The position numbers and the translations under genes are program-made. From assembly GCF_964355755.1 (NCBI RefSeq), contig NC_092670.1:6473001-6537000 (forward strand): a DNA stretch of 64,000 nucleotides. The letters are read 5' to 3'. Positions 1 to 64,000 of the stretch are shown here, piece after piece; within the stretch, counting starts at the first letter, position 1, and each line of letters starts with the position of its first letter. This stretch comes from Antedon mediterranea (Eukaryota; Echinodermata; Crinoidea; Comatulida; Antedonidae). Under the pieces are notes generated by a model that had not been told where the DNA came from, did no database searches, and worked only from the letters and a program-made list of their open reading frames with translations.

Positions 1-282
1 AACATGCCGCAAAGAAAAAAATTGCGACAGAATTCTGGAGCGCGTGTGAAAAAAGACTTACGTCCGACAATTGTAATACTAGGCCTAAAATTAAACTTTA
101 GCTAATATGCTTAGCCCTAACCTAGATAAGAGGCCTATGTAGAAAATAATTTAATCAATTTTGATATAATAATAATTGGTGTAATATTTAATAATGATAC
201 ACTATTCCTGTTTTAGTAAGCTAGGTATATTATTATTACGAACGATTTTTATTTATTGTTGTCCATGTACGTACTAATAAAC
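1..282. other. AT-rich intergenic sequence, no gene seen
   Basis: No open frame with coding character, splice-bounded exon or recognisable repeat was identified before the foldback element that starts near 283. It contains scattered AGGCCTA words like the rest of the window. Confidence 0.5.
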
Positions 283-1110
283 CTGGCGCTAGTTTCCTTC
301 GCTTGTATTTTTACTCCAAATTTGATAACTAACTTTATCGTGTGAATACCACACCTTAGAAGTATACCTCATGAGTACTTTAATGAAAGAATCACATAAA
401 AAGTAACAAATAAATCCTTAAATTAATGATTTTACAGGCGTGTTTCTCGCACACTGTTCGCGAATTTCACTTATTCAATGTTCAATATTTTTGTTTCTAT
501 GGAGCGCCAAAAGAGCAACGATAAAACTCAGTGGAATGCGTCAATTTCTCATGCATTTATTGGTGAAAAACACGTTTCATTTCAATATATTTGTTAATTT
601 GTCAATAAAAATGTTGTAATATGTTACTGCTGATACTGTTCTGTTTTCAAAGAATAATAATCGATCCTAAATCAACATCACTACCTAGTCTAGACCTAGG
701 ACATCCTACTAAGGATATTATGATGAATTTTTCTATTTTATTCTTTAAAAGGTTAACGAAACCGTGTACATTATCAACAGTAACATTTTTCCTTACTGAC
801 AGTGACAAAATCTATTGAAATTGTACTTGATTTTCACCAAATAATGCGTTAAATATAAATGGATTCTACAGAGTTTTTAGCCCTCTAATTAATTTTGCTC
901 TTTTGGCGTTCCATAGAAACCAAAATATTGAACATTGAGTGTGCGAAATGCGAGAAAAACAACGTCTGTAAAATCACCAATTTAATGGATTTATTGTTAC
1001 TTTTATGTGATTTTTCTTCATTAAAGTAGGCCTAGTAATTCTAAGCTGTGGTATTCAGGATAAAGTTGGTTAAAATACAAGGCAGGTGCAAAAGGAAACT
1101 AGCCTAGCGG
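283..1110. mobile_element. Foldback-type element with ~230-bp inverted arms
   Basis: The segment 283-516 reappears as its reverse complement at 893-1110. Shared words include GGAGCGCCAAAAGAGCA against TGCTCTTTTGGCGTTCC, and TTCAATATTTTTGTTTCTAT against ATAGAAACCAAAATATTGAA. The arms are imperfect and separated by about 375 bp of AT-rich loop without a convincing protein. A third, partial copy of the arm lies at 19311-19460, so the arm belongs to a dispersed family. The architecture suggests a non-autonomous foldback DNA transposon, or two inverted copies of one repeat. No transposase is present. Confidence 0.6.
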
Positions 1111-1550
1111 GCCTAGGCCTAGGCTACTTCAATTTCGGTGATTTCCTGCCTTGCAATTTTGAGAAATGATAAAATGATGCCTCGCATTTTTTGATGATGG
1201 TAAAACGATGCCTCGCATAAATTTCTGACTTGCCTCGCATGCCTTCCCTGCCTCGCACTTTGTTACTACCCTTACCTAGGCTAGGTCTAGCCTAGCTATG
1301 CCACAGTACTTACAGTTTTTCGTGTGGTCCATTGGCTACACTTGCAGCAAGGTTCCGTTTTGCTATCAGAGAAAATGAAATTCTGGCTGGGTTTGAAACA
1401 TTTTCTTTGAGATCCATGTGGTGGGCCAAAATGTAAAAAAAAAAAAAATTTTAATGACAATGTTAGTAGGGAGGTAGAGGCTCAAGTTGTGTAGGCCTAG
1501 CCTACTTAGCTAGGGCTTCTTCATAGCTAGGGCCTAGCCTAGGGGTGTGA
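1111..1550. repeat. Spacer with degenerate TGCCTCGCA repeats and poly(A)
   Basis: Between about 1145 and 1262 the word TGCCTCGCA or a close variant occurs five times at irregular spacing. It is followed by a short A-tract near 1434 and by GGCCTA-rich sequence. No gene was seen. Confidence 0.4.
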
Positions 1551-3475
1551 GATGAAATCGGTCGCGTTTGAAAATCGGTCGCGATAAAATCAACTTCTGG
1601 TATTTTGTATGGCGCGCCGCTACAGCTATACTTTTGGTGATATCGGTCGCGCTATTTTGTATGGATCGAGCGGGATGCATCCTAGAGCGGGATATACATT
1701 TTTCGTTTATATAGATTTAATTGATATTTGTTAGGAACTATATTATTTATATGGATATTTTTTACTTGGTTAATAAATATTTATTATCAATCATTAAATT
1801 AATTTTTTTTTGTATTTCACAGGTCTCGGAGACTAGACTGTGTCTTTTCAAAATTGCCATTTCTAAACACGTTTAAATATTATATTAGGCATATTGTTAT
1901 ATTAGGCATATAATAATTTACCTCTATTTATATGTACTGTAATTAATATATTCTATAGAGAATAAACGTCTGTCGTGTCTTTTATTATGCAAACAATTAC
2001 GTATGGTTTTAGGATATTAATAAAATATATAGATAATATGCCGTTATAAATCATTCTACCGGCCTACAGTAGGACTATGATGTACAATGATAGATGTGAG
2101 AATAATAATGTATGGATAAAGGACACGATTCTCAAAAGAGGTAATCTGCACCGATATTTAAACATTTAGATTTACGAACGGCGTATGAATGTGAGACACT
2201 GAGTTGCAGTTGCAACTTAATTATTTACATTAATTGATTATTATAAATGAAGAAATAAAAGATATTTAAATTAAAATCTATGGTATAGTATCACCGACAT
2301 ATATGTAAATTATATACTGTATAAATCATACTGTCAAATTATAGAAACAGTACTTTATTCGGAATTATTATGGATAAGCAAGCCTGTGAGCTACAGCGAC
2401 TTTAATTGCTTTTGCTTATCCTTGCCTCCTTAGATTTCCACGTGTCTTTATTTTGTTACCTATGTTTTAATATTTTGATTTTAGAGGCTAAATAAAGAAT
2501 GAATGAATGAATGAACATGATCTGGGGTTTATTTCAGTAACTCGCCTTTTAACCATCCACATTATAATGATCATTTTACTAAAAACTATTTTAAACATTA
2601 GAAATAAAAATATACACGTGATTTGCCTCAACAATAATCATTATAAATACATAATAGAAAAATAACGCTTAAAAAAGAACGACGTTTCGACTCCATCATG
2701 GGGTAATTTTCAAGTCCAATGAATAAAATTTAAATAAACAACTAATTAAATAACAAAAGCCAAGGGTCAAAGTTTAAATAACAAAAGACCTATAATCATT
2801 ACACTTAATATTATCCTACATAACGGATAGAAATAAAAATAAGGTGATCGAATAGTATATTGTTAACGACATGGATATGATATAATCTGCCACAGTATGC
2901 ATAAGTATAAAAATAAATGGATACGTGGCTTTACGGGCTATATTGTAAAAATTATTGTTTTAAAATAAATTGTTCTCTTTTACGTAGGTCTAGTTGTTTG
3001 CATAATAAAAGACACGACAGACGTATATTCTCTATATAATATATTAATTACAGTACATATAAATAGAGGTAAATTATTATATGCCTAATATAACATTATG
3101 CCTAATATAATATTTAAACTTGTTTAGAAAATGGCCATTTTGAAAAGACACAGTCCTTCTCCGAGACCTGTGAAATACAAAAAAAAAAATAATTTAATGA
3201 TTGATAATAAATATTTATTAACCAATTCAAAAATATCCACATAGTATAGGCCTAAATAATAATATAATAGGCCTAGTTCCTAAAAAATATCAATTAAATC
3301 TATATAAACGAAAAATGTATATCCCGCTGTAGCATGCATCCCGCTCGGTCCATACACAAAGAAGCGCGACCGATTTCAAACGCGACCGATATCATCAAAA
3401 GTATAGCTCTAGCTAGGCCTAGCGGCGCGCCATACAAATTACCGGAAGTTGATTTTATCACGACCGATTTCATCG
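1551..3475. mobile_element. Large inverted repeat (~450-480-bp arms, ~1-kb loop)
   Basis: The left arm at 1551-1995 is repeated as its reverse complement at 2994-3475. Matching landmarks, read inward from both ends, are GATGAAATCGGTCGCG, a GGCGCGCC site, GAGCGGGATGCAT, TTTCGTTTATATAGATTTAATTG, a TATTTCACAGGTCTCGGAGA block, and GACGTCTGTCGTGTCTTTTATTATG-like sequence at the inner ends, each with scattered differences. The loop carries an AATGAATGAATGAATGAA microsatellite near 2498 and a short motif like those found in Penelope-like element tails near 2680. No transposase frame survives. It is probably a non-autonomous DNA element or foldback. Confidence 0.65.
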
Positions 3476-3699
3476 TAAACCAGCCAAGGCCGCCTCCCTA
3501 CTACTGTAGGCCTATCTACTCTAACCTACTAGCCTAGGCCTAGCGCTACGTACCTACATAGACTAGAGGCCTACCACACTGCACTACTGCCGGCCTAGCC
3601 TACCTACTACTAGCTACTAGGCCTAGGCAGGCTAGTCCTAGCTAGTAGGCCTCGTAGTCCTAGCTATAGGCGCGCCTATCTTCTTAGTTAGTAAATTCA
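3476..3699. repeat. AGGCCTA/CCTAGC-rich low-complexity block
   Basis: A dense cluster of overlapping TAGGCCTA, CCTAGC and CTACTA words sits directly outside the large inverted repeat. Similar blocks occur at 9120-9330. The word is a self-complementary 8-mer (TAGGCCTA), and isolated copies are scattered through the whole window. Confidence 0.6.
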
Positions 3700-3715
3700 A
3701 ATTAAATACATTTAC

Positions 3716-3995
3716 CAGCTGTACCAAACGTCAATCCTTCATACTGATTTATGTACTCTTCTTCTAATTTCTTGTTATTTATAATCTGTTGTTTTTTAAT
3801 TTCTTTAATACTACTTTTGGAGCGTCGATTAGCCATGACAACTGTTACAGTAATAACGCCCTCTATAACTGATTTACTTACCAGAGCCATATAAAGAGTT
3901 ACGACATTGAAAATTAGAAGCCATTTTTGTGTCAAAGAATTCGCACGCTGAGGGCGCGCGCGTCTCTTTTGTATAGCGTTTTCCTGTAGTTCCAT
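3716..3995 (-). CDS. Candidate first coding exon of an unidentified - strand gene
   Basis: An open frame runs from ATG at 3995 to a possible donor (G|GTAAAT) at 3716/3715, in phase 1. A second in-frame ATG at 3836 has a better context (GTCATGG) and would give a short lysine-rich peptide beginning MANRRSKSSIKEIKKQQ and ending EGLTFGTAG at the donor. The longer form has a hydrophobic stretch at about residues 25-53. The upstream DNA (3940-3965) is locally GC/CpG-rich, as expected near a promoter. I do not recognise the family. Any further exons would lie left of 3700, where only repeats are seen, or outside the window. It may be spurious. Confidence 0.3.
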
Positions 3996-3996
3996 G

Positions 3997-6795
3997 CATT
4001 ATTTTTAGATTTTTTTGTCAATGAAATAACGCTTAGATTCCGTTTTTATTTTAGTAATTTATTTTATTACTTGTATTAATTTGGTAACATATATATATTG
4101 TGTCTATAATAACAAAAGAATAAATGCTAGGGCCTACATGCAAGTCAGGATACATCAAAGCATGAACCAATACAAAAAACACACAAATTCACCCCTCTTT
4201 TTATACATTATGCTCTCCGTGTGTTTTTGACACAAACTTTCAGAGACTCGTTCATCATTTCATTTGTAATAATTTGCCTTTATTATTTTAATATTGTTCA
4301 TACCCTATTCAATATATTAACAAATATATCCACGACACTTTATTATTTTATTTAGTCATCAAAGCATGCATTATGAATTGAAAATATTACATAATTGTTA
4401 TTAATAGGACGTAGTTATGGGATGTTTCGTTCCAAAATCAATCAATCGAACTTTATAATGTACTAGCGCACGCGCGCGCAATATTCTTTGCAGCAAGTAC
4501 TTCTGTACGCTGTGCACATCGATATTTCACCGTAAAATGTGTAATTACATTTTTTTAAATATAAGAAAAAGTTTAAAGTATTTTCTTGCTCCTGTACTTT
4601 ACATGCAATAACGGAGACAAGTTTGATACAAATTGATCTGCATATCACGTGACTATAATCCAATGTCGTAACTCTTTATATATATGGCTCTGCCCCCCCC
4701 CCCCCCACACGTCGTGCACCCCCTCTATCTCTCTCTAGCATGCAGCTCTCCGCGTTCGCGCTCTGCGACGGAAATTATCCTTAGGCTATTTTATGTATAC
4801 CCCTTTATGATGAATGGATTAACCCACAACTTTTCACAAAATTGTACCACACTTGTCAGCGACCTCCTCTCTCTGTGTTTTATCAATATTTAAAGCATGC
4901 TGGTTATAAAAAAACCCATGTTGTCAAATTTCTAAAAATAATTCATCTTTGACCTCTGACCTCAATTTGAATATTTTGACCCATTGAAACAAAATGGCCA
5001 TATCTTTGCAACTAATAATAGTGTCAAATTATTTGGAAGATGCATATTAATATTCGTTTTAATGGAACAGTCCAAAAATGGCCAGAAGTATGATTTTGGT
5101 ATTTTTAACCTTTGACCTACATATCATAACTCGGTAGCTAACAGTTGGACAAACTTTAAAAAGGGCTCAAATTAATCTGAAGGTATAATATGTTTCTATT
5201 TAGTCTAATAAGAACTTTTTCAAGATTGCGATAGTAAAACCGAATTTTCTCACAATCGCTTATCAAAACAATAACAACAAAAAAGGCATAGGCTTATAGG
5301 GCCTACAAACACCTCACTATTCAACTTTTGTTGTGAAGTGCTGATCAAAATGAGTTAATAACATACGTTGTAGTCTGATGACACCAGTCTTTTTGTAGTG
5401 TGCCATTTGTAATTAAAATAAAGTATTTAGAGTTGTGAACAATTTAAGTGGATGGCGCCTGACATTACAAAACATTCATATCCAATGATAAAATGAAAGG
5501 AAGTAGGCCTAGCCCCCTATATATGCTTCAATTCAAAATCAATAATTCATTTCACGGTCTCGGTCGCAAACTTGTTATTCACCCATAATATGACTATTAT
5601 TCGTTTTAACTGAAATCTATATTGACAATTTCTTTTTCACAAAATTTAAATTTCCTTTGAAATTTTATAATTACAATTCCAAACACCGTCGTTGCTAAAC
5701 ACCCAATGTGACATAAACAGCGAGTTTTTAGAAATGAATTAATTTATAGAAATCTCACGAAGAGAACACAGCTGATTTTCCGGAGATGAATATTAATTAT
5801 AGAATTCCTGGCGCTCTTTATTCATTATTTTCAACATATTGATTAATAAAGAGTAATAGAATAAATAAGAGTTACTAATATTTATGTTTCAAATAACAAG
5901 CAATAACATGAGAAACATGAGTCTTGCCTGATTATGAGTAATCATCTTATTATCTATTTATTGTGAAAATTGTTAATAAATGCTGAATAAATACTTCTGA
6001 TATTAAGTTCAGTTTTTTCCTATGAACTTTTTACTTTGTCTTTAAAAAAATATATCTATCTATTTATTTTTTAATAGATTGGGAAAATATAATGTATATC
6101 GGTCTTGTGGTTTAGGAGGACCCAACGAACACCATGGGTTAGTGTTCAATTATACAGTAATATGATGAATATAATATGTAGTAGGGCCTAGCCTAAAATG
6201 AGGTTAAAAAAGAAGAAAAAGCTGAAAAAGAAATAAAGATTAAAACTTATTATACAATAATAACGAAAAAACAAAGAACCATTCAAGGTATAACGGTACA
6301 ACAATTTCCGTAAGGCGTCAGGATATGACAATTACCAAAACAAAGATTCTGAATAAATACTTTTAATTAGATTTACCCAAACTATTAATACAATTTCCTC
6401 AAGTTAAATGGGGAGTAATTGGGCCTATTATTGTTAACACTCTCTTATACACTTGTTAAAACGACCTAAGTTTAAAGAACCAGAGTGCATCTTTCGAAGC
6501 AGTAATAGTTAGGCCTACCTGTACTGGCCCATCTCAGTCCCTGCCACTGTGGGTGGTGATGAGCGCCGTTGGTCATGGTCAATTATTTTCATTTTAATAT
6601 CAACTTGAGAGCTGCCTAATTAAATATTGATAATTTTATATATCATTGAATCATGTTTTTTGAATGAAGTGAAATCAGCGAATTTCTATTCATCAAAGGA
6701 CAAATACAGAGATTGTTGGTACATAAACTGATAAAAAGACACCCCTGCTATTATGTGTTATGAATATATTTTGATACAAATCTCTAAAATGTACA
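3997..6795. other. Intergenic sequence with a satellite-like fragment, no gene
   Basis: No gene was seen. Points of note: a run of about 14 C residues at 4687-4706, and a block at about 4915-5160 rich in TTTGACCT/TGACCTCTGACCT words and ATGGCCATATCTTTG. That vocabulary resembles the long satellites at 13650-15990 and 28905-32275. The remainder is AT-rich with isolated GGCCTA words. Confidence 0.45.
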
Positions 6796-6850
6796 AGTCT
6801 AAAGCTCTGTCTACACTATGAAACTAGTTAGGACAAAAAAAAAATGTGTA
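6796..6850 (+). mobile_element. Solo end of the CTCTGTCTACACTAT MITE family
   Basis: AGCTCTGTCTACACTATGAA followed by ACTAGTTAGGACAAAAA matches the left end of the MITE at 25254-25624. No matching opposite end was found nearby, so this is a truncated copy. Confidence 0.45.
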
Positions 6851-7888
6851 AGCGAAGAATATCATCAAGTAATACAAGAAGAAACTGACATCTCGAATTA
6901 AATTTACATTTACATTGATGAACTTAAGATAAACAACAACAACTTTTTTACTATAGGCCTACATTGAAATTAAATTCGCTTTCTCTCATTCATTATGAAC
7001 GCGTAGCTTTGTCCTTAAAATGCTATTTCTAGTTTACCTACGTAATACGACTTTCAGATTTTCGAATATACAGATGTAGACTATAATTATAGAGTATATA
7101 AGCAATTTAATGTTTATTGTGCGAGCGTTTTGATGTGTATCCGGCCTATTTAGACCTATCCATATCCTTCCCGTGCACTTCAGTTAGTCATCTTCCTTGG
7201 CGTATAATGTGACTGATTGAAATGTATATTGGGCTTGAAAAAAGGTAAGTGCGGCTATAAACTTATACACATTTTTAATTGGATCATTACGATGGTTGAG
7301 AAAACATTGTGACGGTACAGGGCGTGGAAAAGTTTTGTTTTTTTCTGGTTTACAAAAAGCAATTATAACTGTAAATTATTAGTTAGGTAGGCAGGCAGGT
7401 AAACAAGTATTTATATACTGTAGTATACAGTTTGGAATCCCATTAATTCTCCTGAAAGGATGTAGGCCTATAGCGTACAGTTGTTCAGGTCTAGGCCTAA
7501 TTTTGTTCAAACGTTCGTACAACAGCAGTTGTGCTCAGTAAACAATAGTCAGAATCTTCAGCAGCAATTAATATAAGCTGGTAGGTTATGATCACAGTTG
7601 ACATAAACCATAATGGCAGTATTAAAGGCTCGCATTTTAGCTTGTAAAAACAATCACCTTGGTGGAAAAGTACGCATTAGAAATCTTTATTCGGGCCTAT
7701 GATTCATATTATTAACAGGTAGATTTAGTCATTTATACTGGTTGATGTTAGGAGATACACTTAATTATTATATTATTCGTATATTATCACATATTATACT
7801 ATTACTGTTTTGTATATTGGTATCAGATAAAGTTCAGTAACCAGGTTGCACCTAAGTTGTTCCTCATGCTCATAAATCGAGGTGGTAA

Positions 7889-8031
7889 GATCTGTCTAGA
7901 CTATCAAACTTTATGTGACAAAAAATGTGATGTGATGTGTCCAAATATGGTAGTGGTATGCCCAAAGATGGTAGTGATATGACATCATCATGTCCATATA
8001 TGGGCAGTTTGATAGTGTAGACACAAGACTT
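7889..8031. mobile_element. Short MITE with CTGTCTACACTATCAAAC-type inverted ends
   Basis: The left end (GATCTGTCTAGACTATCAAA) and right end (GTTTGATAGTGTAGACACAA) are reverse complements with a few differences. The roughly 100-bp interior carries the internal repeat ATATGGTAGTGGTATGCCCA and the sequence GACATCATCATGTCC. The copy at 25254-25624 shares this interior but is split by a nested insertion. No coding capacity. Confidence 0.7.
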
Positions 8032-8154
8032 TATAAGTGTCATATTAATGTAAAATAATCTACTTACAATGTAGTAAAACATCCAGCTAATGTACAGTAG
8101 AAACACCAACAGCTTATGTATAGTAAAATAAAACCACCACCTAATAGGCCTAAA

Positions 8155-8315
8155 CCTGATTTTAACCACCTGGTGTAACCCTGTTTACTAATAAAATTGA
8201 GTTAGAAAATTAGTTATTGACAAATTAAAGCGAACTTAGGTTCAATATTTGCCCCAAATAGGAGTGTTTTCCGATCGTGGTATACACTGTCTAATGGATG
8301 TCCATCTTGAAAAAT
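8155..8315. repeat. Dispersed ~155-bp repeat, second copy inverted at 60515-60665
   Basis: The order CCTGTTTACTAAT, AATTAGTTATTGACAAAT, TTGCCCCAAATAGG, TTTTCCGATCGTGGTATA and GTCTAATGGATGTCCAT is present here and, reverse-complemented with mismatches, at 60515-60665. Family unknown; no open frame of interest. Confidence 0.6.
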
Positions 8316-9119
8316 AGCCGCACACAATAATACAAAGATGTTCCGCATTTACCTAATATCTCCTTCTACGATAATTGTTTTTAGTAGCTGAAACCGTTTG
8401 AACAGCTCGAGTAGGCCTACATCATCATAATGTTGAAGACAGACCGATTTCTTAAAAAATACTATTGATAGATAAAAATATAAACGTTGTAGTGCTGTAT
8501 CGTTACACTAGCTTACTATTTCAATCGACTATGAGACAGTTTTAAAAAATCAAATCGCAAATTTATAGGCCTAACCATGAACAAAATATTTCGTTTCGAG
8601 TGGATAAAGAATATATTTAAAAATTGTTCTTCTTTGTATCCATCCTCTTCTCCATCCCTCAACCCTATGTTACATACAAAGCAAAAATTGTGGATTATAA
8701 TTGTGTTTTAAATTAAGTTTCTATTATATAATTCATTTATTTAAAACAGGTGGGCTCGTTTTGTAAGTAAAAAAAGACCGGCATGCCCCCGGCATGACCA
8801 TGGCTATTCGATTTTTAAAAATTATTTTATGTGCGCTTTCATTGGGGATACCTGGTGTGTACGACGCTGGTTACGTACGTAAATGCGTGACGCGTGACAG
8901 TGGAAAACTGTTTACACTACGAAAGTGTAAACGACAGCCGCTCGATCTTACAGCAGTCAGATATTCTCACATGATCTTCTCCCTCTAGGCTTTGACCAGG
9001 CAAGAACCGATGTTTCAACCTGGTAAGGCCATAAACAGGACATTAAATCCGTTCAAAATAGGTAAATATTTTTTTCCTGTAACATGTGAGTGAATGGCCT
9101 ATTTGGTACATCATAATAC
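8316..9119. other. Intergenic sequence with possible 5S rRNA-like remnant
   Basis: The only recognisable feature is about 8985-9032, where GAACCGATGTTTCAACCTGGTAAGGCC resembles the 5S-derived head of the SINE at 15028-15141 (there GAACCGGTGTTTCAAC and GTATGGCCG). It is too short and diverged for a firm call. A slightly GC-rich patch at 8830-8960 has open frames but no recognised product. Confidence 0.3.
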
Positions 9120-9330
9120 AGTACTAGCCTAGGCCTACTAGCCTAGTAACTACTGATACTAATACCTTCAACCGTACTAGACTAGGGCCTACTACTCTAG
9201 GTTTAGGCCTGGCCCTAGCTAGCTAGTAGTAGTAGTAGGCTAGGCCTATACTACTACTCCTACTACTAATAGTTAACTACTATTAGTATTAGGCCTAGTG
9301 TTTAGCCTAGGCCTAATACCATTGATATGA
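9120..9330. repeat. TAGGCCTA/CTAGTAGTA-rich cluster
   Basis: Low-complexity DNA made of TAGGCCTA, CCTAGC and TACTACTAG words, similar in composition to 3476-3699. Confidence 0.6.
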
Positions 9331-9374
9331 CTTGGCAAAGTGTTATTAATTATCATTCCTAATTATTGTTTCAG

Positions 9375-10160
9375 CGCCACATAATAGTCCCAATATTCCG
9401 CATGCGCGGCCTACGTACTAACACGAACAAAAAAAACTATTGTCCAAAATAAAAACGTAAATTGTTATTTCAATTTACAAGATGTATTGTTATACATGGT
9501 TTAGTACGAATTATTGCTTAACTAAACATCTTTAACTAACTATATATATATGCTATTCATTGTATATTCATCTGGTTTCGAATACCCCAATAGGCCTAAT
9601 TATTAATAATTATACTATGTCCCAATATTCCCCGCGTGCGCCCAAGGCCTACTAACACGAAAAAACTATTGTTCAAAATGGAAACGCAAATTATTATTAG
9701 TTCAATGTATGAGATAGATGTTTTGTTATACACTGTTTATAACGAATTATTCTTTCCATTTCCTTTTTTCTAACGATTTTTTTTAGTCCAATTTTAAGAT
9801 ACAGTAGATGTTTATTATAATTTTATACTGTTATCAAACGAATTATATTTTATCTAACGATATTCCATTGTTTGTAAATATTCATCTGGTTTTGAATACT
9901 ATAAATAATTTTTGACATTAATCCAATTTACAGGATAGCCAGTATATTTTTCATTATAATTTTATCGACATTTACCCTAGACCTTGAACGAATTATGTTT
10001 CAACTAACGATGTTTCATTGTAGGCCTAATTGTTCATCTGGTTTCGAAGAGTACTCCAATTATTAGTTTAATTTACAAGTAGCCTTTATCACTTTATTGA
10101 TATTGAGAGCGAATTTTAATTTAAATAATTAGCCTATATTCCATTGTAAATATTATAATA
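9375..10160. repeat. Degenerate tandem repeat, ~3-4 units of ~200-280 bp
   Basis: Recurring landmarks in the same order are GTCCCAATATTCC, CTAACACGAA, AACTATTGT, TTGTTATACA, ACGAATTAT, and TTCATCTGGTTTCGAATA or TTCATCTGGTTTTGAATA. They occur near 9390-9590, 9620-9900, 9900-10050 and partly 10050-10160. The units are much diverged and have no coding capacity. Confidence 0.55.
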
Positions 10161-11146
10161 TGGTATCCGTATAGTAATTTGGAAGGCTAGGACGAAAAAC
10201 CTTAACAGAGACGAAGGTGAGCACCAGGTAGCCAAACTGTATTAAATGATCCTTATTATTAGACACCCAGAGCTCAGCTGTTAATTAAAAGCTGTTCGTG
10301 TAAGAAACAACGAATTTACTGTCACGGTAACTTTTTGCTATTACATAGCACTGTGGCTATCAAGGTTTTAATACGTTATCCCATAGAGATGATTATCCAC
10401 ACTAGGCGGATAACCTGCTGTGTAGTGTCCAATCATCAACATGTTTTGTTTGGAGTGTTCAATAATCTTAAAACTAAACCAGAGAAGAGTGAAATTATAC
10501 TCTTCTCTAAACAGAACATTTGTGTAATTTGCCCATTATCAGAATCACGCGGAGTAGTTACAATAGATTGTTAGAAAATCTACAGTAAGATTATCCATAA
10601 ATATTTTTGAAAACCAAACGACAGTTTTCAGTTAAACGTAACATAATTATAATTATATAAAAGTAAATTTTCATGTTACACAATAAACGTCACTCACACT
10701 CAATTAAAAAAAAACTCCCGCACAATTAATATTAATATCAAATTAGTATAGAGGTTTCGGGCAAGTTTATAAAACTAACTTTGGAAGCTGTTGCATTGAC
10801 GTGGCCTATGAATGTGCCTGAAGAATGACGTCATCATATGGTGGGTTTCCTAAAAATATATTTTATATATATAAAATATATTCATTTTCATCGCGTGCAA
10901 GATACCGCGCATCTCGCTTTTACGTGCCCGATTTTCTTCCAAATGTTAATATGTTCTTCCAAACATTCTTCCAAACATGTTATCTTTTATTTTGATGAAG
11001 TTATCGTGTTAGAAATTTAGGATATAAATGGGTCTCGTCACATACATTGATGTACTAAAGACGGATACTGGTATGCAGAGTCACAAGGGCAGATAGAAAG
11101 TTATTGATAAATCTAGTCATATAAGTTCGGGACGGTATGTCCCGAA
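10161..11146. other. Intergenic, nothing recognised
   Basis: Several short open frames exist, but none has splice-bounded coding character, a recognisable domain or a counterpart elsewhere in the window. Confidence 0.4.
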
Positions 11147-11231
11147 CTAAGTAAGTAAGTAAGTAAATAAGTAAGTAAGTAAGTAAGTAAGTAAATAAAT
11201 AAGTAAGTATGTAAGTAAGAAGTAAGTAAGT
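11147..11231. repeat. (AAGT)n microsatellite
   Basis: About twenty copies of AAGT/GTAA are interrupted by AAAT variants. On the - strand this reads as an artificial Leu/Thr/Tyr-rich open frame, which is not a gene. Confidence 0.95.
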
Positions 11232-11559
11232 GAAGTCGGTATACGCAAAATAGTAGACAGCCTGGCGCACAATATAATTCTGCTGTAATAGGTGCTTTAG
11301 GTCATAGAATGGAAGAAAATAACTTTCCGCGCTCAAATTTTAACGTACGTGGATGCTGCGATAACCTATAACTTACGTGTTTTAATTCAAATTCAAATAA
11401 ATCTTTTATTTTGGTATCATACTACAGTATAGAAAATAGCATAATTACGTCTAAAGTAAGAAAAAATAAGACGGCACTGACTATTTATAATAAGACTGCT
11501 CTCATCTCATGATGCCAATCCAACTGGGAAGCATATTTGACTTAGTTATACAATGCTTA

Positions 11560-11603
11560 ATATGTAGATAATAACGTCTTATAAGACGTTATTATCTACA
11601 TAT
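11560..11603. repeat. Perfect 44-bp palindrome
   Basis: The two 22-nt halves (left ATATGTAGATAATAACGTC then TTA; right TAA then GACGTTATTATCTACATAT) are exact reverse complements without a spacer. It could be a cruciform, a foldback remnant or a head-to-head junction of two repeat ends. Confidence 0.9.
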
Positions 11604-11887
11604 ATTAGTAGGTCTCAAAGAAATAGTGGTTTTTTTATTGTAATGTTACCAATTTCCATTTAAAAGAGCTGATTAACATATTGATTTCCTTCGCTACAGG
11701 ATGCAATGAAAACAAACAACAATACAAAAATAATTACGTTTCATTGGAGCAACTATATATTAAAGTATATTAAATATTGCTGATTCAGGTTTCATCAGTA
11801 GTTTTTACTATTATTACTATTTAAAGATGTTTTATTGTCCCACTGAAAAAACTTAAACTTGAATATGTATGTATATTAAACTTGAAT

Positions 11888-11953
11888 ATGCCAGCTTCCG
11901 CTGGCTGGGTCACCCTCGTGAAATATGGTTGAATAAATAAATAAATAAATAAT
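11888..11953 (+). mobile_element. LINE/SINE 3' tail with hairpin and (AATA)n end
   Basis: CCAGCTTCCGCTGG forms a hairpin and is followed by GTCACCCTCGTGAAATATGG, TTGAATAAATAAATAAATAA. The same tail structure occurs at 25475-25550 and 42253-42311, with a different hairpin sequence. It is the expected 3' end of a stringent-type (L2/CR1-like) LINE or a SINE mobilised by one. Confidence 0.6.
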
Positions 11954-12109
11954 GTCACATAATAGTTATCCACTTTGACCAAAAAGTGGATCTAAAAAGA
12001 TTATTTAGGCCTACCTGAAAAAACTGTAAATTAAAGCAAAAAATCGTCAAATTCATGGGTGCCATCCAATGGGGTTTAGGTTTATTTCCACAATTTATTT
12101 TGTCATTTT

Positions 12110-13335
12110 ATAGGTGAGTGCATACTTTTATTAAAGCTACAAATTAACCTATTAAAACTAATTTGATCAGTTTACTTGCCAATACGTAATTTTTTTCAAA
12201 CGTGCTTTTCTAATTACGACTTCGGGGCTGCTTATGCTGTGCGTTCGATAAGAGGACCATTTCGTAAAACCCCCGATGGTTTACGATGCCACAATATTGC
12301 ACATCATCGCATTTGATTATTTTTATTCAAAAATTGAACATTTGGTAGCATAATTGTTATGTTTTATTATATAATATTAAATAATTTAAGTGTTTGGAAA
12401 AACTATTTGGTATCAAATGAAAGCCCATCAAATATTCCTTTTTTCCTCGTTTTTAGTCGCGTGGACGCGACTCTATAGTTCACTATGTCGGTCGGTCGGT
12501 CGGTCTGTCGGTCCGGTATCACTATGCGTTTTATCGCTTTCTGACCTTATCTTGATATCAGTTTAATCTAGCTAAGTCAGTATATTCCTTATGGCCAGGA
12601 ATCGATGTGGTTATGTTTTCACGGTGCGCAATAAAAAATTTCGCGGTCTACGCAAGATTTAAAAAAATCACGTTTGTAATCATATCTTGTGTGATAAGTG
12701 AAAGATTAACTAATTTCATTAGCACTGGAACTATTACAGGAGCGCAATCCCTTAAAAGCTAAGTTGGAATAGGATCTAGCTCACAAGATATAATCGGGAT
12801 GCCTTGATCAATTTCTCGATCTCCTCATCTGTGGTTGGTTCAAGAATAGACAGTTGACAGCTTAAAGGAGCACTTGTACTTGCACGCATGTAACGCATGC
12901 GTACGCGCACTTAAAATTTTCAAAATTTATTTTCGATGAAATAAGAGTACGTTTCAGGCAATTTTAAGCGTTTACAAAATTGCCATGAGTGCGCACTCTT
13001 TTTGCCCGATTTCTGTTTTCTTGACTTACTTTTCAACTCGAAATTTCGGTCAGTTGGTAGGTTGGTCGGTCGGTCGGTCGGTAAACACTAATGAGCACGC
13101 GACTGCAGCCATCTATATGGCCTTGTTTTTCTACAGAAGTGTATAATTTTATTAAAGCTATAAATTAACCTATTAAAACCAATTTGATCAATGCTAGCCA
13201 GTTTACTTGCCAATACGTAATTTTTTTCAAACGTGCTTTTTTAATTATGACTTCAGGGCTGTTTATGCTGTGCGTTCGTTAGGAGGACCATTTCGTAAAA
13301 CCCCCGATGGTTTACGATTGCACATCATCGCTTAA
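12110..13335. repeat. Direct repeat pair flanking a GGTC-ended element
   Basis: 12110-12313 (landmarks TTTATTAAAGCTACAAATTA, GCCAATACGTAATTTTTTTC, CCCCCGATGGTTTACGAT) is repeated in the same orientation at 13125-13333. Between them, 12460-13120 is bounded on the left by a CTATGTCGGTCGGTCGG tract and on the right by GGTTGGTCGGTCGGTC followed by CGCGACTGCAGCCATCTATA. That right end has another copy at 45203-45290. The layout looks like one insertion inside a duplicated repeat; no transposase was seen. Confidence 0.5.
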
Positions 13336-14948
13336 CCATTGTATTATCGCTGGAAACTTCAATTTCGTTCTTTTACGATCGACTTATAAATCGCACAGAT
13401 GCAAAACGAATAATATATCAATCTCAAGCCATAGGCATAATTCATAGCTTTAACCAATCTGCCCTAACCTTAATATAGGCCTAGACCAACAATGCAGGGA
13501 ATTTTTATCGGAACGGGCACCACCTAATATTATTATTGAATTATGGTAACCCCTCTGGATCTGATTCTCGTCCAAAAACACATTTTTTTTTGCAATTGCA
13601 ATTCTAAGATGGTGCCACAGCTCGAATAAATGTCGTGTTTGTTGTTTTAGTCTAAGACCTGGGTCAGATTTGTATGCATTTAATTTAGGAGAGAATATCT
13701 CAACTGTTATAGGATAATTTGACCCCAACAAACAACATGGAATGTGTGTCAAATTGTTCAGAATATACATATTTATATTCGGTCTAACACAACTTTTAGC
13801 GAAAAAATGACCGGAAATGCTTTTACTGACCTTTGACCCAAAAATGACCCAAAACACATTTTCGGGTTAAATTATTCTTTGAAATTCCAATGGACAAACT
13901 GTATGGTATTAAATGAAAGCATACACAATATGCTACCCATTGATACCCAACTTGTATTGACAATTTTTAATTATGAATTGTATGGAAAATGTGCATATTT
14001 TGATTATTTTTATACAAAAATTGAACATTTGGTAGCATAATTGTTATGTTTATTATATAATATTAAATAATTTAAGTGTTTGGAAAAACTATTTAGTATC
14101 AAATGAAAGCCCATAAAATATTCTATCCATTGCTACCCAACTTGTATTAAAAATCTTTAATTATGATGCTAATTTTGTGAAAAATGTGCATATTTTATTG
14201 ATTTTTGAAAAAATGAGTATACTAGATAGTGTAAATTTATTTTGGTTTATTTATAATATTAAATAATTCAAGTGTTCTTTTGGTGTCAAATTGTTCAGAA
14301 TATACATATTTATATTTGGTCTAACACAACTTTTAGCGAAGAAAATGACCGGAAATGCTTTTACTGACCTTTGACCCAAAAATGACCCAAAAACACATTT
14401 TCAGGTTAAATTATTCTTTAAAATGCCAAACTGTATGGTATCAAATGAAAGGATACACAATATGCTACCCATTGCTACCCAACTTGTATTGAAAATTTTT
14501 AATTATGAAGCTAATTGTATGGAAAATGTGCATATTTTGATTATTTTTAAACAAAAAATGAATATTTTGTAGCGTAATTGTTATGTTTATTAATATAATA
14601 TTAAATAATTTAAGTGTTTGGAAAAATTTATTTGGTATCAAATGAAAGCCCATAAAATATTCTATTCATTACTACCCAACTTGTATTAAAAATCTGTAAT
14701 TATGATGCTAATTTTGTTAAAATTGTGCATATTTTATAATTTTTTTTACTAAAATGAGTATATTAAATAGTGTAAATTTATTCTGGTTTATTTATATTTT
14801 TTTTGTTTTTTTTTTGTATTTTGTATTAATATTTGTCCTCAGTGAGGAAATTCGGATTAGGCCCTCCACGGACCCACGGCAGCCAGCAGTGCAGCGCCTA
14901 CCAGATTAGGCAATGAGAGTTAAAGCATCTTGCCTAAGGATGCAATTA

Positions 14949-15020
14949 GTATGGTACAGATAACCTCGAACCCATGCCTATCACATGCTAGTCCGATATT
15001 ACCATTACACCATCACTCTC
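14949..15020 (-). pseudogene. tRNA-like part of the chimeric SINE
   Basis: On the - strand, GAGAGTGATGGTGTAATGG resembles an A-box region (TGGTGTAATGG) and ATGGGTTCGAGGT a B box (GGTTCGA), at tRNA-like spacing. No complete cloverleaf is apparent. It lies immediately downstream of the 5S-derived head. Confidence 0.65.
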
Positions 15021-15027
15021 CAGTATA

Positions 15028-15141
15028 TACAGCACCCGCCACGATTTCTAGACGGTCTCCCATCCAGAACGCAACCGGGCCCAACGTTGCTTAACTTCGG
15101 TGATCTGACGAGAACCGGTGTTTCAACGCAGTATGGCCGTA
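15028..15141 (-). pseudogene. 5S rRNA-derived SINE head
   Basis: The + strand shows the reverse complement of recognisable 5S landmarks: ACAGCACCC (3' end), GACGGTCTCCCATCCA (the Box C-side helix), TTGCTTAACTTC and GATCTGACGAGA (internal promoter region), and GTATGGCCGTA (5' end). Length is about 114 nt against roughly 120 nt for 5S rRNA. Several substitutions and its fusion to a tRNA-like part make it a SINE promoter, not a working 5S gene. Confidence 0.8.
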
Positions 15142-15990
15142 TCTAATATTAACTAATTCAAGTGTTCTTTTGGTGTCAAATTGTTCAGAATATACATTAT
15201 TTATATTCGGTCTAACACCGAACAAATGTTTAATTATGAAGCTAATTGTATGGAAAAAAGGTAGCATATTGTGTATCATTTTTTAGTCAAAGGTCAGTAA
15301 AAGCATTTCCGGTCATTTTTTCGCTAAAAGTTGTGTTAGACCGAATATAAATATGTATATTCTGAACAATTTGACACCAAAAGAACACTTGAATTAGTTA
15401 ATATTATAAATAAACCAGAATAAATTTACACTATTTAATATACTCATTTTAGTAAATAAAATTATAAAATATGCACAATTTTAACAAAATTAGCATCATA
15501 ATTACAGATTTTTAATACAAGTTGGGTAGTAATGGATAGAATATTTAATGGGCTTTCATTTGATACCAAATAAATTTTTCCAAACACTTAAATTATTTAA
15601 TATTATATTAATAAACATAACAATTACGCTACAAAATATTCATTTTTTGTTTAAAAATAATCAAAATATGCACATTTTCCATACAATTAGCTTCATAATT
15701 AAACATTTTCAATACAAGTTGGGTAGCAATGGGTAGCATATTGTGTATCCTTTCATTTGATACCATACAGTTTGTCTATTGCCATTTTAAAGAATAATTC
15801 AAAGGAGATTGTCGAGATATAAGAACCACACATTTTTAACCATTGACCCCGATTTTGGGCATGTTCGTCCAGGATAGCGAATTTGGCACACATTCCATGT
15901 TGTTCGTTGGGGTCAAATTATCCTATAACAGTTGAGATATTCTCTCCTAAATTAAATGCATACAAATCTGACCCAGGTCCTAGACTATTT

Positions 15991-16547
15991 TTATTCTTCA
16001 TTTAGGCTTAGGCCTAAGGCAAATTTGGAAAAGATAACCAAGTGAATGTACTGATTCACTATCCTTCTTTAGTACTCGAAAAATGTAAATATACGTACAA
16101 CTGTTACATTGCATTCGGAACTACTTTAACACCATTTAAACCAATTTACATTGCATACGATCAATAGTAAATAATTAACATACGGATTCTGGTAAAAGGA
16201 ATGTATTATTAAAACTTGCCTGTTCAAGTTGGTGACAGATGTAGAGGTGCTTACCGTATACAAGTAGGCCTATACGTTTGTTTTATACACAGCTAGCATA
16301 ACGGGTCGGTGGAATGGGAGAGGTGAGTATAGACGCAAATTATATTTTAAAAAGATCATAGTATTTTAGGATTAAGATCTGGCCTATTACAGGTTTGCTT
16401 TTGGAAAGTTCAGTCTTTCTATTTTCTTTACACCACATGATACTAGGGCTGTCGTCGGGTGGTGTATAATGTGCATTGATCTCCAAATCACCTCTATATC
16501 TGCTTCTCTTCTTTTCGTTATTAAACACTTAATTAATAATAATAAGT
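15991..16547. other. Intergenic, nothing recognised
   Basis: AT-rich unique-looking sequence between the inverted satellite and the terminal-inverted-repeat element. No gene, RNA or repeat could be supported. Confidence 0.4.
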
Positions 16548-18966
16548 ATATGGGCAATTTCACAGTAACCTAGGCCGCAAGTGTCTCACAGGGTCAAAAA
16601 TTCGAAGTCCTTTTTTTACACATTTTCAATTAATTTTGAAACATACAGGTTTATATTTAATAAAAAATAATATTATAAAGCTACAACTATCCGGACATTT
16701 TCACAGTAATAGTAGGAATTTAGTAACTGGAAGAATTTTATTGAAAAATTTGGAAATCTACATCTCAATATTTTTTATTATAACACAAAAGTCACTGCTT
16801 ATTTGGCTAATATTTAATTACTAGTACAGAGTATCAATTAAAAAAATATACTCGCGCTTTATTTATATAAACATCATATGAGTGGAAAAATTGAATTTGT
16901 CTGAGAATTTTAACAATAAATGTTGAATAATTAGCCAACATTAGACTCAAATAAAAAATTTGTGGTATTATATAGCTACAAACACCATAAAACCAACTAA
17001 TTGCCACTTCTACAACTTACTGTGTTAACATTTTGTACTTTTTAAGCTTTACCATGATATAAACTGTAGTTTAACAAGGATTGTTCATTTGTGTCGGAGT
17101 GGACATTTTTGGACATGAATAACAGTATAAATAACTTAAAAATTTGTTATTATATTAAGCATGAATTCAATTTGCTATTTTATGCATAAGTACATGACAC
17201 CAATTGACACAAAACCAAAATGTACAACTATAACACTCATGACCACGCCTAAAACATCATCTGAGTAAGACAAAATTTAATTTGTCAGAGAATTTAACAA
17301 ACGTTTTATCCAAATGAAAAAAATAATGGTCCTACTATTCCATAAAGACATTAAAACCAACCAGTTGGCACTTCTAAAGTGTACAGTGTTAACATTTTGT
17401 ACTTTTTAAGCTTTACCATGAAAAAAACTGTCTTTTAATAAGAATTGTTAATTTGTGTCGGAGTGGACATTTTTTGGACATGAATAAACAGTATAAATAA
17501 TTAAAAACTTGTTAATTTTAAGCATGTTCAATAAATTCAATTTGCTATTTTATGCATTAGTACATGTCACAAAAAAAATGTACAACCATAACACTCATGA
17601 CCATGTCCAAAACATCATCTGAGTAAAACAAAATTGAATTTGTCAGAGAGTTTTAACAAACGTTCTATCCAAATATAAAAAATAATGGTCTTATCATAGC
17701 CAAACACCATAAAACCATCAGTTGGCATTTATCCATAAAGACATTAAAACCAACCAGTTGGCACTTCTAAAGTGTACAGTGTTAACATTTTGTACTTTTT
17801 AAGCTTTACCATGAAAAAAACTGTCTTTTAATAAGAATTGTTAATATGTGTCGGAGTGGACAATTTTTGGACATATTAAACAGGACATGAAAAACTTCAA
17901 TATTAAACATGTTAAATTTTTTTGGTGTTTTTTTTGCATTAAATACTTAAATTGATCACCTATAACAACCAGTATTATTAGTAATTCATAACTTTTGCCA
18001 TGGTGGCTTCAACTAGTTTAAAATTATTTTCTGAGAGGCTAAAATGCCACCTCGAAGCAGGTGCCGGTGGCTCGTTAATAATACTAAAAACACACTTAAA
18101 CAAGATTATTTTCACTTAAATAGCAATGACACAAACAGATAGAAATAAAATAACAATAACATTGTCTCATAGTTGTTACAAAATCAGCCATTTTACTTTG
18201 ATCAAATATGTGTGTCGGAGTGGACATTATGTGAACACCATATTAGAGTGCATTACAGTGAATTACTTGGGTTTAGAGACATTATATGTGCATTATATTA
18301 ATTGTAGTATGTCAGCTTATAATTTTTGCTGTGAATATTCAACTTTTTATATTATTAACATAAAAATTGATAATAGTTTATGAGGTGTCGGAGTGGACTT
18401 TTTTTTGGACGGACAGATTTCGATTCCCCGGCATTCAGCCAAATTGTCAGTTAAATATATTATTTAAGTTTTAATGTATGGTCAATCTTATTAGTGTTGT
18501 ATATAGATGAAAAACAGTAGACTTGCTTACTTATTTGCTCTGGATATAAGCCAACGTGTCGGAGTGGACATTTTGGACGGACAGAATTACAATAATGAAA
18601 ACAACAAAAAAGTTAAACATGTATACATTTCACACTCATTGTTTATACCTTATACGTTTGGGGGTAGATCAACCAATTTAAATGTACATAATTCATATAA
18701 ATATATATACATACAAACAACAACAATGCATTTCATAAAAATGATTTTTTGCAATGAGACACTCAATTTTGTTAAAAAACATGACATTTTTGGCCGCTGT
18801 AACAAAAGTTTTCATCGTAGCTCAATAAAATTTTTTTTGTAGTTTGCCCATCAGGTGCTTTATCAAAAATTACAAACTAAATTAGACAAATACAACCTGA
18901 TGAAGAGCTATTTGCTTATTTCTCAGTTATTACCGACGGCCTAGGTTACTGTGAAATTGCCCATAT
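16548..18966. mobile_element. 2.4-kb element with perfect 30-bp TIRs and internal motif array
   Basis: The ends 16548-16577 and 18937-18966 are exact reverse complements over 30 bp; the outer part reads ATATGGGCAATTTCACAGTA. Inside, GTGTCGGAGTGGAC occurs six times on the same strand at 17091, 17455, 17848, 18212, 18385 and 18556. The first three lie in 290-400-bp tandem units that also share CACTTCTA, AACATTTTGTACTTTTTAAG and CTTTACCATGA. The last three keep only the motif in otherwise different sequence. No transposase frame is present, so it is non-autonomous. The outermost ATAT could be target duplication or TIR. Superfamily not assigned. Confidence 0.8.
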
Positions 18967-19310
18967 GTTATATATATGGGTTACCAATACAGTAATAGGT
19001 TCATGGTTAGGCTGCTTCTTCTTTCGTGAAAGGTTGAGAAAAAGCCTTCAGCCGTGTACTATTGTACACATGCACAATAGGCCTACAAATATCTCTGACG
19101 CCATATTTTATGCCTAACTAATGTGTTTTTGTTTTCATTTCAATTCATTTAGCTGTTATACTTATGCATACAAAAAATATGAAACAATAACAAATCTTTA
19201 ATATTTACGATTACCACGCTCCCGTAAAATAGTCAAATGAGCTTGTACGTGTATATATTTTTCATTACGAACATTTTAAGCATATTAATAGTATAGGTTC
19301 AATGCCATTT
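18967..19310. other. Intergenic, nothing recognised
   Basis: AT-rich sequence between two mobile-element fragments; nothing supportable was seen. Confidence 0.4.
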
Positions 19311-19460
19311 TTAAAGGATTTATTTGTTACTTTTTATGTGATTCTTTTTCATAAAGGTTCTGATGAGGCCTAATTCTAAGGTGTGGTATTCACGATAATT
19401 TGCTTTTACAAATTTTGAGTGGAAATAAAAGATAGATACGTACGAAAGGCAACTAGTGCC
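19311..19460 (-). mobile_element. Partial third copy of the 283-1110 foldback arm
   Basis: AAAGGATTTATTTGTTACTT, ATGTGATTCTTTTTCAT, AGGCCTAATTCTAAGGTGTG and GTATTCACGATAA, then GGCAACTAG, follow the order seen at 980-1105 and inverted at 283-430. Only one arm is present. Confidence 0.6.
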
Positions 19461-20666
19461 GTATTTTGTATCAATAATATAATAAAGAAATATGAAAATT
19501 TGACTTGTAGTTTTGTTAATACACTGTGCTCAAGTGGACTCAATTTGGCGACAGGGGAGCACAGTTATATGAAATAGAAATAAGTCACTGAATTTTAATA
19601 TCTTTTTGTACTTCACTGGTGTCAAATTTGGTTCACTGGACCGGTTACCGTAGTACTATTTCCTCTGCCATGAGTACTACGTGTTGTTGTCTTAAAAATG
19701 TATCTCTACATATTGTCGATTTTAATTCTCCTAATCGAACACTTTTTTCCTTTTTCCTGAACTTTTTTTTTGTCTGTGATTTCCTCTACCACCGGAAGGA
19801 AATATGAACACAGGCCTAATACAAACGTTTCAAATTAGAATACAATCAATTACACAAACGTTAGAAAAGGATTTATGGAATTGTATTTAACTGTATTTTT
19901 GTTTTATTGCTACTGAAAACATCATATACATAAGGGATCATGTCAAAATGATTACATTGTAGTTACTGCAGTAACTATTTTGTTTTTTTTACTGCAATCG
20001 TATTATTTTAGTTTGTTCCAATTTTTGGGAATCAGTCACTGCATCAATGTATGTTTATCCCCAACAGATTGCTTATTTTGTAATCTTATTTCAATGAATT
20101 GTGTAGATACTTGGGTTAATTTTATTTCCGGTGACCTATCTATTAATTAAGATTCAGTATGTCCTAGGAAGCATGTTATTTCATAAAAATAACTCAGATT
20201 TATGCTGTGCTTGACAGTTATTGTAACATTTATACAAGCCGTTCCTTGAAACGAAGAAATGCAATTCTATCACAACTTTTTACTGTTTTATTTTAAAATG
20301 TGTTTTTTTTCTTTTCAATTGCTGTTGCAAAGTTAGTACTTGTTTTTGTTTAAAAATAAGGTTTGTAATAGCGTTGAGTCAAAACACTGTTAAAAAAGTG
20401 TTGTTCCAAATAAATATGATTATTATTATTATAAATAGTGTTTTATAAAGACTACAGTTATTACCGCGTAAACATGGTAACGAAAAAAACACGGTAATTT
20501 GTTTCTATTGATTGTCGTTGTATTTGTATTAACCAATGCATTAATGACAACTATAAAGCAGAAATAAACCACTTTTGAAAATAAGGCTTAACGATCATCG
20601 TTCATACTTTATCGCAAATATCAAAAAACATAATATCTAATTCTTTTTTCAATCTCTTCCCAACAG
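19461..20666. other. Region upstream of the first NXPE-like gene
   Basis: The promoter and any non-coding first exon of the 20775-27195 gene should lie here or further left, because the exon holding the start codon is preceded by a splice acceptor (CTTCCCAACAG at 20656-20666). No specific promoter motif could be defended. The sequence is AT-rich with a small (ATT)n run near 20419. Confidence 0.4.
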
Positions 20667-20840
20667 ATGTTACGGATAAAAAGAAACCTGCCACTGCTCA
20701 TGCATTTAAATTAAATAAATCAATAATCCGTCCGCCACATGACGCCTGATTGAGTGAACCATTATTATCAAAAAATGGCCTGGAAATCGAAAATTGTTGT
20801 TGTATTGATCATAGTTTGGTTTGCATTAATTGTCCAATAC
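20667..20840 (+). CDS. NXPE copy 1, exon with 5'UTR end and start codon
   Basis: Acceptor CTTCCCAACAG ends at 20666. The 108 nt of leader contain no in-frame extension, and ATG is at 20775. The coding part is 22 codons of signal-anchor sequence and ends at a consensus donor (TAC|GTAAGT). The paralogue's first coding exon is also exactly 22 codons with the same phase, which supports both starts. Confidence 0.85.
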
Positions 20841-23800
20841 GTAAGTATGGTTACATCGATAAAACATTATTAATAGGCCTATTATAATTGTTTTCTAATT
20901 CTTAATTAAAGTAATAAAATGTAACACTGTGTGCCCACTATTCCGTCCCTATCCACTTCAACTGTTCATTTCAAGAATAATAAGTAATGATACGGTAATC
21001 AATTTCGTCTTGCCAGATTTTCTTTATTTTATATATTCATGTTTGGTTTATAAACCGAGGTAAACATTGTTGTCAAAATTAAATTTGGTTTTTCCGGTTC
21101 CTGAAAGAGTGACTGAATGTTATTTTAAAGATAACTTATTGTAAATACTTCTTAAAACGCCAGTAAATTACGGAGAGGTTAGAAACAATAACAGTTTAGA
21201 CAACAATGGTCAACGCTTTAATATTATATTTGTCCAATTGCATGTTAACTTCAACCAATCGAATTTAATTTTTACCTTATTTAAGAATGATATATTATAC
21301 CATTTCATAATTATAGTTTTATTATTTTGATTAGAATACCAACTTCATTATACCAGGGCACATATCATACATCATTCCAAAACCAAAGCATTACAATAGT
21401 AACAGAGTAAGTAGTTTAAACACATGTTTATTTGTGTAGTAGTACTAGTAATTAATAATTAATAATTAGAAAATCGAAATTAATAACCGCTATGATGTCA
21501 AATCGGATCTCCCTGTGTTTTTGTATAGAGTTAAAAAAAAAGTAGGACCTACATGGGCCTAAAGTGTTGAATTATTAACCATGTACACAATAGCAGTAAG
21601 ACAATTGTTTATAATTTCACTTAAATCTTAAAGCTCAGGTAGAGGCATGAATTTTAAATATAATATCTGGTCAAATGTACTTAAATCAATATGTGTCACA
21701 GAAATCAAGACAAAAAACACATGAATTTCCCTTAAAATTACCAAATACACAATTTTGGCAAAATTCTGTTATAAACGCCAGACAGACTTTTTTATGATAA
21801 ATATAATATAATTATGTTTTTAAAACATAAAAAATACAACATTTAAAAGTACGAAAATTAGTAAAATAACAAGACACGAGTCTTTGAAACCTCTAAAAAC
21901 TACATCTGATGCTAATTACATTTTATTAATTAAACAGATCATTTCAGAATCAACTTTGAAGAATTATTCTGCGACGGAAGTGTATACAAATAGGTCTGAG
22001 TTTAAACATGCAGTACTAACAACAAATAAACCCAGAAGTACTATTCGTAACCTTATAGTATCCCTGACAGAGAACGTAGGAATGATTGATCTTATTAAAA
22101 CCACCTTTCAGCTGAAGAATCCAAATAGAACTGTTAAAGTCGGTGATTACTTTAATGTGACTATCGAGGCCCGTGATAGAAATGGTCGCCATCGCAAGAA
22201 GGGAGGAGATTTCTTGTTTGCAAGTATCAAAAGTAATAAAGGCAACTCGGCAGGAAAAGTAACAGACTTCAACAACGGGACATATGAAATAGTTTTCTTT
22301 GCCGGTTGGCCTGGCATTATCAGTATCGCGGTTGTCCTTGTACACCCGTCTGAGGCGGTAGATTATATCGAACAAGAAGTGTGGCCTATGAAGGAAAGAA
22401 TTGTATGGCAAGGGCGTTTCCAGACCGCCAATGCCAGTCAAATAACAACGTGCAGATTTCGTGATGATGTCTTGCTGAATTCATGTAATTATAGCTACCC
22501 ATTGGCTATTGGAAAGACGGCTTTCTACTGTGATAAGCCAGATCAAATTCCGTGTAACAAACTGATCAATCTTAAATCAGATGGCGATTACGTTAATAAA
22601 AAGTTTTCCAAATTCTATAACTCTCATCAAACTCTTTTCAACGGGTAAGTATGATATATTGTCGCTTCGTTAAATATAACAGTCAATCTTTCAACTCATA
22701 ACATATTTTCAACAATCCACCTCATAAATATTCATTATTTGTATATTAATGTATGGTCATGATATGGGACCGGTTTAGACTTCGTTATTTATACGGATAA
22801 GTCCGTTTCTACCAACCAAAGGTAGCGTTAATGATGTCCAAAGGCAATCTAAAAACAGGATGCTGAGCTCCAGAGATAAAAGAGTTTATCAGTTTATCTT
22901 GCAAAGAGAGGAACTCTTAACAGTCCTTTGTTCTTATATCCGGCTGCGACAGTACTATGTACATATTCTCCGTGGCGCGCGGTGCCTGTTGTGGTGTTGG
23001 TGTGTAACTGATCGTGTCACAGCCAGATATAAGATCAAATGACTGTTACGAGTTCCTATCTTGGCAAGGCAAACTGAAATGTCCTATTTTTACAATATCT
23101 TGATGAAACCCATCAATATGCTGATATATAAAATGGAATGCTATGGCATACGTGGTATTGTGTTAGACTGGTTCAGGAGTTACCTAAACCACAGAACTCA
23201 GTATGTTACTATTGAATCACACAAATCAATAAAAAGAGAAGTAAAAGTTGGTGTTTCACAGGGATCTATCATTGGCCCATTGCTATTTTTGTTATTTATA
23301 AATGACATATTTTGTGTAAGCAAAGTTGTCGAACTTATTATATTCGCGGACGATACAAACCTATTCCTCAAACATAATGACCCCATAGTTGCATGTAATA
23401 TACTAAACTGCGAATTACAACGACTAACCACTTGGTTTAGAGCTAACAAACTCTCAATTAATACAAATAAAACTAAATATATAATCTTTAGAGGGCGCCA
23501 GAATTTAACCGACTTCACAGACATGCAACTATACGTAAATAACACCACACTCGAAGAAGTAACCCATATCAAATTCTTAGGAGTTACCTTAGACAAATTT
23601 TTGTCCTTCTGTACCCATATTGATGGCATTGCAAACAAAGTTTCAAAGATAATAGGAATTCTGAATAAATTAAAGTATTTTTTACCATATATGACTCTAT
23701 TGCAAATTTATAAATCTATAATCCTTCCCCATTTAACGTATGCAATAGTAGTATGGGGCTCCTTCGGACCAAGTAAATTAAACCGACTTCACATCCTCCA

Positions 23801-26800
23801 GAAAAAAGCACTACGAATTATATGCAAAGTCCACTATCAACATCCTTCCCAACCGCTATTTATACAAACCAACACATTAAATATATTCGATCTTTATGAA
23901 AAACATATGGCAATACTACTCTTCCAATTTCATAATAAACAGCTCCCAATTACGTTTGACACTTACTTTCAAACAATTGAATCAACACATAATTATGATA
24001 CCAGGAATAAAAAAAACTATACCACTGTACTAAAAAGAACCAAAATAGGACAACAGAGTATATGCTATAGGGGTGCCAAGACATGGAATAGCCTTGAAAA
24101 CTCAGTAAGAGAAATCAGGAGTATAGGACTATTTAAAAAAACAATTCATACTAATCTCCTCAAAAAATATTCTAATACCTAAAATCACAACGTATTATGA
24201 ACAAAATATTTATCATTATCGATTTTTTTGGTGATTTTTTATGAATGATCTATTCTGGTCATATTTTTGAAATTGTTATTACATGTATAATAATATATAT
24301 ATTTTTTTATTCAACTGTCATTTATGATTATTGCTTATTGTCTCTATTGTTTACATATATATTTACTAATTGTTATTTTTTTTATTGTAATTTATTTATT
24401 TATTTATTTTTTCCAATTTTTAATTGTTAAATAGGACATAACATTTTAAAGCTTTGCTTATAGTGATGCTCGATTCAATCAATCAATATATAACTTTTGC
24501 TTAAAACCATGTTCAACTGTAGGCCGTTGCCAATATACAGTAATCTTCCTAAACACTGCTACTTTTAATACTTACATAATTATATGTTTTCATCTTTTCC
24601 ATTGATTGTAAACCTCTAATTAAACTTTCCAGTATTTTATTATTCAACTTCTGTTTCAAATAATAGTCAATATAAACAATTAATTTTTATTATTATCATT
24701 ACTGTAAATAATCATTGTATATATTTTATAATTAATATTTATATTGGTCTTGTTTTTTTGTAAAAATCTACTGTAATATTATACCTTATTGTGTTTACCA
24801 TTATAACAAATGTACGATTGATTGAATAAAGTTCACAAAGTTCATAAAGTTGCGGTACACCACGCATATTAGTTCTAAAAAGAAAGAGTTTCTCGACGTT
24901 TCAATCAATATGCTTTGATCGTCCACCTACGTGGTGTACCGCTACTTTATATCAACTTAGAAGACAATGGTTGTAATAGAAAACATTTTAAACTTCGTTT
25001 GTTTGTTGTAGGAAAAATTGACATATCTATCATCTATTTTCTTTTTTAAATATATTTTTGTCAATTACCGGTACAGTATATATCATATTTACCATTCAGA
25101 CGTACCTACAAAAATTGATTGCTTGATATCATAAGCATAACGTATATTTTTTGTTTGTTTTTATTAGAGACGTGGCGTACAAACTTTTGATCAATGGAAC
25201 GACTTCAGTCAATATAAGTCTTGCCGGTAAGAAAACTATACAATATTGTATACTTAAGCTCTGTCTACACTATCAAACTAGTTTGACAAAAATGAGATAT
25301 GCCCAAATATGATAGTGATATGCCCAAATATGGTAGTGGTATGACATCATTTAATTTAATCATTTAATTTTTTATTCTAAATTGTTTGTGCTTTATTTTA
25401 TCTTTATAAATTACATTTATTTTAATGTTATTTTGATTGTTACATGTTTACGTCTCATCATGATGTATTTTTGTGAGGGTCCCTAATGATCAGCTTCGGT
25501 TGGATGGACCACCCTCGTAAAATATTGTTGAAATAAAATAAAAATAAAATCATCATGTCTATATATGGGCACATCACATTTTGTTGTTACATATACTTTG
25601 ATAGACAGACAGGCAGAGTTTTAAGTGTATTATTCAAAAAGATCATACCATCAATGTGACATGAGTACTTGTTGCCTTATAGTAAACCAACAGAACATAA
25701 GTAGGGTGGGTGAACTAAAAAACGTAGATTTTATTCTCGAAATACGTCCATAAAGCAATATAAAATACGCTAATCTGTCCAAAAATTAAGGACGGAAAGC
25801 TTTTTCAAAATATTCTCCCCATTCAACGGTAACAGAATATTCATTATATGTTTTATAACACATTTACTGTTCTTAAGTAATTGTTTTATTCAATCTATCA
25901 GCCGCTTCCTTCTATTGCGTTGTTCAATAATTTAAAACAAAAGTTGACCGTGCAATAGTAACTTCAGTCGTTAAAATGGAAGAATATAAGGCAAAATACA
26001 CGGCACGTTTATACGAAATCAACCAATCTATAATAAACTTAGGTGTTGTCAAATGCTGTTAATAATAGGATTATTTGAATTGCGACGACCCACGACCAAA
26101 TTACGTCATGTTAGTACAGCATGCTGTAATTTTGTGCCTTCGTTCCTCACTTCGACAAAAGTTTGATGGTTTCTGGATCCAGGCGACGACTGACGAAACA
26201 TCTATTGATATCTGACATATCGCAAATCGAAAGCTTCCTATTGACTTTCTAGATGTGTGCCTAACTGTACAGCAAACTCATTACATTTGGGACTTCACAA
26301 CTTGCAATTATATTTGTACAAAAGGTTTACACAGATTAACCAAAATATTTTTCTAACACAAAACTAGTTACTGAGTAGCTATTTATATTGTTATTATTAA
26401 TTTCGTCTTAATATCCATACAACAGATAACCAAACATCTTTGTTTGCAAACATACCTGAGTGCAAGGCTGATTTACCCATTCCTCCTAGTGATGGATTCT
26501 GGACTGGAGCCACATGGAATTCCTTAAAGTGCAAAACAAAACAATGGACAAAACCCGAAATTATCGAATGTATAAAAGGAAAACATATTATATTAATGGG
26601 CGATTCTACGACAAGACAATGGGCTGAGGGATTGCTGGAAATCATGAAAGTCTCAACTAATGAAAACACGAGTAGACCCTCTGTCAAGCATTATCTACAC
26701 CATAGTGATATTATGAATTTGGACTTTTATTTCCATCCATATACAATTGGTAAAGCTGGAATGCCATACAGACTTGGAAAATGGGAGTATGAAATTCTAG

Positions 26801-27195
26801 ACAATCTTAACTATACTTCGTGTAATTACGTCATTATGGCGAGTCCGTGGGCTCATTATAGTCAATGGACAAAAAATAATGTTCTTAAGAGACTACAGTT
26901 GTTGCGGGAAACGCTCTTGAGATTTAAGAAACGCTGTCCCAACGCACCAGTACTCATGAAAACACCACACCCACGGGAACATAAAAACCAAGCTACACGA
27001 ATTTACATGAGTGATAGATTGTTGTATGATATACATGAACTTTATTTTAATATTTTCTCCGGTTTAGGTATACATATAATCGACATCTGGGATATGAACC
27101 TATCCTATCCACGTATAAATAATGTACATATGCCTATGCAAGTTATTTATCAGGAACTTTTTATGATGTTTTCTCATATATGTCCTGTAACTTGA
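20775..27195 (+). CDS. NXPE family-like protein (neurexophilin-like plus PC-esterase-like), copy 1
   Basis: Five coding exons (20775-20840, 21335-21406, 21938-22644, 25168-25226, 26426-27195) join with compatible phases 0,0,2,1 into 557 codons plus TGA. The N-terminus is a basic residue pair followed by a hydrophobic helix (KIVVVLIIVWFALIV), suggesting a type II signal anchor in the secretory pathway. Residues about 105-215 form the neurexophilin-like domain, with NPNRTVKVGDYF, FNNGTYEI and HPSEAVDYIEQEVWPM. The C-terminal half is PC-esterase-like: GDSTTRQW (GDS at 360-362, Ser362 the predicted nucleophile), with Asp521/Asp524 and His536 in DIWDMN...VHMPM as candidate partners. Length fits the NXPE family (about 550 aa). 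Substrate is unknown; vertebrate NXPE1 has been linked to sialic-acid O-acetylation. An intron holds a MITE and a LINE copy. It is a tandem paralogue of 37469-41799. Confidence 0.9.
21335..21406 (+). CDS. NXPE copy 1, exon 2 (stem region)
   Basis: A 72-nt phase 0-0 exon between TTGATTAG and GTAAGTAG. It encodes 24 residues (residues 23-46, including FIIPGHISYIIPKPKHY) of the luminal stem after the membrane anchor. It is too short to be seen by ORF length alone and is called from splice sites and frame continuity. Confidence 0.8.
21938..22644 (+). CDS. NXPE copy 1, exon 3 (neurexophilin-like domain)
   Basis: Acceptor ATTAATTAAACAG, donor GG|GTAAGT. It encodes residues 47-282, including the conserved GDYFNVTIEARDRNG, GGDFLFASI and HPSEAVDYIEQEVWPM blocks and the cysteine pattern TTCRF...NSCNYS...YCDKP...IPCNK. 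The reverse strand is also open for 141 codons here, but that frame is a shadow. Confidence 0.9.
22910..23056. mobile_element. 147-bp MITE with ~41-bp terminal inverted repeats
   Basis: The left end (GGAACTCTTAACAGTC, TTTG, TTCTTATATCCGGCTGCGAC) and right end (GTCACAGCCAGATATAAGAT, CAAATGACTGTTACGAGTTC) are reverse complements with a few mismatches. A related but rearranged copy lies at 34254-34455. This copy abuts the 5' truncation point of the LINE that follows. Confidence 0.75.
23057..24486 (+). mobile_element. 5'-truncated non-LTR retrotransposon in NXPE copy 1 intron 3
   Basis: An uninterrupted 373-codon frame (23061-24182) covers most of a CR1/L2/Jockey-type reverse transcriptase. It includes GVSQGSIIGPLLFLLFINDI, the active-site FADD within IIFADDTNLF, KFLGVTLD, and the C-terminal thumb/connection region with YRGAKTWNSL. 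The N-terminal fingers and the endonuclease are missing. A 300-nt AT-rich 3' UTR ends in GATTCAATCAATCAAT. The unbroken frame suggests a fairly young insertion. No product other than the retroelement is implied. Confidence 0.85.
24844..24950. repeat. Hairpin with 21-bp arms in NXPE copy 1 intron
   Basis: ATAAAGTTGCGGTACACCAC at 24844 and its near reverse complement GTGGTGTACCGCTACTTTAT (ending 24950) flank about 65 nt. On the - strand that interior contains GAAACGTCGAGAAAC, a motif like those at Penelope-like element ends. Family uncertain. Confidence 0.6.
25168..25226 (+). CDS. NXPE copy 1, exon 4
   Basis: A 59-nt exon between TTATTAG and GTAAGA. It completes the split Gly282 codon and encodes DVAYKLLINGTTSVNISLA, linking the neurexophilin-like and esterase-like parts. 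The paralogue has a 56-nt exon with the same phases at 40756-40811. Confidence 0.85.
25254..25624. mobile_element. CTCTGTCTACACTAT MITE, split by a nested retro-insertion
   Basis: The ends (TTAAGCTCTGTCTACACTAT at the left; ATAGACAGACAGGCAGAGTT then TTAA at the right) match the 7889-8031 family. A TTAA at both ends hints at a TTAA target site. The internal GACATCATCATGTC site is interrupted at 25350/25551 by a 200-bp LINE/SINE 3' end, leaving CATCAT on both sides. The MITE therefore predates the nested insertion. Confidence 0.7.
25351..25550 (+). mobile_element. LINE/SINE 3' tail nested in the MITE
   Basis: CCCTAATGATCAGCTTCGGT, TGGATGGACCACCCTCGTAA and TATTGTTGAAATAAAATAAA form the same hairpin-plus-tail structure as 11888-11953 and 42253-42311. 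Limits are set by comparison with the uninterrupted MITE at 7889-8031. Confidence 0.65.
26426..27195 (+). CDS. NXPE copy 1, exon 5 (PC-esterase-like domain)
   Basis: Acceptor CATACAACAG, stop TGA at 27193. It encodes residues 302-557 with the GDSTTRQW motif, the conserved PHPREH and SPWAHYSQWTKN blocks, and the terminal DIWDMN...MFSHICP region. A likely poly(A) signal AATAAA is at 27233-27238. Confidence 0.92.
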
Positions 27196-27232
27196 AAATT
27201 ACTGACGTTAATTACATTTATTTTAATTAGAA

Positions 27233-27238
27233 AATAAA
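27233..27238 (+). terminator. Candidate polyadenylation signal of NXPE copy 1
   Basis: AATAAA lies 38 nt after the stop codon in an AT-rich 3' flank, a typical location. No direct evidence of use. Confidence 0.45.
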
Positions 27239-27249
27239 TTATAAGAAAT

Positions 27250-27439
27250 TGCAATCGATCGCGTGTTAAGTTATTTCATATACAGGAGTTTCTAAATTTG
27301 GTAATTCGGATCGAAACGGCACACTCTCGTCCATGCTTACCTTAAGTGAAAGAGCAATCGATCGCGTGCTAAAGTTATTTCCGATACAAGAGTTTCTAAA
27401 TTTCGTAATTCGGATCGAAACAGCACACTCTCGTCCATA
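27250..27439. repeat. Two tandem copies of a ~100-bp unit
   Basis: GCAATCGATCGCGTG, then CAGGAGTTTCTAAATTTGGT, AATTCGGATCGAAACGGCAC and ACTCTCGTCCAT, occurs at 27250-27338 and again with few changes at 27352-27439. It lies just downstream of the NXPE copy 1 polyadenylation signal. Confidence 0.8.
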
Positions 27440-28904
27440 TACGTACTAATTATTTATAAAATAACGAGGCTGATTGTCAATGTTTTATTCCAGCTATCTA
27501 GGATTTAGAAATCTTATTCTTGAAGAAAATAACAAGATCTGTTGTCACAAACAACTAGAATTATAGATTGTACAATTTCACTAAAATACTTGTTGTGATC
27601 AATATTTTGAAACTTAAAACTTTTACATTTGTTCATTAGAACATAAACCCAGTTAAAGGAATTTTGGAACCTTTTGACCTTTTGACCTTTTGACCTTAAG
27701 CTTAACCACTTACATTGAATGGATTTTACGAATAATATATCATCACGTTTATTGCATATTCCGTGGACCTCCTGTCACAAAATTCCGTTATTTTTAATCT
27801 ACAGGTAGTAGGCCTAAACTATGATTTATTTGTAATTAGTATAAATTAAAAGAGAGATACCTAAATAAAGGAAATAGATTATAATTATTTCAATAATTTC
27901 TGCACATTGCTTTCAAATATATGGGTTTTATCAGGTAAAATCAAAGCAGGAACATAGAGTTATAATTAAATTAAACAAAAAACACAAGGACACAATTTTG
28001 TTACACATTGTCTTTAATTATTTTAAGGGTATTAAATTAAAACAAATATTGTTTAGGTTTTTATGCAACTGAGCGCCACGACGATTAAAAAAATACTGTA
28101 TTTAGTAAGATATGAATTCCGTATGAACAAACATTTAATAGCCATCAAATGAATATTGTTGAATCAAATATTTTTTTAAAAGAAAGTATGGTTATATAGG
28201 CTATAGGTAGGTGTCCAAAAATGTCTAAATATAAATCATTCCATATTTCAAAGGTCAGTTTTTCTCGACAGCAGTGGAATACGTTTCGTAATAAAATATT
28301 TCTGGGTAGGACTGGTTTTATAAGCATGGATCTAACTAAACTTTGTAAACGAGTTAAATTGAAAGGAGAGGTTTAGTAACATGACAAAATAAACACAAGA
28401 GTAAAAGTTTTTTTTTTCTCTTTTGTGGTTAACCACCACCTTTATTCATTCAATATTTCATACATATTTCGTTCACATTTCATTTTCATACATTACATTT
28501 CCGTTTTCTACTTTTTTCGTTTTTTTCTGATTTTTACTCTTTTAACCTTTATACATTATAGTGTTTTGATTATATGCATACAAAAACCATAACAATCTAC
28601 ACTTCATTTTGTACGTGATATAATACTGTACATTTTAAAATACAAATATGGATGCCACTTATAAGTTACAACATGCCTAGTGTATTCATATCTTTTAAAA
28701 TAGATTTAAACTGAATCCAGGGATTCTGGCATACAGGTTTTTTAAGTTCAGTTTTAATTTTAATTATGTATATGACGTACACAGCTATTGGATACAATTG
28801 ATTTTTTAATTCCTAACAGGAGTTCTTTGAACAAGCTACTGCTGTTATCTAGCTTTTTAAATATATTGTCAATTTTTTTTCCACAGTATTTGATTACGTC
28901 TACA
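27440..28904. other. Intergenic, nothing recognised
   Basis: AT-rich sequence with a short TTTTGACCTTTTGACC run near 27675 and a T-rich patch near 28410. No gene supported. Confidence 0.4.
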
Positions 28905-31900
28905 ATAGGCTAGTCAATCTAGCATTTTGAGTGAAACAAATTGCAAACAGAGATTTTTTTTTTTTAAATGGTTACATATGATAAGGTGATTATTTTTTGA
29001 GCATCACACCTCTGACACTCATCTCGAAGGTATGCAAATTAGCTTAAATATGCAAATTAGGGTGAAATTACAGGGTTACCATATCTTAAAAACTACTAAT
29101 CGTAGAGAGTTCATTTTTGCACAGTCTGGTTCAGAATATATACATCTATATTTGCTCTAATGAGACATTTTACATAAAAATGTCCGGAAGTACCAAATTT
29201 TGACCCTTGACCCCATTTCTCAATATTTACATAAATATGTGATTAAAATGTCTGTAGAGACTTTATTTTGGACTCAATGACTTGGATATTGTTTTTCAAT
29301 ACCCACCATAGAACTGTATTATAATTCCTAAAATCACAACTTCGTCATGCACCTCGAAAGTATGCAAATTAGTAGTACAAGTAATATTAAATATGCAAAT
29401 TAGGGAGTGAAATTACAGCGTTGCCATATCTCAAAAACCGCTAATGCTAGATTGTTGATTTTTTCACTAAAATATTTAAAATGTATATATTTATATTTGC
29501 TGTAATGAGACATTTTACAAAAAAATTCCGGGAACTATGACATTTGACCCTCGATCCCATTTCTCAATATTGCATATATAATGAAAACTAAAATGTCTGT
29601 AGAGACTTTGTTTTGCCCTCAAATGACTCGGATACAGGTTTCTAATAGCCAACATAGAAATGTTTAGTAAATCTCAAAATCACACCTGTATCACTCACCT
29701 TCAAAGTATGCAAATTATTAGTACAAGTTACATGAAATATGCAAATTAAGGGGTGAAATTACAGGTTCCTATATGTATCGAAAACCGCTAAGGTAGAGAT
29801 TTGATTTTTTCAAAAATTTGTTCAGAATGTACATATTTATATTTGCTCTAATGAAACATTTTACGAAAAAATGACCGGAAATACAACAATTGACCCTTGA
29901 CCCTATTTATCAATGTTTGCATACATAATGTGACTAAAATGTCTGTAGATAACTTTTTTGGACTCAAATGACTCGGATACAGTTTTCCTTTTGTCAGCAT
30001 AGGACCGCTTTGTAATTCCCAAAATCACATCTTTGTCACATACCTTGAAAGTATGCAAATTATTAGTACAAGTTACATGAAATATGCAAATTAGGGGTGA
30101 AATTACAGTCTTCCCATATCTCGAAAACCATTAATGCTAGAGAGTTGATTTGAATTCAGAGTTGATTCAGAATGTACATATTATTTATATTCGCTGTAAT
30201 GAAACATTTTACGCAAAAATTGTCATGATTGAATTATGACATTTGACCCTTGACCCTATTTCTCAATATTTTCATATAATTCAAATAAAATATCTGTACA
30301 GACTGTTTTGGCCTCAAATGACTCAGATACAGCTTTTCTATAGCCAGCATAGAACTGTTAGTAATTCTCAAAATCACACCTTTGTTACTTCCCTAGAAAA
30401 TATGCAAATTAGTAGTACAAGAGGTGAAAGTTGCCATATCTCTATCGGTATTAGCGTTTTTCGAGATACGTAAGGCTGTAATTTGCATATTTCATATAAC
30501 TTGTACTAATAATTTGCATACTTTTGAGTTGCTTGACTTTTTGGAATTACTAAACGATCCTATACTGGCTATATCAAACCTGTATCCAAGTCATTTGAGG
30601 CCAAAACAAAGTCTGTACATACATTTTAGTTACATTATATGCAAATATTGAGAAATAGGTTCGAGGGTCAAATGTCATACTTTCGATAATTTTTTTTTCA
30701 ATAATGACCCAGATACAGGTTTTCTATAGCCAGCATAGAACTGTTTAGTAATTCTCAAAATCACACCTCTGTTACTTCGCTCGAAAGTATGCAAATCAGT
30801 AGTACTAGAAAGTTGCCATATCTCTCTCTCTCTCTCGGTCATTAGCGTTTTCGAGATACATAAGGCAATTCACTGTAATTTGCATATTTCATATAGCTTG
30901 TACTACTAATTTGCATCCTTTCGAGGTGCTTGACTTATACTGGCTATATAAAACCTGTATCCGAGTCATTTGAGGCTAAAACAATGTCTGTACATACATT
31001 TTAGTTGCATTATGCAAATATTGAGAAATAATAATAATAATATCCTGGATTTATATAGCGCCTAATGTTGTGAAACCTCTAAGCGCTGTACATAAATTAA
31101 TACGAAAAAAGGGAATTCCAACCATGCCAAAATGAAGGCGTGATTTTGGGAATTACAAAGCGGTCCTATGCTGACTATAGGAAACATGTATCCGAGTTAT
31201 TTGAGTCCAAAACAAAGTCTCTACAGACATTTTAGTCGCATTATATATGCAAACATTGATAAATGGGGTCAAGGGTCAATTGTTGTATTTCCGGTCATTT
31301 TTTTGTAAAATGTTTCATTAGAGTAAATATAAATATGTACATTCTGAACAAGTTATTGAAAAATCAACTCTCTAGCCTTAGTGGTTTTCGATATATAGGA
31401 ACCTTTAACTTCACCCTCTAATTTGCATATTTCATGTAACTTGTACTAATAATTTGCATACTTTGGAGGTGAGTGATACAGGTGTGATTTTGAGATCTAC
31501 TAAACAGTCCTATGTTGGCTATTAGAAACCTGTATCGGAGTCATTTGAGGGCAAAACAAAGTCTCTACAGACATTTTAGTTTCATTTATATATGCAATAT
31601 TGAGAAATGGGGTCGAGGGTCAAATGTCATACTTCCGGTCAATTTTTTGTAAAATGTTTCATTGGAGCAAATAGAAATATGTACATTTTGAATACGACTG
31701 TGAAAAAATCAGCTCTCTAGCATTAGTGGTTTTTGAGATATAGGACAACTGTAATTTTCCCCCCTTATTTGCATATTTTATTTAAATTGTACTACTAATT
31801 TGCATACTTTCGAGGTGTGTGACAACGGTGTGATTTTGGGAATTACAAAGTGATCCTATGCTGGTTATTAAGAACCTATGTCTGGGTCATTTGAGGGCAA

Positions 31901-32275
31901 AATAAAGTCTCTACAGACATTTTAGTCACATTGTATATGCAAACATTGGGAAATGGGGTCGAAGGTCAAATGTTGTACTTCCGGTCATTTTTTCGTAAAA
32001 TGTTTCATTAGAGTAAATATAAATATATACATTTTGAATAGATCAGTGAAAATATCAACTCTCTCGGACTAGTAGTTTTTGAGATATGGTAACCCTGTAA
32101 TTTCACCCTAATTTGCATATTTAAGCTAATTTGCATATCATCGGGATGAGTGACAGAGGTGTGATGCTCAAATTTTGATCTCCTCATCATATATGACCAT
32201 TTAAAAAAGAAAAATCTCTGTTTGCAATTTTTTTCACTTTGGGCTGTTTTTTTTTGCTAGATTGACTAGCCTACA
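28905..32275. repeat. 3.4-kb palindromic satellite: ~345-bp units forward then inverted
   Basis: Forward units are anchored by TATGCAAATTA at 29031, 29361, 29707, 30052 and 30401 (spacings 330, 346, 345, 349). Inverted units are anchored by AATTTGCATA or a close variant at about 30511, 30908, 31451, 31797 and 32128; the outer spacings 346 and 331 mirror the left side. Outer flanks also match inverted (TAGGCTAGTCAATCTAG against CTAGATTGACTAGCCTA). Units share ACATTTATATTTGCTCTAAT, TGACCCTTGACCCCATT, AATGTCTGTAGAGACTTT and GACTCGGATACAG. The centre near 30430-30720 is rearranged, and one inverted unit carries the insertion at 31026-31125. No protein is encoded. Confidence 0.85.
31026..31125 (+). 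mobile_element. Short insertion with ATATAGCGC/AAGCGCT motif
   Basis: AATAATAATAATATCCTGGA then TTTATATAGCGCCTAATG and CTCTAAGCGCTGTACAT interrupt a satellite unit. A related reverse fragment (AGAGCGCTATATAAATATAG) lies at about 50518-50545. Class uncertain. Confidence 0.45.
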
Positions 32276-33865
32276 ATAATAAAACATATGTTTTTCGTCT
32301 TCAATGACTCCACAATTGTAACATATGTTATTATTTTTAAGTTTCTAGTTATACAGTTTTAGATTTGTAGGTACAATTCTATTTAGTAATTTGTAATTCA
32401 ATTGGCCAAATTTCTTAATTTTTTCTTTTTCAATTTTCTTTTCCAGACATCACACCACTTAATTATATTGTTGATATTGTATTCCAGATCCACATTCATA
32501 TATTGGTTCATATTTGGCACATTATGTTTAATTATACTTAGAGTAAAAGTTTGAATATGTTTAGCTGTTGTTGGGGGGGGGGGGGCTGCAAGGGGGTCCA
32601 TGTGCAAACCTTTAAAGCCTTCAAATCACTACCGTATCGTCTGCATAAAGCATTCTTTCCAGAAAAAAGAGTCCTAGTAGCCCTAAGTTTGGGACACCTC
32701 GTGAAATGTTAAAGATTTTTTATCTATGGCTGTAGTAAAACAAGAGAAGAAGAATTATTTATCTTCATCGTCATAAATTTCCACAATTATTTTGTTGATT
32801 AATCACGGTCCGAACTTGTCAAACAACAAAAGTATAGCAATGAACTAGCAGGCCCATACCACAATGAATTAGCAGCCCCATACCACAATTTAAGATACAA
32901 ATGATGAATGTTTGAGTTGAAAGATTGACTGTATAATAATACCTACATAATTCCTGTCATTTGATTGGATGGTAGGTCACATGACATGTATTAGTAGGCC
33001 TACGCACTATTTAACAATAGTTTGAACTATGGAATATTATATTTTTACTCGGCTGTCGCCTTTCATCATTCACCTCATGCCATTATTTGTACCATTCCAC
33101 TCACACACATTCATTATTTGTATGCTATTTCGCACGGCATTTCAGTTTGAAAAACGAGTTTAAAATCAAGGCTGAATATGGTAGATATAAAAACAATTAT
33201 AATCCCTTATGTAAATGAAATGAAAACACGAAGTAACGTAACCATATTGCATTCGCCGCAAAATCAGAATATCAGATAATACTATAAGATTAGAAAACAC
33301 AAACACCCACAATAAACAATAATAAAGATATAAATCTTACGAAGCATAACAATATTTTTATGAAAATATTATTATTCGTCTTAAAAACAAAATTGTAAAA
33401 ATGAGATTCTCTTGGAAAAAAGGTTGTTTCAATCAGTATGAGTACATTAATATAGCCACCTACGTAAGAAGTTAATTGTTGGGAGACGCCCATTCTCTAC
33501 AACTAAAAGTGAAAGATATTAAGGCAGTTTTAAGCCTATCACTATTAAACATTGTTTTCAGATTTTAAATTATATTGTATTATCCTTGTGGAAAACATGT
33601 TACTAGCACTACACTTTAGGTAAGCCTAGCAACATTATCAATCAGTTGTTATAGCACACCTCCACAGATGTAATAGTTTTTACAGTGTGGTTAGACCATA
33701 ACATACAGCAGTACCGGTACAGATTAGTACAAAAAGACCTGAACAAATGATGTTTTGTTTCTTTGTTTAATTGTTTCAATATGGTATTTAAATCTTCTTA
33801 AAATTTATATAATGTACACTTATTAAATAAAAAGTGTGTCGATGCATGCAACCAACGCAATCTAT
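32276..33865. other. Intergenic, nothing recognised
   Basis: Contains a poly(G) run of about 14 nt at 32574-32587 and AT-rich sequence. No gene, RNA or clear repeat was seen. Confidence 0.4.
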
Positions 33866-34226
33866 GAGTCAAATGGCCAAGCGGTTAAGGCAGGGGCGCC
33901 GTTTACCGTACCTAAAGAGCCAACAACATCGGCAAGGGTTCGAGGCCGACTCGCTCCTAGTTCTGGTGGTGGAACAAGTCTTCTCGGATAAGAACTATAA
34001 ATCGTAGGTCCAGTGTACACAGTTATAACCTGTGTGCACTTTAAAGAACCCAGTTCATTATTCGAAAAGAGTAGGAGGTTACCCCGGTGAACTGGTTCAC
34101 AAAATAGCCCCTGTATCAGGGGGATTACCACCTATCTCATAGGACAGTGATTAATTCACTATTGGTAATCCTTGGCCACATTGCCTAAAGACATAAAATA
34201 AATAAATAAAAATAAATAAAAACAAC
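33866..34226 (+). mobile_element. tRNA-derived SINE (Leu/Ser-like head), copy 1
   Basis: The head reads GAGTCAAATGGCCAAGCGGT, TAAGGCAG (A-box region typical of long-variable-arm tRNAs) and, 60 nt on, GGGTTCGAGGCC (B box). The body shares CTTCTCGGATAAGAACTATA, GTAGGTCCAGTGTACAC, GTGTGCACTTTAAAGA and AGGTTACCCCGGTG with the copy at 45653-45980. The 3' end is an (AAATA)n tail at 34190-34226. Confidence 0.8.
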
Positions 34227-34253
34227 AGGACACTGAGCCCGTGTTGTCAATAT

Positions 34254-34455
34254 AGAAACTCGTAACAGTCCTTTGATCTTAATGTATGGCTGCGACAAAT
34301 ACCAAAGTTCTGTACACTACGTACATATTCTCCGAGGCGCGCAGTGTCTGTTAAGGGGCGTGGAACTGATTTTGTCACAGCCACAGCAGATCAAACCGAA
34401 GATCAAACAACTTTTAGCAACACGCATTGAATCATTTGATCTTAACGCTACATGA
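34254..34455. mobile_element. Rearranged copy of the 22910-23056 MITE
   Basis: CGTAACAGTCCTTTGATCTT, GGCTGCGAC, CGTACATATTCTCCGAGGCG, TTTGTCACAGCC and AAGATCAAA follow the order of the 22910-23056 element, with extra sequence at the right end. Confidence 0.65.
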
Positions 34456-36087
34456 ATGAATCTAATCAAGGATTATCGTTACGTGTATTTTCCAAAAAAA
34501 AAAAAACAACCCCAAAACTTCGCTATATATCTCGGATTCTTAATGATGTATTTTTTCTCCTGAATATGCAATTTTAGTATCACATAATAATTATCCACTT
34601 TCAAGTTTATATATGTGACATTAAGATGGCACATTCAACAAAAATATTTGAAACATTCTTCTCAGATATAATATATCTTTAAGTTAATATAATGTAAAGA
34701 TCCAAAAACAGTAGGAAAACATCACATTAATTTGTTTAACATTAATATATATTTTTTTTAGGTATATTTATTCATAAAAAGACATCAAAATACAACGGCA
34801 GCCAAAAGGCTGAAAAGTAGTATTTTACAAAATTTGATAAAAATATATAAATACATTATGTATAAAAGGTAAAACTAGTTTTAAAAAATTAACACATTAA
34901 AATTGGTCCACCTGTAAGTTAAAATAGTGCCAGCCTATTCAATATTCATCATTAATGAGTCGGACTAAAAAAGAGACTGGTGAAGATCTAAATCTTTCTG
35001 TACGACCAAACGGGATTTCGAGTAGAGGCTTAATAACAATTAGAAGTTTGATGTTGTTTATGGATTATTTTTACATCATTTCATATAACGTCTCGAAGAT
35101 GGTACCGTATAGCCGTACTTGGTAGAGAGGTTATTGATGTGTATGTGACGTCACATCCCGTCTTATGACGACTGATAGGCCGAAAACGCGACCGAAATTA
35201 CTGGAACCCTACCCTAGCCTACTAGGCCTTGACAGTAGTGATCCGTAGTACCATGGAACTATAATGGTAGTACTGTGTAGTATAGGCTAACACGTCTGGC
35301 TCTACGAGGCCTTCTTATGTTCATAGGATGGCTTTTTTGGGCGTCCGTCCCAATGTAGGCCTATGCCTATAGCTATGCCAGATTTCCCATTCCTGCAGGC
35401 CTATAGCCTATGTTCTAGTAGGGCGGCTAGTGGGTGTACCCTGGTAGATTCACCCCTGGTCGACTCGTACCCATGCCATACTTCCCACCCTAAACTCGTA
35501 CCAACCAAATAGTTGGTTGATTTCCCGCTAGACTAGTAGGCCAAGCCTAGCTACAATATTCATTATGCCCTGCTGAAAAGGTAGATGAGCTACTAAACTA
35601 ATTACGTAATTCGTTTAATCAATAACAATAATTGACTAGAAGACCTAAAAGCGGCGGAAAACACCTAGGCCTATCTATTCTTGCATGGCAGTACGAAAAC
35701 ATGCCTATGGTTGTACATCATTTTAAATTGTCAACAGACACTGTGATACAGGACAGTGTTTTAAAAGTACAGCATTTATGCAGACAGCAACGTGTATGAC
35801 TTGCTATAGTTTTACAGATACCACCTATTGACAGTAACAGAATCGGGTGTCAGAAAACAATTTTGGTTGTGCTTTGCCATTGCGATTCCCATTTTTCGTT
35901 ATCGTCAATCCATACTCATCGTGAGAGGCGCCCTATCTCGAATCTTTGCTACAGTGTTATTGCTTACTCAGTTTATATTGTACAGCAAGAATTCAGGGAC
36001 GTCATCGTCGTTGTTCGACAACACTCATTTGCACGTCGCAGAATAGAGCATTTGACGCGAATGTTGGTAAGTTTCACATTTATTTAC
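34456..36087. other. Intergenic; possible promoter-side region of NXPE copy 2
   Basis: 34740-34830 reads like the reversed 3' end of a LINE (TTTATTCATAAAAAGACATC, GGCAGCCAAAAGGCTGAAAA). 35100-35560 is more GC-rich with GGCCTA clusters and two GACGTCA/TGACGTC words near 35146. Short open frames at 35828-36224 overlap the tandem repeat and are not convincing. A non-coding first exon of the next gene could lie here but cannot be placed. Confidence 0.35.
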
Positions 36088-36225
36088 AAACAGCTCAGTT
36101 TATTACAAACTGCAACAGCTCAGTTTACTACAAACTACGACAGCTCAGTTCATTACAAAGTGCGACAGGTATGAGAAATTTCGACAACGTTGTTACAAAG
36201 TGCGACGATTATTACAAAGTGTGAC
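36088..36225. repeat. Degenerate ~26-bp tandem repeat
   Basis: AACAGCTCAGTTTATTACAA, ACTGC is repeated about three times with variation and then decays to ATTACAAAGTGCGAC copies. All six frames read short repetitive peptides that are by-products. Confidence 0.8.
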
Positions 36226-37440
36226 ATAACCAGCGTTCTAGTGGATTTTGAAAAATAGTTTTGTCAATGGTTATGGTACATTTTCCAAATGGACATATTC
36301 CAACTGTCCCTCTGTTGGCATAATTGTTCCGCTTGTTGATGTTGTGTTCAAAAATTTCCCCCCTTATTTGTTATATTGCTATTTGAAATAATTTCCCTTG
36401 AAAAAAGGTTAAATATATTTAACTAACAAAAGTGTAACTGCCAGCAAATTGGGGTATGGTTGAATTGAACCGTTTTTGTTTTTTTTTGTGAAAACATTTT
36501 TTATCCTGCGGAAGTGATTAACTTCCGTGGAATTATCTGCAGGATATTAAAAATCAGATTTTACAATATTTTTCTTTCTTCAACATTTTTTAATTTCATT
36601 TCCACAACAAATTCCTGTGCTCAATGAACACAAATTTTATAAATCTTAATATTTCATGTTTTTGGGGTTGTTTGGTTGTTGTTGATTTGGCATACATGTT
36701 GTATCGAATGTATAGGGGGGATTGAGCTGACTTCTATTTGACAGACTTTTTCTTTTTCTTTTCTTTTTTCTTCAGATGTATACATTTTTTGATGGGCTTG
36801 AAAATCAAAATTCATAAAGATAAAAAAAACAAAAAACAATAGGCCACATTGAAACTTGTAGCAATGTTGGGCCCATTGGCTAAAATACTAATTGATAATC
36901 ATTATGCCTACTCTACAATCAATCATTATATATATTAATATTTACTACCTTTTAAAAAAAAAGGCAGATTCTTTTTTATTACTATAAATATTACAAACAA
37001 CAAAATATATAAAAAAAATATGAAGGCTATTTTGACATCGGTTGCCACACCCCCTTATAATGAAAATATGGTTGGGTCGCCTCTTAATTCTTCTATTTTA
37101 TGTCATAGGACAAATGTCTACCACATTTGGTGCCTTTATCAAAAAGTGAACGATCGACGTGACTTGTTTTTTAAAAGTTTTTTTAAGAACCCCTACTATA
37201 CAGTTAACAATGAAACTCTAACGTAATCCAGTGTTTATACTGAAAGTTGGGCTGGGACGGTGTAGTGGGGTTTAAAAAGGACCGAGATTGAATCACCCTG
37301 GGAATAGTTTTCTAGTGTTAATACGGCACACAATCGAAATCAAAATCGTAATATTATTGTGTACTGTAAGTGTAATGTAATGAAAACAATATTGTATATA
37401 ATTATGTATAGGACCTATGTTTTATTTTTGTACTTAACAG
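36226..37440. other. Upstream sequence of NXPE copy 2, no gene seen
   Basis: AT-rich; no supportable exon. The splice acceptor TTGTACTTAACAG ending at 37440 shows that an upstream leader exon must exist to the left. Confidence 0.4.
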
Positions 37441-37534
37441 GTGTTCCGCCATTGAAGATTTTAGGAAAATGATGAAATATAAAAGGACAACTTTGTTTTG
37501 CTTGATTGGTTTTGTTTCTGTAGTTCTATGGGTT
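37441..37534 (+). CDS. NXPE copy 2, exon with start codon
   Basis: Acceptor TACTTAACAG ends at 37440; ATG at 37469 is followed at once by a second ATG. There are 22 coding codons of signal anchor, donor GTT|GTAAGT. Length and phase are identical to copy 1. Confidence 0.85.
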
Positions 37535-40500
37535 GTAAGTGTTTTTTTAAATTAACATTATTACCTATAGTAGGCCTACGGGTAAATTTTTTCCAACATT
37601 ATATTCCAAAATGTTACAAATAGTAACTATAGGCCTAAACTGATTTAATGGCCAATCATAATTAGGCCTCTAACAATTATTAAAAAAAGAAACACCATTG
37701 CTGGGGCTGAGGTGGTACGATTTAGTGAATATGTTGTAATTGTCTGGAAATTTCATTGTAGCAATATTTAAATGTTTAAAAAAGTAAATAAATTGATGTT
37801 CTGGCTAAATGAATTTAAATTTAGAATAATGATGATTGAACGCGGAAAATATCCGATGTCTTTTTCTGATTCCCAAACATGTCATGTCATAGAGAACGAT
37901 TGCATTGTGTTTCTCCCGCCGCCGTGATAATAGGGAGCGGCAGTGTACGACCCACAAAAGTCATCCTTCCCAGGAAACGCTTAGTCGGACAAAACGCGTT
38001 GCCTGTTCAACGGTCCGCGGAAGTTTATTTGTATCCGTATAATCCGATCCGCCGCACTGTAAAGTTCACGCTTGGTTGCGCTTCGCACACTGCCACATTG
38101 CCTGTTTCGAGGGCTCCCTATTAACATGGAAACCTCTAAAATATTGTCATGGAAAATAAAAACTAATTCTAGTTGTTTGGAATGCTTTCATATTTTAAGA
38201 ATAGAAGAATGGTAGCATTGTCAGTGAAAAGCACCTATGCGTCTACATCTTTAAACCGACCACCAGTACCGATGATTCATTATAATATAGTGCAGAGTAC
38301 AAGAATAACAGATCAAGTGGGAATTGTCAATACATTATCGTCAGCTATAAAACGAACGACCGTTCCTGCAGTTCCTGTAGTAGCAGATAATGTAGGAATG
38401 ATAAATGCATCAACATCTTCAGTTCGTTTGATGAATCCTGATAGGTCTATCAATGTTGGTGACTACTTTAGTGTTATAATAGATGCTCGAGACAGCAATG
38501 GTAATAATCGTACAAAAGGAGGCGATTTAATCTTTGCAAATATAAGAAGTAAGAAAGCAAGTACCACTGGAAAGGTAAAAGACTTCAACAATGGAACATA
38601 TGAAGTGATTTTCTTTGCTGGTTGGCAAGGAGTTGTTACTACTGAGATTATTCTAGAACATCCATCAGAGGCAGTAGATTACATCGAACAGGAATTGTGG
38701 CCAATGGAAGAAAGAGCTACGTGGTTAGCTAATTACCAAGTATCTAAAGTCGCGGAAATAAGAAATTGCAGATTTCATGTTGGTGTTTTACTTGATAAAT
38801 GTAATTACAGCCAACCATTGGCAATGGGAAACGCCACTTTCTATTGCGATAAACCAAACCACATATCTTGCGATTCGTTGAGCTGGATTTCAATTGGCCA
38901 AAAAATCATTGTAGCAAAATTTCAGAAAATGTATGGTTATCATCAAACACTTTTTGCTGAGTAAGTATTATATTATCCTTTTTATAAAAACACTTCATAA
39001 CACATAAAGAAGTATCTTAGATTATATCAAAGAATATATATCACAAGAATGAGTATTCCGCGATTTTTGCACGAGAAATTTGTAACAGAGAGCTCCAGTG
39101 AGTGATGCCCGCCCTCATAAGGGCGGATGTATACATACTAAATAAGACTTGATTTAATAGATATTATACATGTCACATTAAATAGAATTATGATAATAGT
39201 TTTTGCAATTGTAAACTATTTTATAATACATATTTATTAACAAACTAGTGTACATTCACTTTTACAGACAATTATTTACTAACATGCTAAGTTAGTTCAC
39301 AAAAAAGGCCTAACACAGCAACACCAAAATCAACGAATCGTTACTCAGCACGGCCTATTCTTTACCATTGCCGTGTACTACTCTACGCCCGGTAAATTAA
39401 GTATTGTTTTTATGATATCAATTAGTATAAAATACATATTATTAATAGGACAAAATGTTAAATGTTATTAACATTTATTTGTTTTACCAGAAACAAGTTA
39501 AATATAGGAATATTATTAAACTATCCTTCGTGAAAACGCGTAAACAGCAACACGCCCGCTCACGCTATCGTAGCGTCCGGTTGATAAAGCAAACTGTTTA
39601 TACGGCAGTTTTTACTAAATAAATTGCATAAAACGAACAATTAAATATCCAAATAGTATTTAACATGATGTTGGCATGTAGTTGATAACATTTTTTATCA
39701 TGAAAATACTCACCGGTGGTCCAGCCTTTGATTAGTGAAACCGTCACAAAAAGTTGTATACATCCCAGATACATCCACACTTATGGCGGCGCCCTACCAC
39801 ATGGACAATATTACTGTTACAGGGAAAATCGCGGATTACTCATTCTTGTGATATATATTCTTTGATTATATGTATAGCCTATTTAATAATGCAATATAAA
39901 TTTGAGAACATTACAGTCACGTGCTTTGTTACTAATAATTTATGGTGCATACGAATACCCAGTTGACTAGTTTCAGTCGCATGAAATTGGCTCCTCACTC
40001 GAAATATTTTAGTATTCATTTATGGAAATTTAAGGAAAAACCAAAATTACCTCTTTTTTATTGGTTGATTCGAAATTCATATTGCATACCAATCCGTCCC
40101 ATTTAGCATCGACGTCTTTCTTATAAGACGTTTGCGAAGTATGGGTTTTACAAGTTAGTTTACGGACAAAAATCGAAACGGCTAATGGAACGTAAACAAG
40201 ACCAACTACCGACTTGGTGAAAATGTAATGATGAGGTGGTACTTTCATATTCGCGACAAACAACCACCCGGAATTTGTCATTATAACCATTACGTCTGAA
40301 TCAGGAACAATAAAAGCACTCCGAGTGTACATACCTCCGCCTATTGTAAAATTCCTGTGCAATTGTCCAATTTCAGTTTACTTTACGTTAAGACTGCTCA
40401 GTACCAGCCAGCTTTTGAAAATGTTTTCCTATCTTTTAACACTAGCAGATCTGAAAATAATAATAAAAAGTGTTCTAGAATTAGGATTCTGCTCTAGACT

Positions 40501-41799
40501 GCCTCCAAAATTTAATGGAGTGGTCCTCGACTACATTGTAGTACAGATCTGGCAATAATTGTAAATTGTAATTTCGCTTTTCCCTGGTTTAATCAAAAGC
40601 TGTTTTAATCGTCAATAATGTGGAACGTTCTGCTTAATATGCAGATGTCCTAACCATTAGACCACTGGGGCTTTCATGGTATTGTCAATACATCCTATTT
40701 TTCTTCTTCAAAACATTTGCACAGTACTTAACAATAAAACATTACTTCCCAATAGGTCTTTAGTAAGCCAACGACTGACCAATACTATAACAATCAACAT
40801 CGGAAATAACGGTAAGTATTGTTTATTTTTGTTTAGGCCTAGGCCTTAAACCATTATCGTTAACCAGATTCATAACTTAAGATAAACGACATTCATTAGC
40901 TGTAAACAACTTGATAGAACAATAGAAAACTATTTATTCGTGGTATATTTGTATATATAATATTTGTTGAAACCTATAATAGAACACATCAATTAATACA
41001 ATATATTATTAATATATAATAATTTTCTATTTCAGGTAAAAAACCAGCGCCAATTTCAAATATTTCATGCACGTCAGATTTGCCAATACATAGTATTAGC
41101 AATGGATACTGGATTGGAAACATCTGGTATTCTTTAAAGTGTAAAACTAAGCAGTGGACAAAACCCGAAATAATGCAATGCATTCAAGGAAAGCACATCA
41201 TATTATTGGGTGATTCCACAACAAGGCAATGGACTGAGGGACTGTTGAAAATAATGGATGTTACAAAAAGCAAATATACGACTAAACCCAATTCTATGCA
41301 CATTCAACATCATAGTGAGAACATGACTCTGGACTTTTATTTTAATCCGTACATGGTTAGCAAAGCTAAAACCGTTTTCAGAGTTGGGAAATGGGAATAC
41401 GAAGTTCTGGACAATCTTAACTTCAGTTCGTGTAATTACGTCATTGTGGCGAGTCCATGGGCTCACTATAGTCAATGGACAAAAAATAGTGTTATTGAAA
41501 GGCTGCAATTGTTGCGAGAAACGCTATTAAGGTTTAAGAAGCGGTGTCCCCACGCGCCAGTAATGGTGAAAACACCGCACCCACGGGAACATGGCACGTG
41601 GGATATATTTTTTAAGAGTAATCGACTCCTTTTAGACATATATAATCTTTATCTAAATATGTTCTCAGGATTAGGTATACATATCATTGACATCTGGGAT
41701 ATGAACGTAGCACACCCTGCAAACTTTATACACATGCCTATGCCAGTTATTTATCAAGAGCTTTATATGATGTTTTCGCATATATGCCCAGTAAATTGA
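37469..41799 (+). CDS. NXPE family-like protein (neurexophilin-like plus PC-esterase-like), copy 2
   Basis: Four coding exons (37469-37534, 38173-38960, 40756-40811, 41036-41799) join in phases 0,2,1 to give 557 codons plus TGA, the same length as copy 1. A basic start (MMKYKR) precedes a hydrophobic helix (TTLFCLIGFVSVVLWV), a predicted type II signal anchor. The neurexophilin-like part carries NPDRSINVGDYFSVIIDARD, FNNGTYEVIFFAGW and HPSEAVDYIEQELWPM. The esterase-like part carries GDSTTRQW (GDS at 362-364, Ser364), SPWAHYSQWTKN, PHPREHG, and DIWDMN...IHMPM near the C-terminus. The counterpart of copy 1 exon 2 was not found; exon 3 here is 81 nt longer at its 5' end and may include it. The exon 3 acceptor (AATTCTAG, 38172) is weak. 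Intron 3 holds a small TIR element. Confidence 0.87.
37879..38124. other. GC-rich block inside NXPE copy 2 intron
   Basis: About 245 bp is clearly richer in G+C and CpG than its surroundings and is open for 81 codons on the + strand without a recognised domain. It may be a repeat insertion, a regulatory element or a fragment of foreign origin. It does not splice convincingly into the NXPE gene. Confidence 0.3.
38173..38960 (+). CDS. NXPE copy 2, exon 3-equivalent (neurexophilin-like domain)
   Basis: In frame from the acceptor AATTCTAG (38172) to the donor GA|GTAAGT. It encodes residues 23-285. Residues from about 95 on align block by block with copy 1 exon 3; the first about 70 are Thr/Ser/Val-rich stem sequence. 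The 5' boundary is the least certain point of the model. Confidence 0.8.
39021..39870. mobile_element. ~850-bp element with ~45-bp terminal inverted repeats
   Basis: The left end (TCAAAGAATATATATCACAA, GAATGAGTATTCCGCGATTT) and right end (AAATCGCGGATTACTCATTC, TTGTGATATATATTCTTTGA) are reverse complements with a single mismatch over about 40 bp. The interior lacks a transposase frame. It lies in the intron between exons 3 and 4 of NXPE copy 2 and is probably a non-autonomous DNA transposon. Confidence 0.75.
40030..40362 (-). other. 110-codon open frame on the opposite strand of an intron
   Basis: An ATG-to-stop frame with one hydrophobic stretch (GLVYVPLAVSIFV) in a slightly GC-richer patch. 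No family is recognised, and it lies antisense within the NXPE copy 2 intron. It could be a fragment of a processed pseudogene or chance. Recorded because the codon composition is less AT-biased than most intron frames. Confidence 0.2.
40615..40690 (-). mobile_element. tRNA-derived SINE fragment (third family), copy 1
   Basis: On the - strand, the series CATGAAAGCCCCAGTGGTCT, AATGGTTAGGACATCTGCAT is shared with 60225-60345 and resembles a tRNA A-box region (GTGGTCTAATGGTTAGGAC). Only the head is visible here. Confidence 0.55.
40756..40811 (+). CDS. NXPE copy 2, exon 4
   Basis: A 56-nt exon between TTCCCAATAG and GTAAGT. It encodes SLVSQRLTNTITINIGNN with split codons on both sides, matching the 59-nt exon of copy 1 with one codon fewer. 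Confidence 0.85.
41036..41799 (+). CDS. NXPE copy 2, exon 5 (PC-esterase-like domain)
   Basis: Acceptor TTCTATTTCAG, stop TGA at 41797. It carries the GDSTTRQW nucleophile motif and the Asp/His-bearing C-terminal block. Very similar to copy 1 exon 5 throughout. Confidence 0.92.
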
Positions 41800-42252
41800 T
41801 TGACAGAAATTACAAATATAAATGTAACATATTGTAAGTTTACACGTCTACAAGCGTCCATGCGTTACCTGGAATACTCACTTTCTCTCTACATGTATTT
41901 CCCCCAACATAAGACAAACTACAAAGGGCGCTATAATTCTCCGTACCTTATTTGCATAATTAATTAATATGCAATAACGCGCGACGAATACAACTAAAAT
42001 TCCATCGAAAATCGATAGGTAATCTCATCAAACCAATTGGATTAAACGGTAAACGGTAAGTTACTTCATGACAATTGTTTCTTCTTCAGAAAAGAATGTC
42101 TATCTGTAACATACTGACTTCTATATAGCCAATTCTGCCAGGATCATCTGACTCAGTTGGTGTGTGATTGGTTCATTGGAAAGAAATGTGCTGCTTTATT
42201 AGTATTATTATTTTAGGCCTGGGGGCGTACTGTATATATATAATTTATTTAT
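41800..42252. other. Intergenic, nothing recognised
   Basis: 3' flank of NXPE copy 2. No perfect AATAAA lies close to the stop; TATAAATG near 41817 is a weak alternative. Confidence 0.35.
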
Positions 42253-42311
42253 TCCCTAATGATCAGCAATTGCTGGATGGATCACCCTCATTAAATATGG
42301 TGTAAAAAAAA
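42253..42311 (+). mobile_element. LINE/SINE 3' tail with hairpin
   Basis: CCCTAATGATCAGCAATTGC, TGGATGGATCACCCTCATTA, AATATGG is the same 3'-end structure as 11888-11953 and 25475-25550. The hairpin here is CAGCAATTGCTG. Confidence 0.6.
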
Positions 42312-42750
42312 TTTGGATCATGTATTATTCATTTTCTCACCTAGAGGCCAGATAGCCACATAACCGTTACTAAACGTCAAGTGACGAATTTAATTAATTA
42401 AAACTGTTATTTGGGGTATTTTGGAAAAAAAAAATTTATAATAATTTTTGTCTCTCTTTACTGTATTATGTATGTATGTTTAATAATAATATTTTATATC
42501 GGTTATATTCAATGAATGTTCAACTGCATTTGTTTTAAAATTTGGATCATGTATCATTCATTTTCTTTTCAAGTCTCACATAGAGACCAGATAGCCACAT
42601 AATCATTACTAAACTTTAAGTGACGAATTTAATTCTCGTTAAAAATGTTATTTTAGTTAGTAAAGATAAGTTTATTATTATCTATACTATATTATTTATA
42701 GTAGAAAAAGAAATAAATTTACTATAATAATTTTTGTCTCTCTTTACTAC
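42312..42750. repeat. Direct duplication of ~160-200 bp
   Basis: 42312-42475 and 42540-42750 share TTTGGATCATGTAT, CAGATAGCCACATAA, AAGTGACGAATTTAATT and TATAATAATTTTTGTCTCTC in the same order, with small indels. Confidence 0.75.
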
Positions 42751-43087
42751 GTTTTAAGGGTAGTTGTTTGGGGTATTTACTTAGTGGGTAAACTATTTTG
42801 TGAAAGGTGCTTGTTGTCCTTCCAATTTAGTGAAAACTTCAGACTTGAAGGCTATTAGGACTTTTGTTGGACATGGTGCGAGTGAGTTAGTTTTTGTAAA
42901 GAACCCCTCCCCCTCCCACAAAATCATTCATTCGTTATGGAAAGGTATCAAACATTAATTCTAGATTAAAGTTAAAGATGTTTAAATAATTTTTCCCGTT
43001 TATGCTTGCTTAAATGTTATGTTTTCTGATTTGAATGGCACATTAGATCCGATATCTTTATTCAAACAACTATCTAGTTTCTGGTTG
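42751..43087. other. Intergenic, nothing recognised
   Basis: No gene or repeat supported. Confidence 0.35.
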
Positions 43088-43155
43088 CTAAAGGTACGAA
43101 TAAAGGTGACGTCATCGACTTAAGGTACGAATAAAGTTGACGTCATCGACTTAAG
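43088..43155. repeat. Two tandem copies of a ~34-bp unit with TGACGTCA
   Basis: AAGGTACGAATAAAGGTGAC, GTCATCGACTT occurs twice in succession with one difference. Each unit contains TGACGTCA, the palindromic CRE core. No promoter role is shown. Confidence 0.75.
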
Positions 43156-45202
43156 TGGTTGGCGTTGGCGTAGTGTGTAGTGCCAGAGATTTCCAACATT
43201 ACATGGTACGTGGTAATTTACTTTGCAGGCATTGATCAAACAGCTAAATTCCGAACAGGTATGGCTATATTTATTAAACCTCTATTCTACTAATGTATTT
43301 CTACGTTTCATACAAGCACGTAATTATATTGAGTTATTAAATGTTGATAACATTTTTGTTCTGTTAAAATTTACTGTTGTATATGAATTGTATATTAAAT
43401 TATAAACATCTAACATATTGTATAAACATTAACATTAAAACAGAAATTGTATATTTAGATTTATACATTACATTTAGATTATCAAAGTAAAAGATATAAT
43501 ATAGTTATAGCAGCTTTGCATTAAGTATTTGTTATTTATATTTATATAAGAAATTAACTGCAAAATATTACTTCTGAGCCAGTAACTGATCATTATGAGC
43601 ATACCGAGGAAAGGATTTAGGCCATCAGCTGTAGCCTGTATTGTTTCATCCCGTTCCAGTGGAAATGGCACTACATAATTTCACTTGAAACATAATATTG
43701 TAAATAAAATAGGTAAATAAAATATAAAAGTTCTTTTTACGATAATAATAATTATTGTAGTAAATCACTAATCACTTTTTGTTTTAATGAAGAAGATCCC
43801 TTGTTTAGTTAAAATTTGAATTTCTTGCATGGTTAAGAAGGTCCCCTTTTTTCTTATATTAAGACTTCTTTTGTTCTTGTTCCATTGTTTTCATCCACCT
43901 GTACAAAATATGCATAGCCAAGTACTCTAGGTTAGCAAGGCCTGTCTGGGAGAGTAGTACTGTATAAGGAAGGAGCTCAGCTTGTTATATATACCAGGGA
44001 AGAGTTAATCCGTGGATACCTTGTTAAATACTACTGTAGGCCTACCTTGTTGAATAATACCTTTTTGAATAATACCTTGTTGAATAATACCTTGTTGGAT
44101 GCTTATATACAAAGCCAGCAATGCAAGTTTATTGTATTGTTATCATTATTTTAGTTGTACATACCGTAGGCGTATCCCTTATTGTTTATACTGTTGATAT
44201 GTATTTGCTGTTTTGTTTACTAGGAATGTTCCTATTTTGATTTCATATATAGTAATTTAAACTATCTTTTCGTCATATCGCCTACGTCATAGAGAAATGC
44301 AGTTGCACGCGATTTAGACATAGCTTTGTCAAAATATATTTTGACAAAGTATTTTTTTATATTAGCTGGCGATTGTAACTACATGTAAACTGTTGGTGTG
44401 TTTCTACATTAGCTGGTTTTTTTTTTACCACATTAGCGGTGGATTGTTAACGGTTGTTTCGACATTAGCGGTTGTAACGTATTTTTGTTTCCATACTTTT
44501 ACAATGAAATTCCATAAGTAATAAAGCCAATATTTTACTCTACCAATTAGTGACGATGATTCGCTGTTGGTATGGAATGAAATAAAAATAAATAAATGAA
44601 TGCGATTACAGTAGTTTTGGTTAATTATAAATTGTGTTAGTAAGATCGACCAATGAATAAGTTTTACAAGCTTCTATATAATTTATGCTTAAGTCTGACA
44701 TAGGCTAGCACAATGGAAAAACTTTGGGAAAGATCTCAGCCTTAGATACCTACCTCATCTATCTTGGATGTACCGCGAAACGTAGATTTGATAACATTAA
44801 TTCTCACTATTACGATATTGTTCAATTTTTTACTTTTGCAATGACAAAATTTAGCGTTTCCGATCGAATATTCTGGATATCACATGGTTATTTTTATATA
44901 GGCCTACTCGCGCGGTACACTTGGCTTCCGGGTTCCCTGACTTTCGGTAAAATGGTCGTTGGTGGCGACATTCAATATTTTTAATCCTCGATATGTTCGG
45001 AAAATAAGGATATAGGCACAATGAATATCTCATTGCGGGGCTGAAATGACTGGCTTTTACTTTACGTGCTAATTACAATTTGATGTTAGTGATTCAACTA
45101 ATTATTTATTTAAATTATTTAAGGCCGTTACTTTTTACGAACTACTATGTGCTTTTAGTGATTAAACTAATTATAATTGTTAATTGTGACATCCTTTAAC
45201 AA
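43156..45202. other. Intergenic with small repeats, no gene
   Basis: Contains a degenerate ~17-bp tandem repeat at 44018-44100 (CCTTGTTGAATAATA, about five times), a perfect 26-bp palindrome at 44324-44349 (CTTTGTCAAAATA and its complement), and ACATTAGCGGT repeats near 44430-44475. Open frames at 43223-43405 and 44724-44984 show no recognisable domain or splice support. Confidence 0.45.
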
Positions 45203-45290
45203 GGCCATATACATGGCTGCAGTCACGTGGTCAAGTTAGTATTTTACCGACCAACCGACCGACCAACCAACCGACCGACATAGTAAACTG
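45203..45290. mobile_element. End of the GGTC-tract repeat family (inverted relative to 13050-13125)
   Basis: AAGGCCATATACATGGCTGC, AGTCACGTG, then ACCGACCAACCGACCGACC, is the reverse complement of 13050-13125. The tract of CCGA units sits at the element end. Confidence 0.6.
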
Positions 45291-45652
45291 TAGAATGTAG
45301 AGAAAATGGCACAAACAATGGCATGCTTCCATACATCAGGAAATCATTCGGTAGAAATAGTTAAATCAAATATTTTTTTTTAATGGAACATAAATGGGAG
45401 CTTTGTGTAAATATAACTTGCTAATATGAACTGCATCAGACAGCTACCGATGAGAGATTGTCCAAGGGATACTCAGGAAGATCAAAAGCATCAGAGTTAT
45501 ACGTCTGGAAAGAATCTTTATAAAATGAATTAAAATAAGTACCAACATCACTAGCTGTATTCAGAGGCGTATAAACATGGTCATTATAACTTTGTATATG
45601 CTTCCAAGAAGCCCTGATCCACGCCCAGAATCTTTTAGGATTAATGGTAATA

Positions 45653-45980
45653 GGGAGTGAGTGGCCGAGCGGTTAAGACAGTGGAACCGTAATTACGTAG
45701 CCATAACATCGGCAGGGGTTCGAGGCTCACTCACTCCATGGTTCTGGTGGTAGAACGAGTCTTCTCGGATAAGGACTATAAACCGTAGGTCCAGTGTACA
45801 CATCTAGCTCGTGTGCACTTTAAAGATCCTAGTACATCTTTCGAGACGAGTAGGGGGTTACCCCGGTGTATTAGTACATTACAGCCACTGATCACCAACT
45901 GGGCCCTCTGGGAGACCAGTCTTTGACTGAAGAGGTTACCCAGTATAAATATATATTCAATCAATTCAATCAATCAATAT
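45653..45980 (+). mobile_element. tRNA-derived SINE (Leu/Ser-like head), copy 2
   Basis: The head is GGGAGTGAGTGGCCGAGCGG, TTAAGACAG with B box GGTTCGAGGC at 45717-45726. The body matches 33866-34226 through CTTCTCGGATAAGGACTATA, GTGTGCACTTTAAAGATC and GGTTACCCCGGTG. The tail differs: here ATTCAATCAATTCAATCAAT, like the 3' end of the LINE at 23057-24486, suggesting mobilisation by that LINE type. Confidence 0.8.
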
Positions 45981-46254
45981 CGTTGGACAAAGCTCTGATT
46001 ACAAAGCTTTTGAAACTTGTTCTGGCCAACCTGAAATTGTCCACAACAATCCTAGTATTTAATTCTAAATACTTTCTACTTACTACTTACTACTTATGAG
46101 CATTATCTGTCATGTCAAGCATGTTCCAGGGAATATAATTGAGAATATTTACAATATCATTATAATTGAGTATTACAAAATTATATAAAATTCTATTATT
46201 ACTATTTATAAAAAAAAACTGAAATAGATTCATGGTCAGATTTAAACCACTTTA
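45981..46254. other. Intergenic, nothing recognised
   Basis: Short AT-rich spacer between the SINE and a LINE fragment. Confidence 0.35.
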
Positions 46255-46600
46255 TCTTCTTCTTAACGTTTTCCGTCTTCCGACATTACGCTTTTCTCAA
46301 TTTGTTTCCATTTTTGTCTGTTTATGGCAGGATGGTGTGTTATTGTGTTAGTGTCTACATGTCCTTGTAAGTCTTTATTTGATTCATCAAGTTATTTCTG
46401 GGTCTTCCTACGGGTCGTTTTACTTTCCTGTTAGTTTCCTTCATTGTTTGTTTGATTGGGGTATCATCCGGTAATCTAATTATGTGTCCATACCATTTTA
46501 GTCTCCTTCGTTTAATTCTTTTACTCCATTCTTCTTGTTTTGTTATCTCGTATATTTACATGTTACACACTCTATCTGTTAATTTAATATTTATTATCTT
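46255..46600 (-). pseudogene. C-terminal fragment of a LINE reverse transcriptase ORF
   Basis: Read on the - strand, an interrupted frame encodes KRRRLKWYGHIIRLPDD, then a KRPVGRPRN block, and ends with DKNGNKLRKA. The W.GH...R.PDD and GRP-R motifs are typical of the C-terminus of endonuclease/reverse-transcriptase polyproteins of non-LTR elements. No catalytic part is present and the frame is broken, so it is a dead fragment. Confidence 0.65.
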
Positions 46601-47411
46601 TCGCAACATTTTCCTGTGATATATATCTATACTATAAACCAGTTTAATCCAGTAGTAAAACTTTATGAGCCCAACAATTGTATTAAATAATCTCAAAATC
46701 TAATATTTTATTGTTGCACTGGATCGAATGATTGCACTTATAGAGACAGTTACTATTTAGAACGGTATCAATAAATAGCTAATTCATATTGCCTATATTA
46801 TCATTAAAATATGGTTGTTTGCATGTCAAAAGAAGCCCAACTGATTCCTGTAATATTAATAATAATAATAATATTTGCATAATAATTTTGTAGGTCTACA
46901 AAAATATGTATTCTGTGCAGATCAACGTTGTTTAAAAAAAAAATACTTGATTAATTCTCGGAAATCTAGTTTATTGGGCTACGACTAGAAATTGAGTAAT
47001 TGTTCATCATACCTAATAATAGTTTTTTAATATTTCTATAGCATTCCACTTCTGAATTGTCCTTTAGTATTGGAATGTAATGCATGACTTCTTTGACCGT
47101 TGAATAAAAGTTCTACTTTATACTTTAACAAAAGCATATTGTAATGAATCAAAACTAGATGTAGGCTTAAAGTTCATACCTAACTATTACTTAAATTTAC
47201 CATTTCCTGCAACAGCAACAGCAACACGTACCTAGGCCCTACGTTTACGTTAAAACAGTTGCACATTGTTTTGAAGATAAATTGCAAAATGTTTATTCTT
47301 TGTAGTGCAAAAACATGTTGATTGTTTTCGAACATCTAAGTTTGCCTTAAGCTGAATCTATCGCCTAATCTTGCATTGTTTGGAGCGTACAAATATTGTT
47401 TTAGATCAATA
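46601..47411. promoter_or_regulatory. Upstream region of the D8C/HYR/YWTD gene
   Basis: Contains (AAT)n near 46855-46872 and AT-rich sequence; no defensible TATA or initiator. The transcription start of the gene at 47412 should lie here if its first exon contains the start codon. Confidence 0.25.
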
Positions 47412-47469
47412 ATGTCACCATTATTTTTAACTGTGTTATTTGGATTTGTTAATCTTGTCAATTCACAAA
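47412..47469 (+). CDS. D8C/HYR gene exon 1: signal peptide
   Basis: ATG followed by a hydrophobic stretch ([18 protein letters not shown]) with a plausible cleavage site after VNS. Donor A|GTGAGT, phase 1. Confidence 0.8.
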
Positions 47470-50400
47470 GTGAGTATATTTTTCCTTGTTAGCTTCTACA
47501 CCCGACACTGGTACTGTATTATGTCTACAGACAATAAACTGCGGAAATCTGCAATTTCTATCCTGACTATAACAGGTGGTAGTTGTTAGGGCACCTGTAA
47601 CGCTTGTAACCCGTGTCAATTTCTAGAGAATAATAATAAAATAAATCAATGTTGTTGTCAGTATAACTTACTAAATCATTAAAGGTCTCCCAAAAACATG
47701 AACAAGTTTGCAGTTTTAATAAATTTAATCACTTGCGTAGATAAAAATTCGAAAAAAGTGATTAACTAAGTGGCAACAAATCTGGCTATTTTTTGGTTTA
47801 AATTTCAGTCTTCAGGTAAATATTTTTCCATCAAATATATTAGGCCTATGTGACATTACAATTCCATATTTAACAATACAAAACATTTTTTCAGAAGGAT
47901 AAAATATCCGTATTAAATAAATTATACAATAAACCTCCACTTTACAGTTGAAATATGTAAATCTATAGTTTAAGCGGTTGTATCACCAGCAAAATACATG
48001 TGCAGAATAGTCGGGAGATTTTATTGCTCAAATTGAGTTCCTGAAAGATTTTGAATCCTTAGAACTAGTAGAATTCATTACTCTTACTCTTTACTTACTT
48101 TAATTTAAGCACTATACTACAGTATTATCCAATATAACAACTCTTAACAATAAAGCAACACATAAGCCATTCTTTGTAATACCTATTCATGGAATTCAAT
48201 CAAAAGGTACTGTAGGAGTCTTGTTACTGACGATTAATCATATTTGATACAGTTATTGGCTGCCGATAAAGTATATATAATTTTGTATGAATGAGTGACA
48301 AGTAACAACAAAGAAACTCATCTGTATTTTACATGTGAGCGTGGGTCTGACTGAATGAATGGTACTGACTTGTGCTGACTTTTATTTGAATTATTAAACA
48401 ATGCATTTTGTTTAAATTATTAAACAATGCATTTTGTTTAAATTGTTAAACAATGCATTTTTTTAAATCAAACTATGTTTCTAATGATATACTGTACTTT
48501 GGGTGACTTGGGTCGCTTTTGGATGCTCAATTATGTTATCATCATCTACATGCACGTCCACTATTGGACTTGATTTGAAATAAAATCAGGGGTGTGTTAA
48601 AGCGGGTGTAACATTAGATGCATTGCCTCACATTTAATGGTGGCAACCCTTAAAAGGCGCTACATAATTTCCCCCGATTGATAGTGGTAGTGCATTTTTT
48701 ACGTAAACAGTATGTTTCTAATGGAAATGCTTCATGGAGTGCCTTCAGTTTTAATGTCCTAAATTTGATTTTGCCAAGCATTCGAGATATTATCATTTTA
48801 ACATTCAATTGAGAGTACTACTAGTAATACTAGGCCAATATATTAAATACAATTGTGTATTATAATTACAACTACAGACAATTTTTCCTATGTAAGAGCC
48901 ATGTTTTATTGGAATAAAACGTGTGCACTTGAATTGAATTAAAATTGTATATAATTATTATAATTGTGAATAACTAGATGGTACGCGAGCGAAGCGAGCG
49001 TACCATCTAGGTCGTGCCCACAGATGGTTCTCGAATACATAATATTAATTTCAGCGTTAAAAAACTGACGATTTCAAATGTACAATAATGCAGGACAATA
49101 AGACACTGTGATTTATGTACTCAACTAAAATTATCACCCTGGGAATTACTTCCGAAAGGGAAACTTGTCGCAAAATGAGACCAATTGTTTAAGTCAAATT
49201 TAAACAAACTTAATTTGTGTTTTGTATGTAACATTATGGTTCAGGGATGTTGATATTGGAATATACGGTAGTTAAACAAACAATACTCAATTACGTTACC
49301 ATCTCCATGCATGTCTACGACTTGATTTGAAATAAATTCACGATTGATTTTGCCAAGCATTCGAAATATTATATCATTTCAATTGAGAGTATATATTTGA
49401 TATACTAAATAATACAATTGTGTATTATAATTACAACTACAGAAAATTCATTTTTCCTGTGTAAGAGCCATGTTTCTTTTTTAATGAATCGTGTGCACTT
49501 GAATTGAATTAAAATTGTATATAGTTGTTATAATAATATAATTGTAATGCTTACACATTTTAGTATATTTTGCAATGTATTTATGTGGAGACATTTTTCT
49601 ATTAGAACCAGTCCATGATTTACCTTCTTCTGTCTTCTTTTGTGTATCTTATTAAAATGTTAGGATGGTCCCTGAAAATCATCTAATTGTTTAGAAGGCT
49701 TATTACAAATAGGCAAACCATTAATACATTATTTCACCCAACCACACCTTATTTTAAATAATACTACGTCAATAAATTACACACACTCTTCTCTCCAAAT
49801 GTCTGGTTTTCATTATGAGTAGGAAACAATTTAGAGATTTGAAACTGTTAATTTTTAATTGGTCAATATTTATAAAATGATACAAATATCTCTTTTAAAC
49901 GTAGCATCATGGATGCCAACAACTATTACACCAGATACAACACCATCGACTACAGAGATGTCATCAATTACACCAGGTATATCACCAAGTGATTATTGTT
50001 TTTTCCTTATTAATAGCTTCAATAATCTATCCTAGTAGCAAATTATAGTATATATACAGTAGTTAGTAGCAAATTATAGTATATATACAGTAGTTATTTC
50101 ATTGTGTTTTCATCATTTTGGTTGCCATTTAATAACGGTTTTAAAAATTAAAATTGCATCTAAACGTTGAGATTCATTTAATATTTTTGATTTTATTTAT
50201 GTTCTTAGGTGGTCCATGTGATACTGATCTTGTGCTTACAGAGTGGCAACGTAGTATTCTATATGACCTTGGGTCTGAGTCTCCAATATCTGATGATTTT
50301 ATAATAGATGGCTGGTACAAGCTGAGAAATGAGGGTGATAGGATTGATATTAGAATGCCAACCTCAACACCAGGAAGTTTTAAATGTGGAACTTTATTCC

Positions 50401-53400
50401 CAGTTTGGATTGATGGTTTGTTAACTGACTTTCAAATATTGTTATCCATAACAAACTAAATAAAGATGTAGGCCTATAACTATGTGAAGCACATTTGAGT
50501 ATGTATTAGTATTTATTAAAGAGCGCTATATAAATATAGTAAAATAAATGACAATAATGATTCTTTTATTGAATCAATTCTATAGATACATATCCAGAAC
50601 TTGGAGATCCAATCAAAAGTGTTACTGGCTGCATAGATGTCAATGGAGATCCGTGTGCCCTCACTGTTCCAATTTCCCTTCTTGCTTGTTCAACTGTAAA
50701 CAATGATCTATATTTTGTTCATTATTTCGTTGACACTCCTGGAACCTTAATTGGATATTGTACAGGTAAGAATATATTCATCTGGTTCTGAATATAATTA
50801 ACTGGAAGATTATTGTTTTTTGTTGAACCAAATACATAGACAGTTGTTATAAATATTACGTTTCGTTACTGTCACCTTCTTTAAACTACAGTTTCAAATC
50901 GTATATTAGAAAAGAGATGGAAATATAATCAATATTTTAAAACTACGTTATTTATCACATATTTAATTTGGGAAATGAGAGCCATAGGCTACGATATTAT
51001 GACTAATTTACGTATAGTGCACATTGAAGTTCGTTACGTTTAACCTGCATTTTGTTTACTTTGTACAACACCAGAAATGCTTTATTTTATACTCATCAGC
51101 AGAATATTATATAGTATACACACTACTAATTTGAAACTAGAATTTAATTCGTCACTTTGACGATTTACTGGTGATAATTGTGATAAAAGATAAATTTACC
51201 GACATTATTTAAAAAAACCCACGCAAACGCAACATGCACGTACGTTAATATACGAGCGCAAACAGTTGATGTATGCCATTCTATGACCTGATGCATACGC
51301 TTATTATAGTGCTGAGTTTTGCCTATTATGTGTCATATAGAATAATATATACAGTATATTATAATGCAGTGTAGCATAGGTGAAATTACGGGGCCCACAT
51401 GTTATTAAATGAACATTTCCATTTTCAGATTCTCTTTTACCTTGTGAAACTAACGTGACGTCATCACTTGAGTTCCCACCATGTGGTAAGTTCTACATAC
51501 CCTTTGATAACAGCAACAAAGAAAAATATTGAACAAAAATAGTAAAGCACCTGGCAATGATGATATTAACCAGTATATTATTAAACAACTTATCCTTTTC
51601 ATTTCTGAACCCCTCTGCTACATTTTCAATCTACCGCACTTCTTCAATTAACAAATGAAATTGTCGGGGCTTTCGAGAGGGGTGAATTTGCCAGTGGTAT
51701 TTTCATTGATCTCTCGAAGGCCTTTGATACATTTGATCACGATATTTTATTATATAAGTTACATAATTATGGCCCTGTATATAATTTATTCAAAAGCTAC
51801 CTTTCAAACCGCAAGCAATGCACTAAATTTAAACACACCGTTTCTGATTTTCTTCCTATTATTTGTGGAGTCCCTCAAGGTTCCCTGCTTGGGCCTCTAT
51901 TATTTTTATTATACATAAATGATATCTATAATGCCTCGAATATGTTTTCGTTTCTCTTGTATGCTGATGACACAACCGTAATTTACACTGATAAAAATGT
52001 AGATTCCCTTTTTAAAATATCAACTGAAAATCTACCCAAAATGTTAACATCATTTTTTGCAAACAAACTGTCTGTTAATCTAAAGAAGTGCTGTTGTATG
52101 GTGTTCAAAAATTCACAAATACCACTAAATACCAGTACTTTCAAATTAAAAATGAAAGATCAATTAATACCTATTGTTGAGAAAACTAAATTTCTTTGTG
52201 TTTATCTGGACAGTAAACTAAATTGGAAACATCAGATTACTGAAGTCGAAAACAAAATATCCAAAAGTTCTGGTATCATATATAGATTATTATATTTCAT
52301 CCCTCAAAACATACTCCGCATTCTTTACTGTTCATTAATCCTCTCTTACCTTACTTATTGTAATATTATTTGGGGCAATATCTACCCGTCCTACTTAAAC
52401 AAACTGATCCAAAAGAAAACCGTAAGATACATAGCAAATGCTCCTCCGTATCCCATTCCAATCCTTTATTTTCTTCATTTGGTCTTCTTAAAATGCAGGA
52501 TATTAACCATCTTCAACAAAGTGTTTTTCTTTATTCATGGCTAAACTCGATCCTGCCATCACACTTGATTTATTTAGTTTCAATCTTAATTTTCATAACC
52601 ACAAAACTCGGAGCGCAAATCAAATACGTATTCCTTTTTTTAAAACTACTTCTTTTAAACATACTGTAGCATTAAGTTCACTGGTCCTAAACTCTGGAAT
52701 AGCGTACCAGTTCCTATAAAAAGTGCTTTGTCTAAGAAGAGTTTTTCTTTTAAATTGAAACGACACCTTTTATCCAGTTATGTGTAATTATCCTTTCACT
52801 CATTGTAGTTTTTATATTTAGTTTTTTTCGGTACCCGGAAACTAAAAGTCTTCATTACTGTTTTTGTCTTGTTTCCGGTTCCCGCGTTGTCCTGTTTTCT
52901 TTTTCAGGTTTTATGGGATGCCTTATACAAGCTTCGCTTTTTTGGAATGTTGCCCCTCTTATTTTAATCATATTTACTGTTAATTTTTATATTCTATGAA
53001 AGAGAAGAAGATAAATAAGTGTTACTTTGATTGATTGATTGATTGATTGAGTATCGTGATCTTTGTTTTTCCAACATTACATCCAAATTATCTATACCGG
53101 TAGTTTACAAATATTAATGTATAACATGGTTATAAATATACTGTAATTATGATTCATAATTTGTCTTTCATATTCATTTCTTTTATTCTCAGCATAATAT
53201 AACAAATGGTAACATAATAACAAATTGTATTGTGGTTTTTTGTACACAATGCAAAAAAACATGTTTTCAGTAAGTCATTCAAGTCATTCTTTAAAAGTCA
53301 TTCCGTTTAACAAATTGTTCACAACTCTCTTTATATCAAGATCAATTAAATTGAAATACGAATAATCATTACTTAAGCATAGTGACATGTACTTTTGAGT

Positions 53401-56400
53401 ACAGATATTGAGGCTCCATTTTTTTATAGTAACTTTATCGTTGGTTGATTTTGACATATTATTCTTAGTCATTTCTATGCGCTAGTTATTAACTATCACC
53501 AAAAATTTTTCGAAAAAACAAAAATTTAACTGAAATACAGACGTTTTTTTGTTAAAAAAATAACTTTGACTTCCAGTCAAAGTTTTCAATCAAAACATAT
53601 CCCATAATGAAACGCGCTTGTTTGGCTACTCTGTATGCATAATCATAAAACTTCCCCATGATCTGTGTGAAAATACCTTCTTAACCGTGACGAGTTGTAA
53701 ACAATCATAATTTTAGCATATGCATAATGCGTACTCATGGTTTGAAATCTTTGTTTACTTTCGCTCGTGACGATTTTTCAGATGAAATGTAATCAAACTA
53801 ATTTACCTGTTAATTACGTAAACTTGTTGTTTTTGGCTCAAATTTTCGACTTAAAGTGAATAACTTTAATATTACTTTGATATGGCCACTTTAAATTTAG
53901 AATATTTTGGCCTTCATTTTTTTGTGTTTCAAGGGACAATACATCTTTAATAATGTATTCATAGAATAGAATATACTCATATTTCATAATAACTAAGACT
54001 AGAATACACATTGTTGTCTCAGTTATTAATGAGGACAGTTTTGAACGGTGTTCTTAGAAATTGGAACAATCCAACAACGATATCTCGAATGACTATCCAT
54101 ATATTATTATCAACATTGTTTAGATCAAGAATCTCCAGATATTTTCAATTGCCCAATGGATATGATTGTTTACACAACAACTGGTGAGGCATTTGCAATC
54201 AATGTTACATGGATGGAACCGACAGCTACTGATAACTCTGGAGAGACCCTTATACCAGTAGCAGACTGCACTTCTGGTGATAATATGTTTGTAATTGGTG
54301 ACACAACAGTTCAGTACAATGTCTCAGATTCAGCTGGTAACTTTAATGATAGCTGTAGTTTTGTTGTCACCGTTGAAGGTAAGTGAATGTACTTTCTGGA
54401 AGGAAATTATTACCCATTCAGTCACATGACTTTTATAAGTTCGTTGTTAATATAATCCTTGAAGTACTACTTTTTGGCAGACTTTCTGGCAACATGCCTT
54501 TATGTTATTAACATAACAATTATTCTATATATATATTATATATATTTCTTGTCAAATGTGATCTAGTTTTACCTTTCAAAGGAGAAGCAGGATGTACAAT
54601 AATTTAAAACTCAGTAAATTAGCATTAAAAAGGTAAAACAGTAGATCCCCTATTAAAAGACGCTAAAGACAAATTATGCTGTGTTAATATGAATCTAGGG
54701 TGCGCATCAGAAAGTGACAACGTGCATGAGAGGGACATTGAAGGGACGTTGAACTCTGCCTGTCAATCTGTCGGCAGTTTATAAATATTTTAATGATAAA
54801 TGAATTGGTAATTCATAGAATTATTAAGATGTGAAGTATAGTAAAACTACAGCTAATTACGGACTTGAAATCAACACAAAAAGTGCACATGGTAATCGAA
54901 AACACTTTTAATTCAGAGAGCGCGCGTTGAGCAAATGAAACATATTTTCGCGGGCCGGCATGGTTTATATATCCGGCCATGGCGGTACACAACAGATAAG
55001 GTTGCATAGTTAATACGTGACGTAACAACAACAACAACAATTCTGGAAAGTGATATATCCTATCCTATCCCATCATGGAAGATTAGTGTGCCAAATGTGA
55101 GCACGTACCATTCAGATGTTTCGGATGAAATGCGTACGCGACAAATTTAGTAGCATTAATATATAGAGTATTTAGTTTCTTTGTACTACATACATACTTT
55201 CTGTTTTTGTCTTATTTTCTTTTTAGAGCAGCCTAACATACTTTAAAATGTGTTTTTATATTAGATAATGAACGCCCAATTATTGACTGCCCAACAAATG
55301 TTACTTCAAACAATTACAACCAAACAAGGTTTGGTTTAATAGTTATTAGCAAGGATGAAGGAAATTCACTTGCCACGGTGACCTGGAACCCTCCTGTGAC
55401 AAGTGACAATAGCAATGGAATAGTGACTGTAGTGTCATCACCTTATGAATCAGGTGACATAATACCAAGTGGTGTTCACACAATCACCTTTACAGCAACT
55501 GACCCTACTGGAAATAGTGAGAACTGTGATTTAAGTTTCCGGGTCCAAGGTACAAGGTTTTCAAGAATTTAGTAAATGTAATAATAATAATAATAATTCA
55601 ACATTTATTAGTTTCTATCAATGGTAAAGCAATACAATAAAAAGAGTGGTAATTTATAATGAGACAATACAAAAATACCATTAATAGAGGATCTTGCAAG
55701 AAGAGATTTCTTGTCACGCAAGACCCATAAACAAAAATTAAAAAAATACATTTGTATATAATTATATATAAAATAAAAAGTCATGACAAAGTTTGAAGGT
55801 CTAGTTTGAGTACAATGATAATAAATGTTTTTTACTGTATTTTACAGGAGATTTCATGTTTGTGGCCAACCGTTTTCCTCCAGGAATTTATATGTCAAGT
55901 ATAGGTTCCGGTGATGCCACAGCTTTAACCTTTACTCCAGCAATTCAAAATGTTCAACTAACCAGACCAGTGGCTATTGATTATGATGTCACCACCTCAG
56001 CGCTATACTGGTCTGACATCGGCACGTCTTCAATTGAATATTATTCATTTGTCACAAAACAACACAACGTTTTAGTTTCTTTTGAAACCGGAGGTAAGAG
56101 CAAATTATTATTTTCTATCTAGTAGGATAATTCATTTATAGTGTGGATTCCTTAAAAAAATAGGGTTCCTTACCTAGTTATAATTGGTTAAACTTTAGTT
56201 ATTAGGCTAAAATAGCACAATCAACACATTTATGATTTTGGCCTACTTGTGACCATCAGCAAATTTACAATTGTTATATGATACAGTCTGTTGATTTTGA
56301 TCTTATATTTTTGCTAAAATATTTCCCTAAACTACTCACTACAACGCATAGGCCTGGACGTCTTTGTGTACATCTTCTTTAGTTGTAATAATACAAAACA

Positions 56401-59400
56401 CTCTAGTTCCATACTACATTTATTGTACTAGAGGGTGCTCATGCTTTAGTAAGTTGAGACGATGATTATTGAAATTCTTTGCAATGATAAACATTTATAA
56501 TAGGCATACACAATAAAGAATCTTTATTGATCAGATAGAAAATGTGTTTAAATTCGCAAAATTACGAGACGCTCGACTAACTGTATAATTAGTATTGAAG
56601 TGCTTTGTAACGATGTCCATTTTTTTATAAACTAGAGGCGCGCCCTCTATGAAGTTACTTCATTTACATTTACTTCTGTCATCCACAGATACTGTATGTG
56701 ATTTCCTAGTTTACTGGCAGCCATTTTGGATTTTTCCCACTATCTTTGCAACGAGTGACCTATATTATTATTATGTACCATGTCTAAAATATGTTTCAAT
56801 GGCCATGATTAGGCCTACTCCATGTTTTCCAACTTCGTTTGATTCCTATATGCGATTTCTGCAACCAGAATGATATTCCAGTTTAGACTACTGGCAGCCA
56901 TGTTGGATTTTGGCCACTATCTTAACAACGAATGACCCATGTCATTCAACATGTCTAAAATATGTTTCAATGACCATAAATACTTATGTTTTGATAGTTC
57001 ATTTGCCTATATGCGACTTCTGCAACAAATGAAATGTGATTTTCCAATTTATTGGCGGCCATTTTGGATTTTGCCCGCCATCTTGAAAAATAAATTACGA
57101 CCAGAGTGGCTCCTAGGCAAAAATCAATTGGTAAGTCCCAACGAAGCTCCATGCCAAATTTGGCGCTTTTGTCCACCGTGTAACGATTTCCTCATTTTTT
57201 GTTGTTAAGCCACCTGACTATAACCAATACATTATTTAGTTTAAATCTGGTAAAACGACCAAACACGACACATGACATGGGCCAACGCGCACCCCGGATC
57301 TAACGGCGGTACACCTGTATTCGTTATTTTTTGCAGTATGTTTTCATTTTGCATAAACTTCACGCGTGGCCTGTGAAAAAAGAACAATATGTATGTCATC
57401 GCCAATGGCAAACTTTGGAGGGGAGCAAAAACTCGGAAGTCGCAAAGTGATTATATCAACCCGGAACTCAGTTACCGCGGACGGTTGAAAATCTACCGAT
57501 GAAATCAGACGTTTTCTTTTAAAACCCTTTATAATATCTTCCTAAGAGAGAACAATATCGTAATAGTAAACATTAATGTTATCAACTGTACGTTTCGCGG
57601 TACATCTGAGATAGATAAGAACAAGGTCAGACTGTATGGAGTAAATTTAGTAAAGGTACTGTGAACTCATAGAGCCTTTATATTAATAACGGGTTACGGT
57701 AAGCTACTGAAGTTACCTAGTTAGGCCCTATAGCAAAAGCATGATCTTTGTTACGAATAACGTTCCCTCATTTTATGAATATTGCAGAATTCATGACACT
57801 TATAATGGTCTAATTGAAACCATAGTTGATATACTTCCACAATCCAACTTGCATCAGCGTTTGTGCAAATTGATATTTTACTGTAGGATATTTAGGTTGT
57901 TTTTGTGAAAGGTGCTATTGTTAATTTCCTGGTGAATTTTTTTCTTTTTCTGTTTTGTTTGTTTTGTATAAAGAATATACTATCCGAAATAAAGGAAATG
58001 AATCGATGAATTGTGTTCAACTTTCTAACTATTATGGTCAACATGATCCAACCATTTAAGCTTATAGTCGAACAACACTCCTAGATACTTATTATTAACA
58101 ATCTCTACTTCCTTTCCTTTAACGTATACCGGAACCACAGTCAGCAGACCTATTATTTTTTCGAAAATCAATCCGCATTTCTTTTTATGTAATCGGTAAA
58201 TCGAATAATCTCAGAAAAGTATAGAGAAGAATTGTTAATAATAAGTCTAACCATAGCTGAGTCGTCCGCAGGTGTTATCATTGGAAAACTCGAGGATATT
58301 GACCTAATATCTGACGTGTACTGAGTAAACAAAAAAGGTTCCAATACGGTACCTTGTAAGTTATGTGAATTAAGGTCACTACAGATTGTCTGTGATGTGT
58401 TATTAATAGTGATCTCTGGCCGAACCAGAGTATTAAGTGTATCGTAACTGTTTCTCATGTATATTTTTAGGTAAGTTTATTAAATAATGATTTCCTAATT
58501 TTATTTAATTTAGGCGTGGATGGTTTAGCTATTGATGGAATTGGAAATAAACTTTATTGGACAAGTACTTCAGAAGACAGAATTGAAGTAATAAATTTGG
58601 ATGGAACGGACAGAACAGTTCTTTTTGACATGAAATTGGCTGAGCCACGTGCAATTAAAATAGACAAAGTAAACGAGTATGTAATGGAACTAATAAAAAC
58701 TGGTTCGTTTTGTATCTTGTTTAACTCAACTTGGAGATAAACTGTTTCAATAAAAATTCCACTACGTTCTGAATGTCATAACATAACCATTGTTGTAGAT
58801 GCATCAACACGGCTCATTTACTATTGAAGAATGTTAATGGGTTTCTCTGAATGTCATTAGTGATAAAACATTGACATCTTTCAGTATAAAATAAAATAAA
58901 ATAAAACAACAACAATAGTAGTAAGTAAGTAACAAATAGTATAGATCAACTTAGATCTTCATAAAGTAATTAGTAATTTAATTTGTTAATTATATAAAAA
59001 GATACTTGTATTGGACTGGAAATGAGATGATAGAGCGTGCGAAGCTAAATGACTTGAATGCCACTAGAACCGCCTTGGTGACAGGACTTACACATCCAAA
59101 CGGACTTGTTTTATCAGTTCCAGGTAAGTTATGAGAAACTATACATAATTATTGCATTGAGTCCAAGTGAAAAATTAATTTAAAATATGTTTTCAAGAAC
59201 AATTAATTTAGTAATGGTAATAATAGCAATAGACGATGGTTTAAACTATTTGTTTAAAGATTTTATTTGTGTAAACAGTTTAGTTTAGTTTGAGTAACAG
59301 ACAAACAGAGAGACAAATAGATAGATAGATATTTTGTATAATTATATGCTTGTTGAAAAAAAATACCGAGATACAAACTATTTTGTACAACATGCCACCG

Positions 59401-62400
59401 TTCTATTATTTTCAAGATGGAAAGATGTATTGGTTTTACGGAGGAACAGATAAAATTGAAGAAGCTAATCTTGATGGAACCAGCCGAACAACAATATTAG
59501 ATGTAACTGAACAACACCCGTTTGCTTTCGACATTTATAAAAACTATCTATACTGGTCAGATTGGACTGGAGGTGTGTATAAAGTTAATATAAGGACTGG
59601 AATATCATCAATTCAAAGTAACGATGGCCGACTTAATCTTCCAGAAGGTTTATACATTTTCACTGGTAATACTTGTATTTGATAAATATTTTAAAATAAC
59701 TATTTCCCACTGCAAGTTCCAATATAATAGCATAAAGAGTATATTAAACCGAGTTAAAATATTCTATATTTTGTTCTAAACATTACTCTTTGGACTAAAA
59801 ATACGTTATGAAAATATTTGCTTTGATATTAGGATTGACACCAAGTAATATAAAACTGATATTCTGACTTCAACACTTGCTATAGTTTATGTAGACTACC
59901 TACAGCCACAGATTCTGGTATGAGTATGGGGAGAATGTATAGCCATACTAACCGCATGTGATTTATGTTGATGTTCCGGTTCATAACTTTTGCATCTAAA
60001 CCATATAAAAACAATTGCTATTATTCATTAAAAACGATAAAGGTTAATGGTTAATACTGAATTCAAGCATCTTATTATGTAAATATACCTGTATTTTAAC
60101 TACTTTAAACACCTACTTTTAATTGTCACAAATGTACTTATACTGTATGTATATAATATACCGGTATTCACCAATGAGAATTTAAATAAACGTGAGATGA
60201 ACTCACACAAGACAAAAAAAACCCGATAAAGATGAGGAGATCTGTAAGAATGAGAAAAAGTTGCCACAATCGAGATTCTGAACCTTCTGCGTGATATGCA
60301 GATGTCCTAACCATTATACCATTAGGCTGTCATGGTATTGTTCAAACTCTTTAACACTCTCGGCGGGGTATGGCGGAACTGAATAGTCTATCAAATATAC
60401 GCACGCGCACCAGAGATCAAATTAATACGCCCTCATCTTTTCAGTATTTTTATTCACGAATCGGGATCTCTAAACAGAGGAGGAGGGACTGAGAGATTGG
60501 AATGTTCCATCCATGGACATCCATTAGACAGTATATACCACGATCGGAAAAATACCCTATTTGGTTGGGGCAAATCGTTGAACCTAAATTTGTTTTATTT
60601 GTCAATAACTAATTATCCAACGCGATTTAATTAGTAAACAGGGTTACAACAGGTAGTTAAAATCAGTACCGAAAATACAAACCAACTTTTTATACCATCG
60701 AGTAAAAATTCTAAAAGTAAAGCCTGATTTACCGAATTTTGGCCTTACGTAAATTTAAATATAGATTTATAAAACAACAGGTACAGAACAGAATTCTAAA
60801 CCGCCCAGTGATATACTGAAATTTAATTAATTAATTTTAAAACGATGAAGATGAGAAAATCTATTAGAATGAGAAAAAGTCGCCCCAACTGAGATGTCTT
60901 TGTTACACTCACACACACAAGGCCTCATGCACTTGAAACAAGCCTCTACAATACATTCGAGGGCTCTCAAACTCTCAATCATTCCTTAAAACAATATTGA
61001 CATTTCTAACAGAGTATATTATTAGGATGAAAGGACGTTCCAACCAAGTTTAATGCTGTCAAGAGAAATTTTATTAGTTTTTATTTCTTATGTTCAGTAT
61101 CATAACAATATTGTGATTTCTTTTCTATAGATAATGTATTGACTATTGACTGCCCGACAAACGTCACTTCAGAAAATTATATCGGAGAAGAATTTGGTTT
61201 AATACAAATTACCACAGATGAAGGGAGTCCAACTGCCACAGTCACGTGGGATCCTCCTGTGACAAGTGACAATGGAACAGTGACTGTAGTGTCATCACCA
61301 TATGAGTCAGGTGACATGATACCAATCGGTACTCACGCAATCACCTTTACAGCAATTGGTTCTGCTGGCAATATTGAAACTTGTGACTTTTATATCAAGG
61401 TTGAAGGTAAATATCTGAAAAATTTGTTCAATAATTTATATATTGTATCCTTAAGTGAAAAACACATCAATATGAATAATCTTGCAAACTAAAAACTATA
61501 TACAGTTTAATATATCAAACCATATTTTAATTACATAATGTATGTGGATAATCTCAGTTGTATCTTGTGACCTTACCAACAACTGTCAACTAATTGATTA
61601 ACTGTCAAATATCACCTGCTGACACAATTAAATCTCTTCGCTAATGAGCATTACAATTATGCAAAGCAATTTGGCTTTTGGCGTTTTAAATCCCATCCTA
61701 AGATTAGCGGTCTGTTTATGCTATTTGTGAAAATCATGGTATAATGGGGTTACTCCAATGTAAACATTAATGAGAACACGACCTAAAATATCTAATAGAC
61801 TTCCATTATCTGCCTTTGCTTGTCCAAGTACCTTTTCTATACTTCTTGATTTCATAAACTTGTTATTTTTGCGAAACTTTTAGAAATTAATGAAATATGA
61901 GCACCACTATCAATTAATTCACTGACTTTGTGACCTTCTACATGTACAATAATTTGAGAATTAAAACGTTCTGGAAGACTACTAGAAACATTATCAGAAA
62001 AACTATCAGTAACATCGTCTACTATAAACATCCGTGAGGATTTCAAAAGCGATATTAGTCCCTTCAGAAGCTGAAAATCTAATAATAAAAATTATTCTTG
62101 TTGTATTAATAAATAGATAATGAGGATCCAGTCTTGGTCTGTTCATCTAATATTACAACTACTACAGCAGATGGATCAGATCAAGCAGTCAATGTGAACT
62201 GGACTGACCCAATAGTAAATGACAATTCTGGTGAAGGTATAACACCAACGTCCAAGTACAATTCTGGAAACAATCTATTTAATATTGGCAGCACTGATGT
62301 TATATATGACGCAATTGATAGTTCAGGCAATGCAGCAACATGCACCTTTACAATTACAGTTACTGGTAAGAACATTGTCTCTTCTTTCCCGTTTCTCCTT

Positions 62401-63913
62401 CCTGCTGAAGTATCTTATACTTAATAATATGTTAATTATTGTATAATGCATTTGAACCATGAAGTTCTTCAATCACTGAGTATCATTTATACTATAGATA
62501 ACATTAATTATAATTATTATCTTCATGGTTTAGATTCAGAAAATCCGGATATTATAGATTGTCCAATTGGTATGATTGTTAACACAACAACTGGTGAGGC
62601 TTTTGCAATCAATGTCACATGGATGGAACCGACAGCTACTGATAACTCTGGAGATACTTCTGTACCAGTAGCAGACTACACTTCTGGTGATAATATGTTT
62701 TTAATTGGCATCACAACAGTTCAGTACAATGTCTCAGATTCAGCTGGTAACTTTGATGATAGCTGCAGTTTTGTTATCACTGTTGAAGGTAAGACTGTTT
62801 CATAGAGGAGGAAATGAAATTTGAGTTATAGTTTTTTTAATGTGTTTTTATCAAATTCAATTTTTTTTTGTTTCTGTTAATTTTGTGTAGATAATGAAAG
62901 TCCATTGATTGACTGCCCGACAAATGTCACTTCAAACAATTACATCGGAGAAAGGTATGGACTAAATGTCAGCACAGATATAGGAAGTCCAAATGCTACT
63001 GTCACCTGGAATCCTCCTGAGACAAGTGACAATAGTGGTGGACTTGTTACTGTAATGTCGTCATCTTTTGAGTCTGGTAACATGATACCATATGGTACTA
63101 ACACAATCACTTTTACAGCAACTGATCCTTATGGCAATATTGACACCTGTGACTTTGGCCTCAATGTTGAAGGTAAAATATAAACCTCTTTGTAATTTTG
63201 ATAATTTACAAAATACAGGAATTATAATAGTTTTAAACAACGTTATGAGCATATTATAAGATTTACCTTCAACACACAACACAAAAAAGAATATATTTTT
63301 TATTGCATAAGTAAATCCAAGTAATTACTAACTGATGATTAATTCTTTGGCTTTTATACAAATTTTAAATCTTTACTGATGAACCCATAGTCATTTTCAT
63401 CAATAATTGTTCACTAAATTTGAAGCGCACTATAATTGTAATAACTACCATTATTATTACTTTGCATATATGTAACGGCTTGTTTATTATCTGTTTATAT
63501 GGTAAGTTTGAGAAAATAAATATATACTGTATCAAAATGTTATTTCGCAACCAGGAATCGACTATTACGTGGAAGATAGGAGATTTTTGTTCCATTCTAC
63601 CATTAAAAATGTGTAATATGATTATAACATTAGTCATTATTGTTTCTTCCTTTTGTATTTTTAGATAATGAGGATCCAGTCTTAGTTTGTCCACCTGATA
63701 TTACAACTACTACTGCAGATGGTTCAAATCAAGCACTCAATGTCAGCTGGACTGATCCAATAGTAATTGACAATTCTGATGAAGATATAACACCATGGTT
63801 CAATCACATTCCTGGGAATAATGAATTCGATATTGGTAGAACTGATGTTATATATGATGCAGTTGACAGTTCAGGCAATGCAGGAACATGTACCTTTACA
63901 GTTACTGTTAATG
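47412..63913 (+). CDS. Secreted D8C/HYR/YWTD modular protein, 3' end outside window
   Basis: Sixteen exons join in frame: 47412-47469, 49905-49976, 50209-50415, 50586-50765, 51429-51485, 54124-54378, 55265-55549, 55848-56093, 58514-58676, 59002-59123, 59417-59665, 61131-61406, 62117-62365, 62534-62788, 62891-63172 and 63665-63913. Together they are 3205 nt, over 1068 residues. All junctions are phase 1 except 58676/59002 (phase 2). Order: signal peptide, Thr/Pro linker, D8C domain, HYR-A, HYR-B, YWTD propeller segment, HYR-B, HYR-C, HYR-A, HYR-B, HYR-C. HYR modules are Ig-like adhesion domains named from sea-urchin hyalin; D8C is the cysteine-rich domain of uromodulin/GP2. An extracellular matrix or cell-surface role is inferred. 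No stop codon is reached. The last phase-1 donor shows the gene continues. Confidence 0.88.
47470..49904. repeat. Intron 1 with duplicated segment and palindrome
   Basis: A segment at about 48768-48955 is repeated at 49345-49540; shared words are GATTTTGCCAAGCATTCGA, TACAATTGTGTATTATAATT, AGAGCCATGTTT and TGTGCACTTGAATTGAATTA. Three tandem copies of AACAATGCATTTTGTTTAAA lie at 48395-48463. A hairpin with 12-bp arms (CTAGATGGTACG) lies at 48974-49010. Confidence 0.6.
49905..49976 (+). CDS. D8C/HYR gene exon 2: Thr/Pro linker
   Basis: A 72-nt phase 1-1 exon encoding a Thr/Ser/Pro-rich linker ([19 protein letters not shown]), likely O-glycosylated. Acceptor AAACGTAG, donor G|GTATAT. Confidence 0.7.
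50209..50415 (+). CDS. D8C/HYR gene exon 3: D8C domain, N-terminal half
   Basis: Encodes [14 protein letters not shown], then [17 protein letters not shown] and the hallmark [10 protein letters not shown]. The donor (G|GTTTGT) is weak, but phase and D8C continuity (W-x-x-T-x-P across the junction) require it. Confidence 0.78.
50586..50765 (+). CDS. D8C/HYR gene exon 4: D8C domain, C-terminal half
   Basis: Encodes [20 protein letters not shown], then three further cysteines including [14 protein letters not shown] and LIGYC, consistent with a D8C disulphide core. Acceptor TTCTATAG, donor G|GTAAGA. Confidence 0.8.
51429..51485 (+). CDS. D8C/HYR gene exon 5: end of D8C region
   Basis: A 57-nt phase 1-1 exon encoding [19 protein letters not shown], with two cysteines that may close the D8C domain. 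Acceptor CATTTTCAG, donor G|GTAAGT. Confidence 0.75.
51528..53045 (+). pseudogene. Degenerate non-LTR reverse transcriptase in intron 5
   Basis: Frames at 51528-51930 and 51942-52544, plus shifted pieces to about 52780, together read as a CR1/L2/Jockey-type reverse transcriptase. Landmarks are [39 protein letters not shown] and [11 protein letters not shown] (active-site YADD). Frameshifts separate the pieces. The 3' end is (GATT)n at 53025-53045. It has no role in the host protein. Confidence 0.8.
54124..54378 (+). CDS. D8C/HYR gene exon 6: HYR module type A
   Basis: A 255-nt phase 1-1 exon. HYR hallmarks: FNCP at the start, [14 protein letters not shown], then [15 protein letters not shown] and CSFVVTVEG. 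Nearly identical in protein to exon 14 (62534-62788). Confidence 0.92.
54379..55264. other. Intron 6, nothing recognised
   Basis: 886 bp, AT-rich with short TA runs near 54524. No repeat or gene supported. Confidence 0.4.
55265..55549 (+). CDS. D8C/HYR gene exon 7: HYR module type B
   Basis: A 285-nt phase 1-1 exon. Carries [45 protein letters not shown] and CDLSFRVQG. Same type as exons 12 and 15. Donor G|GTACAA is weaker than the others. Confidence 0.9.
55848..56093 (+). CDS. D8C/HYR gene exon 8: first YWTD repeats
   Basis: Encodes [34 protein letters not shown] and a β-strand-rich remainder, the start of an LDL-receptor class B (YWTD) propeller. Acceptor TATTTTACAG, donor G|GTAAGA. Confidence 0.85.
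56094..58513. repeat. Intron 8 with ~170-bp tandem repeat and LINE fragment
   Basis: 56690-57200 holds three diverged units anchored by CTGGCAGCC or TTGGCGGCC at 56714, 56890 and 57052. They share CATTTTGGATTTT, AACATGTCTAAAATATGTTT and TATATGCGA. An antisense LINE fragment is at 58000-58460. Confidence 0.65.
58000..58460 (-). pseudogene. Antisense non-LTR reverse transcriptase fragment
   Basis: The - strand reads [20 protein letters not shown], an ADDSAM active-site remnant (preceded by Pro rather than the usual Phe/Tyr), [17 protein letters not shown], and further on [16 protein letters not shown]. These are the palm/thumb landmarks of a Jockey/CR1-type element. Substituted motif residues show it is inactive. 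Confidence 0.75.
58514..58676 (+). CDS. D8C/HYR gene exon 9: YWTD repeat
   Basis: [36 protein letters not shown] and ARAIKID-type spacing (here PRAIKIDK) match one YWTD blade. Donor GA|GTATGT, phase 2, the only non-phase-1 junction. Confidence 0.85.
59002..59123 (+). CDS. D8C/HYR gene exon 10: YWTD repeat
   Basis: [18 protein letters not shown], then [11 protein letters not shown], is a further blade. Acceptor ATATAAAAAG is purine-rich and weak, but frame and domain continuity support it. Donor G|GTAAGT. Confidence 0.78.
59417..59665 (+). CDS. D8C/HYR gene exon 11: last YWTD repeats
   Basis: [20 protein letters not shown], then [20 protein letters not shown] and [10 protein letters not shown] complete the propeller segment. 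Five YWTD-like motifs are visible in exons 8-11 against the usual five to six. Donor G|GTAATA. Confidence 0.85.
60225..60345 (-). mobile_element. tRNA-derived SINE fragment (third family), copy 2
   Basis: On the - strand, ATGACAGCCTAATGGTATAA, TGGTTAGGACATCTGC resembles an A box and AGGTTCAGAATCTC a B box with one extra base. The head is shared with 40615-40690. No intact cloverleaf. Confidence 0.6.
60515..60665. repeat. Inverted copy of the 8155-8315 dispersed repeat
   Basis: GGACATCCATTAGACAGTAT, CACGATCGGAAAAATACCCT and AGTAAACAGGGTTACAACAG mirror the earlier copy with about one mismatch every 6-8 bases. Confidence 0.6.
61131..61406 (+). CDS. D8C/HYR gene exon 12: HYR module type B
   Basis: A 276-nt phase 1-1 exon with [54 protein letters not shown] and CDFYIKVEG. 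It lacks a few codons after the NSG position relative to exons 7 and 15. Confidence 0.9.
61740..62065 (-). pseudogene. LTR-retrotransposon aspartic protease remnant in intron 12
   Basis: The - strand contains a retropepsin-like active-site motif (LIDSGA) followed, after a frameshift, by a segment ending in an LGRV...VYIG-type block, the usual layout of a Gag-Pol protease. No reverse transcriptase or LTR was found around it. The remnant is short and broken. Confidence 0.6.
62117..62365 (+). CDS. D8C/HYR gene exon 13: HYR module type C
   Basis: A 249-nt phase 1-1 exon with [52 protein letters not shown] and CTFTITVTG. Nearly identical in type to exon 16. Confidence 0.92.
62534..62788 (+). CDS. 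D8C/HYR gene exon 14: HYR module type A
   Basis: A 255-nt phase 1-1 exon, same length as exon 6. Carries [47 protein letters not shown] and CSFVITVEG; only about a dozen residues differ from exon 6. Confidence 0.92.
62891..63172 (+). CDS. D8C/HYR gene exon 15: HYR module type B
   Basis: A 282-nt phase 1-1 exon with [54 protein letters not shown] and CDFGLNVEG. Confidence 0.92.
63665..63913 (+). CDS. D8C/HYR gene exon 16: HYR module type C
   Basis: A 249-nt phase 1-1 exon with [52 protein letters not shown] and CTFTVTVNG. Donor G|GTAAGC; the gene continues past the window edge. Confidence 0.92.
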
Positions 63914-64000
63914 GTAAGCACAGATGGCTTTCTATCTTTCCTCTGACGTATTTAAATTAATTAATATAGAAATATTTGCATAAAAGCATTATTACCTTAA

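Follow-up and report, generated by a model that had tools for sequence, protein, structure and literature searches.

A predicted giant adhesion GPCR gene with D8C, YWTD propeller and HYR domains in Antedon mediterranea

The window, i.e. the whole 64,000-nucleotide stretch that was analysed (C1:6473001-6537000 in a 354-Mb genome), holds near its right end a group of HYR and YWTD propeller exons which most probably represent the N-terminal ninth of one very large predicted adhesion GPCR (aGPCR) gene with ~98 HYR domains, a reading to which we assign a probability of roughly 0.86. The predicted gene extends past the right edge of the window to C1:6599911 (window-relative position 126911); with 69 kb beyond the window examined, the full chain (C1:6520412-6599911, + strand) comprises 121 exons, 28,836 nt and 9,611 aa, is free of internal stops and has AG/GT at all of its internal borders. 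HYR residues account for 8,222 of the 9,611 aa, and all 98 HYR exons are in phase 1-1. We infer from the genomic sequence that one transcript runs across all 121 exons; the open frame alone is no proof of this, because HYR exons in phase 1-1 leave shorter chains in frame too.

Exon and domain organization of the predicted receptor gene

Inside the window, the chain consists of 16 exons on the + strand that form one stop-free frame of 1,068 aa, in the order signal peptide, Ser/Thr-rich linker, three D8C exons and A-B-[P1-P4]-B-C-A-B-C (Table 1). The original prediction had described seven HYR exons of three types (A, 255 nt; B, 276-285 nt; C, 249 nt), all in phase 1-1 and arranged as A, B, propeller (4 exons), B, C, A, B, C. 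Both the exon types with their lengths and phase and the order of the exons were reproduced: the interval 54124-63913 corresponds exactly to the first base of A1 through the last base of C2, and AG/GT borders are present at all seven HYR and four propeller exons, all of them on the + strand. The propeller block is symmetric overall, because P1-P4 have phases 1-1, 1-2, 2-1 and 1-1. All seven window HYR exons score above the Pfam cut-off for HYR (PF02494), and the propeller reaches 80.2 bits with Ldl_recept_b (PF00058; cut-off 21), two of its stretches passing alone. On the D8C segment the D8C_UMOD profile (PF23283) stays below the Pfam cut-off (21.3 versus 27 bits); the segment matches PDB chains of GP2 and uromodulin (E 5.5e-10 to 4.5e-7; GP2 5.5e-10, uromodulin 3.6e-7), and eight cysteines were counted by eye across its exons. 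DNA similar to exon 1 (73 bp, 85% identity) is located 1.2 kb upstream of the D8C in a copy at C1:7.25 Mb. The intron before A1 contains a retroelement-like ORF, judged by eye.

Right of the window, 91 HYR exons were found with a profile built in this analysis, Pfam having been applied to the window exons and the 3' part. The ABC triplets reach C1:6550308 and are followed by other HYR exons, the last of which starts at C1:6590734, and the chain then passes through EGF, Ig, SEA, GAIN and GPS exons to the transmembrane region (Table 1). On the hand-joined 3' exons, Pfam scores exceed the respective cut-offs for EGF (29/21.5 bits), Ig_3 (30.1/30), SEA (28.5/26.4), GPS (52.1/22.5) and 7tm_2 (109.4 bits versus 20.6, E 2.3e-31), and GAIN gave no separate Pfam match on them at E <= 0.05. 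The GAIN-to-TM7 part aligns with residues 16-552 of 552 of ADGRG6 (537 residues, 7.4e-61), followed by matches to ADGRG2, ADGRG4, ADGRL3 and others, and a single alignment spans GAIN, GPS and 7TM of the ADGRG6 and ADGRG2 chains. The GPS carries an intact HL|TNFAILM, in which we take the triad HL|T (H-L/I-S/T) to be the cut site; cleavage there would give an N-terminal fragment of 9,260 aa and a C-terminal one of 351 aa. Furthermore, TNFAILM fits the tethered-agonist consensus of aGPCRs, TxFAVLM, as given in PMC12716839.

Table 1. Exons and domains of the predicted gene. Positions are window-relative unless preceded by C1.
Feature	Position	Strand	Phase	Evidence or placement
Exon 1, start codon and signal peptide (19 residues)	47412-47469	+	out 1	
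Exon 2, Ser/Thr-rich linker	49905-49976	+	1-1	
D8C exon 1	50209-50415	+	1-1	GP2/uromodulin match
D8C exon 2	50586-50765	+	1-1	Sub-cut-off Pfam score, GP2/uromodulin match
D8C exon 3, cysteines 7-8 of eight	51429-51485	+	1-1	Homologous exon present in copies
A1, HYR type A, 255 nt	54124-54378	+	1-1	Pfam, tree
B_pre, HYR type B 5' of propeller, 285 nt	55265-55549	+	1-1	Pfam, tree
P1, YWTD propeller	55848-56093	+	1-1	Pfam, LDLR-type chain matches
P2, YWTD propeller	58514-58676	+	1-2	LDLR-type chain matches
P3, YWTD propeller	59002-59123	+	2-1	LDLR-type chain matches
P4, YWTD propeller	59417-59665	+	1-1	LDLR-type chain matches
B_post, HYR type B 3' of propeller, 276 nt	61131-61406	+	1-1	Pfam, tree
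C1 exon, HYR type C, 249 nt	62117-62365	+	1-1	Pfam, tree
A2, HYR type A, 255 nt, opens recent ABC array (unit u1)	62534-62788	+	1-1	
B3, HYR type B, 282 nt, unit u1 of recent ABC array	62891-63172	+	1-1	
C2 exon, HYR type C, 249 nt, unit u1	63665-63913	+	1-1	
EGF exon	C1:6591370-6591504	+		
Ig exon	C1:6591816-6592082	+		
SEA domain, two exons	C1:6592778-6593393	+		
X1, X2, two exons of no assigned kind, between SEA and GAIN		+		Hand-placed from splice signals
Three GAIN exons, after X1/X2 and before GPS		+		Hand-placed from splice signals
GPS exon	C1:6596860-6597024	+		
Four exons with seven transmembrane helices and tail	end C1:6599911	+		

Tandem paralogues and related loci

Eight GPS exons together with eight close last-7TM exons in C1:6.52-7.30 Mb mark eight tandem receptors. 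Genome-wide, close last-7TM exons number 14 including that of the window gene (61-100% identity; the next is at 43%), and those of the tandem paralogues are 61-97% identical to that of the window gene. As judged by position, the tandem paralogues vary in array composition, in the number of propellers (0, 1 or 2, with two in one copy at C1:6.84-6.92 Mb) and in D8C. In the copy at 6.706 Mb the D8C may be internal, since it trails a HYR A exon by ~110 nt and the splice signals are present. At 2.8 and 3.5 kb beyond the stop codon of the window gene there is again DNA that matches the signal-peptide exon, as would be expected if the next tandem gene began here. Moreover, each of the four D8C in the tandem cluster precedes a GPS exon that comes before the next D8C (in one case two GPS exons).

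Nearly complete P4 exons occur in at least 37 places; this count leaves out three shorter matches to part of P4 and the C8 copy, which is without P4 and has truncated exons. At 8 of the 37 places, five in the window subfamily and three on C9, a listed GPS exon lies no more than 70 kb downstream in the same orientation, versus 0.5 expected from random placing (maximum 4 in 500 draws), where 30 Mb was assumed for some contigs and the GPS set held 129 of 139 rows, ten near-identical C7:2.3 Mb copies being left out. For the other 29 propeller places none is listed, and the same is true, by the same strand and distance, of 32 of 59 hand-picked HYR places. At C1:5.90 Mb, a propeller is followed by a D8C, with no listed GPS exon within 70 kb downstream, and at C3:13.80 Mb the propeller is followed by an exon that looks CUB-like by eye and then by B-like HYR exons. 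D8C, YWTD and HYR have thus come together in more than one order in the genome.

Loci of this kind bear on the possibility that the window exons belong to two adjoining genes, a secreted D8C-HYR-YWTD matrix protein followed by a separate aGPCR with the later HYR exons, which the uniform phase would make look like one. Chains of phase 1-1 HYR exons join by default, and the propeller and HYR places with no listed GPS exon downstream, including the propeller-then-D8C locus at C1:5.90 Mb, could encode proteins free of a 7TM region. However, no gap of clearly intergenic size separates the exons of the window gene (median intron 287 nt, largest 3,051 nt), and in the stretches examined significant matches to the signal-peptide exon occur only at the start of the gene, in the 7.25 Mb copy and past the stop codon, with none in the HYR array. 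Given also the regular succession of D8C and GPS exons in the cluster, we regard two genes as unlikely and retain the reading of a single receptor gene.

Growth of the HYR array and history of the propeller

Single-linkage clustering at 60% identity resolves the 98 HYR domains into a layout of ABBC(ABC)x8 A (29 exons), 54 exons of DE(FGHI)1-2JK, with FGHI doubled in the later blocks, and 15 final exons that comprise fourteen single types and one further C-type. The ABC cassette is thus one of two higher-order repeats within the window gene. A, B and C, originally proposed as distinct types, form separate clades with support of 100/99, 100/97 and 99/98 in the main HYR tree, which is based on few columns and on 117 of 123 exons, six with a stop or shorter than 70 aa being left out. 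The exon triplet had also been named as the unit of duplication, and the introns bear this out: among the seven of eight ABC units that were aligned (u4, with its 3-kb intron, left out), introns are 94-97% identical within two unit classes and 74-84% between them, u8 being 89-91% identical to its own class. Within one class the introns are about as similar as the exons, and therefore whole genomic blocks have been duplicated recently. The unit classes mostly alternate, suggesting that two triplets were copied at once. The array has grown by duplication of whole exon blocks, probably through unequal exchange; with every HYR exon in phase 1-1, such duplication leaves the frame intact. Nor is the exon order random: counted between neighbours up to 2.5 kb apart, 118 of 145 steps follow the cycle AB, BC or CA, versus a mean of 47 and a maximum of 63 after label shuffling (0 of 2000 as high). 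Rows entered this count at a minimum of 117 bits for A (80), of 82 bits for B, with one known partial in addition (79), and of 99 bits for C, likewise with one partial (43). Scoring was confined to the best candidates, and the genome-wide numbers of matches to HYR, A, B, C and the propeller are therefore lower bounds.

The origin of the propeller position turned out differently from the original prediction, in which the propeller had entered a triplet between a B and its C. The nearest A, B or C exon on either side of the propeller is a B in all six subfamily loci (at 6.86-6.90 Mb, where two propellers lie, the 3' B was taken from a genome search, and a few kb in front of it are outside the sequence examined), and each of the two flanking positions, 5' and 3', carries a B that is conserved between copies. 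Indeed, the 5' flanking Bs (B_pre) of six loci form one clade (100/96), B_post forms a clade with the 3' flanks of the 6.73 and 7.28 Mb copies (100/99), and the C1 exon is sister to the C at C1:6731362 in copy 2 (100/92). By contrast, 14 array B exons form a clade that excludes both B_pre and B_post (98/96). Moreover, two copies (C1:7.25 Mb and C8:18.67 Mb) show the B-propeller-B core with one C exon and without a triplet array. The locus at C3:27.72 Mb consists mainly of A-B dimers and lacks both C and propeller; at C1:14.29 Mb there are ABC triplets, with neither a propeller nor a D8C. For the two introns that border the propeller (B1-P1 and P4-B2), blastn against array segments yielded nothing at E 1e-3.

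The simplest sequence of events would start from A-B arrays, with the propeller then coming to lie between two Bs and ABC expansion following later in some copies; the alternative is that triplets were lost from the copies now without them. Insertion of the propeller into a triplet is rejected on the evidence of the triplet-free copies and the trees. The wider proposal, that the propeller was put into an existing ABC triplet or that a B was duplicated around it at insertion, draws on the order A-B-[P]-B-C and on the possible loss of triplets, and B_pre and B_post as one clade are not rejected (AU p 0.228), which would allow an old local duplication of B, but it appears improbable in view of the B-[P]-B core without triplets at C1:7.25 Mb and C8, of flanking Bs that both fall outside the array-B clade and of flanking introns without an array match. 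In the 117-row tree B_post falls with old B exons from C8 and from the 7.25 Mb copy (97/86), a placement on which the 33-row tree does not decide. Finally, capture of the propeller along with a downstream B-like HYR exon, suggested by the locus at C3:13.80 Mb where HYR exons come after a propeller, is only a possibility: the best tree sets B_post next to the C3:13.80 Mb outgroup, without support (33/0), yet the HYR exons of that locus are a distant outgroup to 29 B exons, and the CUB-like exon stands between them and the propeller.

Selection, proposed function and relation to known receptors

Selection was estimated between copies of the propeller (six), D8C (four), A1 (five), B1 (six) and B2 (three). 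Omega is 0.17 for D8C (D8a+D8b, four copies, p < 0.0001), 0.47 for HYR A1 (p 0.0097) and 0.54 for HYR A1+B1+B2 together (p 0.0038); neither B1 (0.5, p 0.088) nor B2 (0.68, p 0.42) taken singly differs from 1. As judged from these codon comparisons, D8C and HYR A1+B1+B2 are under purifying selection. The propeller has an omega of 1.38 between its six copies, which is not different from 1 (p 0.217), and M2a beats M1a on all four propeller exons (p 0.0019), with ~1/8 of codons at omega 6.8. P1 alone gives 5.7 (p 0.002) and P1+P3 7.75, values to be discounted as these partitions were picked after a first look; P2+P4 gives 0.61 (p 0.119). Together these estimates suggest that part of the propeller is diversifying and D8C is conserved, a lead and not proof, with six paralogues, possible sequence exchange and few synonymous changes. 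The contrast between a fast propeller and a constrained D8C would single out the propeller as the part responsible for specific binding.

The same estimates make it very hard to regard the array as a relic of segmental duplication that is decaying or not expressed. At C1:6550569-6550628 there is a dead B exon interrupted by a stop, the C8 copy has lost P4 and parts of other exons, the retroelement-like ORF before A1 would suit such a relic, and dN/dS summed over 5 to 11 exons against three copies is 0.67-0.75, i.e. not strongly constrained. Nevertheless, the window gene is stop-free over 121 exons, and the omega values of D8C and of HYR A1+B1+B2 are those of constrained sequence, which leaves the relic with the least credence of all the readings considered.

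In aGPCRs generally, cleavage of the chain at the GPS is the work of the GAIN domain, and the tethered agonist becomes exposed once the N-terminal fragment is lost. Both the cut and the exposure of the agonist on fragment loss are described for aGPCRs in PMC13197933 and PMC12716839. In the most likely mechanism, the ~98 HYR domains of the predicted receptor would serve as an extensible tether holding a head of D8C and propeller far from the cell, and the head, with the propeller as putative ligand-binding part, would bind a matrix or cell-surface partner. The receptor would be cut at HL|T in the GPS, and pull on the tether would strip off the N-terminal fragment and bare the tethered agonist TNFAILM, which would then activate the 7TM region. 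An Ig-like domain is ~4 nm long; at that length per domain, the stretched chain of 98 HYR domains would span some 0.4 micrometre. Force sensing by aGPCRs is attributed to their long N-terminal fragment acting together with the tethered agonist, and here the fragment is almost wholly HYR.

Only tentatively do we go further and propose a lineage-specific tandem family in which an expandable HYR rope would show a fast-diversifying propeller beside a constrained D8C, acting as a force-read recognition receptor, e.g. in allorecognition, immunity or matrix contact, with the window member among the longest predicted GPCRs. Across the tandem paralogues, tether and head vary naturally over a similar receptor base, and therefore a direct test of whether tether length tunes activation is possible.

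Several known systems share parts of this predicted architecture. ADGRG6 (GPR126) and other ADGRG receptors match the GAIN-GPS-7TM part of the window gene nearly over its whole length (7.4e-61), and a SEA domain before GAIN is common to the window gene and GPR126. ADGRG6 also has CUB and pentraxin modules, which Pfam did not report in the 3' exons of the window gene, and to our knowledge it has no D8C, HYR array or YWTD propeller. Uromodulin and GP2 share with the window gene the sequence and cysteine pattern of D8C; in these proteins D8C occurs alongside EGF and ZP domains, and no ZP domain was reported by Pfam in the parts of the window gene scanned (window exons and 3' exons). The propellers of LRP2, LRP4, LRP6, LDLR and nidogen match that of the window nearly over the whole domain; unlike in LDLR, LRP and nidogen, the window propeller has no directly following EGF exon and is flanked by HYR exons on both sides. 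Hyalin, a secreted matrix protein of echinoderm embryos, and other HYR proteins have the HYR domain and its tandem arrays in common with the window gene, but here the array is part of a predicted 7TM receptor. HYR domains may have been noted before in aGPCRs of choanoflagellates: PMC12716839 is indexed with one 'HYR domain' and one 'hyalin repeat', neither of which occurs in its readable text. No D8C-HYR-YWTD aGPCR is present among the literature matches listed.

A counterpart in overall build is ADGRV1, likewise a giant aGPCR with a long array of one module in its N-terminal fragment, although that array consists of Calx-beta repeats in a protein of about 6,300 aa, whereas the window gene has 98 HYR domains and 9,611 aa. 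The window gene does not fit the ADGRV1 type, its array being HYR and its 7TM region matching ADGRV1 at 3.1e-13 versus 7.4e-61 for ADGRG6. PMC13197933 calls V1 (ADGRV1, VLGR1) the largest aGPCR, with the largest extracellular region. The chain predicted here from genomic sequence would be longer than ADGRV1 and may lie above the largest such vertebrate receptor known.

Propellers, D8C domains and HYR exons at other loci

A tandem copy of the receptor at C1:6863537-6898253 (L018-L020), on the contig of the window, contains two YWTD propellers, each with B-type HYR exons on either side, and the two B exons lying 5' of the propellers are identical in protein sequence. In the window gene, immediately after the last A exon of its ABC array, is a dead B-type HYR exon remnant that contains a stop (C1:6550569-6550628). 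C1:14288783-14301727 holds a further array of ABC triplets, whose sequence closely resembles the array in the window gene; among the matches listed, this part of C1 has no propeller, D8C or GPS, the exon of the predicted receptor cleavage region.

Other orders of these domains were also observed. On the minus strand at C1:5904690-5909154 (L012) the order is reversed, with the YWTD propeller followed by D8C; HYR was not found in the 10 kb of sequence covered there, and no GPS is present among the matches listed up to 70 kb downstream. At C3:13793501-13808500 (L025, L026), a YWTD propeller is followed by an exon judged CUB-like by eye and then by four B-like HYR exons, which are 291 nt long and near-identical to one another.

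Other ORFs in the window

Both ORFs of an NXPE-like gene were subjected to a Pfam scan (see table). A putative second NXPE-like copy, the ORF pair at 21884-22648 and 26440-27195, was recognized by eye. The downstream reverse-transcriptase-like ORF sits in the intron leading from the last D8C exon to A1, the first HYR A exon.

Domain matches and reverse-transcriptase-like ORFs in the window
Feature	Window position	Match	Basis
NXPE-like gene, upstream ORF	38173-38964	Neurexophilin (PF06312)	50.5 bits
NXPE-like gene, downstream ORF	41080-41799	NXPE4_C (PF24536)	144 bits
Reverse-transcriptase-like ORF	23061-24182	RVT_1	59.5 bits
Putative reverse-transcriptase-like ORF	51942-52544		by eye

A further tandem GPS array

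The genome search for GPS exons revealed 11 matches at C7:2285068-2320980, spaced 2.9-5.7 kb apart, and 10 of them have the same score. This region is another tandem GPS array, possibly a very recent one.
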